The position numbers and the translations under genes are program-made. A stretch of DNA of 64,000 bases from positions 1-64,000 of the forward strand of contig NZ_FJUR01000001.1 of assembly GCF_900067135.1 (NCBI RefSeq). Direction: 5' to 3'. The DNA is from Rhizobium sp. 9140. GTDB lineage: Bacteria; Pseudomonadota; Alphaproteobacteria; Rhizobiales; Rhizobiaceae. The notes under the pieces were generated by a model that saw only the letters and a list, made by a program, of their open reading frames with translations, was not told the DNA's origin and made no database searches. This document shows, piece by piece, positions 1 through 64,000 of this stretch (positions within the stretch are counted from its first letter, which is position 1; the number at the start of each line of letters is the position of its first letter).

Positions 1-622
1 TCGGCCGCACCTCTTCCTCACGCGCTTCAGCACGCATGGAGGCAGCGTTGTCCGTGATCTGGTCGATCTCGTATTGCGGGATGATCCGATCGGCCGTCGC
101 GATGTCGGCCGTCTCGATGAAGTAGTCGCGCATGCCCCGGAAGAGCCGGCCGATGCTGTCCATCGTCCAAGCGGTGCGCCAAGGCGTCTCGGCCAAACTC
201 CAGAATAAGGTCCGTCGCTTCAGCGAATTCGATCCCGGCCAAACCTTTGACGGCCGGTGGCTCGGCGCCGAGGAAGCCGACATGACGAAGATGGTAGGAG
301 CCGGGCGTCGGGTTTCCGGGTGCGGCTGGATCGTAGAGCGCGGCCGAGACCTTCAGGAACTTGCCGTCGCGCACCATCTCAGAAAAGGACGGGTCGAGGC
401 GATCAGGCTCGGCGACGAGGCGCCCGTCTTTCACCGACAGCGCCTTCACCCAGCCGAATGCCGGCGCGTTCGTCTTCGGATGACCGACAACGATCGGCGC
501 CTGATGGTTGGCCGGGATCGTAAGAGGAGGCGATCGCCGCAACATCGGCGTCGGAGAAGGTGATCGCCTTCCCCTGCGTCGAAACATGGCTGCCGGTTTT
601 TGAAGATTTCGAACGGTTTCAT
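1..622 (-). pseudogene. Mu I-like prohead protease/scaffold gene, frameshifted, 3' end outside window
   Basis: The deduced product resembles phage protease/scaffold proteins that process the prohead, in the position after F and G as in Mu. The start ATG at 620-622 opens with MKPFEIFK. Three +1 events then change the frame: an extra A on the coding strand in the run at 597-601, an extra C at 514-516, and an extra G at 193-194. Removing them gives one continuous frame containing APIVVGHPKTNAPAFGWVKA, then EFAETPWRT and FRGMRDYFIETADIATADRI. Together the three insertions restore the original frame. All lie in short homopolymer runs, so either gene decay or sequencing/assembly error is possible; the other prophage A genes are intact. 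Confidence 0.75.
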
Positions 623-653
623 GCCCGGCATCTAAGCCAAGGCGTGCCCCGTC

Positions 654-679
654 GTCGGGACCGCGAAATCGCACACCGA
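654..679 (-). promoter_or_regulatory. Putative late-activator box upstream of prophage A protease
   Basis: A 26-bp stretch identical to 32831-32856 upstream of the prophage B protease. It contains the dyad GCGA-AA-TCGC at 663-672, centred about 45 bp upstream of the protease ATG; the prophage B copy is centred about 44 bp upstream of its gene. Variants precede the lysis operon at 40381 and 40438. The position and symmetry resemble Mor/C activator sites of Mu, but the binding protein is inferred. Confidence 0.6.
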
Positions 680-742
680 GGAACAAAGGCTGGAAATCCG
701 GACGGGAGGGCAGCGGCGCATGCCGGACACGATCTTCAGATC

Positions 743-767
743 GTTTTCAAAGCCGTTTCAAAGCCCT
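743..767 (-). repeat. Conserved TTTCAAAGCC direct repeat upstream of protease
   Basis: Two TTTCAAAGCC units lie 64 bp beyond the activator box. The 25-bp stretch matches prophage B 32921-32945 at 24 of 25 positions and has nearly the same spacing to the box (64 against 65 bp), although the sequence in between differs. Likely a second regulatory or architectural element of the head-operon promoter. The rest of 680-848 shows no gene. Confidence 0.45.
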
Positions 768-848
768 CTGGCGCGTTTGACCGACCTGTGCGCCATCACC
801 GGGCCTTCAAGCGCACCATTGGCCTCCTGAAGCCCTTTTGCAAGCAGG

Positions 849-1349
849 CTATTTCTGCTCAATCGCCTCAACGAAGTGATCCTTGACGATGTCGAGGATA
901 GCCGTAATCGACGCGTCATTGAACCCGAGGAATTGCCGCTTGGGGATTTTCACGCTCTGAACCTTGAACGTCTGTCCGCCCATGGAGAACACGAGCGCCT
1001 CGGCCGTCTTCGGTCGGATCGTTCCGCCCTCATTGTGGATCCGCGCATAGACTTCGTTCGATCCGATTTCGACGCCGTCGCCGGCGAGCTGCCAGACGAT
1101 TTGGGAAAGGCTCCGGGTCTCTCCGCGCAGGATGCCTGGGCCCTTCTTCGTCTTGGCATAGAGCGGATTGAGCGCGACCCACGGCGCGCCGTCTGGATCC
1201 TTCTGATCGACGAAGCGGCGCCGGGTGACCTTGGCTTCGAACTCGCCGATGTTCTTCAGCGCTGGCTTGATGTTGCCGGCCGCTGCCAGAAGGCGCGCCA
1301 GCGCATCGTTGATGGAGGCATCGTCGATCGTGATTGTCGCAGCGGCCAT
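849..1349 (-). CDS. Phage virion morphogenesis protein (Mu gpG-like)
   Basis: 166 residues. Resembles the phage virion morphogenesis / tail completion family: an N-terminal helix, a basic segment VTRRRFVDQKDPDGAPW with the D-P-D-G-x-P-W core typical of the family, YARIHNEGGTI in the middle, and a C-terminal PKRQFLGF motif before a terminal helix. It lies between F and the protease, the classical Mu F-G-I order, unlike prophage B where the G-like gene lies next to gp36/gp37. Gaps on both sides and an upstream palindrome suggest its own promoter. Confidence 0.8.
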   Translation of the reverse strand: MAAATITIDDASINDALARLLAAAGNIKPALKNIGEFEAKVTRRRFVDQKDPDGAPWVALNPLYAKTKKGPGILRGETRSLSQIVWQLAGDGVEIGSNEVYARIHNEGGTIRPKTAEALVFSMGGQTFKVQSVKIPKRQFLGFNDASITAILDIVKDHFVEAIEQK

Positions 1350-1372
1350 TGCGTCGTCCCGTTGTTCTGCTC

Positions 1373-1399
1373 GACAGCCAGTGCTATATTCTGGCTGTC
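1373..1399. promoter_or_regulatory. 27-bp operator-like palindrome upstream of G
   Basis: Perfect 9-bp arms GACAGCCAG and CTGGCTGTC flank a 9-base spacer containing CTATATT. It ends 24 bp before the G start codon. The AATATAG on the leftward strand could be a -10 region inside the dyad, which would make this a repressor-controlled promoter. It could instead be a transcript hairpin. No protein is assigned to it. Confidence 0.4.
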
Positions 1400-1441
1400 G
1401 GTTGATCGAGGCGCCGGAGCCCTCCGTAGATCTTCTGACGC

Positions 1442-1467
1442 AAAGCGCGCCCCGGCAGGCGCGCTTT
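1442..1467 (-). terminator. GC-rich hairpin after F gene
   Basis: An inverted repeat built on GCGCGCC / GGCGCGC starts two bases after the F stop codon (TAG at 1470-1472). On the leftward strand only three T residues follow the stem. The longer T run lies on the rightward strand, so this is a weak or bidirectional terminator between F and G. Confidence 0.55.
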
Positions 1468-1469
1468 TT

Positions 1470-2714
1470 CTATTCCGGTCGGCGGTAGAGCAACGCTCCA
1501 CGACGATAATTCCGAAGGTAATCGTCCTTCGTGTCGAAGCCGGTCACGGCCACCCAGCCCCTGTTGGTCCATTCGAAGCGCACGAACAGGGCACGGCCAT
1601 CGGGCAGGATGATCCGCTTGAGGTAGGCACGGCGCAAGACCACGCCGCTTTTCATGGCCGCCCAGTCCACCCAGATTTCGTCTGGCGCGATGATGGTATC
1701 GGCCAGCAGCTTGGCGTACTGGCCCCGGCCGCGTTTGTCGCTCTTCAGGCCGACGACGGTCCCGTCCGGCATGCGCTGCTCGAAGAGCGACCGGCTAATG
1801 GTGATGAGCCCGCCGGACTTATCGCGGAACGGGCCTTCGCCCTTCTTCAGGTCGAACCGCTTCAGGAAGCCTTCGACATAGGCTTTCGGCTCCAGGCCCT
1901 CCGGCATGAGGTCGCGGCTCTTGGCGACGGCCGGCGCGGGAAGATCCGGCAGGTTGGCCGGCGCCGGCGCATCTGGCTGATACGCTGGCAGCGGCTCGCG
2001 CAGCTCGGTCGGCACGACACCGTCAAGCCATTCCTTGCCGACGTTGTATTCCCAGCCGCGACCGATGCCGCCGATCCGCTCTTCCTTCTCGCCGGTGCGA
2101 GGATCGATACCGTCATATCGGACCAGCTCGGGCGCCTCATCTGGCGCATCCTTGCCGAGCGCCTGCATCTCGCGCCGGGACAAAGCCTCGACATCGCAAC
2201 CGCATCCCCAGCCATTCGGCGGGTAGATGCGGTCCCAGATCGGATCGTTTGCTGCCCAGACCTTGCCGTCCCAGGCGAGGTGCTGAAGGCGCGGATGCAG
2301 CGCGCCGGAATGGACGTACTGCCAGTAGGGCCGATACTTCAGGACATCAGGATCTGTGAGCTGCTTGTATCGCCCGGCCATGTAGCTGGTGCGCATGTTC
2401 GTCGTGTAGATGATCCGCGCGCGCCATGCGCGCCGCTCGCCATCCGTCGATCCACGCGCATTAAAGAGCCAGCCCGTGCGATCGACGATGGCGTCAAAGT
2501 CCTTTTGAAACTCTTTGAAGCCCGTTCCCTGGACACGCGCTTTCTCGATCGCCGCCCGGAAATCTCCCAGCATGTCATCCCGCGTGACGCCGGCGACAGA
2601 AAAGCCGCGGACATGGGCTCCATGCTTCAGATCGTCATAGCGCCTGGTGGGCAGGTTGACCTTGCCGGCGACGAAGTCGATTGCCTCCTGAAACGGGATC
2701 TGCTCACCGGCCAT
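1470..2714 (-). CDS. Mu F-like minor head protein with C-terminal PBECR-like nuclease domain (prophage A)
   Basis: 414 residues. The first ~250 residues match the Mu F / phage head morphogenesis family (portal-associated minor head protein, probably injected with DNA): YRPYWQYVHSGALHPRLQHL and the Cys-rich PPNGWGCGCDVEALS. From about residue 285 a second domain follows: AKLLADTIIAPDEIW, then VRFEWTNRGWVAVTGFDT and YRRGALLYRRP. This pattern resembles phage Barnase-EndoU-ColicinE5/D-RelE-like (PBECR) nuclease domains; activity is inferred from family resemblance only. The start overlaps the portal gene by 11 bp. The prophage B homologue ends in a different domain. Confidence 0.8.
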   Translation of the reverse strand: MAGEQIPFQEAIDFVAGKVNLPTRRYDDLKHGAHVRGFSVAGVTRDDMLGDFRAAIEKARVQGTGFKEFQKDFDAIVDRTGWLFNARGSTDGERRAWRARIIYTTNMRTSYMAGRYKQLTDPDVLKYRPYWQYVHSGALHPRLQHLAWDGKVWAANDPIWDRIYPPNGWGCGCDVEALSRREMQALGKDAPDEAPELVRYDGIDPRTGEKEERIGGIGRGWEYNVGKEWLDGVVPTELREPLPAYQPDAPAPANLPDLPAPAVAKSRDLMPEGLEPKAYVEGFLKRFDLKKGEGPFRDKSGGLITISRSLFEQRMPDGTVVGLKSDKRGRGQYAKLLADTIIAPDEIWVDWAAMKSGVVLRRAYLKRIILPDGRALFVRFEWTNRGWVAVTGFDTKDDYLRNYRRGALLYRRPE

Positions 2715-4182
2715 CGACGGATGCCACGCCTTCGAGCTGGGCGAGCAGCGCGGCCTGCTCGAGGAGCTGAGCCAGATCGTCTACGCCCATCTCCGACGAC
2801 AGCCGTGCCAGCCGTAGCGTCAGATCGTCATAATCGCGCGCCTCGGCGAACTCGGTGCGGATCTGTCCGATCATGCTGTCGAACACGCCGGCGCCGGCGG
2901 TCTCCAGCTGGTCGGTCAGGTTGGCCACGACACGCTCGCTGTTGGAACGTGCCGGCGGGTCTGCGAAATCCAGATTATCGAGCGCGCCCTTGGCCGCAAC
3001 GCCGGGCTTGCCCGGTTTGGTCTCCGGCGCCGGCTTCTCAATCCATTCGCCGCCATAGGTGTCGTCGATGTACTGCGGGTCCTTCGGACGATAGCCCATC
3101 TTGTAGATCGTCTCGTCGCGCTTGATCTTCTCGTTGAGATCCTCGGCCTCGGCGAAATCGCGCCAGACGTCGGGGATGCCGGCGCCGGGAAAGTTCAGCT
3201 CGACGATCCACCGGGCGATGGTGTCCTTGATGGTGGCGGAGATCAGATCGGCATCCGCCTTGGCGATCGCAACGCGCACCTCGTTGTGGACTTCGCCGAG
3301 CGATCGCGCGCCGCGCTCGCCGGAGTTCGTGGTCAACGTCTCACCGAGCACCGCCTCGCTCATAAGTTCGTCGAGGTATCGGTTCAGCTTCTCAAACACG
3401 TCGCCGCCGCCGGCCTTCGCCTCCAGCAGCTCTACGATGACGTTTTCCGGTACCGCAATGCCGGTGTCGTTCGCCAGCTGCCGGATCGCGGCCAGCATCT
3501 CGTCCTGGCGTTGCTTGTCGTAGCCACCGGGATACGTGATCTTCGTCGTCGGCGTGCCGTGTTTCTCGACGGCGCGCAGCCACTGTGCCAGTGCGTTGCG
3601 CTTCATCCATGCGGGCCAGTAGAGGACTTGCCCTATGCCGACGCCATATGGATCGTCTTCATCGTCGTCGATCGAATGCCTGTGAACCACGAACTTCCGA
3701 TCGGGAACCGGCACACCCTCGATCATGGCAGCGCGCGTCAGGAGCCGGAGTTTGCCGTCCATGTCGAACCGGAACCGGCGCTGCTTCTTGACCTTAACGG
3801 CCTGTAGCGTCCAGACGCCGGCGACATTGGCCCAGAGAACCTCGGCAACGGAGAAGCCCTTCAGGACGGCGCCCAGCATGCCGCGTGTCAGCTTGTCGAA
3901 GTCGATCGCCTTCAGCTGGCGCTTGACTTCCTCGGCCGCGCGCTTGTCGAGATCGCTTTCCGATGCCTCGAAGACACTCCATTCGCGGCTGACCACTTCC
4001 AGCTTTCGCTTTTGCAGGATGGCGAAGGCATGCGGATCGCGCCGGATCTCGTCATAGAGCTGATGGCTCTTGCCAAGGCCACGCGTGCGCAGGATCTCGT
4101 CTGTCGGCTGCATGACGCCGGCGAACTCCGGGACGAACGGGTCCGTCCGGATCGTTGCGATCTCCATGGTGGTTTCAGCCAT
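2704..4182 (-). CDS. DUF935 portal protein (Mu gp29-like, prophage A)
   Basis: 492 residues, normal size for the family. Forms the dodecameric portal at the capsid vertex through which DNA is packaged. Family features are an N-terminal DEIRRDPHAFAILQKRKLEVV, WSVFEASESD, and the central FDKLTRGMLGAVLKGFSVAEVLW segment. It lies between the large terminase (1-bp gap) and F (overlap), as in Mu. The C-terminal ~70 residues are Ala/Leu-rich helices. Confidence 0.88.
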   Translation of the reverse strand: MAETTMEIATIRTDPFVPEFAGVMQPTDEILRTRGLGKSHQLYDEIRRDPHAFAILQKRKLEVVSREWSVFEASESDLDKRAAEEVKRQLKAIDFDKLTRGMLGAVLKGFSVAEVLWANVAGVWTLQAVKVKKQRRFRFDMDGKLRLLTRAAMIEGVPVPDRKFVVHRHSIDDDEDDPYGVGIGQVLYWPAWMKRNALAQWLRAVEKHGTPTTKITYPGGYDKQRQDEMLAAIRQLANDTGIAVPENVIVELLEAKAGGGDVFEKLNRYLDELMSEAVLGETLTTNSGERGARSLGEVHNEVRVAIAKADADLISATIKDTIARWIVELNFPGAGIPDVWRDFAEAEDLNEKIKRDETIYKMGYRPKDPQYIDDTYGGEWIEKPAPETKPGKPGVAAKGALDNLDFADPPARSNSERVVANLTDQLETAGAGVFDSMIGQIRTEFAEARDYDDLTLRLARLSSEMGVDDLAQLLEQAALLAQLEGVASVDGR

Positions 4183-4183
4183 C

Positions 4184-5809
4184 TCAGTACCCCGTAAATG
4201 CGGAAAGATCGGATCGGGCGGCTACGGCGCCGTAAGCTCCGGTCGCGTCCGTGAACTGGCCGGCTGTCGGACGGTCATCCCCTGTCACGCCGGCGCCAAC
4301 TTCGCCGCCTTCCTGCTCACTGGCATAAACTGCCAACGCTCCGGCGACGGCACTGTCGCCATGGCGCGCGAAACCGTCTGCCCCTTGCGTGCGAGCATCG
4401 TCCGGCACCTTGGCAATGCCCTTGGTCATCTTCAGCAGACGGTAATCGCCGAGCACGTCGTCATCGAGCGGCAGCTCAAACGTGCCGTCTTCGAAGCCGG
4501 CTTTCAGCTTCGGCATGTTGAGCATGTACCATTGCTGCGAGAGCTTGATCTCCGAGACGAACGACGCGCCGAACGCCTGCCGTGCCGCCTCGGCATGCGC
4601 CGCACCGTTGCCGGTAGCGTCAAAAGCCGCGTGGAAGAAGCGCGGCAAATGCTTTCGCAGGAAGAGGATGATCTGGCGCTGGCTCTCGAACGGCACGTTG
4701 CGCAGCTCGAGGAGGAACGGCGTGCGCAGGCTGGTGTCGAGACGCACCTGAAACGGATGGATCACGGACAAGTCGCCCGATCGGCCGAAGTCCTGGCCGA
4801 AGCCGGACCGCATCGTCGGATCGAGACGCTTCAGATGCGGCAGGAGCTGCTCGGTGCAGAAGTCCGCGATCTCCGCATCTCGAAGCTCTTTCGGCCAATC
4901 GACAAAGCCTTCCGGCGACGCCCAGCGAATAACCGGAATGTCTTCCTTCATCCGCGACATGATCAGTGATCGGGTAAGGAACGCGCCCGACGACATCGAT
5001 GGGATGCAGAACAGCTCCTCGTCAGCGCCGGCGCCATAGAACTTGATGATGTCCTGGCGCCAGTCGGCCTCCGCCTCGGCCGACCACGGCTTGCCGGTCA
5101 CATAGGCGATCCGCTCGTAGAGCCCCTGCTGCAGCGCCGTGTCGAAATCGATGCGCAGATGCTTGTAGCTCTGCCGGCCGGCAGGGATCTCTTGGATCTG
5201 TTCGTTGAAGTGGTTGTCAAAGCCATCATGCGTGGAGCAGACGATGACCTGTCCGCCCCACATTAGGAACGCGAGCGCCGCCTTTAGCAGTTCTTCGAGG
5301 CTGTCAACGAAGGCCGCTTCGTCGATCATGACGACGCCCTGCTTACCGCGCAGGGTGCGCGGCGCCGATGACAGGCCGACGATTTCGAAGCCCGACGAGA
5401 ACTTGATCCGGAATGCCTGAATGGCGCGCTCGCCATCCTTGTCCGAGTCGTCCCAGATGAATTCCTGCATCTCCAGCGCGGCTTGGCTGAAGGCGCGGGC
5501 CCACATGGCGCAGGCGTCGATGAACTCGCGCGTCATCTCCTGGCTATAGGAGATGTACATGAAGTCCATGCCGCCGGCTTCGCGGGCACGCGCTGCGCGC
5601 AGGACGGCATAGGCTGCGCACGCCCATGTCAGGCCGATACGGCGCGACTTCTCGACGAAGAGAACGCGGCAGGCCGTTGTCTCGAGGAGGGCGAGCGTCT
5701 GCTGCTGGTACGGCAACAGCGCCTTGCGGGCGCCGATCCGGTTGATGACGGCATCGGTCGAGATGCGGCGCGCCTCGGCCCATTGCTCTTTGCTGATAGG
5801 GCCGCTCAT
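4184..5809 (-). CDS. Terminase large subunit (Mu gp28-like, prophage A)
   Basis: 541 residues. ATPase/nuclease motor for DNA packaging. A Walker A-like VEKSRRIGLTW is at 52-62 and a Walker B GVVMIDEAAF near 158-167; the RNase H-fold nuclease part has acidic motifs GQDFGRSGDLS, AFDATGNG and RHGDSAVA. Overlaps the small terminase gene by 4 bp (ATGA). Clearly homologous to the prophage B terminase, with the same motor motif. Confidence 0.92.
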   Translation of the reverse strand: MSGPISKEQWAEARRISTDAVINRIGARKALLPYQQQTLALLETTACRVLFVEKSRRIGLTWACAAYAVLRAARAREAGGMDFMYISYSQEMTREFIDACAMWARAFSQAALEMQEFIWDDSDKDGERAIQAFRIKFSSGFEIVGLSSAPRTLRGKQGVVMIDEAAFVDSLEELLKAALAFLMWGGQVIVCSTHDGFDNHFNEQIQEIPAGRQSYKHLRIDFDTALQQGLYERIAYVTGKPWSAEAEADWRQDIIKFYGAGADEELFCIPSMSSGAFLTRSLIMSRMKEDIPVIRWASPEGFVDWPKELRDAEIADFCTEQLLPHLKRLDPTMRSGFGQDFGRSGDLSVIHPFQVRLDTSLRTPFLLELRNVPFESQRQIILFLRKHLPRFFHAAFDATGNGAAHAEAARQAFGASFVSEIKLSQQWYMLNMPKLKAGFEDGTFELPLDDDVLGDYRLLKMTKGIAKVPDDARTQGADGFARHGDSAVAGALAVYASEQEGGEVGAGVTGDDRPTAGQFTDATGAYGAVAARSDLSAFTGY

Positions 5810-6417
5810 TTCGTCCCCACGCCAAGAATCTGATCAAGGATCTCACTGGCCGTTTCGTCAGACAGGCCCTTCGAGCGCTGGACGAGTTTGACGGCTTCCT
5901 CAGCCTTGGAGGCAAAATCGGCCTCGACCTTCTGGCGCCTGGCTGTCGAGACGCCCTGCGCTTGGCTGGCAGCGCGCAGCGCATTCGCCAGCGCCATGGC
6001 GCCCTTCGGATCGAGGCCCGCCTCGCCGGCATTGGTCAGCAGTTCGAAGATCAGCGTCTTGATCGCTTCGGCCGCAATCAGCGTCAGATCGTCGGAGGAT
6101 TTCGCATCCCACTTCTCGGCAATCGTCGCAGCGATCTCGCGCGTCTGATTGAGCCGGTTGGAGAGCGTGGCAAGCTTGATCGAATAGCGATTGAAGGCCG
6201 AGAACGACGGGATCGTGAACTCCAGCTCGCCGCGATGCTCCCGCTTCAGGGCCTCCAGCTCGGCGAAGAAGTCCTGATAGATATCGATCTGCGTCCGGTC
6301 ACGGTCCTGCAGATCGGCCGCTGCCTTTGCAACGATCGATGCGCACTCTTCCGGCAGAAGCTCGATACCGGAGAGCCGACTACGCATGCGAGCTACCGGC
6401 CGGCGGGATGACGGCAC
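5806..6417 (-). CDS. DUF3486 protein, small terminase (Mu gp27-like, prophage A)
   Basis: 203 residues. DUF3486 proteins occupy the small-terminase position before gp28 in Mu-like phages. N-terminal LSGIELLPEECASIV and a long central helix are followed by a highly conserved part (LIAAEAIKTLIFELLTNAGE, GAMALANALRAASQAQGVS) that is nearly identical in prophage B, also at the DNA level. This makes it the most recombination-prone stretch between the two prophages. The start may be internal, since the upstream gene overlaps it by 38 bp. Confidence 0.85.
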   Translation of the reverse strand: MPSSRRPVARMRSRLSGIELLPEECASIVAKAAADLQDRDRTQIDIYQDFFAELEALKREHRGELEFTIPSFSAFNRYSIKLATLSNRLNQTREIAATIAEKWDAKSSDDLTLIAAEAIKTLIFELLTNAGEAGLDPKGAMALANALRAASQAQGVSTARRQKVEADFASKAEEAVKLVQRSKGLSDETASEILDQILGVGTK

Positions 6418-6718
6418 GTGACGGACGCTTCACGCCCTCGATGATCGTCTCACGAAGAAGGTGGCGCCAGCCGAGATCGGTCAGCGTCCCGATCTTGACC
6501 GAGCCGGCATCAACGATCGTGATGGCGCCCATCATGCGGAGATAATCCATCTCGCCGTGGATCCACGACCGAGGCTGGCGGATGACGAACGTCTGCAACA
6601 CAAGTTCAATCGTGCTGCTCGACAGGCTCTCATTTACCTGTTCGGAGAGGGCTCGCAATATAATGAGACGCGCATCTTCGCGCATGACTTTGTCGTAGTC
6701 GACTCCGATCGGGATCAT
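6380..6718 (-). CDS. VpaChn25_0724-type phage protein (Mu gp26 position, prophage A)
   Basis: 112 residues from the ATG at 6718, which overlaps the stop of the preceding stub in TGATG. It has a winged-helix appearance (DARLIILRALSEQVN ... SWIHGEMDYLRMMGAITIV) and aligns with the 98-residue gene at 38157 in the same position of prophage B. Role unknown. It lies between DUF2730 and the small terminase. Confidence 0.75.
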   Translation of the reverse strand: MIPIGVDYDKVMREDARLIILRALSEQVNESLSSSTIELVLQTFVIRQPRSWIHGEMDYLRMMGAITIVDAGSVKIGTLTDLGWRHLLRETIIEGVKRPSRAVIPPAGSSHA

Positions 6719-6811
6719 CAACTGGCCTTCTTCATCTGATCAATCAACACGTCGTTCAGCCGCTCGCCGATCGCCTGGATCGGCTTCAGCTTTTCGTCCA
6801 TCGACGAAAAT
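6718..6811 (-). pseudogene. C-terminal stub of DUF2730 (gp25-like) gene cut by IS21
   Basis: The frame reads FSSMDEKL ... ERLNDVLIDQMKKAS and stops at 6718-6720. It enters directly from the IS21 end at 6812. In prophage B the gene in this position is a DUF2730 protein ending VLQVQDYLLKKSNVA, a similar charged tail. The stub is therefore best read as the last 30 codons of the prophage A homologue, though the internal ATG at 6801 could be used. Confidence 0.55.
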
Positions 6812-6943
6812 TGTCAACGGCGGAGTAAAATCCTGCCACGCGGCGGCGCAAAAGTCGGCCACTTGTGGCGCGCGCATGAGACCGCCGGGAGGGCTTAGGC
6901 CCGAGCGGGGGTCTCATGCGCGCGTTGCGATTTTCGAAGGGCG

Positions 6944-7702
6944 TCAGCCGGCCTTTCGGGCGCGGCTTTGGGCGAGACGATAGCTGTCGCCGTTCATCTC
7001 GAGGATGCTGACGTGATGGGTGATGCGGTCGAGCAAAGCGCCGGTCAGGCGCTCGGACCCCAAGGTTTCCGTCCATTCGTCAAAAGGAAGGTTGCTGGTG
7101 ATCAGGGTCGCGCCTCGCTCGTATCGTTGCGAGATCAGCTCGAACAGCAATTCCGCGCCGGTCTTTGACAGCGGCACGAAGCCCAGTTCATCGATGATCA
7201 ACAGCTGGTAGGCGGCCATCTGCTTCTGGAACCGGATGAGACGCCGCTCGTCGCGCGCCTCCATCATCTCGCTGACCAGTGCGGCCGCTGTCGTGAACCC
7301 AACGGACAGGCCCTTCTGGCAGGCGGCCAGGCCGAGGCCGAGCGCCACATGGGTCTTGCCCGTGCCGCTGGGGCCGAGAGCGATAACGTTCTCCCTGCGC
7401 TCGATCCATTCGCAGCGCGCCAGTTCCAGCACCTGCATCCTGTTCAGCTTTGGGATGGCGGCGAAGTCGAAACTGTCGAGGCTTTTGACGACCGGGAACC
7501 TGGCCGCCTTGATGCGACGCTCGACCTTGCGACGGTCCCGTTCGATCATCTCCCGCTCGGCAAGCCGGGTGAGGTATCCGACATGATCGACGCCTTCGGT
7601 GGCGCACAGCCGGGCCAGCTTCTGGTACTCGCGCTGGAAACTCGGCAGCTTCAGGGTTTTGAGATAATGGGTGAGAAGGATCTCGGGTGCTTGGGTGTTC
7701 AT
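6944..7702 (-). CDS. istB: IS21-family helper ATPase IstB
   Basis: 252 residues from the ATG at 7702 (MNTQAPEILLTHYLKTLKLP), overlapping istA by ATGA. A DnaC/IstB-type AAA+ ATPase that directs target choice for IstA. Walker A is GPSGTGKTH at 110-118, and Walker B is LLIIDELGF; normal length for IstB. Confidence 0.93.
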   Translation of the reverse strand: MNTQAPEILLTHYLKTLKLPSFQREYQKLARLCATEGVDHVGYLTRLAEREMIERDRRKVERRIKAARFPVVKSLDSFDFAAIPKLNRMQVLELARCEWIERRENVIALGPSGTGKTHVALGLGLAACQKGLSVGFTTAAALVSEMMEARDERRLIRFQKQMAAYQLLIIDELGFVPLSKTGAELLFELISQRYERGATLITSNLPFDEWTETLGSERLTGALLDRITHHVSILEMNGDSYRLAQSRARKAG

Positions 7703-9195
7703 GCGACTTCTCCCGCATCCGACGACAGGAGACGCATATACGCCTTCGCCGATGTCGTCTCGACCGTCGCCCTCGGCAAATACGGGTAGATGGACAGGTC
7801 CAGTCTGGGCGGCCGGCGTTCCACCCGGCACAGGATCAGATGCTTGACGGCGTCAAAGCCAATGGCGCCAAGCTGGATCGCCTGCTTCACCGCCGCATGC
7901 AGATCGGCGAGTTCGAAGCTCTCCAGCAGGCGGAGGACCTGCACGTACTCACGCCGGCCGTGTTTGGCCATGCGGCCTTCCATCAACCGGCGCAGCGTAG
8001 CGAACTCTTGCGGCAAGTCCCAGCCCTGGAGGGGCGCTGCCTGATCCAGCGAATTGATCTTCTGCTCGATCAGCGGCAGGTAATGGACAGGATCGAAGAC
8101 GACGTCTTCCCGTTCCCAGCACCGAGGATGGCGGGCGATGATCTCGCCACGGCCACCAATGACCACTTCGTTGACATAGCCGCGCACCCACACATCCTGA
8201 TGGCCATAGGCGACCGGGACGGAATAGTCGTTGGTCTTGTAGCGCACCAGCGACTGCGCCGTCACCTTGGCACTTGCCTGGTCGCAGGCATCAAATGGCG
8301 AGGCTGGCAAGGCGCGCATGGCAGCCAGATCGCGCCGCAAGCGCTCGCCGATCGTCTCGCTCTCGCCGCGCAGCCTGTCGCGCTGGCGCTTCCGGCACTG
8401 CTCCTCCAGAAAGGTGTTGAACGCCTCCCATGTCGCAAACTGCGGGATCGGTACCATGAAGTTGCGCCGGGCATAGCCGACGAGACCCTCGACGTTCCCC
8501 TTGTCGTTGCCCTTGCCGGGACGGCCATAGCGATCCCGGATAAGGTAGTGGGACAGGAAGCCGCTGAACAACGTCGCGCGCTTGCGGGTGCCGTCAGGCA
8601 AAATCTTCGCCACCAGGCAACGGTCGTTGTCGTAGACGATCGATTGCGGCACGGCGCCGAAGAAAGCGAACGCATGGACATGGCCATCGACCCAGGCCTC
8701 GGCCACTGCCGCCGGATAGGCCCGCACGTAGCAGCCGTCGCTGTGCGGAAGGTCGAGCACGAAGAAATGCGCCTTCTGCTCGACACCGCCGATGACCACC
8801 ATCGCCTCACCGAAATCGGCCTGCGCATGGCCGGGCGGATGCGACAGCGGCACGAACACTTCCTGGCGGCGCTGATCCCGCTCGCGCATGTAATCCTTGA
8901 TGATCGTATAGCCGCCAGTGAACCCGCATTCGTCTCGAAGCCGGTCAAACACCCGCTTGGCCGTATGGCGCTGCTTGCGCGGCACTTGTCTGTCTTCGTC
9001 CAGCCAGTGATCGATCGTCGAGACAAACGCATCCAGCTTGGGCCGCCGGATCGGTGATTGTCGCTGATAGCCAGGTGGCGTCGAATAGGACAGCATCTTG
9101 GAAACGCTGTCGCGCGATATGTTGAAATGCTTTGCAGCCTGACGCCGGCTCATGCCTTCCGAGCAAGCCAGTCGAACCTTCAGATATAATTCCAC
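7699..9195 (-). CDS. istA: IS21-family transposase IstA
   Basis: 498 residues. The N-terminal helix-turn-helix (SRRQAAKHFNISRDSVSKML) is followed by an rve-type integrase core with DDE residues D127 (QADFGEA), D189 (VYDND) and E236 (GNDKGNVEGLVGYARRNF), then a C-terminal Mu-transposase-like domain. The frame is intact, so the element may still be active. Start within the ATTATATCTGAAG region at the right terminus. Confidence 0.93.
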   Translation of the reverse strand: MELYLKVRLACSEGMSRRQAAKHFNISRDSVSKMLSYSTPPGYQRQSPIRRPKLDAFVSTIDHWLDEDRQVPRKQRHTAKRVFDRLRDECGFTGGYTIIKDYMRERDQRRQEVFVPLSHPPGHAQADFGEAMVVIGGVEQKAHFFVLDLPHSDGCYVRAYPAAVAEAWVDGHVHAFAFFGAVPQSIVYDNDRCLVAKILPDGTRKRATLFSGFLSHYLIRDRYGRPGKGNDKGNVEGLVGYARRNFMVPIPQFATWEAFNTFLEEQCRKRQRDRLRGESETIGERLRRDLAAMRALPASPFDACDQASAKVTAQSLVRYKTNDYSVPVAYGHQDVWVRGYVNEVVIGGRGEIIARHPRCWEREDVVFDPVHYLPLIEQKINSLDQAAPLQGWDLPQEFATLRRLMEGRMAKHGRREYVQVLRLLESFELADLHAAVKQAIQLGAIGFDAVKHLILCRVERRPPRLDLSIYPYLPRATVETTSAKAYMRLLSSDAGEVA

Positions 9196-9364
9196 GGTAT
9201 AGATCCCCAGGCCCTCCTGCGCTCATTGCAGAAGAGAAATAGGTGGCCGACTTTTACGCCGCCCGAAGCGGGACAATCCCGCCGCTACCGTGGTCTAATT
9301 TTGCACCGCCGCTCTCAGACACGAGAAATCGGAATTTTTACTTTTCCAGATCACTTGTCAGATA

Positions 9365-9407
9365 CCTTCAAACAGACTTCATAGCTTCTGTAAAATCTGT
9401 TTGAAGG
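9365..9407 (+). promoter_or_regulatory. Hairpin overlapping the ribosome binding site of the YbjQ-like gene
   Basis: Perfect 12-bp arms CCTTCAAACAGA (9365-9376) and TCTGTTTGAAGG (9396-9407) are separated by 19 bases. The right arm runs into the GAAGGAGG Shine-Dalgarno sequence (9403-9410) that serves the TTG start at 9416. In RNA the hairpin would partly hide this site; as DNA it could be an operator or a transposase-binding end site. Confidence 0.45.
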
Positions 9408-9415
9408 AGGCTTCC

Positions 9416-9871
9416 TTGCCCCAATGCACTGTGTGCCATAACGACTTCTTCCTCATGCGGGGAACCGTCTGTGACGACTGCAAGGAAGCTGCCGCTAAAA
9501 AGGATCTCGAAGCCAGAGCAGCGGCGATGGTCCTAGCGACCTCCCTTGAGGTTCCAAACCGAAAGACCAACTCAATAATCTCGATTGTTGCAAGCGAAAC
9601 CGCGTTGGCTATGAACGTCCTTCAGGATATCGCCAATAGCTGGCGCGACTTCGTCGGCGGCCGCTCCAACACTTCGCAGAATGCCCTTCGCCAAGCCCGA
9701 GAAGCCTGTCTCGACCAACTAAAGCTCCGAGCTGCCGAACTTTGTGCTGATGCTGTAATTGCGGTCAACATCTCATACAGCCAGCTTTCTACAAACGGTT
9801 CCGGCGGCGGCATTTTGTGTGTGACCGCCAGCGGTACGGCAGTGAAGCTGGCAGATTTGGCTGATAACTAG
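9416..9871 (+). CDS. YbjQ-like (UPF0145) protein with N-terminal zinc ribbon
   Basis: 151 residues from a TTG start chosen because GAAGGAGG lies 5 bases upstream. N-terminal CTVC ... CDDC forms a probable zinc ribbon (residues 4-21). The C-terminal half (ALRQAREACLDQLKLRAAEL, DAVIAVNISYSQL, GGGILCVTASGTAVKL) matches the YbjQ/heavy-metal-binding fold. It is the only rightward gene at this end of prophage B, converging on the methylase with overlapping stops, which is a typical cargo (moron) arrangement. Codon choice is less G+C-biased than the phage genes. Function unknown. Confidence 0.7.
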   Translation: MPQCTVCHNDFFLMRGTVCDDCKEAAAKKDLEARAAAMVLATSLEVPNRKTNSIISIVASETALAMNVLQDIANSWRDFVGGRSNTSQNALRQAREACLDQLKLRAAELCADAVIAVNISYSQLSTNGSGGGILCVTASGTAVKLADLADN

Positions 9872-10677
9872 TTTCGGGAGCTGATGATCAGTTCTTGGGC
9901 CTGCACACCCTTTCCACCAGATATCGAGTAAAGCACCTCTGCATTCGCGATGCGAAAGGTGCTGAAGATCTCGCGCATCAGTGGGACGTCGTTGATCGAT
10001 AGGACGAAATTCCCCTTCAACCTACCGAGCCGTTCGGCCATCACCTCAAACTGATCACGACCGAACAGGGCCGCACCGTAGTCCCCCTCGCTGCCGAAGT
10101 ATGGCGGGTCGAGGTAGAAGAGCGCGCCCGGCCGATCATACCGATCGATGAACGCCAGCCAGTCGAGGTTCTCAATCACGACCCCCGCGAGCCGCTCGTG
10201 CACGTCCTCGAGGAGAGGCGCGAGGCGCGTGAGATTGAACCGAGAGCCGCCCTCGTGCACCACCCCGAACGTCTGACCGGATACCTTGCCGCCAAAGGCG
10301 AGCTTCTGGAGATAGATGAAGCGCGCTGCGCGTTCGAGGTCCGTCAGCGTAGAGGGGTCGCACGCCTTCAAGCGCTCGAACTCACGCCGGCTGGTGATCT
10401 GGAATTTGAGGCAATCCATGAACTGCGGATAGTGCCGCTGAAGGATGCGAAACAGGTTCACGACGTCCCCGTTTCTGTCGTTGATGACCTCATGCCGAGG
10501 CGCCGATCGGCGACGGAAGAACACGCCGCCCATGCCGACGAATGGCTCTGCGTAAGTAGTGTGCGGGATCTCCGCGATCATCTTGACCAAGCGCGGAGCC
10601 AAGGTCCGTTTCCCACCGATCCATGCGGCTGGTGGCTGTGTATTAACTACGTCTCTAAAGCCGTCTTCAAAGGGCAT
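9868..10677 (-). CDS. D12-class DNA adenine N6-methyltransferase
   Basis: 269 residues. Features are GGKRTLAPRLVKMI at the N-terminus, the SAM-binding motif AEPFVGMGGVFF (residues 43-54) and catalytic DPPY at 190-193 (FYLDPPYFGSEGDYG). This Dam-type enzyme lies at the end of prophage B where Mu carries its mom DNA-modification gene, so protecting phage DNA from host restriction is the likely role. No restriction enzyme partner is seen. Its stop shares the palindrome CTAG with the stop of the opposing gene. Confidence 0.9.
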   Translation of the reverse strand: MPFEDGFRDVVNTQPPAAWIGGKRTLAPRLVKMIAEIPHTTYAEPFVGMGGVFFRRRSAPRHEVINDRNGDVVNLFRILQRHYPQFMDCLKFQITSRREFERLKACDPSTLTDLERAARFIYLQKLAFGGKVSGQTFGVVHEGGSRFNLTRLAPLLEDVHERLAGVVIENLDWLAFIDRYDRPGALFYLDPPYFGSEGDYGAALFGRDQFEVMAERLGRLKGNFVLSINDVPLMREIFSTFRIANAEVLYSISGGKGVQAQELIISSRN

Positions 10678-10864
10678 TTAAATGGTTCTCAGAATCATGC
10701 CAAACCGGGATGCCTCGAAAGAGGTCCGGGTGTGACAGTTATTCCGTATGGCTGTCGGACGGTTTTGTCTGCAAACGTGGCCGTCCTCGGAGGCTTGCCT
10801 CCGGCACCTGGTGCTTGGCTCACGGAGACCATCTGAGATCTCCGCAAGCCGTGTCGCTGTTGGA

Positions 10865-11095
10865 TCAGTTGATCGTCTTTTCCGCGGTCTCTTCCACGAC
10901 AGGCTCGGCCGCGACCGGCGCTTCCGGCCGGTTCGGGTTGAGCTTGCGATCGACGTAATCGGGCTCGTACTTCTGGAGCAGGGCATATGCTTCCGTCAGC
11001 TGGGCCGAGATCGTGTCAAAGCCCTGGGCGAGCGTATCGCACTCGTTTTGCAGGGCTTCGTTCCGACGCTTCATCGAGTTGATCATCATGTGCAT
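10865..11095 (-). CDS. Small phage protein of unknown function
   Basis: 76 residues from the ATG at 11095, with AAGGAAA 6 bases upstream. A helical N-terminal half (NEALQNECDTLAQGFDTISA) may form a coiled coil, followed by a Pro/Glu/Val-rich tail (VAAEPVVEETAEKTIN). It ends the leftward tail-fibre operon; the 187 bases to the methylase start likely hold the methylase promoter. Confidence 0.6.
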   Translation of the reverse strand: MHMMINSMKRRNEALQNECDTLAQGFDTISAQLTEAYALLQKYEPDYVDRKLNPNRPEAPVAAEPVVEETAEKTIN

Positions 11096-11145
11096 GCTGA
11101 GTTTCCTTGTGAGGTTGTTGTGGATGGAAAGTCGGGATCGGCGGG

Positions 11146-11832
11146 TCATTCGGCCGACCAGTTGACCTCGGCGGCTGCGGTGATGGCCTGTGCGGTTTCC
11201 GCAGCCGCAATCGCCTTTTTCGCGGCCATGCGCTTGGCCTCGACGCCGGCCGAGATGTGCTGCCATCCCGTGAAGGTATCGAGGATCTGCTGCGCCTTCT
11301 CAGCCTTGGTCATCCCGTCGGCTTCAGCCTCAGCAACGATGTGAGGGATATCCGCGTCAGGCACGCCGGCGAAAGCGACCTTGGCGCGAGCCTCATCGAG
11401 CTTCTGCTGATAGGCCATGATCTGACCGAAGCCCGGCGTGATGAACTGCATCCGGTATGCCTCGGCCGCACGGTCGATCTTCACCACGGCCTCAGCCCGA
11501 AGCGCGTCGAGATCGACTTCCACGGGGGCCGGGCTCCACTGGTCGATGTAGGTTTTCAGGCCGTCCGGGATCGCCGGCCAATCGTTGGTGAAGCCGTCAA
11601 AGAGAGCGTCCTCGGCCTTGGTCAACTGGCCGCGCAAGGCGTCGGCATCCGGGCCGGACAGCTCGGCCAGCATCTTGCCCGCCGTCTGGTACCAGAACTG
11701 AGGTGCGCTGAGGATCTGCTGTCGGCCGAGCCAGATGGCGGCGGCAACGGCCCAGCGGGAGGCCTTCTTCTGTTTCAGGCTATCGACGACGCCGTCGGCC
11801 ATGGACTCGTACATGCTATCGATATTGTACAT
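11146..11832 (-). CDS. Probable tail-fibre-associated protein
   Basis: 228 residues. Mostly helical; the centre (EAVVKIDRAAEAYRMQFITPG, IMAYQQKLDEA) resembles the DUF4376-type segment common in tail fibre accessory or assembly proteins. It lies downstream of the giant fibre and a 105-residue protein, the usual place for fibre assembly chaperones. Assignment is by position and weak resemblance. Confidence 0.55.
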   Translation of the reverse strand: MYNIDSMYESMADGVVDSLKQKKASRWAVAAAIWLGRQQILSAPQFWYQTAGKMLAELSGPDADALRGQLTKAEDALFDGFTNDWPAIPDGLKTYIDQWSPAPVEVDLDALRAEAVVKIDRAAEAYRMQFITPGFGQIMAYQQKLDEARAKVAFAGVPDADIPHIVAEAEADGMTKAEKAQQILDTFTGWQHISAGVEAKRMAAKKAIAAAETAQAITAAAEVNWSAE

Positions 11833-11865
11833 TGCTTTTCCTCTTGGTGGTTTCAGGTAGGCACG

Positions 11866-12183
11866 TCATCGGGACCGCCGTGGTGATTTCCACGGCAGAG
11901 CATCCAGAATTTGCTGATCGGGGCTGACTTGAGCGACGTCCGGCTCGACCGGCACAATCTCAAGCGTTCGCGGATCGACGCGAATGTCGGTGACAGAAAG
12001 CAGCCTCTCGGGAACACGAAGGCTGGGGTTGGCATAGCGGCCTGTCTCAGCGTCGTATTCAGCGCGACCGAAGGCATTGCCGTGGTCCGAGATGATGCCC
12101 GTGACCGGGTCATAGATGACGAACCACAGTTCCTGCTCCCCGCTCTGGAGCGCTTCCGGTCCAATGTTTTCAGGTGATTTCAT
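11866..12183 (-). CDS. Small protein after tail fibre, possible assembly chaperone
   Basis: 105 residues, start overlapping the fibre stop by 4 bp. Begins with a short acidic segment, then ELWFVIYDPVTGIISDHGNA, a pattern seen in N-termini of tail fibre assembly proteins (W-x-x-Y-x-x-x-T-G). The remainder describes no known catalytic motif. Likely made together with the fibre. Confidence 0.55.
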   Translation of the reverse strand: MKSPENIGPEALQSGEQELWFVIYDPVTGIISDHGNAFGRAEYDAETGRYANPSLRVPERLLSVTDIRVDPRTLEIVPVEPDVAQVSPDQQILDALPWKSPRRSR

Positions 12184-15100
12184 TTTTTCAACCTCGTAAC
12201 CGTCCAGGAGGTGCCGTCGTTCGTCATGCCGGTGCTGCTGCCGAAGTACCCCATGTCCTTGTTGTTCGTTCGCATCGCGCCGCCCGACCCCATGACGAAG
12301 ACGAGGGTGATCGTGACGCTCTGCGCGGTGCCGCCGTTGGTGAAGCTGCCGGAGATCGACTGGCTGGAGCAGCCGTAGGTGTCGATGGCCGGACCCGTGA
12401 TTTTGATGGTATCGAGCACCGTGCTGTTGATTTTCAGCTGCACGTCACCGGCGTAGAACACCTCGGCGTTGACCCCGGTCATGGAGCCGCGAAGGTTCCA
12501 GAAGGCGTTGATGACGAGCCGCTCTTCCGGTGCGAGGGTCAGAGTGCGCGTCAGCACTGTCGTCGTCGCCGACTTCGAAACGGTGCCTCCGCTCGTGTTG
12601 TAGTAGACATTCGAGATGGCGCCGTTGACCAGCTTCTCACCGTTCAAGGTGGCATCGTTGATGTCGATGTTCGAAACCTTGATGTTCAGCGCCGACAGGT
12701 TCGCGACATTGATTTTCTCGGCGGTGACGGCGTTGGCGGCAATCTTGTCTGCCGTGATCGCGTTCGCAGCGATCATGCCGGCCGTCAGAGCGCCATCGAC
12801 GATCAGATCGCCGCCGTTTCGCTCGAAGCAACCTACGGAACCGAAGTAGACGTTTCCGCCCGTTGCGTCCCGCTGCACGAACAGCTCGATGATGGCGGAA
12901 GCTGCTTCTCCCGGTGAGACAAGGTTGACGGCCAGCGTGCCAGTGCCGCCGGATCCTCGGCTGCCGGTGTTGATGTAGTCGTAGAAGCTCGCGATGTTCC
13001 CGCTAGCGTTCAGCCAGAGAACCCGGATCATTCCGTTGAAGTTGTTGTTCGAGTAAATGGCGCCGGTGAAGCGATAGGCCGTGCCGCCCTTGACCGGGAA
13101 TGACCTGCTCTGGCAGTTCGTGTAGCCGCCAGACCCCCATGGACCAGCCTGAAAACACATTCCGTTGTAGGACTGGAAAAGACCGTGATCCCCCCAGACG
13201 ATCCACCCCGGAATGGTGCCGACCCATGAGTCCGTGGACGTCATCTGGTTGTCTGGAACAAGGTTGTTGAAGTCGGTGATCACCATCTTTACAGCGGTGA
13301 TCGCCTGCGCGGCAATTTCAGTGGCGCCAATCGTTCCCGCCTGCAGCTTATTGCCAGTGATGGTCCGTGCTTGGATGTTGTCGGCCACAATGGCATTGGC
13401 CGCTATTTTCCCTGCAACAACAGCCAGTGCTCCGATTTTGTCAGCGCTAACGGCAAAGGCCTTGATTTTGTCGGCAGTGATCGCATCCGTCGCAATTTCG
13501 GTGGCGCTGATCGTGCCGACCGCGATGTGACCGGCGCCGATCGTGCGCGCATTGATCTCGTAGCCGGTGATCGTCGCAGCGATGAAGCTGTCAGCCGAGA
13601 TGGTCCGGACCGCAATCTTGTCACCGGTAATCGTGCCACCGGCGATCTTCGCCGCCGTGATGGCGTTGGCCGCCAGCTGGTTGGTCGATACGGCGCCGGC
13701 AGCGATCGTCGCTGCGGTCACGGCGTTAGCGGCGATTGTCCCGGCCGTCACGGCGTTTGCGGCGATCGTGCCTGCTGTCACCGCGTTCGCTGCGATCTTC
13801 CCGGCCGTGATCGCATTTGCCGCGATCTTGTTGGCCGTAATCGCGTTGGTAACGATGTTGCCTTCGGAGATGACTGTCGTTCCGCCCTCGCTCCAAGGCG
13901 ATGCCTCCAGCTGGTTGGCCGTCGCTTCGCCCAGATAGAATTTGGACGCCCAGGTGTAGGAGTTGTTGCCCCATGCCGCACTGTGCCCCATGCACCGCAG
14001 AAAGAGCTGGACGTGCGTGGTTCCGGCCGGAGCCTGTCCTTTCACCCAGATCCGCTCATAGCTGGCCAACTGGCTGCCCGGATCGCCATTCTGGTGCGTT
14101 GGCTTGTCCGCGAACGTATAGCCAATCGTCACGCCACCGTTGTTGACGTACTCGATGTGAAGGCGAGCATAATCAGACCGGTGCCCATAGACATAGACAG
14201 ACGCTTCCAGCCATGAGCCCTGCGCAACCGGCCAACGCATAGGGATGTTGTTGTCTGCGGGATTTCGCGGAGACAGGTCGGCAAACTGGCCGTTGTTTTG
14301 CGCGCCCTCCTGCAGAACCTGAAATGCGCCGTCGATGGGCGTGTAGTTGTCGTTGCGCTTGATGAACGACCAGTTCGCGCTGGACGCATAGATCCTCCAG
14401 TTGGTGATGTCGGCCTGGGCATTTGAGTTCGGGATCCAGTTCGTCCCTTTGCCGACTGCAAGCTTGTCGGCATAGATGGAGCCCGCAGCGATCTTGTCGG
14501 CAATGACCGCTCCAGCGGCGATCTGCCCCGCCGTGACGGCGCCGGCCGCAATGGTGCCGGTCGTAACCGCATTGGCCGCAATCGTGCCGGCCGTGATCGC
14601 GTTTGCGGCAACCGTGCCGGCCGTTACTGCATTTGCCGCGATCCTGCCCGCGACAACAGCGCCGGAGGCAATGCTGGCCGCTTCCACGGCGCCGGCGCTT
14701 ATTTTCCCGGCGGTGACTGCGTTCGCTGCAATCTCGCTTGCGGTAACGGCATTGGCTGCGATCTTCGCCGTGGTGATCGAGTCCGCCGCGAGGTGGATGG
14801 TCGAGATCGAGCCATCCACGACCAGCTCGGCACCCTCAGCCTTTCGCAGAGAGATGCGATCGATGATCAAGTAGCGCGTCGTTGACGGGCTGTGGTGGTA
14901 GATCTGCACCTTGCAATAGGTGGCAGCACCCGGAACCTGCGTCTTGCCGGAGCGCTTATCCCAAGCGGCGGGAATGGACGCGTTGCCCTGCACATCAGTG
15001 TACTGCGGCGACGAAAGCGCTGTCTTATTACGGTCGAACCACAGGATGCGATAATAGAAGCCGTAGCTCGATGAACCGTCAGTCGTACGAACAGATGCGT

Positions 15101-18100
15101 CCCACGCCAGCCAGTCACCGGACGTGACGGGGATGAAGTCCTTCGTGACCATGTTCATGGAGATGGAGCCACCGGACCCGCCGTTGACGCCGTTTTCCAG
15201 AACAAGCGACCACCGACCCGTCTGTGCATCACCGACCCAGAGCCAGATATTGGCCCCGCCCGCACCGGCCCCGTTGTAGATGGGATAGTTGGCGTCCCAG
15301 ACGGATGTGAGCGCGCCTTGTTCGAACTGACCGTCGGGAATGAAGTTTTCGAAGTCGGCCAAGAGAAGCTGCTTCGCCGTGATCGCGTTCGCCGCGATGT
15401 TGTTGGCGATGATCGCGTCAGCCGCGATCTTGCCTGCCACGATGGCACTGGCTGCAATCTCGTTGGCCGTGACAGCTCCAGTTGCGATCTTGGCGGTTGT
15501 GACGGAGTTGGCAGCCAGCTCCGTTGCCGAGATCACGCCAGCGGCGATCTTCCCGGCAATAACCGAGTTCACAGCCAGCTTGTCGGCGGTAACAGCCAAG
15601 GCATCGAGCTTTGCGGTGGTGATGGCACCCGACGCAATCGTACCGGCGGTGACGGCGCCAGCAGCGAGCTTGGCCGTCTCGATCGCACCGGCCGCGATCT
15701 TCGCAGCCGTGATGGCATTCGCCGCGATCTCATTGGCCGTGACAGCATTGGCGGCGATCTTGCCGGCTACGATGGCACCGGCAGCGATCTTGTTCGCGGT
15801 GATCGCATTGGTGACGATGTTGCCCTCGGTAATGAGGGTGATCGAACCTTCGCTCCACGGAGTAGGCTCGGACTGGTACTGCGTTGCTTCCCCTACATAG
15901 AAGCGAGAGAACCATGTGTAGGAGTCGGTGCCATTTGCGGCACTGTGACCAAAGCAGCGCAGAAAGATTTCGACATGCGTTGTGCCTGCCGGCGCCTGAC
16001 CCTTTGCCCAAACCCGCTGATAGGCTGAAAGCTGGCTTCCAGGGTCCGAGTTCTGGTTTGTCGGCTTGGCGTCCATGATGAAGCCGAGCGAGTTACCGCC
16101 GTTATTGAAGCATTCGATATAGAGCTGAACGCCGTTCGAACGGTGCCCGAAAACATAGACGGACGCTTCCAGCCACGACAGCTGCGCAACAGGCCAGCGC
16201 ATAGCGTAGTTGTTGTCGAACGGGCTTCGAGGGTTAACGTCTACGAAGGCTCCATCGAGCCGTGCGCCGCTCTGAAGAACGTAGAAGCAGCCATCGATGG
16301 GTGAGTAGTTGTTGTTCGCCTTTCCAAAGTCCCAAGTCCCCCCCGACCGGAACTTGATGCCCCAGTTTGTCAGGTCGGCCTGAGCGTTCGAGTTCGAGAC
16401 CCAGTTGACGCCCTTGCCGACGGCCAACTTCTCTGCGGTGATGATCCCTGCAGCGAGGTTCGCGGCAGAGACTGCACTCGCTGCAATGGTGCCAGCCGTG
16501 ATGGCATTCGCAGCCACGGTACCGGCCGTGACGGCGCCGGCCGCGATCGTGCCGGCCGTCACGGCGTTGGTCGCGATCTTGCCAGCGATAACAGCGTTCG
16601 CCCCGATCGTGCCGGCCGTCACCGCGCCGGCGGCAAGCTTGGCCGTCTCGATGGCGCCGGCGGCGATCTTGACAGCGGTGATCGCATTCGCAGCGATCGC
16701 GTCGGCCGTCACAGCGTTTGCGGCAATGGCGTTGGCCGTGATCGCAGCAGCCGAAACATGTCGCGCGATGATCGCGCCATCGACGATCAGGGATGCTTCC
16801 GCCATCTCGACAAGCTGGATGTCAGAGATCAGCCAATAGCCTGCGGCGTCCGTGCCGGTGTCCATGTAGGGAACAGGCGTTGCCGTCTGCGTCCTGGAGC
16901 TGTCCGTCTTGAACCGCCATTCGATCGTCTTACCGGCAGCTGCCTGGTACCCGGTGTCCGTCGCCGAAGCGATCACGCTCCCGTCCGACGCCGAAATCGA
17001 CATGTCGTTGATGACGAGGGCATTGAAGTTCTTGTTGCAGCCCACGTTCTTCACGATGGCCGACGCGCGGTACCAAGTGTCCGGCGTCAGGGGAAAGCCG
17101 CGGGCGATCCAGCCGTGGATGCGCGGGCCGGCACTCGCCGCAGCCAGCGCCGCGTTGAACTTCATGGCGCCAGAGACGCGCATCGCCGCAACCTGGGCAT
17201 CCGCGCTGGAGACGAACGTCACGTAAGGAGCATTCGGCGACCAATAGCCCGGATCTCCGTAGAACCGGTCAAGAATGAGGCTCGCGCCTACAGCGTTCGC
17301 GGCGATCGACATCTTGGATGCCGTGATCGCGTTGACGGCAATCTTGTCCGCGACGATGGCGCTGGCCTGAAGCTTCGGCGTCGAGATCGCGTCGTCGGCG
17401 ATCTTCGTGTTCGTCACCGCGTTCGAGGCGAGCTTTGCCGCATCGACCGCGAGCGCCGCAAGCTTGGCGTTTGTGATGGCGAGATCGGCGATCTGCGTTC
17501 CGACAAGCTGGCCGGAAACCTTGGCAGCGGCAACGGCGGCGATCTGCGCATCCGTCAGCTGGCCCGTGACCTTGCCCGCCGCGATCGCTGCGATTTGTGT
17601 GTCGGCGATCGTGCCGCTGATGTCCGGAGCTGCAACGCCCGAAATCCACGTCACTCCATCGAACCGATAGATCTTGCTGTCGGTGCTCAGAAACACGATA
17701 CGGCCGGCAGCGTTGCCTGACGTCGGGAGCGAGCCAACCGTTTCAACGGGCTTCAAGCCATTGCCGAACTTCGCAGCCGTGATGGCGGCATCGGCTATCT
17801 GGCTGGAGACCAGCGTGCCTGTGACCTTGGCAGCGCCGACGGCTGCAATCTGCGTATCGGTCAACTGGCCGGTGACCTTGGACGCGGAGAGTGCGGCCAG
17901 CTGGGCGTCCAGCAATGTGCCGGTGATGTCGCCCGCTGCAGTCGTGGCGACAAACCTCGTGCCGTCATACCGGTAGAGCTTGTCGTCCGTGGTCAGAAAG
18001 ACGATCCGACCTTCGGTGTTGCCGGACGTCGGGAGCGAGGTCACAACCTCGATCGGCCGGAGCCCGCTTGCGAACTTCGTGACGGTGACGGCCGAGTCCG

Positions 18101-20957
18101 CGATCTTTGCCGCGATGACGGACCCATCGGCCAGCTTGCCCGCATCGACAGCCAGTGCAGCGAGCTTGCCATTCGTAATCGCGAGATCAGCGATCTGAGA
18201 GCCAACCAGCTGGCCGGCGACTTTGGCGGCAGCGACGGCCGCAATCTGCGCATCCGTCAGCTGACCGGTGATTTTCGACGCTGCCAAGCTTGCGATGTTC
18301 GCCTCAGCGATCGCGCCATCGATGTCGGCGCCGGCGACCGTCGAGATCCACCTCGTTCCATCGAACCGATAGACCTTAAAGTCTGTGGTCAGGTACGCCA
18401 TGCGGCCGGCGGTGTTGCCGGTTGTCGGCAGCGCGGAGACGACTTCCACCGGGCGCAAGCCGGTAGCGAACTTTGCCGCCGTCACGGCTGCATCGGCAAG
18501 CTTGCCGGCTGTGATGGCGGCGTCGCTGATTTGCGTGCCGACGATCGTGCCCGTTAGGTCCACCGTCGGCACAGATGCCGTGTAGGCGGAGCCGTTCCAG
18601 CGGTAGAGCTTGCCGTTGACGGTGATCACGTCCTGCGTCTTCGTGGTCGGGACGACAGTGCCAGAGATGACACCGACCGGCGCGATCCCGGAGGCAAACT
18701 TCGTTGCATCGACGGCCTGCGCCGCCAGCTTGTCGCGCTCGATCGCCGCGTCGGCGATCTTCGCGGCGATGACCGCACCGTCCATGATCTTGCTGACAGA
18801 GACCGCAGCGTCAGCCAGCTTGGCCGTGATCACAGCGCGATCGGCCAGGATCTGTGCCGTGACGGCCGCTACCTCAAGCTTCGCAGTCGAGACGGCAGCA
18901 TCTGCGAGCTTCAGACCAGTGACAGCCGCGTCCATGATCTTGTTGGCCGAAACCGCAGCGTTGCCGATCTTGCTGGTGACGATGGCGCCGTCGAGGACGT
19001 CGGCCGACGAGAACCCGATATTCGCCGTCGTCAGCGAGATCCAGGCCGAGTCCTCCGTCTTGCGCGGCGAGTAAGGGACGAGCTTTCCCTGCACCTCGTA
19101 CTCGGTCGCCGGCAAGAGCCACATGCCGCTCAAGGGCCATTCGCTCGATGTCGGGCCGTAGGGGAAGTGGTCGCTCTCGAAGACGACGACACCCGTCGCC
19201 TTCAGCCGAACGCGGACCAGGACGCGCGCAACATCGGCGAGGTTGGTGGCGCAGGACACGATGATGACCGGCCGGCGGCTCCGGCCGTCCGGGTCCGTCA
19301 GAACATCGGCGCGGGCACCCCAGCCGGTCATCGGCTGCGTCGGCACCTCGATGCGGCCGATCCAGCCGCTGGATACGACCTCCTGCATGGTGCGCACCCA
19401 ATCGTAATCAGCCGGGTCGATCTCTTGCAAGGTGACGATCTGGTTCATGCCCATCTGGCCACGGCGCTCCGTGACGAGGAAGCGCTTGTTCACATAGCCA
19501 TTGTGCGGCGACGTCCAGGAGACGACATCGATGCCGGCTTCCAGAACATAGGCCATCGGCGGCAGGGGCAGCTGGTGACGACGGAAGCGGCGCGCCTCGG
19601 TAAGGATCGCGCGCATGAGCTGCTGGACCTGCCGATCGTGTGACGTGGCACCGAAGGAGATGTCGGCGAGATTGCGCTTGCCGTCCAGGGCTTCGAACGC
19701 ATCGCTGCGCACGACCGGCGCATCCTTGGCGACCCACGCCTCTTCCGGGTTCGGATACTTGCCCGTCACGCCGTTGATGGTGAGATCGACAGAGGGGAAC
19801 GGATCGAAGCCGGCCGGGTCTGTGATGAGGGTATCGGCGTCGGAGAAGCCGAAGACGGCCCCGCCGAAGATACCGTTCTTCATCTTGAAGACGCCGCACT
19901 GGTCGGTCAGTCGGCCATTCTGAGCCTTGCGAAGCTCCTCGACGACGGTGAGCGGCACCATGTCGCCAGTGATCTCGTAGCCGCCGCGCCACTGCGGTTC
20001 CGTCGATCCGTCCGCCCGCTCGACCAGTCGGCCGGCCTCCTGACATGCCGCAATCCAGTTTGAGGATGGCAGCCGCAGCGCGTTGACCTTCTGCCCGCCG
20101 TAGAACCATTCGCCCTTGTAGCGCAGGCCCCGTAGGACATTGTAGGTCATGACCGCGAGGTTATAGGACGGCTCATAGGTGCTCGGATCATCCCATCGAT
20201 GGGTGCCGTTACCGCCGTTCGTGCTGTCCTTTCGGATGTCGTAAAGCGGCAGAGGCGCCGGTTCGAACAGCACCTTCGGCTGACCCTTGAAGTAATCGCG
20301 CTCCCAGCGATAGGTCATGATGGCATAGGGAATGCCGCGACCGATCATGGTCGCATCCCACGGCCGATCGTCGTCTTCACCGAATGTCTCGACCAGGAAG
20401 GGGTCAGCGACGGTCTGCAAGCCGTCGTAGAACTTCACCCAGCAGTAGTCGTGAACGGTCCCTTCGGTGTCGCGGAACTCTTTCAGCGGATAGCCGCGCC
20501 CGAAAACAGCGTCGGGCTCATTCCAGAGGATCGTGCATTTCTCGCCCTCGATCCAGATGCCATCGAGACCGGGAAGCGGGAGGTTGCCCAGCTCAATGAC
20601 TTCCGTGAAATATGTGTTCGGCGTGTCGCCGTCGTAGTTACCCCATGTGCCGTAATATTTGCGCTTCCCGCGCGTGGCGAACTGGCCGATCGTCGTCGAG
20701 ACCGGCTTGTCATCGCCAACATCCGCCTGGATTTTGGCGCCCACTGGTGGTGGCGCGTCCGGCGCGGTGGCCATTGAATAGAGCGTCGTTGCTGCAGCCA
20801 GCGCCAGACTGACCACGGCATTGACGATACCGGAGCCACTGATAACGGCACTGAAGACGCCGGCAATGGCACCGATCAGCGGGCCGGCGGCGGCGGGGTC
20901 GGGCTGAAGCAGGAAGAACGTCAGCGCGGTTGTGGCAAGAGCGTATTTCTTGAACAT
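12180..20957 (-). CDS. Giant tail-tip/fibre protein (GTA megatron/gpJ-like) with decapeptide repeats
   Basis: 2925 residues. The first ~640 form a gpJ-like central tail-tip domain (hydrophobic N-terminus, then TTIGQFATRGKRKYYGTWGN, GGYEITGDMVPLTVVEELRK). From about residue 650 to 2750 the chain is dominated by ten-residue repeats of the type A-V/I-T-A-x-x-I-A-A-N/G, likely a long fibrous shaft. Inserted are KLYRYDGT-type mini-domains, globular jelly-roll-like modules, and two paralogous ~205-residue modules (near 1510-1715 and 2165-2370). The C-terminus (ERLVINAFWNLRGSMTG ... GTSWTVTRLKK) looks like a receptor-binding knob. The gene follows a DUF6950 peptidase, as in GTA clusters. Confidence 0.9.
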   Translation of the reverse strand: MFKKYALATTALTFFLLQPDPAAAGPLIGAIAGVFSAVISGSGIVNAVVSLALAAATTLYSMATAPDAPPPVGAKIQADVGDDKPVSTTIGQFATRGKRKYYGTWGNYDGDTPNTYFTEVIELGNLPLPGLDGIWIEGEKCTILWNEPDAVFGRGYPLKEFRDTEGTVHDYCWVKFYDGLQTVADPFLVETFGEDDDRPWDATMIGRGIPYAIMTYRWERDYFKGQPKVLFEPAPLPLYDIRKDSTNGGNGTHRWDDPSTYEPSYNLAVMTYNVLRGLRYKGEWFYGGQKVNALRLPSSNWIAACQEAGRLVERADGSTEPQWRGGYEITGDMVPLTVVEELRKAQNGRLTDQCGVFKMKNGIFGGAVFGFSDADTLITDPAGFDPFPSVDLTINGVTGKYPNPEEAWVAKDAPVVRSDAFEALDGKRNLADISFGATSHDRQVQQLMRAILTEARRFRRHQLPLPPMAYVLEAGIDVVSWTSPHNGYVNKRFLVTERRGQMGMNQIVTLQEIDPADYDWVRTMQEVVSSGWIGRIEVPTQPMTGWGARADVLTDPDGRSRRPVIIVSCATNLADVARVLVRVRLKATGVVVFESDHFPYGPTSSEWPLSGMWLLPATEYEVQGKLVPYSPRKTEDSAWISLTTANIGFSSADVLDGAIVTSKIGNAAVSANKIMDAAVTGLKLADAAVSTAKLEVAAVTAQILADRAVITAKLADAAVSVSKIMDGAVIAAKIADAAIERDKLAAQAVDATKFASGIAPVGVISGTVVPTTKTQDVITVNGKLYRWNGSAYTASVPTVDLTGTIVGTQISDAAITAGKLADAAVTAAKFATGLRPVEVVSALPTTGNTAGRMAYLTTDFKVYRFDGTRWISTVAGADIDGAIAEANIASLAASKITGQLTDAQIAAVAAAKVAGQLVGSQIADLAITNGKLAALAVDAGKLADGSVIAAKIADSAVTVTKFASGLRPIEVVTSLPTSGNTEGRIVFLTTDDKLYRYDGTRFVATTAAGDITGTLLDAQLAALSASKVTGQLTDTQIAAVGAAKVTGTLVSSQIADAAITAAKFGNGLKPVETVGSLPTSGNAAGRIVFLSTDSKIYRFDGVTWISGVAAPDISGTIADTQIAAIAAGKVTGQLTDAQIAAVAAAKVSGQLVGTQIADLAITNAKLAALAVDAAKLASNAVTNTKIADDAISTPKLQASAIVADKIAVNAITASKMSIAANAVGASLILDRFYGDPGYWSPNAPYVTFVSSADAQVAAMRVSGAMKFNAALAAASAGPRIHGWIARGFPLTPDTWYRASAIVKNVGCNKNFNALVINDMSISASDGSVIASATDTGYQAAAGKTIEWRFKTDSSRTQTATPVPYMDTGTDAAGYWLISDIQLVEMAEASLIVDGAIIARHVSAAAITANAIAANAVTADAIAANAITAVKIAAGAIETAKLAAGAVTAGTIGANAVIAGKIATNAVTAGTIAAGAVTAGTVAANAITAGTIAASAVSAANLAAGIITAEKLAVGKGVNWVSNSNAQADLTNWGIKFRSGGTWDFGKANNNYSPIDGCFYVLQSGARLDGAFVDVNPRSPFDNNYAMRWPVAQLSWLEASVYVFGHRSNGVQLYIECFNNGGNSLGFIMDAKPTNQNSDPGSQLSAYQRVWAKGQAPAGTTHVEIFLRCFGHSAANGTDSYTWFSRFYVGEATQYQSEPTPWSEGSITLITEGNIVTNAITANKIAAGAIVAGKIAANAVTANEIAANAITAAKIAAGAIETAKLAAGAVTAGTIASGAITTAKLDALAVTADKLAVNSVIAGKIAAGVISATELAANSVTTAKIATGAVTANEIAASAIVAGKIAADAIIANNIAANAITAKQLLLADFENFIPDGQFEQGALTSVWDANYPIYNGAGAGGANIWLWVGDAQTGRWSLVLENGVNGGSGGSISMNMVTKDFIPVTSGDWLAWDASVRTTDGSSSYGFYYRILWFDRNKTALSSPQYTDVQGNASIPAAWDKRSGKTQVPGAATYCKVQIYHHSPSTTRYLIIDRISLRKAEGAELVVDGSISTIHLAADSITTAKIAANAVTASEIAANAVTAGKISAGAVEAASIASGAVVAGRIAANAVTAGTVAANAITAGTIAANAVTTGTIAAGAVTAGQIAAGAVIADKIAAGSIYADKLAVGKGTNWIPNSNAQADITNWRIYASSANWSFIKRNDNYTPIDGAFQVLQEGAQNNGQFADLSPRNPADNNIPMRWPVAQGSWLEASVYVYGHRSDYARLHIEYVNNGGVTIGYTFADKPTHQNGDPGSQLASYERIWVKGQAPAGTTHVQLFLRCMGHSAAWGNNSYTWASKFYLGEATANQLEASPWSEGGTTVISEGNIVTNAITANKIAANAITAGKIAANAVTAGTIAANAVTAGTIAANAVTAATIAAGAVSTNQLAANAITAAKIAGGTITGDKIAVRTISADSFIAATITGYEINARTIGAGHIAVGTISATEIATDAITADKIKAFAVSADKIGALAVVAGKIAANAIVADNIQARTITGNKLQAGTIGATEIAAQAITAVKMVITDFNNLVPDNQMTSTDSWVGTIPGWIVWGDHGLFQSYNGMCFQAGPWGSGGYTNCQSRSFPVKGGTAYRFTGAIYSNNNFNGMIRVLWLNASGNIASFYDYINTGSRGSGGTGTLAVNLVSPGEAASAIIELFVQRDATGGNVYFGSVGCFERNGGDLIVDGALTAGMIAANAITADKIAANAVTAEKINVANLSALNIKVSNIDINDATLNGEKLVNGAISNVYYNTSGGTVSKSATTTVLTRTLTLAPEERLVINAFWNLRGSMTGVNAEVFYAGDVQLKINSTVLDTIKITGPAIDTYGCSSQSISGSFTNGGTAQSVTITLVFVMGSGGAMRTNNKDMGYFGSSTGMTNDGTSWTVTRLKK
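13850..14460 (-). repeat. Fibre module copy 2 (paralogue of 15810-16430)
   Basis: Encodes a ~205-residue module starting GKGTNWIPNSNAQADITNW and ending PWSEGGTTVISEGNIVTNAI. The copy at 15810-16430 starts GKGVNWVSNSNAQADLTNW and shares the core PMRWPVAQ/AMRWPVAQ, SWLEASVYV, GQAPAGTTHV and the same ending. It looks like a duplicated carbohydrate-binding-type jelly roll; the ligand is unknown. Confidence 0.75.
15810..16430 (-). repeat. Fibre module copy 1 (paralogue of 13850-14460)
   Basis: First of the two related modules, with the same flanking decapeptide blocks on both sides. The pair differs mainly in surface loops, e.g. DGCFYVLQSGARLDGAFVDV against DGAFQVLQEGAQNNGQFADL, consistent with a duplication followed by divergence of binding surfaces. 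Confidence 0.75.
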
Positions 20958-21382
20958 CAGCCCACCCGAAAGGCGCGTACAGCCTTCTCTCGATCGACCG
21001 TCGCCAAGCCGCCTTCGCCCATCACCCAGATCCGATCGAAATCGAAGACACCAAGCACGTGGCGGAACTGCGTATCCGTGGGAATGGCGGCGATGTCGCC
21101 CGTCTGCGCATCAACCGGATGCTCATGTTCGGGAAGGAGCGAGGCGGCGAAGTCGGCCAGATCCTCAAAGCCGGCCGCGCGCATCAGGCGGTAGGCTGAG
21201 GCCGCATCGTGATAGTCGCCCTGATCGGGCACGGGCAGCTCGGCGCCGGTGATGGCGCTCACGGACGCGATGGCAAGCTGTCCGCAGTCGTTCTGCGCCC
21301 ATGCAAATGGCTTGCGGCGAATGTCATCGAAGACATCGCAGAAGGGTCCGATCCAGAGTTCCCGGCGCTTCAGCTCGATCAT
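20957..21382 (-). CDS. DUF6950/NlpC-P60-like tail peptidase
   Basis: 141 residues. The N-terminal WAQNDCGQLAIASVSAITG has the Asp-Cys-Gly nucleophile context of NlpC/P60-like cysteine peptidases (C33); a later histidine in FRHVLGVFDF (about 107) is the probable second catalytic residue. Likely a tail-associated peptidoglycan hydrolase or tip-processing protein. It overlaps its neighbours by one and four bases, between a hub protein and the fibre, as in gene transfer agents. Confidence 0.78.
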   Translation of the reverse strand: MIELKRRELWIGPFCDVFDDIRRKPFAWAQNDCGQLAIASVSAITGAELPVPDQGDYHDAASAYRLMRAAGFEDLADFAASLLPEHEHPVDAQTGDIAAIPTDTQFRHVLGVFDFDRIWVMGEGGLATVDREKAVRAFRVG

Positions 21383-22029
21383 TCTTCGCCCCAGGGTTCG
21401 ATCCAGTTGGCGACGGAGCCGGCATATTTTCCGAAGTTATCGACCTCGCCGTTCGGCCCCTTCCGTTTCTTCTGCTCTTCGGCGCTGGACTTGGCGGGGT
21501 TCGGCCGGGTCAGGTTGACCATGGCGTCGTTGACGAGGCGGATCTCCAGCACTTCGCCGCCGCCATCTTCCGCGGCCCGCTGCACGCTCGCGCCGTCGAT
21601 GACGCCGAGGTAGTCGTTCTCGGGCATCGACGAGAGGAGACGGGTCTTGGGATCGAGAAGCCCGAGCCAGATCTCGAGAGAGCCCGCGCGGCAGTCGAGC
21701 CCGCGCGCCATATCCTCGACGGCCGGGTTGAGCATCGTCATCGAGACGTTGCGCGTGTTGACCTCGAGCGTCGAGGTGCTGACACTCTCCCCGGTGTCGA
21801 GGTCAACCTGACCCTGGAACGTGCGGGCATAGACCGCGCCGTCGATCAGCGATCGAACCTCGACCGTCACCGGCCGGTCGCCGGACCAGAAGTTCTTCGT
21901 CTGCAGCGTGGTGTTACCGTTCGCGTCGGGATAGGTGCGCGCGATCACGGATACGAACCAACGCGGAATGATGCCGTCGTAAGGCGCGTTCTGCAGCAGC
22001 GCGGAGAAGGCGGGATCGACTGTCTTCAT
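21379..22029 (-). CDS. Tail hub/baseplate protein (GTA gp13-like position)
   Basis: 216 residues from the ATG at 22029 that overlaps the preceding stop (ATGA). Contains FWSGDRPVTVEVRSLIDG, YARTFQGQVDLDTGES and AVEDMARGLDCRAGSLEIWLGLLD, features resembling DUF2163-type tail hub proteins. The position after a distal-tail protein and before the peptidase supports a tail-tip hub role. Confidence 0.65.
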   Translation of the reverse strand: MKTVDPAFSALLQNAPYDGIIPRWFVSVIARTYPDANGNTTLQTKNFWSGDRPVTVEVRSLIDGAVYARTFQGQVDLDTGESVSTSTLEVNTRNVSMTMLNPAVEDMARGLDCRAGSLEIWLGLLDPKTRLLSSMPENDYLGVIDGASVQRAAEDGGGEVLEIRLVNDAMVNLTRPNPAKSSAEEQKKRKGPNGEVDNFGKYAGSVANWIEPWGEE

Positions 22030-22679
22030 GGTTTTTCGATCGCGGTGAAACCGGCGCCCTCTGTCAGGTGACGGCGCGCGCGGCCCGGCATGTGGCTGTC
22101 CGGCATGATGACCATGCGGCAGGCTGGCCGGGCGAAGATCGTGGTGGCGTTGACAGCCAGGCCATCCGGCACATTCGGGAAAATGCTGAGGACCGGCGTC
22201 ACGCCGTCGCTGCCTGCAAGGCCGCGCTCGGATATCTCGAGGAAGGCGTACTGAACGGGATTGCTGCCCCACGACACCTGAAACTTGTCGGCGATCGTCA
22301 GGACGTAGCCTGCCGGAAAGCCCTTGAAGCTCATCGAGCGGCGGTCCGCCCCGATCGTGGCGATCTGGATGACACGACTGCCAAGGATGGTGCCACGAGG
22401 ATCCATGGCCGGATAAGGCGACAGCGGGTCGAACAGCCAGAATGCCTCCTGGGCGCCTCGAAGGGCGCGGATCTGGGCGGCGTACTGTTTCATCTCGGCG
22501 CTCGAGCGGCGATCAAGTTCCACCACGGCGCGCCAGAGCGGGTCGGCCATTTCGGTCTGCCAGATGCGACCGCTGCCCTGTCCTGACAGGCTGTCACGCC
22601 GCTTCACGCCCCACTCGACGCTGGAGATGGGCAGCCGATCGGCGAACGTCGGAAGGCTATAAGGGAAGCTAAGGGTCAT
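22026..22679 (-). CDS. Distal tail protein-like
   Basis: 217 residues. Opens FPYSLPTFADRLPISSVEW, followed by a beta-rich segment and LRGAQEAFWLFDPLSPYP, the kind of fold seen in distal tail proteins that cap the tube below the tape measure. No catalytic motif. Overlaps both neighbours by 4 bp, indicating translational coupling. Confidence 0.6.
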   Translation of the reverse strand: MTLSFPYSLPTFADRLPISSVEWGVKRRDSLSGQGSGRIWQTEMADPLWRAVVELDRRSSAEMKQYAAQIRALRGAQEAFWLFDPLSPYPAMDPRGTILGSRVIQIATIGADRRSMSFKGFPAGYVLTIADKFQVSWGSNPVQYAFLEISERGLAGSDGVTPVLSIFPNVPDGLAVNATTIFARPACRMVIMPDSHMPGRARRHLTEGAGFTAIEKP

Positions 22680-25600
22680 TGGCCCCTCACGTACGGGCGC
22701 TTCTTGATCTGATCGAAGCGGGCCGGCAGGTTCTTGTCGTAGGCGCGAAGGCCCTTGGCCACGCCGCGATCGACAGCGTCCTCAATGTCGCGATCGCCGC
22801 GCGGATTATCGACGTAGACGTTGATCTCCGACTTGCCGGAGCCTGCCCGGTCGTTGGCGACAGCCGCTTGCCGCTCCTGTGCCTGGGACGGATAGATCGA
22901 CGCCGGCGCGCCGATGCGGGTCACGAAGCCGCCCTGGTCGTAGCCACTACCGGAGTTCAGACCCTCCAGAAGGCGGCGAACGCCGGGCTGCGCGACCACG
23001 CTCGCCTTGACCACAAATTCCTGACCGTGGACGAAACCGGCGATACTGTCGCGCGGCCCGTTTCCGGTGTGACCGCCGACGTCGTAGCCGTTCGTCAAGA
23101 AACTCCCTAGCGTCGTATTGGGTGCCCAGAACATGCTGGTCGGATTGATACCGCCCAGCAAGCTGCCAAGACTTCCGAGAAGGCTGGAAGGGCTGTTTGC
23201 GCCGGAAGACGCTGATAAAAGCTGCTGGCTGAACTGCCCGAGACCATTCCCGAGATTGCCAAGCCCTTGGACGGCCGTTGTCGATGCGTTGGCCAAGCTA
23301 CCGACATTTGTCGCAGCTTCCGTCGCGCGCCGCGCTTGCAGCTCCATCGCGTTGACCCAAGTCTTATTGACCTGGTTGGAGCTGTTGCCAGACAGCATTT
23401 CAAGCTGAAGTCCGCTCGCGCCCATCCGGCTGGCACCGGTGGCGAAGCCGACATGCCCTCCCGGCTGGTTTGCGCCATAGCCGTTCGTATCAACAAGCAC
23501 GTCACCCTTCAGCACCGACGCGAGATCGACCCGCTGACCCCAGTTCTGGAACGAATTGGCGGTCAGGGAACCCGATCCCTTCACGCCGATCTGTTCCAGG
23601 GAGGAGTTGACGAAACCCGCACACCAAGCCGTCTGCGCCGCGTCAATGTTGACGCCGCCCGCACGAAGGAAACTGTTGATGTTTCCGCGCTGTCCGGTTT
23701 CGGAAAAGCCCAGAAGGTTCGATGCCAAATCGACAGCGTTTCCGGTTCCGCTTGTTGGAAGCGCCGAGCGGGTGACGGCGCCGACTGGAGCGGCGTAAGA
23801 CGGAAAACCGGCTGACGGCGTGTTCTGGTTGGCGGCGACTGGCGCTGACCTCGTAAACCGGGCGATCACATCGGAAAGCTCCGTGCGATCGCCGCCGAGA
23901 ACCATGTTCTTGATCGAGTTCGTCCCCAGCTCCTGGAAGAACTTTCCGACGTCGCCGAGAAGCCCCTTTAAGGCCCCTTTAAAGTCGCCTTTGATGAGCG
24001 AACCGAACATGTTGTCGATTGCGCTGTCGCTGGCCGAGCGCACCATGTCCCACGCTTCTTTTTGCCGATTAAGCTCAGTGGTCAGCTCGCCCGTGAGACG
24101 AGCCTTCTCCCGCATCTGCTCGGCTTCTACGCTGTTGCGCTCAATGCCAAGATCCCGGATCTTGCGCTCGGTATCGAGGATCCGGAGGTTGTCAGCGCGC
24201 GCGCTGGTGCTCTGGCCGACGAGATCGATCTCAGCCCGGAGCCGTTCGATTTCGGTGTCCTGCGTAGCGATCGCCTTCTGGGCCGCGATCTTCTGCGCCA
24301 GCTCGGCATAGGCGGCCGACTTCTCGCCGATCCGTGCCAATTCGGCCTGATCGATTGGAAGCCCCGTGCGCGCGGCCTCCTCCTTAAGCTGCGTCGTGAG
24401 CTGAAACTGCATGCGCAGCCGCTCTTGTTCGACCGCCGACTTACCAACGAGGTCAAGTTCAAGCCGCTGCTTTTCGAGAAGCGTATCCAGCGAGCGTGCG
24501 CGCTGCTCCTGAGAACGGGCCGTCGATGCGTTGCCCTCGTCTCGCTCGAAATCGTTGGGGCGGCGCTTTGGAACGGGAACGTCAACGAGATAGCCGTCGC
24601 TGTTCAAAACACGGCTGTCCCCCTCGTCGGGATCTCCGTCAAGTTCGCTGGGGCGTGGCCGAGGCGTCGGGCCATTATCAGGCAGGATTGTCCCACTCCC
24701 ACCCGGCGTGAATTCGGGGCTGCGGATTAACCCGTCATAAGCGCCCTGGGAAGGATACCTCGACGTGATAGCGGCGGCTGCGATTGCCTGTTCATTGACG
24801 GATTGAACGCTGCCGGCTGCGCCCATGGCGGCAGTCGACAGTTTTTCGAACATGGTGGTGAAGGCAGCGATTGCTGGAATGCCGCTGTCGTTTGTTGCGG
24901 CGATCAGCGCATTCTGCACTGTAGTGACGTCTTCAAGCTTCAGAGAGCCGTCCGCTGCGGCATTAGCAAAGGTGTCAAAAGCGTTCTGGAGGTTGATAAT
25001 CACCTCGTTCTCAGCACCGGCGGCTTGAAGCTGGGTCACCAGTTCGCTGATTGAGATGCGGGCGTCTGACACTCCTGACGCCACGTCTTTTAGAGTATCC
25101 TTGTTCAAAAGTTCGATGCCTGCGGAAAGCTCCGCAGCGTCCTTGGCGCGGCCGAGTTCATCCGCGTAAGCTTTCAGCGCGGGTATGGCCTCGCCCCACT
25201 GCTTGGCCAGATTGCCGATGAGGTCGGCCTGCTTCGCCAGATCGGCCGACATCCCACCCGTGCCTTCGTCGGACGTCGTGAAATACTGGATCAGCGCGGC
25301 GGTACCGGCTACCAAGCCGACGGTGACGAGCGACACTGGCGAAACCAGAGACATGAAGGCTGCGGCAAGGCCCGCGACTGGCTTTTCCATCGTGGCGATA
25401 ACGGATGCGACCTGCGTTCCCTGCTGCAGGCCAATCATCAACGGGTCCATGCCCATGAAGGCGGTGACGACGACGTCCTGTCCCTGCGCGGCAAGGTTCG
25501 CGGTGTTGAAGTTCTGCGCACCATTCTGGTTTGCTGCCGCTGCCTTCAGCTCAGTATTGCGCGTGCGCAGGGCATCAACGGACCGGAGCGCGGTTTGCCG

Positions 25601-25963
25601 CTGCTGCTCGATCGCGGCTGTCATTTCCTTTGTCGAAATGACGCCGGCTGCATGCGCCAGCTCGATCGAGGCAACTTCCTGCTTGTAGGACCGCATCGTC
25701 GCGTAGAGGGGATTGTAGCGCGCGCGCAGATCGTCGAGCGCCTTGCCTTCGTCTCCGAGCGCCTTGATCCGCTGGGAATAGGCATCTCGATCCGCCGCCG
25801 TGCCAAGACCGGCCGCTGCCTGCTCAAGCCGATCTAGCTTGTTCGAGGTCTGGTCGGCTGCTTTGCCGACGCCGCTCAGCGCGTTGACCGTCGCCTCGCC
25901 GGCCTGAATGGCCGGGCTGGCATCGAGGTCGATCCGTCCTGAAATGCGAAGAGGTGCAGCCAT
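22676..25963 (-). CDS. Tail tape measure protein with C-terminal CHAP-like peptidase domain
   Basis: 1095 residues from the ATG at 25963 that overlaps the preceding stop. Residues 1-220 (LRISGRIDLDASPAIQAG, a helical stretch, then AAAFMSLVSPVSLVTVGLV) are typical of prophage tail length proteins. A long charged coiled coil spans about 480-680. About residue 780, QTAWCAGFVNSSLEQIGVKG followed by QPGGHVGFATG resembles a TIGR02594/CHAP cysteine peptidase with Cys and His, which could cut peptidoglycan during entry. Gene length predicts tail length; for a siphophage this is medium. Confidence 0.85.
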   Translation of the reverse strand: MAAPLRISGRIDLDASPAIQAGEATVNALSGVGKAADQTSNKLDRLEQAAAGLGTAADRDAYSQRIKALGDEGKALDDLRARYNPLYATMRSYKQEVASIELAHAAGVISTKEMTAAIEQQRQTALRSVDALRTRNTELKAAAANQNGAQNFNTANLAAQGQDVVVTAFMGMDPLMIGLQQGTQVASVIATMEKPVAGLAAAFMSLVSPVSLVTVGLVAGTAALIQYFTTSDEGTGGMSADLAKQADLIGNLAKQWGEAIPALKAYADELGRAKDAAELSAGIELLNKDTLKDVASGVSDARISISELVTQLQAAGAENEVIINLQNAFDTFANAAADGSLKLEDVTTVQNALIAATNDSGIPAIAAFTTMFEKLSTAAMGAAGSVQSVNEQAIAAAAITSRYPSQGAYDGLIRSPEFTPGGSGTILPDNGPTPRPRPSELDGDPDEGDSRVLNSDGYLVDVPVPKRRPNDFERDEGNASTARSQEQRARSLDTLLEKQRLELDLVGKSAVEQERLRMQFQLTTQLKEEAARTGLPIDQAELARIGEKSAAYAELAQKIAAQKAIATQDTEIERLRAEIDLVGQSTSARADNLRILDTERKIRDLGIERNSVEAEQMREKARLTGELTTELNRQKEAWDMVRSASDSAIDNMFGSLIKGDFKGALKGLLGDVGKFFQELGTNSIKNMVLGGDRTELSDVIARFTRSAPVAANQNTPSAGFPSYAAPVGAVTRSALPTSGTGNAVDLASNLLGFSETGQRGNINSFLRAGGVNIDAAQTAWCAGFVNSSLEQIGVKGSGSLTANSFQNWGQRVDLASVLKGDVLVDTNGYGANQPGGHVGFATGASRMGASGLQLEMLSGNSSNQVNKTWVNAMELQARRATEAATNVGSLANASTTAVQGLGNLGNGLGQFSQQLLSASSGANSPSSLLGSLGSLLGGINPTSMFWAPNTTLGSFLTNGYDVGGHTGNGPRDSIAGFVHGQEFVVKASVVAQPGVRRLLEGLNSGSGYDQGGFVTRIGAPASIYPSQAQERQAAVANDRAGSGKSEINVYVDNPRGDRDIEDAVDRGVAKGLRAYDKNLPARFDQIKKRPYVRGQ

Positions 25964-26337
25964 CACTCAGCCTCGTTCAGTATTTCAAGGGCAGCTTCTT
26001 CCATCACGCGGATATCGGCGAGCAGCTCGACGGAGGTGTCGATCTGGCGCAACACGACATCGCAGGCCGCATAGTCCAGGCCAACGAAGACGAGGCAGAA
26101 CTGCAGGCCGACAACGCGCCACTGGGTCGAGCAGGCGCGAAATGCAATCAAAGCCGGCCAGTTGCATTCCATGATGTCGAGATCCCCGTCGTCGTCTGTC
26201 TCATCGTCGTCGTGCGCTACGACCACAAATCCGAGTTTTCGGAACTGCTCGCGTGTGGTGTCGGTAAGGGTAGAAGGGCGCGATGTGTCCGCGCGACCGC
26301 GCCGGGCATAAGCCCAGGCTACGGCCGCGCTTTGGAG
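25963..26337 (-). CDS. DUF1799 extension of tail chaperone, made by -1 frameshift
   Basis: An open frame of 124 codons with no stop from the slippery site at 26337-26343 to 25963. Its end matches DUF1799 (NWPALIAFRACSTQWRVVGL, VGLDYAACDVVL), a gene always next to tail chaperones in Mu-like phages. No good ribosome binding site precedes the possible GTG at 26226, and the frame runs on upstream into the chaperone gene. Expected product: a 261-residue fusion of the chaperone with this domain, the counterpart of lambda gpGT. Confidence 0.75.
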   Translation of the reverse strand, partial: LQSAAVAWAYARRGRADTSRPSTLTDTTREQFRKLGFVVVAHDDDETDDDGDLDIMECNWPALIAFRACSTQWRVVGLQFCLVFVGLDYAACDVVLRQIDTSVELLADIRVMEEAALEILNEAE

Positions 26338-26747
26338 TTTCCCTCGCGCGCCTTCCCCGTATCGATCGCCTCGGCGTAAGCGACGTTGATGCCCTGACGG
26401 ATGTGGTCGCGCTTCATGGCCTGCAGGAAGGCATCCGGAGTGAAGAGTAAGGCATTGCCATCGTCATCCTCGACCTGCCGCCAGTTGCGAACGACACGCT
26501 GAAGAACCGACAGCTCCTGATCTGCGAGCCTGTGATTGACCTTCTTCACGTTTTCGGCGCTTGGATCGTTAATGGCTTCCGCAAGAATGGCATCGCGTTT
26601 GTCGGTGTTCGCCTTCACCGCGTCCCGATCGAGGATCTCCATCTCGACCTCGAATTCGTATTCGGCAAAAGTGCCCGGCTTTTCCGGGCTGGGCTCGTAC
26701 ACCGTGACCGGCCACCAGGTCGTGAGCGTCTTGACCATGCGAAACAT
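26319..26747 (-). CDS. Tail assembly chaperone (lambda G-like)
   Basis: 142 residues. The start is the ATG at 26747 preceded by GGGGGAA; an upstream ATG at 26765 lacks a ribosome binding site. Contains VKTLTTWWPVTVYEP, then a helical part (EAINDPSAENVKKVNHRLAD) and FTPDAFLQAMKRDHIRQGI, typical of tail assembly chaperones that hold the tape measure during tube growth. It lies between tail tube and tape measure and carries the frameshift site in its last codons. Confidence 0.75.
   Translation of the reverse strand: MFRMVKTLTTWWPVTVYEPSPEKPGTFAEYEFEVEMEILDRDAVKANTDKRDAILAEAINDPSAENVKKVNHRLADQELSVLQRVVRNWRQVEDDDGNALLFTPDAFLQAMKRDHIRQGINVAYAEAIDTGKAREGNSKARP
26337..26343 (-). other. Programmed -1 ribosomal frameshift site GGGAAAC
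   Basis: In the chaperone frame the codons read GAG GGA AAC TCC, so the heptamer is G-GGA-AAC (X XXY YYZ). Slipping one base back continues as CTC CAA AGC in the DUF1799 frame, 16-18 bases before the zero-frame stop (26319-26321). A CTGGGC-TTAT-GCCCGG stem-loop lies about 19 bases downstream. This is the same class of site as GGGAAAG in lambda G/T. Confidence 0.75.
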
Positions 26748-26802
26748 CGTATTCCCCCGAGGCATTGAAGAGCGTTTGAAGGCCGGTCAAACCGACTTCA
26801 CG

Positions 26803-27726
26803 TCATTTGAAAGTGATGGTGAACTCGTTGGCGCCGAGGTTCGTCATCATCAGCGGCAGGCTGTTGTTGAGGATCTTCTGACTTTCGCCACGCGTGGGCC
26901 GGCCGATCTGGAGGGCGTCGGCCGTGAACCCGATGATGTTGCCGGCGGTCTTCCCGTGTTCAGCGTTGAGCGTGCCAAGCACGTTACCCTCGGACGTCGC
27001 GAACCAGTTCTTCGTCGCCAGAAGCACAGCCTCAAGGAGCGCTGTTCCCGTCATCTTGCGATCGACGTGCTCGATGCTCTCCGAGCCGATGAGAAAGCGT
27101 GGCTGAATGTCGTTGCCGAGATCGAACGTGAAGTTTTCGCACGGCCCCGTGTAGTCATGCAGGGAGAGCGTCGTGTTCGCTTTGCTGACCGGAACCGGCT
27201 TCTTCCAGGAGGTGAACACTGGCGTCTGCCGGACTGCATCCGTGATCGTGCCAAGGAGGCCCGTCATCGTCGCCCGGAAACGCGGAATGCCCTTGGGTGT
27301 CAGGGCGCCGCTGAGGTTGCCGCGTGCGCCGAGAAGGATGTGGTTCACACCGTCATCGTTGAAGAGGATGCTGGCCGCTTCCTGCTGGGACGATATCGGC
27401 GAGTATTTCACATCCTGTCCGGCGGTGATGACCTCTTTCAAAGCGCAAGCGCGCAGGATCGGGCTGCACGCTGGCGCTGTTCCGGCTGTGCCCGAGCCGG
27501 CCATCTCGAAATCGAAGGCAAGGGTCGCGTACGTGCCCACCATGATGACGCCCTGATGGCCCATCTGCGCGGTGACCAGCTCGCGTTCGGGCGCGTCCCC
27601 AACGGACGGCTGGAAATCGACATTGGCTGCAAGCACAGCATTGAGTGCAGCCGTCGGCGCGGCGTTCTGGCCGTAGATCGTCTCGGCCTTCACGGCTATG
27701 GCGAGATTGCGGGAATAGCGGGGCAT
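26803..27726 (-). CDS. Phage tail tube protein
   Basis: 307 residues. Opens MPRYSRNLAIAVKAETIYGQ, with GDAPERELVTAQMGHQGVIM and DFEMAGSGTAGTAPACSPILR, a pattern of siphovirus tail tube subunits in Mu-like phages. No sheath gene accompanies it, supporting a non-contractile tail. It ends 55 bp before the chaperone, a gap large enough for differential expression. Confidence 0.75.
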   Translation of the reverse strand: MPRYSRNLAIAVKAETIYGQNAAPTAALNAVLAANVDFQPSVGDAPERELVTAQMGHQGVIMVGTYATLAFDFEMAGSGTAGTAPACSPILRACALKEVITAGQDVKYSPISSQQEAASILFNDDGVNHILLGARGNLSGALTPKGIPRFRATMTGLLGTITDAVRQTPVFTSWKKPVPVSKANTTLSLHDYTGPCENFTFDLGNDIQPRFLIGSESIEHVDRKMTGTALLEAVLLATKNWFATSEGNVLGTLNAEHGKTAGNIIGFTADALQIGRPTRGESQKILNNSLPLMMTNLGANEFTITFK

Positions 27727-27962
27727 CAGACGGCCTCCCTCTTGCCGCGACGCGTGGACGCTTCCGGCTCAGCCGGGGCTTCGGTCACGGGCGATGCCTC
27801 AGGCGCGGCCGGGCCGTCCGTGGTGGCCGGTTCGGGCGATGCACGTTCCGCTGCAGCCGTCTCGGCCGCTGCGATCTCTGCCGCCTCTTCGACGCTCAAA
27901 GTGCGCTCGACGAGGACTTCCTCGCCCTTCTCATTCACGATGTAAGAACCGCCGGGCATCAT
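27726..27962 (-). CDS. Small Ala/Pro/Glu-rich phage protein
   Basis: 78 residues, start overlapping the preceding gene (ATGATG at 27957-27962). N-terminal PGGSYIVNEKGEEVLVERTL then a low-complexity tail ending RRGKREAV. It occupies the DUF2635-like position before the tail subunit genes of Mu-like phages; similarity is limited to the first 20 residues. Confidence 0.55.
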   Translation of the reverse strand: MMPGGSYIVNEKGEEVLVERTLSVEEAAEIAAAETAAAERASPEPATTDGPAAPEASPVTEAPAEPEASTRRGKREAV

Positions 27963-28378
27963 TCGGTCTCCTGTTGGTAAAAGGCAGTGGTGTAGGCGTC
28001 CTCGAACCAGACGGTCCCGCCGAAGGCCTGTTGCAGTTCGCCGGCCGCGTGTTCCATCGGCTCCGCGTCGGGCTCCGGCGCCCAGCCGATCAGCTTGCGC
28101 CGGCAGTAGGCTTTGAGGACATCGATGTCCTCGACGGCGGCGGCATTGTTCGCCTGGGACAGGTTCTTCGAGACCATGACGACGGCGATCGACGCGGCAG
28201 TGCGCTGCAACGTGCGGCCGAAGGTTTCGCTCGGAGCCGAGCGCTCCTCGGACACGAAGGCGAAGACGGCCGGGGTCGCCGCCGGCGTATCCTTGACGTC
28301 GGCCAGCGCGCCGGCGCCGCCCGAGATGCGGAACGGCGTGCCCTCTTCCATGAGGCGCGCGAGAATTGCAGCGATCAT
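27959..28378 (-). CDS. Tail terminator/gp37-like protein
   Basis: 139 residues. Opens MIAAILARLMEEGTPFRISG, with FAFVSEERSAPSETFG and a central beta-strand segment VMVSKNLSQANNAAAVEDID. This matches the Mu gp37 / phage tail terminator type in length and position (after G-like, before tail subunit). It would cap the tube at the head-proximal end. Confidence 0.65.
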   Translation of the reverse strand: MIAAILARLMEEGTPFRISGGAGALADVKDTPAATPAVFAFVSEERSAPSETFGRTLQRTAASIAVVMVSKNLSQANNAAAVEDIDVLKAYCRRKLIGWAPEPDAEPMEHAAGELQQAFGGTVWFEDAYTTAFYQQETE

Positions 28379-28944
28379 TCGGCCAGTTCCTTCCGGAGAT
28401 ACTCGACGCCCTCGGCGTTCAATGCGGCGATGTCCTGCTCGGAAAAGCCGAGGTATGGCCGGGCGGGGATGGTCACGCCGTGCTCGCTGATGGTCACGCG
28501 GCGCAGCTCGGCGCCCTTGGTGCCGTGCGGCACGAAACGGATGCGCTTGCGGATCTTCTTCAGCGACATCGTCTGTGACCGCGCGAAATGTTCGATTGTG
28601 CCGCCGAACTGGTGGATGCCGGCATATTCGACGTTGGTGCCCACCTCAGCCGAGCGTTCGTCCGATGCCGTGATCAGGCTCTGATAGAGCCGGGTGGAAA
28701 GCCGCAGGATCGTCTTGGTACCGCGACGACGGCCGTTGATTTTGCGCTGTGCGGTGCGCTTCGCCAGCGGCTTCCACGCGACGTTGTCGGGTCCGATCTG
28801 CCGCTCGAAACGGCGCTGGGTGGACGTCAGCATGATCGCCGCGAAGTTCGACATCAGCTGGCCCGGATGGCGCACCGCCTCGACCAGGCGCACGAGCGCG
28901 GATGTCGCCTTATCATCCAGAACAATTTTCGAGCCGGTCATCAA
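28375..28944 (-). CDS. Phage virion morphogenesis protein (gpG-like, prophage B)
   Basis: 189 residues. Family features: RRFERQIGPDNVAWKPLAKRT, then LYQSLITASDERSAEVGTN, YAGIHQFGGTI and PARPYLGFSEQD. It is a tail completion/virion morphogenesis protein. In this phage it lies between gp36 and gp37 rather than after F, so the gene order differs from prophage A and Mu. Starts MMTGS; the exact ATG is uncertain by one codon. Confidence 0.8.
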   Translation of the reverse strand: MMTGSKIVLDDKATSALVRLVEAVRHPGQLMSNFAAIMLTSTQRRFERQIGPDNVAWKPLAKRTAQRKINGRRRGTKTILRLSTRLYQSLITASDERSAEVGTNVEYAGIHQFGGTIEHFARSQTMSLKKIRKRIRFVPHGTKGAELRRVTISEHGVTIPARPYLGFSEQDIAALNAEGVEYLRKELAE

Positions 28945-29372
28945 AAGTGCCTCAAGCTGTCGCGGGTGAAGACGCGGGCCGGCGCCGAGGCGCGGACCTG
29001 ACCGCCGCCGGCCGGCGCCGGCGTCGTGATGCCGTCGCCCAGCTGCACGACGCCCTTGGCGACATCGCGCAGGAACGACACGGCCTCATTGTAGGCGCGC
29101 GTCACCTGGGCATCCTTGTCGGCCGAGGAGCCGTGAAGGTAGTAGCGGGCAATATCGGCCACGGCCTTTGCCAGCGCCGGCGGCGCGACAGCGAGCGGAA
29201 GCGCGATCGCCTTTCCGATGTAGCCATCAGCAAGGGCCGAGGCGTCGTCGATCGCGCGGCCGACAACGGCATCGTCGATCGTGGACACCGGGATGTTGGT
29301 GCGGTCGGTGAGCTGGACCAGCTCGACTTCGCCGAACCGCTCAACCAGCCCTTGCTTGGTGACGTAGCTCAT
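28941..29372 (-). CDS. DUF1320 neck/head completion protein (Mu gp36-like)
   Basis: 143 residues. MSYVTKQGLVERFGEVELVQ at the start and IDDAVVGRAIDDASALADGY are DUF1320 hallmarks; the protein links portal and tail. Overlaps the G-like gene by 4 bp, and follows the gp35-like gene by 11 bp. Confidence 0.85.
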   Translation of the reverse strand: MSYVTKQGLVERFGEVELVQLTDRTNIPVSTIDDAVVGRAIDDASALADGYIGKAIALPLAVAPPALAKAVADIARYYLHGSSADKDAQVTRAYNEAVSFLRDVAKGVVQLGDGITTPAPAGGGQVRASAPARVFTRDSLRHF

Positions 29373-29383
29373 GGTGCTTCCGG

Positions 29384-30217
29384 TCAGTCGAGTTCGGCGA
29401 TGAGCATCGGCTCGTTGAGGACCGAAAGGAGCTGCTCGCGGGTGAACGCCTCGACCGGGTATGTGACCTTCTCGGTCGGATGCGCACGGCCGCCACGCCG
29501 GAAGCCGGGAACCTTGGACGTCACCGAGACACGACGCACGCCGAAGGAAAGCGACAGTTCCAGACCCTCCATGTCCACCGGCTCGGCCTTCTCGCCATAA
29601 GCGAAATCCACACCGCCGACCGAATAGTCCACGATCGGCTCCGGCTCGGCGAACACCGGCCGAGCATCGCCCGGAAGCGTGAAGTCCGGGAACTGTGCCT
29701 GGATATGGTCGAGCACGAGCTGCAGGTTGGCACGCTCCTCTTCGGTCGCGGGACGAGACAGGTCGAACACGACGAAGTCGGTTGCTCCATCATCTGCCCC
29801 GACGGCGGCCCGATCCGTATCGAAGTCATCCGTTTTCGGATCGAAGAGGCGGCTGCTTGTCGCCGTGACCGCTCCGGCAGTGATGTTCTCTGCCAGAATG
29901 GTTCCGTCCACGATGGAAGGGGTACCGGCCGCGACATGGGCAATGGCCGCATCACCGGCCTGATCGCCATCGAGCGCCGGATGTTCGCCAAGGCCGGCAT
30001 TGGCCGGTTCGACCACGGGCGCTGCGGCAACAATCGGGCGCGTCACCAGATCGGCCGCAAGATCGCCGGGCGCGTCGTTGTTCACGTTCTCACCGAGGCG
30101 CAGCGCATCGGCTGCGCTGGCCTCGCGGCTGACGCCATCGCCGGTCGCCGCCGGCAGGATGACAGCGGCCGGGGCCGTGGTGAGCGCGGTACCAGTCTTC
30201 AGGTTCTTCGGAGGCAT
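29384..30217 (-). CDS. HI1506-related (Mu gp35-like) protein with long N-terminal extension
   Basis: 277 residues from the ATG at 30217 (GGGAAAG upstream). Only the last ~90 residues (LSLSFGVRRVSVTSKVPGFRR, YPVEAFTREQLLSVLNEPML) fit the gp35/HI1506 family, usually about 100 residues. The N-terminal two thirds are low-complexity Ala/Asp-rich and include VDGTILAENITAGAVTATSS, a single motif like the fibre repeats. Position between capsid and gp36 is as in Mu. Confidence 0.65.
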   Translation of the reverse strand: MPPKNLKTGTALTTAPAAVILPAATGDGVSREASAADALRLGENVNNDAPGDLAADLVTRPIVAAAPVVEPANAGLGEHPALDGDQAGDAAIAHVAAGTPSIVDGTILAENITAGAVTATSSRLFDPKTDDFDTDRAAVGADDGATDFVVFDLSRPATEEERANLQLVLDHIQAQFPDFTLPGDARPVFAEPEPIVDYSVGGVDFAYGEKAEPVDMEGLELSLSFGVRRVSVTSKVPGFRRGGRAHPTEKVTYPVEAFTREQLLSVLNEPMLIAELD

Positions 30218-30322
30218 TTTTGCTTTCCCTTCGGATCTTGCGGAGAGGATCGAGCACCGGTCCCCTCCGAAAAATCCGCCGGCCAAGAGGAGTGGCCGGC
30301 GGCATTCCCTGCTCTGGGAGGA

Positions 30323-31219
30323 TCAGGCGAGCAGAGGAACGACCATGACTTCGGCGGTACCGGCCCACTTGTTGGTCTCACCGCCGTTGACCAGCGCGCT
30401 CTTGATGATGCCGTTGGCGACACCTTCCAGTGCCGGCGGCACGACCAGAAGACGCGGATTGAGGTTCAGCGGCCGGCCGTAGTCGGCCTTCATGCTGCTG
30501 ATTGCCACGCGGGCGGTCTCGTAGTTGGCGGCGTTGAGCGTCTGTTTGGAACCCCAGGCCTGCTGCCAGAAGCCGAACCCGACTTGGCACCGGCCGTCGA
30601 TGCCGTAGATGTATTCCTTCCGGAAAAACGCGTTGTCGTCGTCTTCCTTGTCCTTGCGGATGAGGTTCGTGAACGGCTTGCGGCTCTGAAAGATCAGCGG
30701 CTTCAGCGGACGCGATACGTCCATGAGGAACCACGGCAGGCCCGAGCCGCCATCGGTATTGGCAACGGACGTCGGCTTGCCGAGCGCATCGAGCACGACA
30801 TGGTCGGTGTCGAAGAAATACTGGCCGTCGTAGCAGAGGCTGGAGAAGCCCAGCTTCAGCAGCTCGAAGATCAGCTCGTCGGGGAAGGTCTGGGCGGCAT
30901 TGCCGAGTTCTTCGAACAGCGGCCCATAGATCCCGAGGTTGTCATCGTCGAAGTCGTCGCGATCGACGCCGATCGTGTTTTCGAACGAACGGTTCGTCAG
31001 CGTGTAGCCATGCTTCGCGATGGCGTTGATGACGCGGTCGCCGAGCCATTCGCGGAAGCGCGGCGCCTTGCCGAGCCAGCCGTATTCGTTCGTCTTCGTG
31101 GTCGAAAGGACGGTCGTTGCGATCCGGTCCTTCAGCGCCGAGGAAGACGCCAGTCCGCGGGCGAAGGCGGCATTGAAGCCGACGCCGGCGGACTTGAGGG
31201 TCGCGTTGTTGATTTCCAT
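30323..31219 (-). CDS. Major capsid protein (Mu gp34/T-like)
   Basis: 298 residues, close to Mu T (about 300). Typical motifs: INNATLKSAGVGFNAAFARG, TTKTNEYGWLGKAPRFREWL, YTLTNRSFENTIGVDRDDFDDD, and YIYGIDGRCQVGFGFWQQAW. Start ATG at 31219. A mild hairpin-containing gap of 105 bp follows (30218-30322), before the gp35-like gene. Confidence 0.92.
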   Translation of the reverse strand: MEINNATLKSAGVGFNAAFARGLASSSALKDRIATTVLSTTKTNEYGWLGKAPRFREWLGDRVINAIAKHGYTLTNRSFENTIGVDRDDFDDDNLGIYGPLFEELGNAAQTFPDELIFELLKLGFSSLCYDGQYFFDTDHVVLDALGKPTSVANTDGGSGLPWFLMDVSRPLKPLIFQSRKPFTNLIRKDKEDDDNAFFRKEYIYGIDGRCQVGFGFWQQAWGSKQTLNAANYETARVAISSMKADYGRPLNLNPRLLVVPPALEGVANGIIKSALVNGGETNKWAGTAEVMVVPLLA

Positions 31220-31229
31220 GTGTTGCCCC

Positions 31230-31640
31230 TTAAGCGAACGTGACCCAGACGCCCTGGTCGTCCACGTCGTGAATTTTCCCAACAACCGAGCGCGTGTTGG
31301 TAGCGCTGGTTTTCGCGACGGTCTGGTCATCGACGCCGTAGGCATCGGAACCGATATCGGCGCGGGTGATGAGGTCGGCCGAGGCCGAGTTCTCGTAGCG
31401 GAAGGTGCCGAGCGAGGTTTCGGCGACCTGGGCGCCGTTGGCGCCGAGCAGGTTGTCCACGGTCCGCTCGTTACGGGCGACGGCCTTGAGCGTCGCCACG
31501 GCCGTGACCGGGACAAGGAAGCCGGCGGCGTTGATGCCGACCATTGCGCCGGCGTAGAGCTTGACGGCGCCGCCAACGGGGACATGGCGCTTGTGACGCT
31601 CGCGGCGCGGCGTCGTGCGATCGGCGGAAAGAGCCGTCAT
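31230..31640 (-). CDS. Head decoration-like protein
   Basis: 136 residues, overlapping the protease by 4 bp and 10 bp before the capsid gene. Small beta-rich protein (VPVGGAVKLYAGAMVGINAA, YGVDDQTVAKTSATNTRSVV) resembling DUF2190/head decoration proteins. The spacing indicates expression with the capsid operon. Confidence 0.65.
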   Translation of the reverse strand: MTALSADRTTPRRERHKRHVPVGGAVKLYAGAMVGINAAGFLVPVTAVATLKAVARNERTVDNLLGANGAQVAETSLGTFRYENSASADLITRADIGSDAYGVDDQTVAKTSATNTRSVVGKIHDVDDQGVWVTFA

Positions 31641-32800
31641 CGGCCGGCCTCCATGGCTGTCTTGGACTTGAGCATGTCCTCGGCGCTGATGTTCATCTGG
31701 CGCATGACGGCGAGATCCGCGTCATCAAGGCCTGCGGCTGCCGAAGAGCCGCCAGACGGCGGCAGAGCGGTGGAGCGCTGGGCTGACGTGAGCACCGGCG
31801 CCTTGCCGAGGAAGTCGTTGAACATGGCGAGGTTGGCCTTGTGCAGCGAGATCGCCCAGTCTTTCTGGGCCGGCGTGATCTTGCCGGCGCGCATGGCGGC
31901 CGCGACCGCGGTCTCGGCGTCGTTCTCGACCTTGTGCGAGACGAGACTGTCCACCTTGTCGCGCATCTCCTGGAAGGCGGCGATCGGCACGAACTTGGTC
32001 GGATCGGCCGCACCGGCGGAATGCGCTGCCGCAAAGGCGCCGACGATCGCATCGACCGGAGCGTTCTCGGGCTGACCGGCGGCGATCGCAATCTTCTTGC
32101 GATCGGCGAAGGCGGATTGCACGGCGGTCATGACCTGTTCGGACTTTGCGTCCTTCGTCAGGCCGGCAGCCGTGGCGATCGCCGTCGAGCTGGTGAGCAG
32201 CGAGTTGACGGCGGTCAGCACGTCATCCTCGCTGGTGCCATCGGCCAAGCCGAGGGCAGCGAGCACTCTTTTCATGGGAACCTCTGTTTTGGGGGGCTGA
32301 AGGTTGAAAACCGAGTGAGCGGAGACCTCGATCATGTCGAGGTTCGGCACGTTGGTGAGCGCGACCGTCTGTAGCGCCAGGACGTCTCCATCCTTGGTGT
32401 GGAAGTAGACCGGCGAGAGGTAGCGATATTCGCGGCCCTTGATCGCGGACGCCGCGTTCGCCGTCCATTCGACACGACCGTAGAGGCCGTCGTCGCGTGC
32501 CTGGACTTCCTTGATCCATCCCGCCGCCGGCGCGGGCTGACCGTTCGTCAGAGCGTGAATGCTCTGATGCTCGTAATCGACGAGGATATCGGTGTTTCCG
32601 GCGTAGCGCCGGGTCATCTCGGCGATCTGCTCGAGCTTGGCCTTGTCGCCGGCATCATAGGGACCGCGACCGTCACGGCCCGAGAACTTGCCAGCCGGGA
32701 TGAGGAGCACCCACGGGTGATCGGCAGCCGTAGCCGGAAGATCGGCGGTATGTGCGGTAACAAGGGATGCTGCGAGAAGAGCGGCGATGGCGGTTTTCAT
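31637..32800 (-). CDS. Mu I-like prohead protease/scaffold protein (prophage B)
   Basis: 387 residues, first gene of the capsid operon. Contains PWVLLIPAGKFSGRDGRGPY, ILVDYEHQSIHALTNGQPAPA (His of the protease family) and YRYLSPVYFHTKDG, all typical of Mu gpI. A scaffolding-type helical part (VAAAMRAGKITPAQKDWAIS) follows. As a putative start is only about 8 bases after a -10-like CATAAT, the mRNA could be nearly leaderless. The prophage A counterpart is of a different sequence type. Confidence 0.88.
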   Translation of the reverse strand: MKTAIAALLAASLVTAHTADLPATAADHPWVLLIPAGKFSGRDGRGPYDAGDKAKLEQIAEMTRRYAGNTDILVDYEHQSIHALTNGQPAPAAGWIKEVQARDDGLYGRVEWTANAASAIKGREYRYLSPVYFHTKDGDVLALQTVALTNVPNLDMIEVSAHSVFNLQPPKTEVPMKRVLAALGLADGTSEDDVLTAVNSLLTSSTAIATAAGLTKDAKSEQVMTAVQSAFADRKKIAIAAGQPENAPVDAIVGAFAAAHSAGAADPTKFVPIAAFQEMRDKVDSLVSHKVENDAETAVAAAMRAGKITPAQKDWAISLHKANLAMFNDFLGKAPVLTSAQRSTALPPSGGSSAAAGLDDADLAVMRQMNISAEDMLKSKTAMEAGR

Positions 32801-32814
32801 AGTCGCATCTAGCG

Positions 32815-32856
32815 ATTATGTTCCCGAGCTGTCGGGACCGCGAAATCGCACACCGA
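32815..32856 (-). promoter_or_regulatory. Putative late-activator box and -10 element for capsid operon
   Basis: The 26 bp at 32831-32856 are identical to prophage A 654-679, with the dyad GCGAAATCGC at 32840-32849. A leftward -10-like CATAAT (32815-32820) begins 11 bp after the box, leaving the box over the -35 region as expected for an activator-dependent promoter. The region also has the small inverted repeat CCCGAGCTGTCGGG at 32823-32836. Confidence 0.6.
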
Positions 32857-32920
32857 AGGACCGATCCCGGTCTATGCGCTTGTCAGAGACATATCACGGG
32901 GACGATATGGGACAAGGACC

Positions 32921-32945
32921 GTTTTCAAAGCCCTTTCAAAGCCCT
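32921..32945 (-). repeat. Conserved TTTCAAAGCC direct repeat upstream of capsid operon
   Basis: Matches prophage A 743-767 at 24 of 25 positions and lies 65 bp beyond the box (64 in A). The 342-base gap 32801-33142 otherwise holds no coding frame; it includes two hairpins at 33091-33104 (CTGTC-TTCT-GACAG) and 33114-33136 (GTGAGG/CCTCAC), which likely end the F transcript, and an AATATAG motif near 33045. Confidence 0.45.
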
Positions 32946-33142
32946 TGGACGCGCGTTTAGGGTCTGAGCGCGGCAACCGGTCATCCGCACCCTTCCTCAC
33001 GCCTTCTAGGGGCGTTTATTGCGGCTTCGTTCCAAGTGGACTATATTGCCCTGGTGCGCGTGACACGGTGCCATTCTCCCTGCCGTAGGACTGTCTTCTG
33101 ACAGGATCGCAATGTGAGGTTCTTGGGAGGCCTCACCGCGCA

Positions 33143-34375
33143 TCACTCACCTCTTCGATCGATGAGCAGCTTGACGCCGACACGGGTCAGCATCCGGGCA
33201 ATGTTCTCGTCGCTGGCGTACCGGAACGACGTCACGAATGCCGCCTTGCGGCTCGCTGTTACTTTCAGCGCAGCGTAGCGCCAGCGACCGTCGTTCAGCT
33301 TGACCAGGACGAAGGTCTGCTCACCGTCCTGGAACACCATGGTCGGATCGGCGCCGATCGACGGGAGCGCGCGATAATCATCGATCGTGAGTTCGGGATG
33401 CCTGCGCAGCTGCTTCTCCATCGTCTCGGCAGACAGGACCGCGACCTGGACGTCCTCTTGCACGGCATCGCGCAATACGGCCGGGATGGCCATGACCGGC
33501 ATGCTGCCCTGCGGATCGCGCACGAAACGCTCGAAGGCACTGCTCGACACCCGGTCATCGACAGCCGCCCTGACCATCTGCGGGGATGCGTCGGCCACCT
33601 TTTCAGCGATTGCCTGATTGACGCGCGCCTCGTATCCCGCCTTACCGGGATTGTAGGCCCAGCCGGGATCGATGCCGTCCGGCACCCGTACGATCTCGCC
33701 CGTCCGCTTGTTGGTGAAGCTGCGAAACGTTTCCGCCGGAGGTTCGAAGTGCAGCTTTTCGCCCTCGGCAATCAGCTGATCGACCTCGCGCTGGGACAGC
33801 GACTGCATCGTGCAACGGCATCGCCATCCACAAGGTGCTGCCCAGCGGTTCCAGTAAAGATGATCGACGGGGAGCACGAGGTTGTGCCGGCGTGCGTGCT
33901 GCGGCCGGACATGATCGTCGTCCATTGTGACGTAGCGCAGGAATGGCCGTGTCTTCTTGTTGCGCTCGAAATTCGCCCAGTGCCCAGCCGCATAGGAGAC
34001 GCGCATGTTGGCGTCGAAGATTGTTTGAAGACGGCGCGGGCTTCCGAGCTGCGCTGCAACGGCCTCGCCCGTTTGTGGATCGGTCACCAGCTTTTTGCCC
34101 CACCAGCCTTTCTGCTGGAGGATCGGCGTGAGCTGGCGCGCGAACTGTTGCGGCGTCTGCCCTTCCTTCAAGGCCTTTTCGAAGGCAGTTTGAATGTCCT
34201 GCAGGATGTCGAAGCCAGCGGACTTCGCTACCGTGAACATGGTGGCATGTTCTTCCTGCCACGCGTCCTGCCAGGAGAAGGTCTCGACAAGGTTCGGCGC
34301 GCGCTTCTCGAACGCCGCAATGGCCTCGAGCGGCGGAAGCGGCTTCAGTTCGGCAAGCACATCAGACCTCTTCAC
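33143..34375 (-). CDS. Mu F-like minor head protein with a different PBECR-like C-terminus (prophage B)
   Basis: 410 residues. The N-terminal ~260 match the F family (FLRYVTMDDDHVRPQHARRH, WAAPCGWRCRCTMQSLSQRE, DGIDPGWAYNPGKA). The C-terminal ~130 (VQVAVLSAETMEKQLRRHPE, LTIDDYRALP, GDRWRYAALKVTASRKAAF-like segment) differ from the prophage A tail and resemble another PBECR-type nuclease-like variant (V-L-S at the start, H-P-E-L, then T-x-F near the end). Probably exchanged by recombination between phages. Confidence 0.8.
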   Translation of the reverse strand: MKRSDVLAELKPLPPLEAIAAFEKRAPNLVETFSWQDAWQEEHATMFTVAKSAGFDILQDIQTAFEKALKEGQTPQQFARQLTPILQQKGWWGKKLVTDPQTGEAVAAQLGSPRRLQTIFDANMRVSYAAGHWANFERNKKTRPFLRYVTMDDDHVRPQHARRHNLVLPVDHLYWNRWAAPCGWRCRCTMQSLSQREVDQLIAEGEKLHFEPPAETFRSFTNKRTGEIVRVPDGIDPGWAYNPGKAGYEARVNQAIAEKVADASPQMVRAAVDDRVSSSAFERFVRDPQGSMPVMAIPAVLRDAVQEDVQVAVLSAETMEKQLRRHPELTIDDYRALPSIGADPTMVFQDGEQTFVLVKLNDGRWRYAALKVTASRKAAFVTSFRYASDENIARMLTRVGVKLLIDRRGE

Positions 34376-35939
34376 TCAGATCGTCATTGCCGAGACCGGC
34401 GAGACGGGAGGAGAAGGCCGCGCGCGCCAACATGTCGGTCATGGCGCTGACGTCCATCGTCTTGAACCGATCGGCAAGGATCGCGCGCACATCGTCGAGC
34501 GACGTCGCGCCGGCGATCTGCTCTTCAAGCCCGAGGACGATCGGCGCCACCAACGGCTCCCAGCCGTCATCGCCGAGCAGCTCCTCGATCGAGGCGTCGA
34601 TCGCATCCTTATGCGCCGGCGGCGCCACGCGCTGGGCCGCGATCGGCGTTTTCCCTTTAACTGGAAGAGTGGGCTTGTCCTTCCCTTCGTCAGCAGGCTT
34701 GGCCGGCGCGCCGAGCAGCTCCTCGTCGTTGCCGGGATCCTCGATGCCGAGCTTGTCACGGACAACCGACATCCCGACCTTGCCGCCCATATCGACGAAG
34801 GTCTTGACGTTGCTCATCCAAGCTGTGACGTCGATCTCGTCCGGACGGCCGATCTTGATTTTCGGATAGGCCTTCTGTGGCCCTTTGTTCAGATCGATGT
34901 AAGGCCGAACGAGATCGCGGTTGAGAGTGGCTGCGAGCTGCTTTGCATCCGAGCGCTCAATGTCAGCTTTGACGCCGTCGTGGACTTTGCCAACCGAGTA
35001 TCCGCCGGCGATGGCATCCGTCGTGCCGGTCTGGCCGAGGACGACTTTCGAAACCTGCTGGTCGAGCCAGTCGCAGCGCTTCAGGTAGAGTTCATGGCTG
35101 CCAGAGATATCGGCCTTCACGAACTCTACCGTCATCGACTGCGGTACGATCGCGGAATAATCAACGCCGATGTTAGACACAGCCCGCAGAAGCGTTTCCT
35201 TGTCGTCCTCGGACGCACCCTCGCCCCACTTGCCGAGCCGAAGCGGCTGACCGTATGCCTCGCAGAAGATCGCCCAGTCTTTCTGGGTGAAGCTCTTAAA
35301 CAGGAACGTCCAGCAGACGGCGCGCGCGATACCGCCTCGGATCGGCAGGCCCGATTTGACCTTGGCCTGATGGAAAACCCATTTGTACGGCACAAGCGGA
35401 ACGTCGCCGGTGACATCCCGCAGGAGCGGTGTCTCACCGTCATGGTCGGCGAACCGAAACCAACGCGGATCGCGCCATTTCAGAGCCTCCGGCTGCCACT
35501 GGCTTTCCGACGTGTCCCACATGATTTCCGTGCAGGAAAAGCCCTTGCCGGTCGCGTCGAGGATATCGACCATCTCTGTCTCGAAGCAATCACGCTCAAC
35601 GAAGGCGCGGATCATATCGGCGTTGGCGACGTCCTCGGCGCTGTCGCTGGCCGCATCAACGGTCACGTCCAGACCGGCGACCTGAAGCTTGCGGGAGCCA
35701 AGCACGCCGGCGTAGTGCAGATCGCGCTCCTCCATGTCTTCGGCCAGCGCGAGATAGGCCTCGGGATCACCGTTGATGCTCGATTGGAGAAGGCGAGCAA
35801 GCTTTGCCGGCGTCAGACCCGACGCCTGGTGCTCCGTGTTCGGCCGACGCACGCCCATCATCGTCGGCGCGGCATGTTCCTTTTTCAGCATCGCGGTGCT
35901 GATCGGGTTTCCCCATTGGTCGATGAGCTTGGCCATCAA
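34362..35939 (-). CDS. DUF935 portal protein (Mu gp29-like, prophage B)
   Basis: 525 residues. DUF935 features: AKLARLLQSSINGDPEAYLA, LHYAGVLGSRKLQVAGLDVT, ATGKGFSCTEIMWDTSESQW. The start overlaps the terminase by 4 bp and the end overlaps F. Slightly longer than the prophage A protein, mainly in a charged C-terminal loop (KGKTPIAAQRVAPPAHKDAI). Confidence 0.88.
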   Translation of the reverse strand: MMAKLIDQWGNPISTAMLKKEHAAPTMMGVRRPNTEHQASGLTPAKLARLLQSSINGDPEAYLALAEDMEERDLHYAGVLGSRKLQVAGLDVTVDAASDSAEDVANADMIRAFVERDCFETEMVDILDATGKGFSCTEIMWDTSESQWQPEALKWRDPRWFRFADHDGETPLLRDVTGDVPLVPYKWVFHQAKVKSGLPIRGGIARAVCWTFLFKSFTQKDWAIFCEAYGQPLRLGKWGEGASEDDKETLLRAVSNIGVDYSAIVPQSMTVEFVKADISGSHELYLKRCDWLDQQVSKVVLGQTGTTDAIAGGYSVGKVHDGVKADIERSDAKQLAATLNRDLVRPYIDLNKGPQKAYPKIKIGRPDEIDVTAWMSNVKTFVDMGGKVGMSVVRDKLGIEDPGNDEELLGAPAKPADEGKDKPTLPVKGKTPIAAQRVAPPAHKDAIDASIEELLGDDGWEPLVAPIVLGLEEQIAGATSLDDVRAILADRFKTMDVSAMTDMLARAAFSSRLAGLGNDDLSEEV

Positions 35940-37582
35940 TAAATTCCTCTCGATCGACGCATGCTGCCGAGGCGCACTGCCGACCTATCGTCTCCTCCAG
36001 ACACGACGTCGAACTTGGACGCCGCGCGGCCGGCAGGGATGTAGGCATATTCGTGCCACTGCTGACGGCTGGCGAAGTGGGCCAGCGCCAGGGCGATGGC
36101 ATAGTCGCCGTGGCGGCGCTTGTTGGCCTCGCCCGTCCGCACGGCCGGCACCATGGGAATGCCCCGGATCACTTTGACCAGGCGCAGGTCCGACAGGTGA
36201 TCGTCGTTCTTCGAAATCGAGATCGCATCGTCTTCGAAGGCCGCTTTCAGCGGCGGCATGTTGACCCGGTACCACTCCTGCGAAAACTTCACTGCATGGA
36301 CGAGGCCACCCTCATTGTCCTTGTCGCGCAGGCCAAAGATCCGGCCCATGTCTTCGGCAACCGTCCAGCCCATGCCGGTCGCGTCGAAGGCAGCGCCAAC
36401 GAGACGCGACCGGACCTTCTGCAGGACGGTTCGCGTGATCAGCTTCTGCTCGTCGCCGGGCACGCCGCGAAGCTCGAACGTCAACGCGCTCGCCCTCTTG
36501 AGCGTCTTATCGATCGACATCAGCTTGCCCACGGACAAGTCGGCCACGCGTGCGAAGTCGAAGCCGAAGGAATAGCGAAGGTCGAGATCGAGGACGTCGA
36601 GCGCCGCCTCCAGCTCGGCCATGAAGGGGGCCATGAGGATGGCGCGTTCAAGCTCGGATCGATGCAGGAAGTCCCGCGGGAGATCGAGGGGAAGGACCGG
36701 TGCGCTCGATGTCATCCGCGCTTCGATCAGGGGACCGGTCAACCATGCGCCGCTGCCCATGGTCGGTATGCAGAACAGTTCTTCGTCAGCACCCTCGCCG
36801 TAGAAGCCGATGATATCTTCGCGCCAGTCTGCTTCCGCCTCCGGAGACCACGCCTTGCCGGTAACAAGGCAGATCCGCTGGTAGAGGCCATCCTGCAGCG
36901 CCTCATCGAAATCGATGTGCATGTGGTCGTAGGTTGATCGGCCGGACAGAATGTCCTGGATCTGGACATTGAACTCGTTTTCGGTCCCGTTGTGGGTCGA
37001 GCAGACCACGACCTGACCGCCCCACATGAGGAAGGCGAGAGCCGCCTTCAGCAGCTCCTTCAGGTTATCGACGAACGCGGCCTCGTCGATCATGACGACG
37101 CCCTGCTTACCGCGCAGCGAGCGCGGCGCCGACGACAGGCCGATGACTTCGAAGCCCGAAGCGAAGCGGATGCGGAATGCGTGGATGGACCGGACGCCCT
37201 CGTCGTCTTTGTCCTCGAATAGAAACTCGTCCATCTCCATTGCCGCGACCGAAAAGGCTTTCGCCCACATGGCGCAGGCGTCGATGAACTCGCGCGTCAT
37301 GTCCTGGCTGTAGGAGATGTACATGACATCCATGCCGCCGGCGGCTTTCGCCCGGCCGGCGCGCAGCACGGCATAGGAAGCGAAACCCCATGTCAGGCCG
37401 ATGCGTCGGCTCTTCTCGATGAAGAGAACATGGCACGTCGAGCTTTCGAGCTTGGTGAGCGTGCGGGACTGGTAGGGCAGAAGCGCCTTCGGCAATCCAA
37501 CCATTCCGATGACGTCCGGCATCAGAGCCGTCGAGGCGCGGCGGATCTCGGCCCATTCTTCCTTCGAGAACGGTGCGCTCAT
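35936..37582 (-). CDS. Terminase large subunit (Mu gp28-like, prophage B)
   Basis: 548 residues. Same motor as in prophage A: VEKSRRIGLTW-type Walker A (IEKSRRIGLTWGFASYAVLR), Walker B GVVMIDEAAFVDNLKELLKA, and nuclease motifs GFDFARVADLSVG, AAFDATGMGW and RHGDYAIAL. Overlaps gp27 and portal by 4 bp each. Confidence 0.92.
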   Translation of the reverse strand: MSAPFSKEEWAEIRRASTALMPDVIGMVGLPKALLPYQSRTLTKLESSTCHVLFIEKSRRIGLTWGFASYAVLRAGRAKAAGGMDVMYISYSQDMTREFIDACAMWAKAFSVAAMEMDEFLFEDKDDEGVRSIHAFRIRFASGFEVIGLSSAPRSLRGKQGVVMIDEAAFVDNLKELLKAALAFLMWGGQVVVCSTHNGTENEFNVQIQDILSGRSTYDHMHIDFDEALQDGLYQRICLVTGKAWSPEAEADWREDIIGFYGEGADEELFCIPTMGSGAWLTGPLIEARMTSSAPVLPLDLPRDFLHRSELERAILMAPFMAELEAALDVLDLDLRYSFGFDFARVADLSVGKLMSIDKTLKRASALTFELRGVPGDEQKLITRTVLQKVRSRLVGAAFDATGMGWTVAEDMGRIFGLRDKDNEGGLVHAVKFSQEWYRVNMPPLKAAFEDDAISISKNDDHLSDLRLVKVIRGIPMVPAVRTGEANKRRHGDYAIALALAHFASRQQWHEYAYIPAGRAASKFDVVSGGDDRSAVRLGSMRRSRGIY

Positions 37583-38157
37583 TTCTGCACCCCGAGGATC
37601 TGGCCGAGGATAGCGTCTGTGGTCTCGGCGGTCATGCCCTTTGAGCGTGCGATCGTCTCGACGGCTTCGGTTGCCCGCGCCTTAAACTCTTCTTCGACCT
37701 TCTGGCGGCGAGCCGTAGACACCCCCTGCGCCTGGCTGGCAGCGCGCAGCGCGTTCGCCAGCGCCATGGCACCCTTGGGATCAAGGCCCGCCTCGCCGGC
37801 ATTGGTCAGCAATTCGAAGATCAGCGTCTTGATCGCTTCGGCCGCGATCAGCGTGAGATCGTCCGACGCCTTAGCGTCGAACTTTTCGGCTAGAACGCCG
37901 GCGATCTCGCGGGTCTGGTTGATGCGGCCGGACATGGTCGCCAGCTTGATTGAATAGCGGTTGAAGGCCGAGAACGACGGGATCGCAAAATCCAACTCGC
38001 CGCGATGCTCCCGCTTCAGCTCCTCAAGGCTCGCGTAGAATTCCTGATAGATTTCGGTCTGGGTCTTTTCACGGCTTTGCAGCGCCGCAGCCGCCTGGGC
38101 GATGATCGGCCCGCATTCTTCGGGCAGCAGCTCGATGCCGTTCAAGCGCCCGCGCAT
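37579..38157 (-). CDS. DUF3486 small terminase protein (Mu gp27-like, prophage B)
   Basis: 192 residues. LNGIELLPEECGPII and the near-identical block LIAAEAIKTLIFELLTNAGE / GAMALANALRAASQAQGVST with the prophage A protein. At the DNA level this block is also strongly conserved (compare 37720-37860 with 5940-6080), making it a good site for homologous exchange. Confidence 0.85.
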   Translation of the reverse strand: MRGRLNGIELLPEECGPIIAQAAAALQSREKTQTEIYQEFYASLEELKREHRGELDFAIPSFSAFNRYSIKLATMSGRINQTREIAGVLAEKFDAKASDDLTLIAAEAIKTLIFELLTNAGEAGLDPKGAMALANALRAASQAQGVSTARRQKVEEEFKARATEAVETIARSKGMTAETTDAILGQILGVQK

Positions 38158-38453
38158 TAGGCCACCAACGATGGACGCGCAACGCCCTCAAGGATGGTGC
38201 GGCGATCAACATGGTCTTGCCCGGCGCGCCGCAGCTCAGCGATCATGATCGAGCCGACCTCCGTGATGGTCACAGCGCCGATATCGGCAAGCACGCGCAA
38301 TTGTGTGCGCACCCACTCACGCGATCGACGATGCCCGAACGTGTCCAGGACGGCGGTCAGGATGGTTTCGTTCAACCGGTTGTCGGTCTGCTTGGCCAGC
38401 TCGCGCAGGATCACGAGCCGGGCGTCTTCGGTCAGGTGTGTGTCGAAGCTCAT
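38157..38453 (-). CDS. VpaChn25_0724-type phage protein (Mu gp26 position, prophage B)
   Basis: 98 residues, overlapping both neighbours (ATGA and one base). Winged-helix-like: DARLVILRELAKQTDNRLNE, WVRTQLRVLADIGAVTITEV. It aligns with the prophage A gene in the same place. Possibly an accessory packaging or regulatory protein. Confidence 0.75.
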   Translation of the reverse strand: MSFDTHLTEDARLVILRELAKQTDNRLNETILTAVLDTFGHRRSREWVRTQLRVLADIGAVTITEVGSIMIAELRRAGQDHVDRRTILEGVARPSLVA

Positions 38454-38809
38454 GCAACATTACTCTTCTTCAGAAGATAGTCCTGCACCTGCAGGACCGT
38501 GCGGGATGTGGAGGTCAGGCTTTCTTCCATGCGGCCGAGCTTGCCGGTCTGCTGCTCGATCGCGAGGCGCATGTCCATGAAGGCCTTGGCATCCGGCAGG
38601 TGTTTCAGCTCGCCTTCCAGCGTCTGGGTCCGGCGCCCGAGTTCGGTTACTGCCTCCATGAGGATCTTCATTTCCTCGGTCGCCGTCTTGCGAAACAGAT
38701 CAAGGTCACTGGCGGTTTTCTTGGACGGCGCCGAGATCCACGCCCATACCGCTGTTGCAAGCGAAATCGCTATCGCGATCAGGCTCAGCCATTCCTTGAC
38801 CTCGTTCAT
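38450..38809 (-). CDS. DUF2730 protein (Mu gp25-like)
   Basis: 119 residues from the ATG at 38809. An N-terminal membrane segment (WLSLIAIAISLATAVWAWIS, residues 7-26) is followed by a long helical part with LGRRTQTLEGELKHLPDAKA, typical of DUF2730. Probably an Rz-like or membrane-bound lysis/packaging accessory. The prophage A stub at 6718-6811 is its homologue. Confidence 0.78.
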   Translation of the reverse strand: MNEVKEWLSLIAIAISLATAVWAWISAPSKKTASDLDLFRKTATEEMKILMEAVTELGRRTQTLEGELKHLPDAKAFMDMRLAIEQQTGKLGRMEESLTSTSRTVLQVQDYLLKKSNVA

Positions 38810-38814
38810 GGCGA

Positions 38815-39027
38815 CTACTTCTCCGCTTCCGACAGCGTCTGACATTCAATGCACCTTCTGGCGGATGGAAAAACGCGGCGGCGGGCTTCAGGGATAGGAC
38901 GATCGCAGTCGATGCAGTCCTCGGTACCGGGCTGAGAAAGCGCGATGCCAGCAGCTTTCACACCGGCATCGCGCTCCTGATCCGTTCTTGCCGAGGCAAG
39001 CTCGAAAGCGGCTTCAGAACCAATCAA
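38815..39027 (-). CDS. TraR/DksA-type C4 zinc finger protein
   Basis: 70 residues with CIDCDRPIPEARRR ... ARRCIECQTLSEAE, i.e. two CxxC pairs as in TraR/DksA-type small zinc-finger proteins, which bind RNA polymerase secondary channel in known members. Common in phage lysis cassettes. Start overlaps the holin stop by 4 bp. Confidence 0.82.
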   Translation of the reverse strand: MIGSEAAFELASARTDQERDAGVKAAGIALSQPGTEDCIDCDRPIPEARRRVFPSARRCIECQTLSEAEK

Positions 39028-39512
39028 GGCACCTGCGCCTCATGTGGGAAATTGATATTGGCAGCGTCGATCGACAGGCCATCCCGCTCCGTTTCAACCT
39101 GCAGGAGTTTGGCCTGCAACACGGTGAGTTCAGTCGAAAGCGTGGTCAGATCGTTGTCGATGCGGTCGATCCTCGCCACCTGCTCCGCATTCTTCGATCC
39201 CGGCAACGCGGACAGATTGAGAACGTGCGGCTCCAGCAGCTCGCGGATGTCATCATGCGAGGTCTTGCCGAAGCGCTTCAGCGCGTCCGGCACCGATCGC
39301 AGCACATAATCCACAGCGTCATCGAGCGTTCCGCCCGGCTGAAGGAGAAGGCGAGCGCCGTTGGCCAGTGCGGACTGGAGTGCGTCCCGATGCTTGGCCT
39401 CGATATTGATGCCAAACCAGCGCTTCGCCATCAGCGAAGTCATGGCCAGAAGGCCAAGGATAAGAAAGTCGAACACCTGCGGAAGCAGCTGCGACATGAT
39501 CAGTTCTTTCAT
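39024..39512 (-). CDS. Putative holin, single-membrane-segment type
   Basis: 162 residues. One N-terminal membrane segment (VFDFLILGLLAMTSLMAKRW, about residues 13-32), then a soluble part with ALQSALANGARLLL and a coiled-coil C-terminus. Resembles LLH-type phage holins; it lies directly downstream of the endolysin with a 4-bp overlap. Confidence 0.65.
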   Translation of the reverse strand: MKELIMSQLLPQVFDFLILGLLAMTSLMAKRWFGINIEAKHRDALQSALANGARLLLQPGGTLDDAVDYVLRSVPDALKRFGKTSHDDIRELLEPHVLNLSALPGSKNAEQVARIDRIDNDLTTLSTELTVLQAKLLQVETERDGLSIDAANINFPHEAQVP

Positions 39513-40366
39513 GCGGCGATATCCTCGTTGGTAAGAAAGGGCTGGATCATCGCGGCCGTCTTCTCACCGACGATGCCGTCAACGAGGAGGCCGCGAGAGC
39601 GCTGAAGGAGTTTGACGGCCGCTTCTGTGCCGGGACCGAAGTCGCCATCGATCGACAGCAGGTAGAAGCCGGCAGCCGCAAGGCCGCGCTGCAACTGCTC
39701 GACAGCCGGACCCTCGGATCCGCGCCGCAGGATCTTCACCGCTGGGACGTTCTGGTTGGCTGCGATCAGCTTGACCTGCAGCGCGGTGACAACGGACTTT
39801 GCCTTGCCGAGCTTCAGGCGGCGATCGCCGAGGCCATTGCGACCTCCGTTCACGACCTTCGTCACCGCGATCAGGTCATCGCGATCGGCGATGGCATTGA
39901 GCTTCTTGGTTGACCAGAAGAAGAACACGGCCCACGCCGCCCAAGGGAACTCGGCGACCAGCTCGGGCTGCGCCTCGAAATCCGGGCACTTGGGCTTGAT
40001 GTCGCGCATCCAGATGGTGAAGCGGCGATAGTTGTCGCGGCCGGTGAGCTGCAACGGGCAACGACCCTTGTAGCGCTTGCCGTCGCCAGCCTTGACGTTG
40101 CCGAGATCCTTGCGGCTCTCGTAAGCCGCGCCGGATGCATACTCCTCGAGCGTGCAGAACCCGTCACATTCATGCGCGACCTGGGCGAGCAGGTGCGCGA
40201 TGCGCAGGGCCGAGGTCACCTCGAACGCGATCAGCATTTCAGGGAGGATCGCGGCGAAGCCGGCGATGATGGCCTTCTGCTTCTGGCCGATCAGACCCGT
40301 CGAACGCGGCACGATGGCGTAAAGCGACGAGGCGTCAACCGAGGAAGCGAGAGTTGGGAGATGCAT
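39509..40366 (-). CDS. Endolysin: GH19-like lysozyme with peptidoglycan-binding domain
   Basis: 285 residues. GH19-type chitinase/lysozyme domain in the first ~200 residues: probable catalytic glutamates in AQVAHECDGFCTLEEYASGA (E66 and E74/75), then YKGRCPLQLTGRDNYRRF and NGGRNGLGDR. Residues ~212-280 form a PG_binding_1 domain (GSEGPAVEQLQRGLAAAGFY, GDFGPGTEAAVKLLQ). No signal peptide: a holin-released lysin. First gene after the two activator-box variants. Confidence 0.9.
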   Translation of the reverse strand: MHLPTLASSVDASSLYAIVPRSTGLIGQKQKAIIAGFAAILPEMLIAFEVTSALRIAHLLAQVAHECDGFCTLEEYASGAAYESRKDLGNVKAGDGKRYKGRCPLQLTGRDNYRRFTIWMRDIKPKCPDFEAQPELVAEFPWAAWAVFFFWSTKKLNAIADRDDLIAVTKVVNGGRNGLGDRRLKLGKAKSVVTALQVKLIAANQNVPAVKILRRGSEGPAVEQLQRGLAAAGFYLLSIDGDFGPGTEAAVKLLQRSRGLLVDGIVGEKTAAMIQPFLTNEDIAA

Positions 40367-40380
40367 GAAAAGACGTTCCT

Positions 40381-40406
40381 GTCGCGGGTGCGAAATCGTG
40401 CACCGA
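40381..40406 (-). promoter_or_regulatory. Activator-box variant proximal to lysis operon
   Basis: Shares GCGAAATCG (40390-40398) and CACCGA with the capsid-operon boxes; on the leftward strand the dyad is GGTGC ... GCACC. It begins 15 bp before the endolysin ATG, so it overlaps the mRNA start or leader. Together with the next box it could give cooperative control. Confidence 0.5.
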
Positions 40407-40437
40407 TGGAACTGTCTTGAAACATCGAGGAGATAGG

Positions 40438-40463
40438 GTCGCGGATGCGAAATCGCAGGCAGG
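40438..40463 (-). promoter_or_regulatory. Activator-box variant distal to lysis operon
   Basis: GTCGCGGATGCGAAATCGC matches 18 of 19 bases of the box at 40381 and contains the full dyad GCGAAATCGC (40447-40456), 57 bp from the first one. A leftward TATCTC lies downstream as possible -10. It ends 15 bp after the Mor-like gene stop. Confidence 0.5.
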
Positions 40464-40477
40464 CGGTATCCGCGGAA

Positions 40478-40876
40478 CTAAAGGAGCTTTAACTGCGGGT
40501 CAGCTTGCGGCCGTTTGCGACGGTGCTCGGCGACGGTGTTCTGCGAAACGCCCAGGGCACGGACGATCTCGTTGGTTGAATAGCCCTTCTCGATAAGATC
40601 GGCAATGGCGGCGGCGCGCCGGCGCTTGTCGCCGGCAATTGCCTGAGGGATCTCAATCCTCATGGAGCCATAGGCTGCAGCGATCTTCTCGGCCGCTTCC
40701 AGACCGACAACCTGGACAAGCCAATGATCGGCGGTCACGTGCTCGGGAACGTAGACACGCTCCCCCGGCCGGGCACGCCCAAGCGCAATAGCCGCTTCCT
40801 CACCCGCAACATTAGCGATGCGGTTTAGAAGCGGCGTGAGCCAGACACGATCAGAGGGATGCCCGCTAGACGTCAT
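40478..40876 (-). CDS. Mor-like late transcription activator
   Basis: 132 residues from the ATG at 40876 overlapping gemA stop (ATGA). Size and layout resemble Mu Mor (129 residues): an N-terminal dimerization part (GRARPGERVYVPEHVTADHW) and a C-terminal helix-turn-helix (IADLIEKGYSTNEIVRALGVSQNTVAEHRR). It is the last early/middle gene before the lysis operon with its two boxes, and the best candidate to bind the GCGAAATCGC element. Could alternatively be a generic HTH protein. Confidence 0.65.
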   Translation of the reverse strand: MTSSGHPSDRVWLTPLLNRIANVAGEEAAIALGRARPGERVYVPEHVTADHWLVQVVGLEAAEKIAAAYGSMRIEIPQAIAGDKRRRAAAIADLIEKGYSTNEIVRALGVSQNTVAEHRRKRPQADPQLKLL

Positions 40877-41514
40877 CGCACCTTCTTTTCTCGGATGCGC
40901 CGGCCGAAGGCGTTCATCACCGTGATCCATTCGTCCGCGGTCAGCGCTCGGCCGGAAACCTGCTGGCCGAGAATGCCCTTCACGGCATCCCAGAAGGCAC
41001 GCGGGATCTTCGCTTCCACGGCGCCAACCAGAATAACCCACTGCGCCTGGGCAATGCGGTACCCGTCGGCACGCTGCCACGGTTGAAGGCGGGAGTGGAC
41101 GCTCCAATCCACCCCGGCCTCGCGGTTCAGCCACTTTTTCAGAGCCTCGATCACCTTGCGTGCGTCCTCAGCGTCCTGAAGCCAGCGCACGTGATCGATC
41201 CCGGTCTGCACCTTGACGAAAGCGATCAACGCCGCGTCGTCACGGTCGCGAACCACGCCGAGGTTGAAGCCGGCGATCCAGAGGGCCTGAAGCTTTCCGG
41301 CATACTTGCCAGACAACTTCTGCCGACCGTTCTGGCGGCGCTCGATCGGCTTGAACCCGAGCCGGCGAAACTCCGTAATGACGGCTTGACGCTCCTCCTC
41401 AGTCATATCCTTGGCCGACGATTTGCCCGTAATGAGCTGGAGTTTGGCTCGGTAGACATCATCGTCGAGACCAAGCTGCTTCTGCGCAACTTTAATGGCG
41501 GTGATCGAACCCAT
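40873..41514 (-). CDS. gemA: GemA-family regulatory protein (DUF1018)
   Basis: 213 residues. ITAIKVAQKQLGLDDDVYRA at the N-terminus and LQALWIAGFNLGVVRDRDDA are GemA/DUF1018 features; Mu GemA modulates host gene expression and DNA topology. Its C-terminus includes IPRAFWDAVKGILGQQVSGR. It sits just before the Mor-like gene, as in Mu. Confidence 0.85.
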   Translation of the reverse strand: MGSITAIKVAQKQLGLDDDVYRAKLQLITGKSSAKDMTEEERQAVITEFRRLGFKPIERRQNGRQKLSGKYAGKLQALWIAGFNLGVVRDRDDAALIAFVKVQTGIDHVRWLQDAEDARKVIEALKKWLNREAGVDWSVHSRLQPWQRADGYRIAQAQWVILVGAVEAKIPRAFWDAVKGILGQQVSGRALTADEWITVMNAFGRRIREKKVR

Positions 41515-41523
41515 CGTTCGGTC

Positions 41524-42174
41524 CTACGCCTTTGCCATATCGATGGTGACGGCCTGCCAACTATCTGTAATCGCGTCGCGCCGGTAGAACCGGACATACT
41601 CTTTCGATCCCGTCACCCGCATGGCGTCCCGGATGGCATCCATCGCCCGCTTCCAGCGCGGATCCTCGATCTCATGCCGCATGAGCATGAAAATCTCCGA
41701 GCGATTGATCTTGCCCTCGCTGTCGGTGTTGAAGGCACGCGTGACAATCGACTGGATCTCCGGCCGGCTATCGCTCGACCACTCGTTCAGGCACTCATCG
41801 ATCAGGCTTTTGGCAATATGCAGCTCCGATCCGAAATCGATCAGTTCCTGCACTTGCACCTGAACCTTCATCAGCCCGTCGAACGTCTGATAGGTGCGGT
41901 TGCCCTTTGCGCCGCCGATTTTCGCGTTGTACTCCTGCGCAATCAGGGCATCGAAATCGCCGAGGTCCGTCATGGTGTGGCCACGGAAGCGACCGATCTG
42001 CTCGTTGAGGGAAACGGCGTGTCCCATGATTTTGCGAACCGTCTCATCCTCGAGTTTATGCTGAGGTTTGACCATCGAGAGCGGGACGTAAGAGCCCTTC
42101 GCATCGACCATAAAGTCGCGACCGTTGATGGCGATCACGCCGTCTTTGCGCTCTTCGAGAATTACAGCGTCCAT
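41524..42174 (-). CDS. DUF3164 protein
   Basis: 216 residues from the ATG at 42174. DUF3164 features: GDFDALIAQEYNAKIGGAKG, NRTYQTFDGLMKVQVQVQEL, ECLNEWSSDSRPEIQSIVTR. A conserved early gene of Mu-like phages with unknown function. Ten bases separate it from gemA. Confidence 0.85.
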   Translation of the reverse strand: MDAVILEERKDGVIAINGRDFMVDAKGSYVPLSMVKPQHKLEDETVRKIMGHAVSLNEQIGRFRGHTMTDLGDFDALIAQEYNAKIGGAKGNRTYQTFDGLMKVQVQVQELIDFGSELHIAKSLIDECLNEWSSDSRPEIQSIVTRAFNTDSEGKINRSEIFMLMRHEIEDPRWKRAMDAIRDAMRVTGSKEYVRFYRRDAITDSWQAVTIDMAKA

Positions 42175-42175
42175 T

Positions 42176-42478
42176 TCATTGTCCTTTTTTGAACGCATCA
42201 TCGGCGTTCTTGAGATCTCTGGCGGTGGCAACGAGATATTCGCGAGCTGCCTTCTCGCCGGGGGTGTACCGGGCGTTCTCGAACCTTGAGACGGCTCGTT
42301 TCACCCGATCAATGGAGATGCGAACCGCCCGGAGGCGGCTCCGCGTATTTGCTTCATCGCGATTGCCGGCCTCGATCAGCCGCAGATTTACGATGTCGTC
42401 GATCTCAGGCTGAAGCCGCGCGATAAGCTCAGCCTTCGGAAACGGGTGCGTGAAGACAAGGTCCAGTGTGGTTTTCAT
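42176..42478 (-). CDS. Early phage protein of unknown function
   Basis: 100 residues, start overlapping the preceding stop (ATGA). Rich in Arg/Asp/Leu helices (IVNLRLIEAGNRDEANTRSR, VKRAVSRFENARYTP). Part of a tightly packed set of four small genes between MuB and DUF3164, all overlapping by 4 bp or less. Not recognised. Confidence 0.65.
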   Translation of the reverse strand: MKTTLDLVFTHPFPKAELIARLQPEIDDIVNLRLIEAGNRDEANTRSRLRAVRISIDRVKRAVSRFENARYTPGEKAAREYLVATARDLKNADDAFKKGQ

Positions 42479-42768
42479 GCTGCATCGCCTCCTCCGTTTC
42501 GCGAAGGTTGCGAAGGATGGCGGGCCGGAAAGGCGACAACGTTTCCGCCGACAGCTGCCGGACCAGCATTGTGGCGCACGATGGCAAGCTGCCGGCCGAG
42601 GCTGCGGTTTTCCTCTTCCGTCTCCTCGGCAAGCGACACGACCGTGTTCATGCGGCGGATCCACGCGGCGATCTCGTCGCTGGTGAAGTGCTTGCCGCCA
42701 TGGACGTAGTCCTTCAGCCGATCGCGAATGACAGCGGCGTGATCAGATGCAAGAGCGCTGGTGGTCAT
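42475..42768 (-). CDS. Early phage protein of unknown function
   Basis: 97 residues. VIRDRLKDYVHGGKHFTSDE then IAAWIRRMNTVVSLAEETEE, with a low-complexity C-terminus (PARHPSQPSRNGGGDAA). Overlaps both neighbours by 4 bp. Not recognised; likely an accessory replication gene by position. Confidence 0.6.
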   Translation of the reverse strand: MTTSALASDHAAVIRDRLKDYVHGGKHFTSDEIAAWIRRMNTVVSLAEETEEENRSLGRQLAIVRHNAGPAAVGGNVVAFPARHPSQPSRNGGGDAA

Positions 42769-43049
42769 GACTTTCTCCCGAAATCTGGACGGATGACCGT
42801 GCCCTCGGAGGGCAGCATATTGGCCAAGGTGTCCGTGGCGGTCTGTTCGATGCGGGTGCGATATTCGCGGCCGGCTTCGGTCTCGCGAAGGATGGAAAGC
42901 TCAAGCTCCATGCTGGCCGCAAGCTTTTCGAGGATGCGAAGCTTGTGATCCAGCACGCCTGCGAAAACGGAACCAGCAAGCACATTCTTGGCGCCGTCAC
43001 GCAGTTGGCCGAGTTCCGTGCTCAGGGTCTGGTCGAGCGCCCTCCTCAT
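42765..43049 (-). CDS. Early phage protein of unknown function
   Basis: 94 residues. Amphipathic helices (LDQTLSTELGQLRDGAKNVL, VLDHKLRILEKLAASMELEL), overlapping MuB and the next gene by 4 bp. Not recognised. Confidence 0.6.
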   Translation of the reverse strand: MRRALDQTLSTELGQLRDGAKNVLAGSVFAGVLDHKLRILEKLAASMELELSILRETEAGREYRTRIEQTATDTLANMLPSEGTVIRPDFGRKS

Positions 43050-44071
43050 GCGATGTCTCCCAGATCCCGGTTCTTCCAGGCCATCTGGAGGTGCTTGAGC
43101 GTCACCTCGTCACCGTCGCCGATCGCGGCCATGGTCGCGAGCTTCATAGTGCGGTCGATCTGCCGGAGAGCACCCGGCTTGAGCGCGATGCCGAGCAGAA
43201 ACCGGATCATGTCGTCGTCCTGGACATCCCATGCCGCGATCAGCGTACGCGCATCGTCGCCACGGCTCGGCTCACGTTTCAGGCGCTTGTCGAAGCGCGA
43301 GAGAACCTGCGCACGGCTGGAAACCGACCGCGACCGTTCCTTCATGAAGTCCCCGGCCGTGTCCTCGTTTCCGAGAAGCGCGACACCGCACTTGTTGATA
43401 TCGACGAAGTGTCGAAGCTGATTGATCGCATCCGGCAAGAGGTTCTGGGCCTCGTCGATGATCAGGATCGAACCGTCGCCGATCCGCTGCAGCTTCCGGC
43501 CGATGGCCCGCACCAGGCGCGCCGGATTGTGCTCCGAAACATCCAGTTCCGCGGCCAGCTCGACGAGCATGCCGTGCACCGTCTTTGTGTTCGGGCTGAT
43601 CGTGGCGAGGTAGGCATGCGGCCGGGTCAGGCAGAAATGACGCGCCGCCGTGGTCTTGCCGACGCCGGCATCGAGCGTGATGGCGACGAAGCCTGCCGTC
43701 ACCTGCGCATAGGCGAGCGTTTCGAGGATCTCGCGCGCAACCAGCGTCTGCTGGAAAACAGGCGAGACAGGAACACGGGAGGCAAGGCCCGAGCTTTCCT
43801 CGAGAGCCGCCAGCCAGTTGCTGACCTGATTGTTCTGGTTGACGAGAACGCCGAGATACTTGCCCGAAGCCCACTGTGAGAACGTGCCGTCCGGAATATT
43901 CGTCCGGCGTGCGATCGCAGTCTTGTTCCAGCCGTTCGCCGTGGCGACGCCGATGACGCGCGAAATCAGGGTGCGCCAGATCTCGACGTCCTGCGCCGGG
44001 TGCTTGGCAATAAACTCGGCTACCGGCTGCGGGTGTTCCCATCCGCTACTTGTGCCTGTGGTGTTTTTCAT
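43046..44071 (-). CDS. MuB-like AAA ATPase, target DNA binding and transposition regulator
   Basis: 341 residues. An N-terminal helix-turn-helix (NKTAIARRTNIPDGTFSQWA, about 49-68) is followed by an AAA+ domain with Walker A DAGVGKTT (134-141) and Walker B ILIIDEAQN (202-210). MuB homologues deliver target DNA to MuA and provide target immunity. Located directly after MuA. The element is 20 to 30 residues longer than Mu B. Confidence 0.88.
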   Translation of the reverse strand: MKNTTGTSSGWEHPQPVAEFIAKHPAQDVEIWRTLISRVIGVATANGWNKTAIARRTNIPDGTFSQWASGKYLGVLVNQNNQVSNWLAALEESSGLASRVPVSPVFQQTLVAREILETLAYAQVTAGFVAITLDAGVGKTTAARHFCLTRPHAYLATISPNTKTVHGMLVELAAELDVSEHNPARLVRAIGRKLQRIGDGSILIIDEAQNLLPDAINQLRHFVDINKCGVALLGNEDTAGDFMKERSRSVSSRAQVLSRFDKRLKREPSRGDDARTLIAAWDVQDDDMIRFLLGIALKPGALRQIDRTMKLATMAAIGDGDEVTLKHLQMAWKNRDLGDIA

Positions 44072-44100
44072 CTACTTGGTTCCTTGCATAAGTAACTCCG

Positions 44101-44132
44101 GGCGCCCCTTCACTGTGGCGCCCATTTTTTTG
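44101..44132 (+). terminator. Rightward intrinsic terminator between MuA and MuB genes
   Basis: GGGCGCC (44101-44107) and GGCGCCC (44118-44124) form a 7-bp GC stem followed by ATTTTTTT on the rightward strand. In this orientation it faces against the phage genes; no rightward gene is seen in front of it. It may stop antisense transcription across the MuB/MuA junction, while the hairpin also forms in the leftward mRNA. Confidence 0.5.
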
Positions 44133-44148
44133 GTCGGAACCGTACGCA

Positions 44149-46167
44149 TTACTTTTCGGCTCTGGTCTTACGGCTGGGCTTAACTGTCCCTGCCGCCGTC
44201 TTCCCTGTGGGGAATGGGATGATCGCGCTCCCCTCGCCCATGATCCGGGCAAGTCCGCGCGAGAAACTGTTTTCAAATTCGCCCTCGCCGATTGCCTCGG
44301 CCGAGACAGCCGGAGCAAGGTTGCTGCCTGTGATGAGGCGGGTGACGACGGGACGTGGCGCCGGCGCTTCCGGACGCTTCTCAGCCTTGCGTGCCTTGGC
44401 GTACAGGTCAGCCAACTGGTCGGCCTCGATCGTGCGGTTGAGTTCGAGCAGCGACTTCTGCGCTTTGGCATAATCCGAGGCTTTGCGTGCCGTCTGGCGG
44501 GCGGCTGCTTGGCAATCGAAGCCATGGGCAAGGATGCACTCGGCATCGCCGAGGAACCGGCCGGCACCATCGTAGAGCTTGATCGCACCGTGCAGGTTGG
44601 CCGGATCGAACCGGATGGTCAGCTTCTTGCCGATCCACTGGTTGAGAACCGGGGCCCAATAGCGGTTGCCAGCATAATGGATCGCACCGTCCGGCTTGCG
44701 GGCCGTGACATTCTCGGCCGCGAGCATCCAGAGCGCCCGCTGGGCAGTGCTGGAATAGCGCAGGATGGTCGAGGGATCGGCGACAGACTCCGCAAAGACC
44801 GCGTTGAAGCTGCGACCGTCGGCCATTTCCGTACGGCGACCTTCACGAGCATTGTGCTCTTCCACCATGGCCGCGACGTGCTCCTGGAGCGCATCGAGCT
44901 TCACGGCGCTGCGACCGTAGTTCTCGGGCTTCTCGTCAACGTTCGGCCCTGTATAGGCGCCGGACATCGCAGGGTGCCGCGAGATCTCGTCAGCCAAATC
45001 CCTCCATGCACGCTCGATCGGCTTGGATCGACCGGAATAGGGCTTGGTGAAGTGCGCGTTGATATCGAGCGTCTTCAGGAGGCCGGCGACCTCGCCTTCC
45101 GTGATCTTGAACCGGTTGCGCGATGTCGCCTGACCAGAGATCTTCTTCGACGCAAAAGCGCGGCCGTTGTCCATGTAGATGTGGTAGGGCAGCGCGCCAT
45201 CGGCGTTCTCGATCATTGCGCCGATGCAGGAGCGCACCGCTTCCCACGTCTCGGCCTCGGACAGGATCCACGACAGCACCTTGCGGGAGTAAATGTCTTG
45301 GATCCCGATGAGGATGACGCGCACCGGCACCTTCTTCCAGGGCACACGCACGAACAGATCGAGCTTGTGCCCATCGGTGTTGACCATCTGCATGGCATGC
45401 AGATGAGCGACGGAGCGCGTCTGCGCCGGGAATAGCCGGGCGGCGGCTTCCTTGCCGTCCCGTGCCAAGATCTGCACCGCCTTTGGCACCTCGGCCTCAA
45501 GGCGGCGCCGCAAGGAGCGCTCGGAGGGGATCGGCGACCAGCCGTTTGCCTTCGCGGCTGTCATCATCCGGCGGAAGCAGGACGAAAACTTCGGCTTCTC
45601 CGGCCGGAGGTAATCCGATTTCAGTGTGGCCCAGGCATCGGCATGGCAGTCCGCCCGGTCGGCAACGAGGCCGTTGACCGCAGGCGAGAAGGCCGGCGCC
45701 AGCGCTGCAAGCCAATCCGCCCGCGCGTGGCCTTCGACCATCTGACGCCAGCCATACAAGGTCGTAACGGCGATATCGGCCATACGGGCGCAGTGCTGAA
45801 CAGCAATTGTGGCTGCAATGCCCGACGCCTTCATGTCGTCAACGGCGATCAACACATCGAGCCGCTTCCGGCAGATGGCCTTATGCTCGTCGGTCAGAGC
45901 TTCGAAACGCGACCAAAGCTGCTTCGAAACGCCTTTGACGGCTGCTGTCAGGTCCGTGTTGAGGAAGGCGATTTTCTGCCGCGCTTCAGGCGGCAGAAGA
46001 GAATAGTGATACTCACGACCGCCACCGCGCTTGGCGATCGCGCGTACCTTACCCGGCTGATGATCCCATCCCGCGCGCGCAGCGTGGTCGTGGATCCGCC
46101 TGACAGATGTCGGCAGGCCCGGCAGCTTTGCCTCGGCGAGTTCCGGGATGGTGAACCACTCTTTCAT
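44149..46167 (-). CDS. MuA-like DDE transposase
   Basis: 672 residues from the ATG at 46167 that overlaps the preceding stop. N-terminal Mu DNA-binding domain (EWFTIPELAEAKLPGLPTSV), helical end-binding region, then the catalytic core with D265 (MVNTDGHKLDL), D333 (YMDNGRAF) and E385 (GRSKPIERAWRD), very close in number and spacing to MuA D269/D336/E392 (663 residues). The C-terminal Mu-transpos_C-like region ends in a basic tail (TVKPSRKTRAEK). It recombines phage ends during integration and replicative transposition. Confidence 0.93.
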   Translation of the reverse strand: MKEWFTIPELAEAKLPGLPTSVRRIHDHAARAGWDHQPGKVRAIAKRGGGREYHYSLLPPEARQKIAFLNTDLTAAVKGVSKQLWSRFEALTDEHKAICRKRLDVLIAVDDMKASGIAATIAVQHCARMADIAVTTLYGWRQMVEGHARADWLAALAPAFSPAVNGLVADRADCHADAWATLKSDYLRPEKPKFSSCFRRMMTAAKANGWSPIPSERSLRRRLEAEVPKAVQILARDGKEAAARLFPAQTRSVAHLHAMQMVNTDGHKLDLFVRVPWKKVPVRVILIGIQDIYSRKVLSWILSEAETWEAVRSCIGAMIENADGALPYHIYMDNGRAFASKKISGQATSRNRFKITEGEVAGLLKTLDINAHFTKPYSGRSKPIERAWRDLADEISRHPAMSGAYTGPNVDEKPENYGRSAVKLDALQEHVAAMVEEHNAREGRRTEMADGRSFNAVFAESVADPSTILRYSSTAQRALWMLAAENVTARKPDGAIHYAGNRYWAPVLNQWIGKKLTIRFDPANLHGAIKLYDGAGRFLGDAECILAHGFDCQAAARQTARKASDYAKAQKSLLELNRTIEADQLADLYAKARKAEKRPEAPAPRPVVTRLITGSNLAPAVSAEAIGEGEFENSFSRGLARIMGEGSAIIPFPTGKTAAGTVKPSRKTRAEK

Positions 46168-46625
46168 CAGCGGCCCCGACGCTTGATCGTGACGGGACGC
46201 GCCTGAAGGCTCTTCAGCTCGGCTGCCAGCTCGCGTTGCTCTTGCTGAAGGCGTGCGATCTCGGCAAGCCGGGCCTCGTCGCCTTCGAGCAGGATCAAGC
46301 CATCCTCGCTGAGCACCACATCCCAAAGCCAGACGGCTCCGGTTGCCCGAACGAACGCCTTGAAGCGCACGAGGCTGATGTCGTGGGCCGTCTTGCTCTC
46401 GGCCGTGTAGGCATCGAGCGCACCTTTCGACACAGACGATAGGCCGAGGTAGTGGGCCATGCGGGTGGCGATCGTGGGCCGATCGTACGGGCATTCGCGG
46501 ATGGCGCGGGCCATCTCGCGCTTCAGCAGGGAGCGGAAACGATCGAGGTCGATCCGCTCGGCTGCCTGCCGCACGGGGAACACGGCTTCGGCGAAGAAGT
46601 CGAACTGGTGAGGATCGCGCTTCAT
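46167..46625 (-). CDS. Early phage protein, unknown
   Basis: 152 residues from the ATG at 46625 (ATGA with the ParB-like gene). Mostly helical; FRSLLKREMARAIRECPYDR and YLGLSSVSKGALDAYTAESK. Coiled-coil-like LARLQQEQRELAAELKSLQA at the end. Lies between the ParB-like and MuA genes, so likely an auxiliary of the replicative machinery; not recognised. Confidence 0.65.
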   Translation of the reverse strand: MKRDPHQFDFFAEAVFPVRQAAERIDLDRFRSLLKREMARAIRECPYDRPTIATRMAHYLGLSSVSKGALDAYTAESKTAHDISLVRFKAFVRATGAVWLWDVVLSEDGLILLEGDEARLAEIARLQQEQRELAAELKSLQARPVTIKRRGR

Positions 46626-47464
46626 GCTGCACGCTCCAGAAAGGAGAAGTCGGATTTCGAGCCGACGTGGTCGAGGAACCGGCGCTGCGTTTCCTCGTCG
46701 GCCTTGCTCCAGAGCGCCGCCATCTTGTCGAAGATGCCCTGCTGCGGATCGGCCTCGGCCTTTGGGCCTTTCAGCCACTGCAGAACGGGCTTCAGATCGG
46801 GGCTTTCCTTCAGGGCAGCGGCAACCTTCAGCTGATCGTCGGCCGAGAGCTTCGCCAGCTTTAGAAGAGCGGACTGGTCGGTTTCGGCTTCCGTTCCACG
46901 CACGGCTTGGCGCAGGGTCGGGTGAAGGTTTTGGCCTATACGTGTCGCGCGCTTATAGGTATCTTGACCAATACCCAGACGTTCCTGAACCTGTTTGGAA
47001 AGTTCGCGGCCTGCTGCAAAGACCAAAGGTGCATCGTGCCCCTTTGATTCTTTCGCCTCCGAAACAAACGTATTGCCACCTCGGCCTACTTTGCCATGCT
47101 GCTCCTCCCAAAGCTCACGATACGTCATGACAAAGATCGCGCGATCGAGCGGGTTCAGCTCATTGCGATACAGGTTCTCGGAGATCTCCAGCAGCTGCGC
47201 TTCCTGCGCATCTGCCTCGACGATGATGGCGTCGATCTCGGTCCAACCGAGCAGCTTGGCAGCGGAGGTGCGATAGCCGCCAGCGACAAGCGTGAAAGGC
47301 GTGGCGCCCTTGTTCTTGGCAGGCGTCCTGCGGATCATGATCGGGCTGATCTGCCCGCGCTCGGTGAGCGAGGCGGCGATCATCTCGACATAAGCGGGAT
47401 CGATCGGGCGGAGACGTTCGCCGATGTGGATGTCTGAGAGGGGTGCACGGATGAACTCAGCCAT
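46622..47464 (-). CDS. ParB/RepB-like N-terminal nuclease-fold protein
   Basis: 280 residues. ParB-type core: LSDIHIGERLRPIDPAYVEM, GQISPIMIRR, LVAGGYRTSAAKLLGW, LEISENLYRNELNPLDRAIF (residues 5-115), followed by a helical domain with QVQERLGIGQDTYKRATRI, and no obvious HTH-ParB beyond it. ParB proteins bind and load on DNA with CTP; here likely a DNA-binding auxiliary rather than a partition protein since no ParA or parS-like cluster was noticed. Confidence 0.82.
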   Translation of the reverse strand: MAEFIRAPLSDIHIGERLRPIDPAYVEMIAASLTERGQISPIMIRRTPAKNKGATPFTLVAGGYRTSAAKLLGWTEIDAIIVEADAQEAQLLEISENLYRNELNPLDRAIFVMTYRELWEEQHGKVGRGGNTFVSEAKESKGHDAPLVFAAGRELSKQVQERLGIGQDTYKRATRIGQNLHPTLRQAVRGTEAETDQSALLKLAKLSADDQLKVAAALKESPDLKPVLQWLKGPKAEADPQQGIFDKMAALWSKADEETQRRFLDHVGSKSDFSFLERAA

Positions 47465-47832
47465 TACGCGGCATCCTCAACAGCTTCATGCAGGGCGGTC
47501 GTAAACAGGTCGTTGGCGCGGGCAGCAATTGCCCGGTAAGTCCGCGCAAACACAGGTTCGTCGCAGCGGTAATCGACCGTACGCACGGCCTGACCAACCA
47601 TTGTGCGACCGACACCGAGCAGCACCATCACGCGGCGACGCGGGATGCCGAAGTGAACCATGAGGACATGGATTGCGACCTGCCGAGCAAGCGCCGCGTC
47701 CAGCATATCGACGGGCGGATTGATGATGAACCGGAGTGGCAGGTGGCTGAAATGCGACCGGCTGGCGCGAAAGGCCGCTGCGACCATCGCCTGCAGCCGC
47801 TCTTCAGCGGAAAACGGATTGAGATGACTCAC
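47464..47832 (-). CDS. DnaA C-terminal-like DNA-binding protein
   Basis: 122 residues from a GTG overlapping the preceding stop (GTGA). The second half reads RQVAIHVLMVHFGIPRRRVM ... VGRTMVGQAVRTVDYRCDE, similar to the DnaA C-terminal DNA-binding helix-turn-helix (R-Q-V-A-x-Y, then the H-T-T-V-like VGRTMVGQA). A small early gene of Mu-like phages; role in replication initiation is inferred. Confidence 0.6.
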   Translation of the reverse strand: MSHLNPFSAEERLQAMVAAAFRASRSHFSHLPLRFIINPPVDMLDAALARQVAIHVLMVHFGIPRRRVMVLLGVGRTMVGQAVRTVDYRCDEPVFARTYRAIAARANDLFTTALHEAVEDAA

Positions 47833-48113
47833 AGGCTGGCCCTCACCACGCTGAATATGACAGCGACGAGGCCCATGGCGACGACGCCAAAGATCAGGGT
47901 CGTGTCGGCAGCCCGGCAAATCGACGAGCGAGCCGGAATGAACGGATTGCTGCCAAATTCAGGCGTCACTTTCGCCATAGGCTTGAGCGCGGAAACGCGA
48001 GAGACTTCAGTCGTGGCGCGAACGGCGCCGTGACTGACGGCCGGGGACTTCGGGTCCCTGCGGCAAATGTCGCGGTAGGCTAGAGCAGACGGTCGTTCGT
48101 TCGCGCCCACCAT
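47829..48113 (-). CDS. Small early protein with C-terminal membrane segment
   Basis: 94 residues from the ATG at 48113, overlapping the Ner stop by one base. The first 65 residues are polar and basic; the last ~20 (LIFGVVAMGLVAVIFSVVRA) form a single membrane segment, i.e. a tail-anchored arrangement. Possibly an exclusion or host-takeover protein, but no homologue is recognised. Confidence 0.55.
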   Translation of the reverse strand: MVGANERPSALAYRDICRRDPKSPAVSHGAVRATTEVSRVSALKPMAKVTPEFGSNPFIPARSSICRAADTTLIFGVVAMGLVAVIFSVVRASL

Positions 48114-48442
48114 CACGCGGCCTCATGAATGTCAGAGGAGTTACGACGGGCATGACGGTAGTTCTCAGAGGGCTGCGGGCTCAGGCGGCTGCCGTCGCTG
48201 GAGTACCGGGTCTGCCAAAGCAGGTGCGGACGCGTCTTGAGCGCCGCAGCGATCGCACGTTCGCCGGCAAGGTGCGGCTCGTGAACGGCATTCCCTGCCG
48301 TGCCGGCCGGGAGATTGTAAACCTTGTCGATACCGGCAAGGGTGAGTTTGGCTACAATGAGCCGCCCTTTTATCCGGGCGACTTCCTCTAATCGGCGGCG
48401 CTCGGCGCGGCTGATCTTGTCGCTTTTGGGTGCGCGATGCAT
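48113..48442 (-). CDS. ner: Ner-like winged-helix regulator
   Basis: 109 residues from the ATG at 48442 (AAGGAT upstream). Core resembles Mu Ner/Nlp: IKGRLIVAKLTLAGIDKVYN, GTAGNAVHEPHLAGERAIAA, LKTRPHLLWQTRYSSDGSR. Mu Ner is the first early gene and shuts down both early and repressor promoters. First leftward gene after the operator region, as in Mu. Confidence 0.8.
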   Translation of the reverse strand: MHRAPKSDKISRAERRRLEEVARIKGRLIVAKLTLAGIDKVYNLPAGTAGNAVHEPHLAGERAIAAALKTRPHLLWQTRYSSDGSRLSPQPSENYRHARRNSSDIHEAA

Positions 48443-48494
48443 AAGAGATCCTTGATCCAGATGAGAGGCCCTGGCCGGCCTCTTTTTTGGTTGG

Positions 48495-48558
48495 TTGCAG
48501 TCTGTGAACACAGGAAGGTATAAGCACTATTGTGCTCTTATACAAGCACAAAAGTGCC
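48495..48558. promoter_or_regulatory. Divergent promoters with two repressor operators
   Basis: A perfect palindrome AGCAC-TATT-GTGCT (48523-48536) and a near copy AGCAC-AAAA-GTGCC (48545-48558) lie 22 bp apart, about two helical turns. Rightward -35 TTGCAG (48495-48500) and -10 TATAAG (48519-48524) overlap the first palindrome; leftward -35 TTGTAT (48540-48545) and -10 TTATAC (48518-48523) flank it. Binding would shut the early promoter and self-limit the repressor. Confidence 0.65.
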
Positions 48559-48568
48559 GTTGGCGCTT

Positions 48569-49357
48569 ATGGGTAGTGAAACTGCGAAAAATCTGGCATC
48601 GCGGGCGAAGGGGGTGCGCGTAGAGCGAAAGCTTCAGCAGCAAGAGATGGCTGACGTTCTCGGCATGTCGTTGCGAGGCTGGCAAAAGATCGAAAGGGGA
48701 GAAGGCACGCCTAGCGGTGAAACGCTGCTTCAGTTCGAGAAGCTGGGCATCAATCCCGGCTGGGTGCTAACCGGCTTGGGCCCGAAGTCTCTAGACGACC
48801 CAGCCCCCCCTCCTGTCGAGGTGGAGCAGAATACCTTGCAGCGCATCGTCGATACGGTTGAGGAGATTGCTGAAGCGACTGCTCGGCGACCTCGCGTCCC
48901 TCCTCCTCGCTCAGAGCCACGCCCGCCGAAAACCCTTCGGTGGTTCCCCGACCACTACGTCTCCGCGGGTGGCGGCAACACCTCTCCCTACGAAACCGAG
49001 GGCGAGGAGCTGGAACTCGACGAGTTTGCCGAACGCATTCTGGGCCTACGGCCTGACGAGCTTCGAATGTTTCAGATCCTCGGTGACAGCATGTTTCCGA
49101 CCCTTGCGTCTGGGGATACGGTCGTTGCGAACACGAGACGTCGAGACGTCCAGGACGACACGCTGTATGTCGTCTCCATCAACGGCGAGATGCTTGTGAA
49201 ACGCGCTCAGTGGGGCGATGATGGCTCGCTCACATGGCAATCCGACAACACCGACCCGCGCTATCAGCCGATCCGGCTCGAAAACGATGAGATCAATTCG
49301 GCGAAGGTCGTTGGCCAAGTCGAGCGCATGATCATCGCGCTCCCGAAAAGAAACTAG
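48569..49357 (+). CDS. Phage repressor, HTH plus S24 LexA-like autoprotease
   Basis: 262 residues from the ATG at 48569. HTH region residues 8-55 (QQEMADVLGMSLRGWQKIER); a Pro-rich linker; S24 peptidase domain from ~120. Cleavage site A133-G134 (YVSAGGGN), catalytic S174 (ILGDSMFPTLASGD) and K211 (EMLVKRAQ) are all present. It is therefore likely self-cleaving on RecA activation, so the prophage would be DNA-damage inducible. Mu itself uses a different, ClpX-sensitive repressor. Divergent from Ner. Confidence 0.88.
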   Translation: MGSETAKNLASRAKGVRVERKLQQQEMADVLGMSLRGWQKIERGEGTPSGETLLQFEKLGINPGWVLTGLGPKSLDDPAPPPVEVEQNTLQRIVDTVEEIAEATARRPRVPPPRSEPRPPKTLRWFPDHYVSAGGGNTSPYETEGEELELDEFAERILGLRPDELRMFQILGDSMFPTLASGDTVVANTRRRDVQDDTLYVVSINGEMLVKRAQWGDDGSLTWQSDNTDPRYQPIRLENDEINSAKVVGQVERMIIALPKRN

Positions 49358-49396
49358 GAATCTTTTCTTGGGCAGATTGACTCCCCAGATTTACGA

Positions 49397-49411
49397 GAAC
49401 AAACTAAGAAC
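49397..49411. promoter_or_regulatory. LexA-type SOS box GAAC-N7-GAAC
   Basis: A perfect GAAC-AAACTAA-GAAC match to the alphaproteobacterial LexA operator, 29 bp before the ATG of the 83-residue gene. The match requires only 8 fixed bases, so roughly two would be expected by chance in a sequence of this size on both strands; its promoter position is the main support. Confidence 0.45.
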
Positions 49412-49439
49412 ATCTACAACGCAAAGTTAGGAGTTCTTC

Positions 49440-49691
49440 ATGAAAATCGTCGAGAGGTTTATCGTTATCCCGTTCCGGAAAGGCCGGAAAAACTCGATTA
49501 TTCTCGGCGAGATACGGCAAGCGAGCAGTGAGGCTTCGGCCGAACGCATCGCGGAAAGCATGGCCCGCTACAATCTTGGGGCGTCGGCCATTGCTGTGCT
49601 CGTCGATGAAGAAACCGGCGACATGACAAGTCCTCGGCTGATCAGGGAATTCGGTCAGGTAAAGAACGTAATAGAAGAGATGGCCGCGTAA
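49440..49691 (+). CDS. Conserved small hypothetical protein
   Basis: 83 residues, TTAGGAG before the ATG. VERFIVIPFRKGRKNSIILG, EIRQASSEASAERIAESMAR and VDEETGDMTSPRLIREFGQV; a compact beta-alpha protein, rhizobial in character. First gene outside the phage or last one within it. Possibly SOS-regulated given the box upstream. Not recognised. Confidence 0.65.
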   Translation: MKIVERFIVIPFRKGRKNSIILGEIRQASSEASAERIAESMARYNLGASAIAVLVDEETGDMTSPRLIREFGQVKNVIEEMAA

Positions 49692-49692
49692 A

Positions 49693-49905
49693 ATGAAGCC
49701 TTGCTCTATCGAGGCCGAGAAGGCTGAAACGGCGGATCTGTCAGAGTTGGAACAGGTCCTTGCGTACCACGGCGGCGATGTCGAAGCCGCGATCGACACA
49801 CTCCTGAACGACTGCAGGTATGTTCGGGACCAACTGTCGATCGCACGCGCAACGATGAGCGTCGGCTTCGCGCGGGGTTGGCTTCCATCAGCCGACCGCG
49901 ATTAA
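49693..49905 (+). CDS. Small hypothetical protein
   Basis: 70 residues starting two bases after the preceding stop, so translationally coupled. Acidic helix (ETADLSELEQVLAYHGGDVE) then CRYVRDQLSIARATMSVGFA. Some resemblance to UBA-like helical patterns but too short to judge. Not recognised. Confidence 0.55.
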   Translation: MKPCSIEAEKAETADLSELEQVLAYHGGDVEAAIDTLLNDCRYVRDQLSIARATMSVGFARGWLPSADRD

Positions 49906-50132
49906 ACGCCGGTGAAACCAGCAACGATCCGAGTGCGGTGCTCCTCGGATCGCATATCTCCCCGTTATGGAACGCTGGCATTGGCCAATACGGACAGCTT
50001 CACTGTCAGGAAGTTGTCGCGTCAAAAGTCAGATCATTGGGTCGAGAACGGACCAACTGACAAGCCGACAGCCGACTTGGGAACTGAGCAGCTACTCGCC
50101 TGTTCGCGAAGGGAACCCGTCAGGAGATGTCG

Positions 50133-50369
50133 ATGCCGAAATTTTTCTTTCATGTCCGCAAACCTGGCGTCTTTGAAAAGGACCCGGAAGGCGAGGACTT
50201 CCCGACCGTTGATGACGCCGTAGACGAGGCTTTCAAAGCTGCGCGTGAGATCCTCGCAGAGAAGGTCTACGCAAACGATATCATCGACGGTTCCAGTTTT
50301 GAGATAACAACTGACGACGGACATGTCGTGCGCACTGTTCTCTTTCGTGACGCGTTGCGATTGCAGTAA
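50133..50369 (+). CDS. DUF6894 family protein
   Basis: 78 residues; ATG at 50133 chosen by the spacing from GGAG (50123-50126). MPKFFFHVRKPGVFEKDPEG, VDDAVDEAFKAAREILAEKV and SFEITTDDGHVVRTVLFRDA match the DUF6894 family, small proteins widespread in Rhizobiales and of unknown role. The 227 bases before it hold no other frame. Confidence 0.75.
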   Translation: MPKFFFHVRKPGVFEKDPEGEDFPTVDDAVDEAFKAAREILAEKVYANDIIDGSSFEITTDDGHVVRTVLFRDALRLQ

Positions 50370-50488
50370 CGTAAAGGCCGGCTGTGGGGAGCGTGGCTCT
50401 GAAAACTTGAGAACGGTACGCTTCTTACAATTGAGGAATGAGAAAAAGGGGTTACCTCAACCACCGTATGCTTTTTCGGGGAGTTTGG

Positions 50489-51178
50489 ATGATGGAGAAC
50501 GGATTGTTGGCAGCTTTGTCAGAAGCTGATCGAGCGTCTCTTGATCCACACCTAGAGCTTGTGGAGCTTGACGTAAAACAACCGCTCTTCAATTCCTACG
50601 AGCCAATCGAGTACGTACATTTTTTCCTTAGCGGCCTGTCATCCGAGATAGCAGGAAGCGGCAGGGCACAAATCGAAGTCGGCTGCGTTGGACGTGAAGG
50701 TTTTTCTGGACACTCCGTTATTCTGGATGTCGAGGCTTCTCCTCACTACGCATTCATGCAAGGTCGCGGGACAGCGTTACGCATCCGCTCGGACCTACTC
50801 CGCCAGTTGGTGGATCAGCGAGCAACGTTGAGAAGGATGCTGCTACGCTTTTCCCATGTCTTCACGACCCAGATCGCGCAGACAGCTCTTGCTGACGGGC
50901 GCTTTACCCTGCAGCAGCGCTTGGCGCGCTGGATACTCATGTGCCAAGATCGAGTGGGTAACACGATGCCTCTGACCCACGAATTTCTCGCACTCATGCT
51001 AGGTGTGCGCAGACCCGGTGTCACCACCACTCTTCACATCCTAGAAGGCGAGCATCTGATCAAAGCGGAGCGTGCCTCGATTACTGTTCTTAACAGGGCA
51101 GGCCTAATTGAAACTGCGGCTGGCAGTTATGGATTGCCCGAACAAGAGTACCGGCGGCTTATCAACTCCGCATTCTAG
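50489..51178 (+). CDS. Crp/Fnr-family transcription regulator
   Basis: 229 residues from the ATG at 50489 (CGGGGAG upstream). Cyclic-nucleotide-binding-type domain (residues 1-140), with VELDVKQPLFNSYEPIEYVH, GRAQIEVGCVGREGFSG; C-terminal HTH_Crp (MPLTHEFLALMLGVRRPGVTTTLHIL). The FNR cysteine cluster is absent. A common rhizobial subgroup with no known effector; no close partner gene. Its own promoter region is the 119 bases after DUF6894. Confidence 0.85.
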   Translation: MMENGLLAALSEADRASLDPHLELVELDVKQPLFNSYEPIEYVHFFLSGLSSEIAGSGRAQIEVGCVGREGFSGHSVILDVEASPHYAFMQGRGTALRIRSDLLRQLVDQRATLRRMLLRFSHVFTTQIAQTALADGRFTLQQRLARWILMCQDRVGNTMPLTHEFLALMLGVRRPGVTTTLHILEGEHLIKAERASITVLNRAGLIETAAGSYGLPEQEYRRLINSAF

Positions 51179-51315
51179 TCAGAAGCAGAATTATATAACT
51201 ACATTTTTTGGGATACTTGAGATTGCAAGCCCTATAATTGGGGTTGTAAAAACGTGAGTTTCAGGCAAGTTTGTAGATGTATAACGCGACAGAACCGTTT
51301 ACTGGAGCGAGAGAA

Positions 51316-51477
51316 ATGAATGATCGCATTCACTTAACACAATTACTAGAAGCAGCGCAGTGCTTGGCTAAACAAAACGGAGACGTGGTGTTAAGCTACT
51401 TGATCAATATGGCACTGTTACATGCAGAGCAGCTCGATAATGACGAGGAGATGGAGACCATCGCCGAACTTGCGTAG
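51316..51477 (+). CDS. Small hypothetical protein
   Basis: 53 residues from the ATG at 51316 (GGAG 8 bases upstream). A helical protein: IHLTQLLEAAQCLAKQNGDV and YLINMALLHAEQLDNDEEME. An AT-richer stretch than its neighbours. Not recognised. Confidence 0.5.
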   Translation: MNDRIHLTQLLEAAQCLAKQNGDVVLSYLINMALLHAEQLDNDEEMETIAELA

Positions 51478-51504
51478 CTGTATGCGGCATCAGAAGGCAC
51501 AACA

Positions 51505-51530
51505 CCGGCCAGCTCATTGGAGCTGGTCGG
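51505..51530 (+). terminator. Hairpin after the 53-residue gene, and adjoining gap
   Basis: CCGGCCAGCTC and GAGCTGGTCGG form an 11-bp stem with an ATTG loop, without T tract. The region 51531-51876 is otherwise poor in signals; one 74-codon rightward frame (51613-51837, GTG start, LKLRESGQFPTPAKLAKSPY) may code for a protein, but I give it low weight. Confidence 0.4.
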
Positions 51531-51876
51531 GAACTCCCGCCAGTCGGGGTACAGGATGTAAGCAGCGTCCTTCTTAGATTAGGCCGATTTCCGCGTAACC
51601 GCATGAAAAGAGGTGATAAATCCAAGAGAGGACGCACCGTCTTTCTTAAAATTGCGTGAGAGCGGCCAATTCCCCACTCCGGCAAAATTGGCAAAATCAC
51701 CGTATCGGGCTGATTTCCTGGCCGGCACGCTGTCAAAAAGTCTTCCAGACATCACCACAAAAACCGTCATCTATCAACGGCCTCCCCGAAATACCCGCAG
51801 CTTCCCAGATCATCCGGGTCATTGCAAAAAGCGGTGACAAACCACATCGGCCACCGCTCACGGCCATCCCGCTTCG

Positions 51877-51984
51877 TCATTTTTTCTTGGCTTGATCGCG
51901 ATGCCACTTGATGGCGAAGAACATGCCCGTACCCAGCACGAGAAGCTTGAGCGGAAAAAAGACGATAGGGAACCAATCCCACAT
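51877..51984 (-). CDS. 35-residue single-span membrane protein
   Basis: Reads MWDWFPIVFFPLKLLVLGTG then MFFAIKWHRDQAKKK. One membrane segment from about 5 to 25 flanked by Trp-rich and Lys-rich ends, with the Lys end expected in the cytoplasm. No overlap with other plausible genes; a weak GGAA precedes the start. It has the look of a conserved small protein, but too short for certainty. Confidence 0.6.
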   Translation of the reverse strand: MWDWFPIVFFPLKLLVLGTGMFFAIKWHRDQAKKK

Positions 51985-52162
51985 TGCGGATATTCCATTC
52001 TGGTATTGCGTGGGGGGAGCAGTACCTCAAGGCCGCTGCGTACAACATCAGCCATGTTGACGCAGGTGAGATCACAAGGTCCATCACGCAGCATATACGG
52101 GCAGGTTGTGGCGGTGATTCCGCCCTCTCCGACGCGTCGGCGAAGCCTACGGCCCTGCCCCC

Positions 52163-53185
52163 TTACGGCGCAGTCTCCGCCCGGATGATCGTGGAATACT
52201 GCGGGCCGTTGGTGGGCTGCGCCAAGGCCTTGGCGCTGATGGCGGCTTTGGCGCGCAGCTCTTTTTCCGGGAGCTTCCAGAGCGTCGCATCCTGATCGAG
52301 GAGGTAGCTCGGGAGATAGCCGGACAGGAGGATGCGCCAGTCCATGGGGATGCCGGGTGTGACCAGACGGGCGAGATCGAAGATGACGGTCGTGCAGTTG
52401 CTGGTCAGCGTATCGTAAAATTGCGGCGTTTCGGCGCGCGCGTTGGCGGCGTGCACATAAGTGAGGAACAGGGCGGCAGCCGCCTGCCGGGGCAGTGCCA
52501 GCGGGTAGAGATAGGTATCCTCGCGGCGCATATTGGTTCTGAGATAAAGGATGTCGCTCTCGTCGGCGGCGATGAAGGCGAGCTCGTAGCTCTTGAAAAA
52601 GCCGGCGATGGAGGAGAACTCTTCCGTTTTCTCACGCCGGATTTCGACCGAGAAGGTCACGCGCTGGCCATCGGCAAAGCTGAAGCTGACGAGCGTATGG
52701 GCGATGGCATCCATGCCCCAGTAGGACAGGACGAGATCCGTGCCGGTGATCGTATCGAGATCGTAGCGGCGGGTTTCCCACAGCGGCTCGGCATCCCGGT
52801 CGCTCGTCCAGCGGAAATTGCGCACGTTGCGGAGCGTGACCACATCTCCGCCCCCCGCATTGTCGTTGCCGATCGTCCCCGTCACAGTGCGAGCAACATC
52901 GGGCGCCCAATCGCGATCGAGCCGCGGGCGGATCGTCTGCCACCAAATGCCCACGGCGAGGAGCCCCACGAGGAAGACGCTGGCGGCGGCCAGCGGATAG
53001 CGGCGGCCGAACACGATGAGGCCGAGGATGAAGACGACCCAGAGAAACACCGCCAAGCCGCGCAGCAGCCCATCGCCGGGAATGCGATACCACAGTGCCA
53101 GCGCCGTCCACACGGTGGCCAGCAAGGCCACGAGCAGAAAGAGCGCGCTAAGGAGGCCGGTGGCAAGGGTCGTGAAAAGTCGCAT
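52163..53185 (-). CDS. DUF4105 (Lnb N-terminal periplasmic domain) membrane protein
   Basis: 340 residues. Three N-terminal membrane segments (about 5-30, 38-60, 64-84), then a periplasmic domain: RNVRNFRWTSDRDAEPLWET, SYWGMDAIAHTLVSFSFADG, and TLTSNCTTVIFDLARL with the Asn-Cys-Thr motif of DUF4105 cysteine-peptidase-like proteins. May handle lipoprotein or lipid substrates; substrate unknown. Confidence 0.85.
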   Translation of the reverse strand: MRLFTTLATGLLSALFLLVALLATVWTALALWYRIPGDGLLRGLAVFLWVVFILGLIVFGRRYPLAAASVFLVGLLAVGIWWQTIRPRLDRDWAPDVARTVTGTIGNDNAGGGDVVTLRNVRNFRWTSDRDAEPLWETRRYDLDTITGTDLVLSYWGMDAIAHTLVSFSFADGQRVTFSVEIRREKTEEFSSIAGFFKSYELAFIAADESDILYLRTNMRREDTYLYPLALPRQAAAALFLTYVHAANARAETPQFYDTLTSNCTTVIFDLARLVTPGIPMDWRILLSGYLPSYLLDQDATLWKLPEKELRAKAAISAKALAQPTNGPQYSTIIRAETAP

Positions 53186-53302
53186 GCTGTGAACCTCTTC
53201 AGGGCGATGATGCCGGTGGTGTTTGGTGCGCGGCTGGCGACTTCGGAGCGTTTCAACGCAATTCCGGACGCAAAACCGCTGCGCACTTTTGCTGCAATTG
53301 CT

Positions 53303-54469
53303 CTATTTCGGCGCGAGAATGCGGCCGGCGACCGTGAACGGGCTTGCCACCACCTGCCCCGCCGCATCGAGAATAAAGGCACCGACATCCCCAGGTGTCG
53401 CCGCGCCGGGCCGGCCGAGCGCGCTGACTTGCGGCGCAAGGGCCGCAAGGCTCGCATAGCGATCATGGCCGAGCCCGTCCGGCGCATTCAGCGAGGTGAT
53501 ATCGACCACGAGGACGCCATAGGCTTTTGCCGTTTCCCGCACCTTCGGATCCTCGACATCCAGCCGACCGACACGCGGCCGGGAACCGCTGAGCAGGCTC
53601 GATGCCGCAAGCGCCTCGTCCTTCGGCGAGACGAGCAGCACCAGCGGCGAGCGCAAGCGGCCGACCACGTCCATCTGGCGGCGGAAAAGGTCCGCGTCGA
53701 TATCGGGTGCCGCAAGGATGACCGTCAGCTTGTCGAGCACATCGCCGCGATCCGTCAGGCGCAGCTGGCGCAGCGATTCCATGATGAGGAAGCCGCCCAT
53801 GCTGTGGCCGAACACGAGGATCTGCCGGACCTTGCGGGTTTCGGCGAGCGCCGCCATCAGCGACACGAGGTCATCGCGGGAGAAGAGCACGGCATCGCGA
53901 TCGGCGAGGTAGCCCGAAAGCGCGCCTTCGGACGGCCAGGAAAACAGCACCGGCGTCGCCTTGCTGCGCGAATCCACGGCCATCTGCGCCAGCCGGAACA
54001 CGCCTTCCTGATAGCGATAGTTGAACCCATGCACGAACAGGCCGATCGTCCCGTCGAAGCCGGGCTGCGAGACGATGGCGGCCACCATGCTGCGCTGGTC
54101 GAGCGCGCGACGTTCGCGCACCGTCATCGCCCGTGTCGGATCGGCCTTTTTCGACGGGTACTCGATGGCCGCGGGCTTGTGCGCTGCGGGTATGGACAGC
54201 CTGTAGCGCTCATAGGTCAAAGTACGGGCACGACCGCTGTCGAAGCCGTCCCCGTCCCGCTCGCGATTGGTGACGGCAAAGAGCGTAAGCGCATTGCCGC
54301 CGGACGCCGCCGCATCCCCCGGCGTGCCTCGAGAAAGGGATACGGGATCGAGCACCGAGGCCGCCGGCCGGCTGGCACAGCCGCCCAAGGTCGTCAGCAG
54401 GGAGAACAGGAGCAGGAGCAAAGCGGGGCGGACACGCGGCGTGATGGCGGCGGCGCGGATCGCGATCAT
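53303..54469 (-). CDS. Alpha/beta hydrolase (DUF900-type) lipoprotein
   Basis: 388 residues. Signal peptide with lipobox LGGC (Cys31). DUF900-type esterase: LFVHGFNYRYQEGVFRLAQM, VLFSWPSEGALSGYLADRD, and nucleophile elbow GHSMGG with Ser. A VILAAPDIDADLF segment and a late His (about 350, GLGHDRYASL) complete the probable triad. Probably an outer- or inner-membrane-bound hydrolase; monocistronic with GAGGAAG before the ATG. Confidence 0.85.
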   Translation of the reverse strand: MIAIRAAAITPRVRPALLLLLFSLLTTLGGCASRPAASVLDPVSLSRGTPGDAAASGGNALTLFAVTNRERDGDGFDSGRARTLTYERYRLSIPAAHKPAAIEYPSKKADPTRAMTVRERRALDQRSMVAAIVSQPGFDGTIGLFVHGFNYRYQEGVFRLAQMAVDSRSKATPVLFSWPSEGALSGYLADRDAVLFSRDDLVSLMAALAETRKVRQILVFGHSMGGFLIMESLRQLRLTDRGDVLDKLTVILAAPDIDADLFRRQMDVVGRLRSPLVLLVSPKDEALAASSLLSGSRPRVGRLDVEDPKVRETAKAYGVLVVDITSLNAPDGLGHDRYASLAALAPQVSALGRPGAATPGDVGAFILDAAGQVVASPFTVAGRILAPK

Positions 54470-54843
54470 CAGGCTTCCTCAAGGGTTCGTGCGCACCGCT
54501 GCGCGGACAGTCTCGGTACCCGGCATACGCCACGGGCACCATGCCGGACAACATAGGGCTGCGCCGGCCCACTGACCATCGCGCGTTTCCAGAAGAACGA
54601 CCTGCATCAAAACCGCGGACGAAAGTCTGTTGCGTTGCTTTTCTCACGCAAAAGACTTTGGGCACTTTGTAACACACGCATGAGACGTATTCGTGACTTT
54701 CATGCAACAGCCCCATTTTTCGAGGTGAGCCAGACCGCATTTTCGGTGCGGTCCCCTCTACTGCTCGCGTGAAAACCGGCTACTTACCGATCATCCGACG
54801 CACACTTGCTGATTGCGCCGCTCTCTTTTTGAAGGATAGCTTC
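54470..54843. other. Intergenic region between divergent hydrolase and barrel genes
   Basis: 374 bases without a convincing gene. It must hold the promoters of the two divergent neighbours. AAGGATAG just before 54844 is the barrel gene's ribosome binding site. I see no palindrome or repeat that stands out. Confidence 0.5.
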
Positions 54844-55587
54844 ATGACCCGCTTTACCAAGATCCTGCTCGCTGGCGCCGCTCTGGCGGCTTCCGGCTCC
54901 ATCGTCCGCGCCGCAGATCTGACCGAGCCGGTCGGCCCGGTCGTCGTGGAAACCAGTGGCGGCTTCTACCTCGGCTCGGTCAGCAGCCTGACCTTCCTCG
55001 ACGACACGTCGTTTGCCGCTGGCGGCGCACGCGTCGGCACGGATTACGACGTCGGCTACTATAGCGGCGTTCGCGCCGGTTACAGCTTCGGCGACATGGG
55101 CTACGTCTCTCCCCGCGTCGAACTGGAAGTCGGCTACGGCAACGCTTCGGTCGACAATCACCGTGTCAGCGGCGTCGGCGCCATCAGCTCCATCGACAGC
55201 TTCGGCGACGCAAGCACCATCCAGGGCTACGTCAACGGCTACCTCGACATTCCGCTCGGCGGCCAGCTTTCGGCCATCACGCCCTACGTCGGCGGCGGTG
55301 TCGGCGTCATGAACCTCGAGCTGCGTCGCCAGGGCGTTGCCGGCGTTGCCACGCTGATGGACGATGACGACACGCGCTTCGCCTATCACCTGGACGCCGG
55401 CGTCGGCATCAACATCCAGGAACTGGGCCTGTTCACCAACTTCGCCCTGCTGACCAACACCACCTTCGACATCGGCTACCGCTTCACCGCGGCCGACGAT
55501 TTCTCCTTCACGGCACGTGACGGCTCGCGTTCGGAAACCGATTTCCGCAGCCACGCCGTCATCGTCGGCTTCCGCAAGAGCTTCTAA
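54844..55587 (+). CDS. Outer-membrane beta-barrel protein
   Basis: 247 residues; ATG at 54844 with AAGGA upstream (an earlier frame start lacks it). Signal peptide RFTKILLAGAALAASGSIVRA cut before ADLTEP. Alternating strands and turns (GVRAGYSFGDMGYVSPRVEL, ITPYVGGGVGVMNLEL, NFALLTNTTFDIGYRFT) with terminal GFRKSF, a C-terminal Phe typical of BamA recognition. Resembles the rhizobial ropB/Omp25-type surface proteins. Confidence 0.82.
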   Translation: MTRFTKILLAGAALAASGSIVRAADLTEPVGPVVVETSGGFYLGSVSSLTFLDDTSFAAGGARVGTDYDVGYYSGVRAGYSFGDMGYVSPRVELEVGYGNASVDNHRVSGVGAISSIDSFGDASTIQGYVNGYLDIPLGGQLSAITPYVGGGVGVMNLELRRQGVAGVATLMDDDDTRFAYHLDAGVGINIQELGLFTNFALLTNTTFDIGYRFTAADDFSFTARDGSRSETDFRSHAVIVGFRKSF

Positions 55588-55610
55588 GAGTTTTACGATC
55601 CTTCGAGCGC

Positions 55611-55642
55611 AAAAAGCCGGCTGGTCTACCAGCCGGCTTTTT
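55611..55642 (+). terminator. Rho-independent terminator after barrel gene
   Basis: Perfect 14-bp arms AAAAAGCCGGCTGG and CCAGCCGGCTTTTT with a TCTA loop, 23 bases after the stop. The A/T tails on both sides make it bidirectional, so it also serves the leftward gene ending at 55692. Confidence 0.85.
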
Positions 55643-55691
55643 CGTGTCTCGGGCTCTCAAAGTCCGGCCGCTCGACAGGGCTGTACGAGCG

Positions 55692-55924
55692 TCAGGCCGT
55701 TGCGTGAATAGGAACCCGCTCCACCACGTAATAGGGGCCATCCACCGACAGGGAAAATTCGCTGCGGCCGCATCGGCTCGCATATTTGCAGACGCCGTTG
55801 ACTTTCGGCTCGTCGAAATCGGTTACCACCAGAAGATGTGCCCGCAGCTCGACATCCGTCAGTTCGACCGGATTCCGGGCAAGCTTGCCCGCCTGAAAAA
55901 CGCTCAGCCGATATTCTTTATCAT
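55692..55924 (-). pseudogene. Small hypothetical gene, start codon out of frame by one base
   Basis: A coding-like frame of 76 residues (KEYRLSVFQAGKLARNPVEL, LVVTDFDEPKVNGVCKYASR, SLSVDGPYYVVERVP) has no in-frame start; an ATG with GGAGGAG stands at 55922-55924 one base out of frame. One missing G after the ATG (ATG-GAT-AAA) would restore it. Either a sequencing indel or a recent loss. It follows the 74-residue gene at 55947 by 23 bases. Confidence 0.45.
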
Positions 55925-55946
55925 GTCCGTCTCCTCCGTTTTAAAG

Positions 55947-56171
55947 CTATGACGAGAGAATCTTCTCGATCACGTAGCCGGTCTGCTCATCCTCGGTGAA
56001 CAGCTGGCAGCGGCCTGTATCTTCGACATGCTGGTAGATATAGTCGGCCCGGGCTTCGTTGTTGTCGCTGGCAATCATCAACGTGCGACGGAGCGCCTGA
56101 CTGCTCAGTGTCACCGCCGGGAGCGCCAGCCGTCCGTGCATGAAGATGCTGAAGCGGAAGTTCGGGTGCAT
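55947..56171 (-). CDS. Small hypothetical protein
   Basis: 74 residues. HPNFRFSIFMHGRLALPAVT, SDNNEARADYIYQHVEDTGR and EQTGYVIEKILSS. Probably co-transcribed with the following small gene (55692-55924). Not recognised. Confidence 0.5.
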   Translation of the reverse strand: MHPNFRFSIFMHGRLALPAVTLSSQALRRTLMIASDNNEARADYIYQHVEDTGRCQLFTEDEQTGYVIEKILSS

Positions 56172-56351
56172 GTCGATATTCCATGTTGCTGCACGCGAAA
56201 GATAGCACCGAACAGACAGCTTGTGGTTCTATGTCGGGAAACGTACCGACGGGCTTCCCCGTCACGTGGGCGGAACGACCCCGCAACTGGATCGGGAGAG
56301 CGTACGCATCCGAGGTGGGCCGCCTTGTAGGAGCTGTCGGATCTGGCACTG

Positions 56352-56381
56352 ACTGTCCTTATTGACGTCAATATGGACAGT
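56352..56381. promoter_or_regulatory. 30-bp palindrome just before the IS66 tnpA
   Basis: ACTGTCC ... ATTGAC/GTCAAT ... GGACAGT: a 30-bp inverted repeat around GACGTC with a single mismatched pair. It ends 5 bases before the tnpA start. Likely an operator or translational-attenuation hairpin that keeps IS66 transposition low; not one of the ends of the element. Confidence 0.5.
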
Positions 56382-56386
56382 GCGGA

Positions 56387-56758
56387 ATGGAACGACTTGA
56401 GATTGTCGATAGCGGGCGACGTCGTCGCTTCAGCAAAGAGATGAAGCTGCAGATTGTCGCCGAGAGCTATTCGGAACCTGGCTTGTGTGCGACGACGGCG
56501 CGGCGACATGGCATATCGCGCTCGCAGTTATATGAATGGCGCCGGCTCGCACGAGCGTGGCAACTGGATGTTGCGTCGCCTGTGAGCGGCTTTGTCCCCG
56601 CGCTGCTTGTCCCAGAGGTAGAGCCAGCAGCAGGGTCATTGCCCACCGTCGGCCGGATGGATGTTGTCAGCGCGAACGGTCGTCGCGTGATCGTGGACCG
56701 CGATGTCGACGTTGAGGCGCTGCTTCGGATCCTGCGCGGACTGGAGGCGCTGCGGTGA
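56387..56758 (+). CDS. tnpA: IS66-family accessory protein TnpA
   Basis: 123 residues. HTH in FSKEMKLQIVAESYSEPGLC ... ATTARRHGISRSQLYEWRRL, typical of IS66 OrfA/IS3-like HTH. C-terminal half is Pro/Val-rich. Starts ATGGAACGACTT, couples to tnpB by ATGA. Confidence 0.88.
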   Translation: MERLEIVDSGRRRRFSKEMKLQIVAESYSEPGLCATTARRHGISRSQLYEWRRLARAWQLDVASPVSGFVPALLVPEVEPAAGSLPTVGRMDVVSANGRRVIVDRDVDVEALLRILRGLEALR

Positions 56759-57108
56759 ACCTTTTTCCGATGGGAACAGGCGTCAAGGTCTGGCTTTCGA
56801 CTGGGTTCACGGACATGCGCTGTGGCTTTCCGTCGCTGGCGCTTCGGGTTCAGGAGGTTCTGAAGCACGATCCGTTGTCAGGGCATCTCTTCGTCTTCAG
56901 GGGGCGCAGATCGGATATTCTGAAGATCATCTGGCATGATGGTCTGGGTGCCTGTCTTTTTACCCGGCGGTTGGAGAAGGGCCGGTTTATCTGGCCGAAT
57001 ATGGAGGGCGGGGCGGTAGCGATCTCACCGGCGCAATTGTCCTATTTGTTGTCCGGGATCGACTGGCGCAATCCGCAGGAAACCTGGCGACCGACACGGG
57101 TCGGATAG
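56755..57108 (+). CDS. tnpB: IS66-family Orf2-like protein TnpB
   Basis: 117 residues. FPMGTGVKVWLSTGFTDMRC, GHLFVFRGRRSDILKIIWHD, GLGACLFTRRLEKGRFIWP are the family core (IS66 Orf2). Required for transposition, mechanism unknown. Ends 45 bp before tnpC. Confidence 0.92.
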   Translation: MNLFPMGTGVKVWLSTGFTDMRCGFPSLALRVQEVLKHDPLSGHLFVFRGRRSDILKIIWHDGLGACLFTRRLEKGRFIWPNMEGGAVAISPAQLSYLLSGIDWRNPQETWRPTRVG

Positions 57109-57153
57109 CATTATTACATTGAAAATATTGAGTTAATCTGATCGAATGGCTTC

Positions 57154-58854
57154 ATGACTTCGAAGCCTTTGGATCTTCCTGCGGACCTTGCGAGCGCCTA
57201 TCTGGCGCTGCTTTCCAAGCGTGAAATATTGCAGGCTGAACATGATGGCGTTGTTGCCGAGCGCGATACTGTCGTCGCCGAGCGGGACATTGCGGTGGCG
57301 CAAGCCGCCAATGCCCAGGCGATGCTGTCCGACAGCGAGGCGTTGATCGCCAAACTGGAGCTGGCGATCGAAAAGCTGAGGCGGGAGCTTCGCGGAAAGC
57401 GTTCCGAACGCACCGCGCGATTGCTTGACCAGATGGAATTGCAGCTCGAGGAGCTGGTGATGGCCGCGACAGAGGACGAGGTTGCAGCGCAGGCTGCTGC
57501 CGCCAAGACCGCGAGCGTACGTTCGTTCACACGCAAGCGGCCGGTGCGAAAGCCTTGGCCGGAGGATGTAGAACGCAAGCGTGTGGTCATCGATCCTCCC
57601 AGCACTTGTGCATGCTGTGGCGGATCCCGGCTTTCCAAGCTGGGCGAGGATATGACCGAAACGCTGGAGGAGATCCCGCGCCGGTTTATTGTGATCGAAA
57701 CCGTACGGGAAAAATTTACCTGCCGGGACTGCGAGGCGATCAGCCAGCCGCCGGCGCCGTTCCATGCCACGCCGCGTGGCTTCATCGGTCCTCATCTGCT
57801 GGCGACGATCTTGTTCGATAAGTTCGGCATGCATAGTCCGCTCAACCGGCAGAGCACCCGGTTCAAATGCGAGGGCATCGAGCTTTCGACCTCGACGTTG
57901 GCCGACCAGGTCGGGTATGGGACAGCCGCGCTGCTGCCGATCTTTGATCTGATCGAGGCGCATGTCTTCGCGGCCGAGCGCCTTTTTGGCGACGACACCA
58001 CTATTCCCATTCAGGCCAAAGACAAATGCACGACCGGGCGAATATTGACCTACGTGTGCGATGACCGGCCCTACGGCGGCGCGGCTGCACCGGCGGCCAT
58101 ATACTATGCGTCGAGCGACCGGCGCGGCGAGCATCCGCAGAAGCACCTGGCCGGGTATGGCGGCATTCTGCAGAGTGATTGCTACAATGGCTTCGAACCG
58201 CTCAGTGTCGCCGAAAAGAAAGCCGTACCGATCACCTTCGCCTTTTGCCATGCGCACGCGCGGCGCAAATTCTTTGAGTTGGCCGACATCCAGAAAAGTG
58301 CCCGCGACCGCAAACGCAAAGGCAAGCCGATCTCGCCGATCGCCCTGGAGGCCGTCCAACGGTACGACGCGCTGTTTGAGATCGAGCGCCAGATCAATGG
58401 ATTGAGCGCCGCAGAACGATTGGCCGCGCGGCAGGAAAACAGCAAACCGCTGTTCGATGACATGCACGCGTGGCTGAAACGGGAGCGCGCCACGCTCAGC
58501 AAATCGTCCGAGGTGATCGAGCCGATCGATTACATGCTGAAGCGCTGGGATGGCTTTGCGCGTTTCCTCGACGATGGCCGGATTTGTCTCACGAACAATG
58601 CGGCCGAACGCGCTCTGAGAGGAATTGCACTCGGGCGTCGAAACTGGACCTTCGCCGGCTCCCAGCGTGGGGCCGATCGTGCCGCCATCATGCTCTGCGT
58701 CATCACGACCTGCCGTCTCAACGACGTCGACCCAAAGGCGTGGCTCGCCGATGTGTTCGCCCGCATCGCCGATCTTCCCGTCTCCCGCCTGCACGAACTG
58801 CTGCCCTGGCAATGGAAGGCCCACAAAGAGACGGTTATTGCGGCGGCCGCGTAA
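57154..58854 (+). CDS. tnpC: IS66-family transposase TnpC
   Basis: 566 residues. N-terminal coiled coil (ALIAKLELAIEKLRRELRGK), zinc ribbon CACC ... CRDC (152-193), then the DDE core with D280/281 (LFGDDTTIPI), D342 (QSDCYNGF) and E485 (NNAAERALRG). Complete and of normal length; likely functional. Confidence 0.93.
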   Translation: MTSKPLDLPADLASAYLALLSKREILQAEHDGVVAERDTVVAERDIAVAQAANAQAMLSDSEALIAKLELAIEKLRRELRGKRSERTARLLDQMELQLEELVMAATEDEVAAQAAAAKTASVRSFTRKRPVRKPWPEDVERKRVVIDPPSTCACCGGSRLSKLGEDMTETLEEIPRRFIVIETVREKFTCRDCEAISQPPAPFHATPRGFIGPHLLATILFDKFGMHSPLNRQSTRFKCEGIELSTSTLADQVGYGTAALLPIFDLIEAHVFAAERLFGDDTTIPIQAKDKCTTGRILTYVCDDRPYGGAAAPAAIYYASSDRRGEHPQKHLAGYGGILQSDCYNGFEPLSVAEKKAVPITFAFCHAHARRKFFELADIQKSARDRKRKGKPISPIALEAVQRYDALFEIERQINGLSAAERLAARQENSKPLFDDMHAWLKRERATLSKSSEVIEPIDYMLKRWDGFARFLDDGRICLTNNAAERALRGIALGRRNWTFAGSQRGADRAAIMLCVITTCRLNDVDPKAWLADVFARIADLPVSRLHELLPWQWKAHKETVIAAAA

Positions 58855-59068
58855 ACAGCTCCTGGAACAACGCTTCCGAACGCGCCAAGCCTTCATCGGT
58901 CAGGATCAATGACTTCAACTTGTTGACTGGATCGCCGATCAAGCCCTTCTTGTGAAGCCGATCCGTCGTTGCCCAGTCGAAACCCTTCCAGGCCCAACGC
59001 TCGTTATGCAGCGTCAGCCATAGCAGCGCCAGAACGGCATCATCGATTTTGTCCTCATCGATCTCCAT
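58835..59068 (-). CDS. DUF6429 family protein associated with IS66
   Basis: 77 residues. DKIDDAVLALLWLTLHNERW and DWATTDRLHKKGLIGDPVNK, with LKSLILTDEGLARSEALFQE, are DUF6429 features; such genes recur beside IS66 elements in Rhizobiales. The last 20 bp overlap the end of tnpC on the opposite strand. It looks like a small winged-helix; possibly a regulator of the transposon. Confidence 0.75.
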   Translation of the reverse strand: MEIDEDKIDDAVLALLWLTLHNERWAWKGFDWATTDRLHKKGLIGDPVNKLKSLILTDEGLARSEALFQELFTRPPQ

Positions 59069-59189
59069 GAACCGACGTTACCACGCGCGGCACCCAAAAT
59101 CATGCGGCCCTGCTCGGATGGATACGGGAGAGCGGGCAGAAAGGGATGAGCATGGCGCGCAACACCACGAAGAGAGCGAATTTCGCGTG

Positions 59190-59639
59190 ACGCCGTCCGA
59201 TACCGGAGCCAGCCTTGCCAGCCACCTCGCGCCCCTGCCCCTTTCCGGCCGGAGTTGCCGCACCTGCACACTGTGCTGCCGCCTGCCGGATATCGACGCG
59301 CTGGAAAAGCCGGCCAACGCCTGGTGCCGCCATTGCGTGGCGGAGCGCGGCTGCACGATCTACGCCGTGCGGCCGACGCTCTGTCGCGACTTCCTCTGTG
59401 CGTGGATGACGAAGCCGGACCTCGATGCGGAATGGGACCCGCTGGTCGCGCATATGATGGTGTACGAGCAGGGGCCGCAGACGACCGTGCTGGTCGATCC
59501 GGATCATCCCGCGATCTGGAAGCAGGCGCCCTATAAAATCCTCTTGGAGCGCTGGGCCGCCGAGGCCCAAACGCGAGGCGGCTATGTCATCGTGTTCGTG
59601 GGCGACGATGTCTTCAAGGTCGAGCCTGCCCAAACCTGA
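59190..59639 (+). CDS. YkgJ-like cysteine-cluster protein
   Basis: About 149 residues from a GTG at 59190; an upstream ATG at 59118 is possible. SCRTCTLCCRLPDIDALEKP, WCRHCVAERGCTIYAVRPTL, CRDFLCAW give a CxxCxxCC ... CxxC ... C pattern of YkgJ/zinc- or iron-chelating domain proteins. The acceptor or substrate is unknown. Reading frame joins the IS66 right flank, so insertion may have removed its original upstream region. Confidence 0.7.
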   Translation, partial: TPSDTGASLASHLAPLPLSGRSCRTCTLCCRLPDIDALEKPANAWCRHCVAERGCTIYAVRPTLCRDFLCAWMTKPDLDAEWDPLVAHMMVYEQGPQTTVLVDPDHPAIWKQAPYKILLERWAAEAQTRGGYVIVFVGDDVFKVEPAQT

Positions 59640-59721
59640 TCGCCCGGCCTGATTTCCGGGCCTCATCGCGTTCGATCATGGCATCCGGGACCGCAGCGCG
59701 ACCCCGGAACACATCATCCTA

Positions 59722-62310
59722 TTAGTTGCCGGCCGGACGCGCCTGGCTCCACGCGGCCAGAGCCTGCGTGAACGCTTCATTGCCGGCCGCACCCTTTTCC
59801 AGCGTCAGCAGCGCACGGCGGCCGTTGCGATAGGTCAGGGGAATGTCGATCCACGAGCGGGTGCGCAGGAGATCAATATTGGTGGTCACGGCTTCCGGAA
59901 AGTCGTTGAGCGCGATCATGTGGAAGTCGTCGGTGATTTTGGCGGGGACCGCGATCAGCGGATCGCCACGATCCTGCTCGTTGCGCTTCATCGCCACGCG
60001 CTGGACGCTGTCGATGCTGCCGCCCTCGAAGTTCTCCGGCAGCGAGAACACGAACTCGATCGTGTGGCTGGCCGGCAGAGAGGTATCGGTGTTGCGCTTG
60101 ATGGTCATCAGCGCGGTCAGGCCGCGATCCGGTACGGTGATCTGCGCCTGGATGACGGGCTCAGGACGCTGCCCGGCTTCCGGTGCTTCTTCCTTCAGCG
60201 ACCATGCGACGCCGCCTTCGATGGCAGTCGGCGCCGTCTGGCCGAGGCGTTCCTCGTAGAGGAACATCTTCTGGGCGCCGGCCGGCATTTGGGTCGTCGC
60301 TTCGTTCGGAGCGGAGGTCGGGTTGACCGGCGGTGTCGTTGCGGGTGCAGCGTCGGTACCGGGCGTGGCCGACGGATCGGCCTGCGCCGCCGTCGTGGCG
60401 GGCGTGCCCGCCGCAGGCGGTGTCGCCGTCGCCCCGGCATCGGCGGTATCGACTGGGCGGCTCGCCTCCGTCTGGGCGGCGACGGATTTGCCTTCCTGCG
60501 CGGTTGCCGTGCCGGCCGGCGGCTGGGCCGCACCCTCGTCGATCTCGGTGCCGTCGGTCTGGAGGCGCTGGGTAAACTTGTTGCTCGGCTCGGCCGACGC
60601 CACGTCGGTCGTCGCATTGCCATTGGCCGCGGTGCCGGAGGCCGCGCCGCCGGTTCCCGTCGCCGAGGTTCCGCCATTGCTGGCCGTCGGCGGCGCCGTG
60701 TTCAGCGAGGCGATCGTCTCGGAAACCCAGCCATTCACCGTATCGCGGTTCGTCCAGTAGGCATAGCCTCCGCCGCCGAAGACGAGCAGCAGGACGAGGA
60801 CGGTAGCGATCCGCTTCAGACTGAAGGCCGACTTGCGCGGCTCGGCGCGATAGGACGCCGGGCGACGCGGTGCGGGAGGCGCTTCCACAGGGTCGAGCGG
60901 GGAACGGCTCTGGGCTGCAGCCGCAGCACCGCCGGCCGCCAGCAGGCTGTCGATTTCATCCCAGTTCTGCGGCGGCGGCGGCTCATCGCTCGGGCTCGCC
61001 TGTTCGGTCTCGTTGGTGCGATCGACCGGCCAGGACCAGTCCGACACGGCGGGCTCGGTGCCCTCGGGGCGAACATCGTGCTGGAACGGGTCCGTCTCGT
61101 CGAGCGCCCAGGAATGCGACGGCTCGCCCTCGGGCGTCAGTCCGCCGGAAACGGCGGGAAGGACGACGGGTGCAGCATCGACGGCATAATTGTGATCGTC
61201 ATGAGCGACCGGCTCATCATCCCAGCCGGCATCGTGAGCCGCGACGTCTTCGGCCGAGTGCGTCCCGACGCTTTCTGTCCAGGCAGGCTCGATATGCGCA
61301 GCAACCGGCGTGCCGGGCTGCTCGGTCGGCGCCTCGTTCCATTCCGGCAGATCCCAGTTCGCCGCCGGCATCGCGCTGGCGTCGGGCTCGATAGGCTCCA
61401 CGACGGGCGCCGGCTCGTAGGGCGCAGGCTCCGAATAGGCTTCTTCCGTCTCGATGTAGTCCGGCTCGATCGATGCAGTTTCGGCCGGCTCCGGCTCGTA
61501 CGGTTCGACGGGCTCCATGTGCCGGGGCTCGGCCCAGGCCTGCGCCGGGTCCTCTGCGGGAGCAGGCTCTCCGGCTGCGGGCTCTTCGAGCGCAACCGTG
61601 TCGTTCTCATCGACACTCTGCCATGCAGGCGATGCCGGCTGCTGAATCTGGGCATATTCTTCGGCCAGCACGTCTGCCGCATCCAGCGCCTCGCGATCGG
61701 CGACCGGCTCGGGCTCAAGATATGGCTCGGGTTGCGTCTCAGGCTCTGGTGCGTATTCCGGCGGCACGTCTTCCGAAGGCGCCGGCTCGGGCTCATCGGC
61801 GTAGACCGGCTCGGGAGCGGGCTCTTCGTAAACCGGCTCGGGCTCGGGAGACACGTCCGCGACAGGTTCGGGCTCCGGCTCCGGTTGGGGCTCTGGTTCC
61901 GGGATAACGGGCGCGGCTTCGACAGCCTCCTGCCGATCGACATGCGTCACATCATAGGGAACGGGCGGCTGCTCGAAGGTGACGTCGGCCGGTGCCGGCT
62001 CGGCGGGGACCTCTTCGGCCGGAGGTATGGCTGCGGGGAGTACGGCAGCGGCGACAGCCGTCGCGGGCACGACCTCGGGCGGCATATCTTCGACAGGGGC
62101 CGGCGCGTGAGTTCCCTCCACCTCCGTGATGGCCGCTTCGAGCTTGCCCATCTGACGGTCGATCATCTCGTCGGAGGGACGAGGCTTCATGCTTTCAAGC
62201 TGGCGACGGACGGCGCCCCGGGCCTTTTCGTAAACCCTGGCCCGCATCTCCGGACTGTTGTCGGACAAGCCGTCCACGGTCCTGCGAATAACTGCTACAA
62301 AATCCGCCAT
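59722..62310 (-). CDS. Large Pro/Glu/Ala-rich single-pass membrane protein
   Basis: 862 residues. N-terminal conserved part ([40 protein letters not shown]), then about 400 residues of Pro/Glu/Ala-rich repeats ([20 protein letters not shown]), a membrane segment near 493-515 ([19 protein letters not shown]), another Pro/Ala/Thr-rich linker, and a C-terminal folded domain of ~170 residues ([40 protein letters not shown]). The long linkers could span the periplasm. Next to purA. Not recognised. Confidence 0.7.
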
Positions 62311-62432
62311 CGAAAACTTTCTTTCAACCCTTCGGGGTGATTAAGCCGATACTTGATATGGCGCAAGCGCGGGATCTCTCACAAAACCCGCGCTTTACGC
62401 CCTTGTCATCACCCCGTCACAGGCCCGTTAAC

Positions 62433-63731
62433 CTAGTCCTCAAACGGATCGGTAACAAGTATGGTGTCGTCACGCTCCGGACTTGTGGACAGGAGAGCGA
62501 CCGGCGCACCGATAAGTTCTTCGACCTGGCGGACATATTTGATCGCCTGTGCCGGCAGTTCAGCCCAGCTGCGGGCGCCGACGGTCGATTCCTGCCAGCC
62601 TTCCAGCGTGATGTAGACAGGCTCGACCCGGGCCTGGCTGGCCTGGCTCGCCGGAAGATGGTCGATCTCGACGCCGTCAAGCGTGTAGCCGACGCAGATC
62701 TTAAGTTCCTTCAGGCCGTCCAGCACGTCGAGTTTCGTCAGAGCGATGCCGGTGATGCCGTTGGTGGCGACCGCCTGGCGCACGAGCGCCGCATCGAACC
62801 AGCCGCAGCGGCGCTTGCGCCCGGTGACGGTGCCGAATTCATGGCCCTTCTCCCCCAGAAACTGGCCGATCTCGTCATGCAGTTCCGTCGGGAACGGGCC
62901 TTCGCCGACGCGGGTCGTATAGGCCTTGGTGATCCCGAGGATATAGCCGAGCGCGCCCGGACCCATGCCCGAACCGGCGGCGGCCTGACCGGCAACCGTA
63001 TTGGACGAGGTGACGAAGGGATAGGTGCCGTGATCGATGTCGAGCAGCGTACCCTGCGCGCCTTCAAACAGAATACGCGCACCCTTGCGGCGCAAGCGGT
63101 CGAGCAGCAGCCAGACCGTATCCATGAAGGGCAGAACGCGCGCGGCGATCGAGGACAGTTCGTCCATGATCGCGGAATGACTGACCTCGGCCTCGCCCAG
63201 GCCGCGGCGCAGGGCATTGTGGTGCGTCAGCAGACGATCGACCTTGGCCGGCAGCGTCGAGAGATCGGCAAGATCCATGACGCGGATGGCGCGGCGACCG
63301 ACCTTGTCTTCGTAAGCCGGACCGATGCCGCGGCGGGTGGTGCCGATCTTGGTGCCGCTGTTGGACGCCGCATCCTCGCGGATGCCGTCCAGCTCGCGGT
63401 GCAGCGACAGGATCAGCGTCGCATTGTCGGCGATGCGCAGGTTTTCCGGTGTGATGGTGACGCCCTGCCCGTCCAGCTTCTCGATCTCGGCGATCAGCGC
63501 ATGCGGGTCGATGACGACACCGTTGCCGATGACGGCGAGCTTGCCCGGGCGAACAACGCCGGAGGGCAGCAGCGACAGCTTGTAGCTGGTGCCATCGATG
63601 ACGAGCGTGTGGCCGGCATTATGCCCGCCCTGGAAGCGGACGACGACATCGGCGCGTTCGGAGAGCCAGTCGACGATCTTGCCCTTGCCCTCGTCCCCCC
63701 ATTGCGATCCGACAACCACGACATTCGTCAT
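62433..63731 (-). CDS. purA: Adenylosuccinate synthetase
   Basis: 432 residues, standard size. Converts IMP, aspartate and GTP to adenylosuccinate (AMP synthesis). GTP-binding [13 protein letters not shown] at 9-21, NAGHT, and the C-terminal loop with [20 protein letters not shown] all present. Cytoplasmic housekeeping enzyme; monocistronic. Confidence 0.97.
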
Positions 63732-63982
63732 TTCGTTTTTCCTGTCTGCAAGCGCACGTTTTCATCCGCGCTCATCTTCGCACTGCACGCGATCGCCCTG
63801 CCTCGTCCGGCAATGACATCCCGCACCGACCCATGGTGCTGCATCCACCCGTCATCCGGGGCTGCAAACCCGCGCATCTATACTGTCTTGTTTTTTCAAA
63901 AGCTATTCCGTTCGCCCCGGATTCAGGGCTTTTTGCATGACAACACGCCTCTTTACGCGATATGCAGCGCGGAGCACGCGTC

Positions 63983-64000
63983 ATGAACCCCTCGTTTCTC
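63983..64000 (+). CDS. First codons of a divergent gene, cut by the window edge
   Basis: ATG at 63983 with GGAG 8 bases upstream, reading MNPSFL. Divergent from purA. The 252 bases between purA and this start have no other signal that I can name. Only six codons are visible. Confidence 0.35.

Follow-up and report, generated by a model that had tools for sequence, protein, structure and literature searches.

A dyad repeated in Mu-like prophages of Rhizobium sp. 9140 as the predicted late-promoter operator of a Mor-type activator

Introduction

What is the role of a 26-bp element that recurs, letter for letter, ahead of the head genes of Mu-like prophages in Rhizobium sp. 9140? By the window we mean the whole 64,000-nucleotide stretch of DNA that was analysed (contig NZ_FJUR01000001.1, positions 1 to 64,000), and an earlier note on it had proposed that the element is a late promoter box of the kind used by the Mu activators Mor and C. 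According to the excerpts of PMC4390567 and PMC4287176, the dyad of the Mu promoter Pm spans -51 to -36 with its axis at -43.5, and Mor, as described in the excerpt of PMC4287176, activates Pm and not the late promoters. Judging by titles and abstracts, we found no description of Mor boxes or of leaderless head mRNA in these phages in the open-licence literature.

Results

The identical 26-mer is present at both of the places where it had been reported, on the minus strand (TCGGTGTGCGATTTCGCGGTCCCGAC; Table 1), and its dyad reads on that strand as GTGTGCGAT and TTCGCGGTC on either side of the axis. All of the sites are on the minus strand and lie between genes, the latter as the earlier note had said, and its figure of about 45 bp from the centre of the head box to the protease ATG holds closely, with 44 bp in prophage B and 45 bp in prophage A. 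A degenerate pattern built from the 26-mer, which gave no match with three or fewer mismatches in 100 shuffles, also finds 40381-40406; it misses the copy at 40438-40463, yet that copy contains the dyad TGCGATTTCGCA. The core GCGAAATCG alone is weakly unusual (6 matches versus 2.34 expected, with 2 of 100 shuffles reaching 6), and we dropped it as evidence. Two variants had been placed before the endolysin, and only one of them stands as a conserved site, the one just after mor. We reject 40381-40406 as its equal, because L015 and L019/L048 have no such copy following mor, while in prophage C, L016 and L017 its counterpart keeps the arms GGTGC...GCACC and has lost the CGATTTCG core; it is more likely a leader stem-loop or a decayed site than a promoter box.

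Table 1. Positions in the window of the boxes, the proposed promoter elements and the genes next to them
Feature	Position	Strand	Remarks
Head box, prophage A	654..679	-	axis between 668 and 667; inside the copy of the contig's far end
Head box, prophage B	32831..32856	-	axis between 32845 and 32844
Lysis box, prophage B	40443..40460	-	just after mor; GCCTGCGAT and TTCGCATCC on either side of the axis, which lies at +26 from the stop
Second lysis-side variant	40381..40406	-	pattern match; 29 bp before the endolysin ATG
Proposed -10, head promoter of A	630..635	-	TTAGAT, +32..+37 from axis
Proposed -10, head promoter of B	32807..32812	-	CTAGAT, +32..+37 from axis
Proposed -10, lysis promoter	40414..40419	-	CAAGAC; C and L050 have these letters too, at the identical offset
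Second dyad, around the head -10	32803..32815	-	TCGC-TAGAT-GCGA; sequence varies by lineage
Upstream block, prophage B	32917..32944	-	two 11-bp phased repeats (GGGCTTTGAAAGGGCTTTGAAAACGGTC, GGCTTTGAAA); conserved sequence
Upstream block, prophage A	739..766	-	same block with two 11-bp phased repeats; conserved sequence
Mor-like activator, 132 aa	40478..40876	-	follows GemA; PHROG 836 (late transcriptional activator)
Endolysin	39509..40366	-	first gene after mor
Head maturation protease, Mu I-like	31637..32800	-	PF10123; ATG at +44 from axis; mRNA predicted to be leaderless

The string GGTGNGCGATTTCGC has four exact matches across the organism's own genome. Since positions 1-5756 of the window duplicate the far end of the same contig (C1:3663383-3669122, 0 mismatches and 16 gap positions), the site at 654 and the exact match at 3664042 are one and the same place, and the four matches therefore amount to three head sites, in prophages A, B and a third prophage, C, whose site is at 3619045. 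The claim that the element precedes the head operons of both prophages is thus right for A and B, but the genome has three such sites. The gaps in the 1-5756 copy disturb reading frames of prophage A. Around the head site A shares 97.9% identity with C across 6.8 kb, and their similarity ends near window position 6815, where a transposase comes next, so that A appears, from its sequence, to lack a lysis and mor region of its own; mor-like matches at E up to 0.001 in the genome fall in B and C only, and the Mor proteins of these two are 93% identical. The transposase region (6944-9195) adjoins the end of the A/C similarity; it is IS21-like in our own reading, the search having assigned only a transposase family to 7699-9195. 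Prophage B also carries an open frame of 2925 aa (12180-20957, minus strand) with many repeats of 30-nt period.

The Mor-like protein named earlier as the nearest upstream regulator does match the late transcriptional activators of PHROG 836 (E 4.7e-21), and the gene order of prophage B, from GemA (40873-41514) through the Mor-like gene to the endolysin, fits an arrangement of gemA, mor and middle/late genes. Against Pfam Mor (PF08765) the protein scores 22.7 bits, just below the cut-off of 24.9, while 12 of the 14 members of the Mor-family profile A2 match PF08765 at E up to 0.01 (best 1.2e-8), and the profile itself finds Mu Mor (1rr7) at E 2.7e-4, as its second-best match behind a designed repeat protein. 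Residues 84-121 form a C-terminal helix-turn-helix (HTH_23, 27.7 bits; cut-off 24.6). A structure model made from 5 input sequences has a middling mean pLDDT of 64.9, and 1rr7 is not among the fold matches listed for it. No second mor-like gene was found beside mor, nor a C gene in prophages B and C, and the endolysin follows mor directly, so one activator seems to serve both the lysis and the head genes. In three other loci, L123, L128 and L132 (genomes G622, G742 and G668), two mor-like genes lie about 0.8-1.1 kb apart and are perhaps a Mor plus C pair.

Relatives were compared next. A family search of 394 genomes gave mor-like matches in 39; the comparison used 40 regions from these, none longer than 20 kb, together with four IMG/VR contigs (L015-L018). 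In each phage we looked for the dyad best shared by two stretches, one following mor and one preceding the head protease, and ranked this pair against windows of the same size from that phage. The set of 46 was reduced to 33 loci (28 from family genomes, 3 IMG/VR contigs and 2 own prophages) by dropping those with no mor match (L080, L085) or no protease in the analysed stretch (L018, L055, L057, L059, L063, L075, L084), and by excluding those with the protease right after mor (L060, L069) or an odd context (L062, L082). When dyads were weighted, the true pair ranked first in 27 of the 33 loci, where 0.64 would be expected from the 39 to 63 windows each; the others were prophage C, L017, L083 (rank 2), L049, L064 and L067. 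Because the protease was located with an HMM from 14 proteases, all from loci already showing a box, protease finding in this first set is not fully independent. Loci of other families were tested afterwards. Of 397 genomes searched across the order, 52 had a match; 40 places were chosen from these, mostly by rank, and 10 of them had no protease downstream; of the 30 kept, 18 had the pair at rank 1 (0.59 expected; 31 to 53 windows), the remainder being L129, L131, L136, L140, L145 (tie), L149 (tie), L150, L154, L155, L156, L158 and L160. Ranking by identity alone is weaker, with strict first rank in 7/33 and 12/30 (0.64 and 0.59 expected).

The box sequence differs between lineages, yet it matches within one phage. 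True lysis/head pairs share on average 15.3 of 18 positions versus 7.5 when permuted, a figure that is inflated because the pairs were selected for similarity, and a simple one-mismatch count, which depends on register, sorts the head half-sites of 40 lineages into 13 clusters. In the 30 aligned loci the axis of the lineage-specific lysis dyad is between 3 and 74 bp downstream of the mor stop codon (B taken as +26). The boxes also vary along with the recognition helix of the Mor protein: HERTAWR goes with TGTCAG, HERTAWY with GTTCAG, SQNTV with TCGC and (A/S)(R/K)STV mostly with TCGG. A partial Mantel test of box against recognition helix gave 0.23, a value reached in 0 of 500 permutations, but box distance has a higher partial correlation (0.32) with the remainder of the Mor protein, so the covariation does not single out the helix.

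Promoter geometry was read from 47 loci, chosen for having a box pair: 29 of the 30 aligned loci (without L017, which is nearly identical to C), 17 of the 18 other-family loci at rank 1 (without L159) and L145 (a tie), with the axes of B set by hand between GCGAT and TTCGC. At less than 70% head-region identity 40 lineages remain. Across these, similarity to TATAAT is highest at +32 from the axis at both kinds of promoter. The peak is 2.5 of 6 at head sites (mean 1.21, sd 0.38) and 2.5 at lysis sites (mean 1.30, sd 0.32), and the A/T fraction at +33 is 0.92 at both. A -10 at +32..+37 would put the transcription start near +44 and hence the dyad axis near -44.5. The CATAAT that had been proposed as the -10 of prophage B is probably not the main one, since it occurs at +24..+29 only in B among the 30 aligned loci (CATAGT in L016), and the position conserved across lineages holds TTAGAT in prophages A and C and CTAGAT in prophage B.

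In 39 of the 40 lineages the head ATG lies at +43 (3), +44 (19) or +45 (17) from the axis, and a Shine-Dalgarno core of at least 4 nt is found in 8 of 39. If transcription starts where the -10 suggests, the head protease mRNA is predicted to be leaderless, beginning at or next to the ATG. The protease ATG of prophage A is at 622-620 (+45), with a further ATG at +36, and alternative in-frame ATGs occur at some other head promoters, for example at +36 in C and at +33 in L078 and L152.

Head promoters carry two further features. In 25 of 40 lineages a second dyad with arms of at least 4 brackets the -10, whereas 500 shuffles gave a mean of 7.8 and at most 16, and its sequence varies by lineage; no clear other copy of it was seen in nine phages, eight of which were covered over the analysed stretch only, and it is possibly a second operator. 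Mostly 80-130 bp upstream of the box, many lineages have a block that is conserved where the Mor boxes differ, and a model of it trained on 23 lineages put the block at rank 1 in 7 of the 17 lineages kept for testing, where 0.14 would be expected. This block occupies the same interval as the annotated gyrase cut site of Mu, and the best matches in the genomes of POA1180 and D3112 fall in that interval; the Mu and RcapMu genomes show no match. In Ab30 the match in the interval, at 19637, is the second best of the plus strand and is not the insertion-free segment 18,736-18,772 given in the excerpt of PMC5977238. The block is thus at most a possible strong gyrase site, with POA1180 and D3112 speaking for it and Mu, RcapMu and Ab30 against.

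Whether such a box precedes late operons only was checked for one box class in IMG/VR. The GGCTGACANNTGTCAGCC class has 87 sites in 83 stretches, and 69 of the 87 lie at three late promoters (25 after mor, 25 before the head protease and 19 before the tail sheath gene), 11 at stretch edges and 7 unassigned; the tail sheath HMM was built from five of the sites counted with it, two of whose proteins match PHROG 23. A stricter first pass gave 25 after mor, 22 before head genes and 40 other. In sheath-bearing relatives (L169, L215, L239 and others) the tail sheath gene is preceded by the third box at a distance of 68-103 bp, mostly 70-86. Two of the 7 unassigned sites (L182, L233) precede proteins that we read as lysis-type. 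The window's own class, TCGGTGTGCGATTTCGCG, is found in 6 IMG/VR stretches.

As in Mu Pm, mor comes after gemA, the dyad comes right after mor (when we mapped it onto the Mu sequence, it began 3 nt after the mor stop there), its arms measure about 5 bp within a span of 16 bp, and a -10 is present; the axis of Pm agrees within about 1 bp with the -44.5 that we infer here. Unlike at Pm, the box is found again at the head promoter and, in some relatives, ahead of the tail sheath gene, and, unlike in Mu, the endolysin follows mor directly and no C accompanies it in B and C. That one activator and one dyad class would serve several late promoters, including those of lysis and I (the protease), is in turn like Mu C with Plys, PI, PP and Pmom. 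C is encoded by its own gene after the middle operon, whereas here the protein in the mor position appears to take that role, box sequences differ among lineages and a leaderless head mRNA is predicted. Among other named phages, the Rhodobacter phage RcapMu likewise carries one 18-bp dyad, repeated exactly, both downstream of its late activator gene and ahead of its head protease (pair rank 1 of 108), but AAGGA precedes the protease ATG, which is 61 bp from the axis, and a T run follows the dyad; its head mRNA is not predicted to be leaderless. POA1180 has a version of the box with a one-base centre (rank 4 of 115), and in D3112 the stretches following mor and preceding the protease share a non-dyad repeat at 17/18 positions (rank 4 of 105). 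No convincing box pair was seen in StM171 and QH16, which were inspected without rank computation, and B3 lies outside the pair test because mor sits at its end.

Discussion

The 26-bp element is very probably the operator of the phage's own Mor-type activator, used at late promoters. The Mor/C-type late box of the earlier note is in this sense the best-supported reading, given the placement after mor and before the protease, the matching within each phage and the spacing like that of Mu Pm. The positions, the spacing, the matching within phages, the variation between lineages and the offsets of the -10 and the ATG are computed; Mor as the binder, activation through binding and the point at which transcription starts are what these observations suggest. 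In this model, a Mor dimer made from the gene after gemA would bind the dyad centred near -44.5, where the -35 would be contacted, and would recruit the host RNA polymerase to the -10 about 32 bp past the axis. The box just after mor would then switch on the lysis and packaging genes, the box before the protease the head genes, and the third box of some relatives the tail sheath operon, such that a single activator could cover lysis and head promoters, unlike in Mu, and head transcription would start at or next to the protease ATG to give a leaderless mRNA.

An alternative, which we judge to be very unlikely, is that the early and the lysis/packaging operons end at these dyads, which would then act as intrinsic terminators or RNA stem-loops. 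Some copies do look the part, being GC-rich inverted repeats followed by T runs, such as the RcapMu repeat CCCCCGGACCTGTGTCCGGGGGTTTT at both of its places and several of the IMG/VR copies before the tail sheath, and the Mu Pm region likewise has a GC-rich repeat and then a T run in its sequence. However, TTTT within +7..+26 is found at 5/40 head and 5/40 lysis sites, the window's own head box is without a T run, and a terminator needs no fixed spacing, yet the lineage-specific dyad keeps one to the -10 and, at head promoters, to the ATG. The scarcity of T runs and this fixed spacing lead us to reject terminators as a general explanation, and it is possible that in some phages the sequence has a dual role as terminator and box. 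We hold it for most unlikely, too, that the boxes are operators of another phage regulator, be it an immunity repressor, a Ner-like or a ParB-like protein, that represses or activates late promoters. RcapMu and POA1180 encode further DNA-binding proteins (ParB-like, repressor), and the boxes covary with the N-terminal part of Mor at least as strongly as with the helix, but the position after mor and a -10 spacing within about 1 bp of the Mu Mor site (the start being inferred) point to Mor, as do the 69 of 87 scanned sites at late promoters, the genome loci having covered the late side only. The idea that the 26-mer is a recently shared promoter segment of related prophages, a product of mosaicism with no regulatory meaning, may draw on the closeness of A to C and of the Mor proteins of B and C, but is barely credible, since the flanks of A and B have diverged around the 26-mer and other families show the same arrangement with unrelated box sequences.

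With the Mor operator as the preferred reading, the system is a variant of the Mu scheme and not a separate kind. We lean, with moderate confidence, towards a wider picture for the Mu-like prophages of the order, in which one Mor-type activator would run a single-tier late programme, Mor and its boxes would have diversified jointly, giving roughly a dozen classes of half-site, and head mRNAs would be leaderless, with a -10 bracketed by a lineage-variable dyad that is maybe a separate operator.

What was a bare Mor-like annotation becomes a predicted regulon with exact sites, and the comparison suggests that the two-step Mor/C cascade of Mu can be collapsed to one step. The matched helices and boxes are a natural library for reading the Mor/C recognition code, and the constant distance from axis to ATG makes the leaderless head mRNA directly testable.
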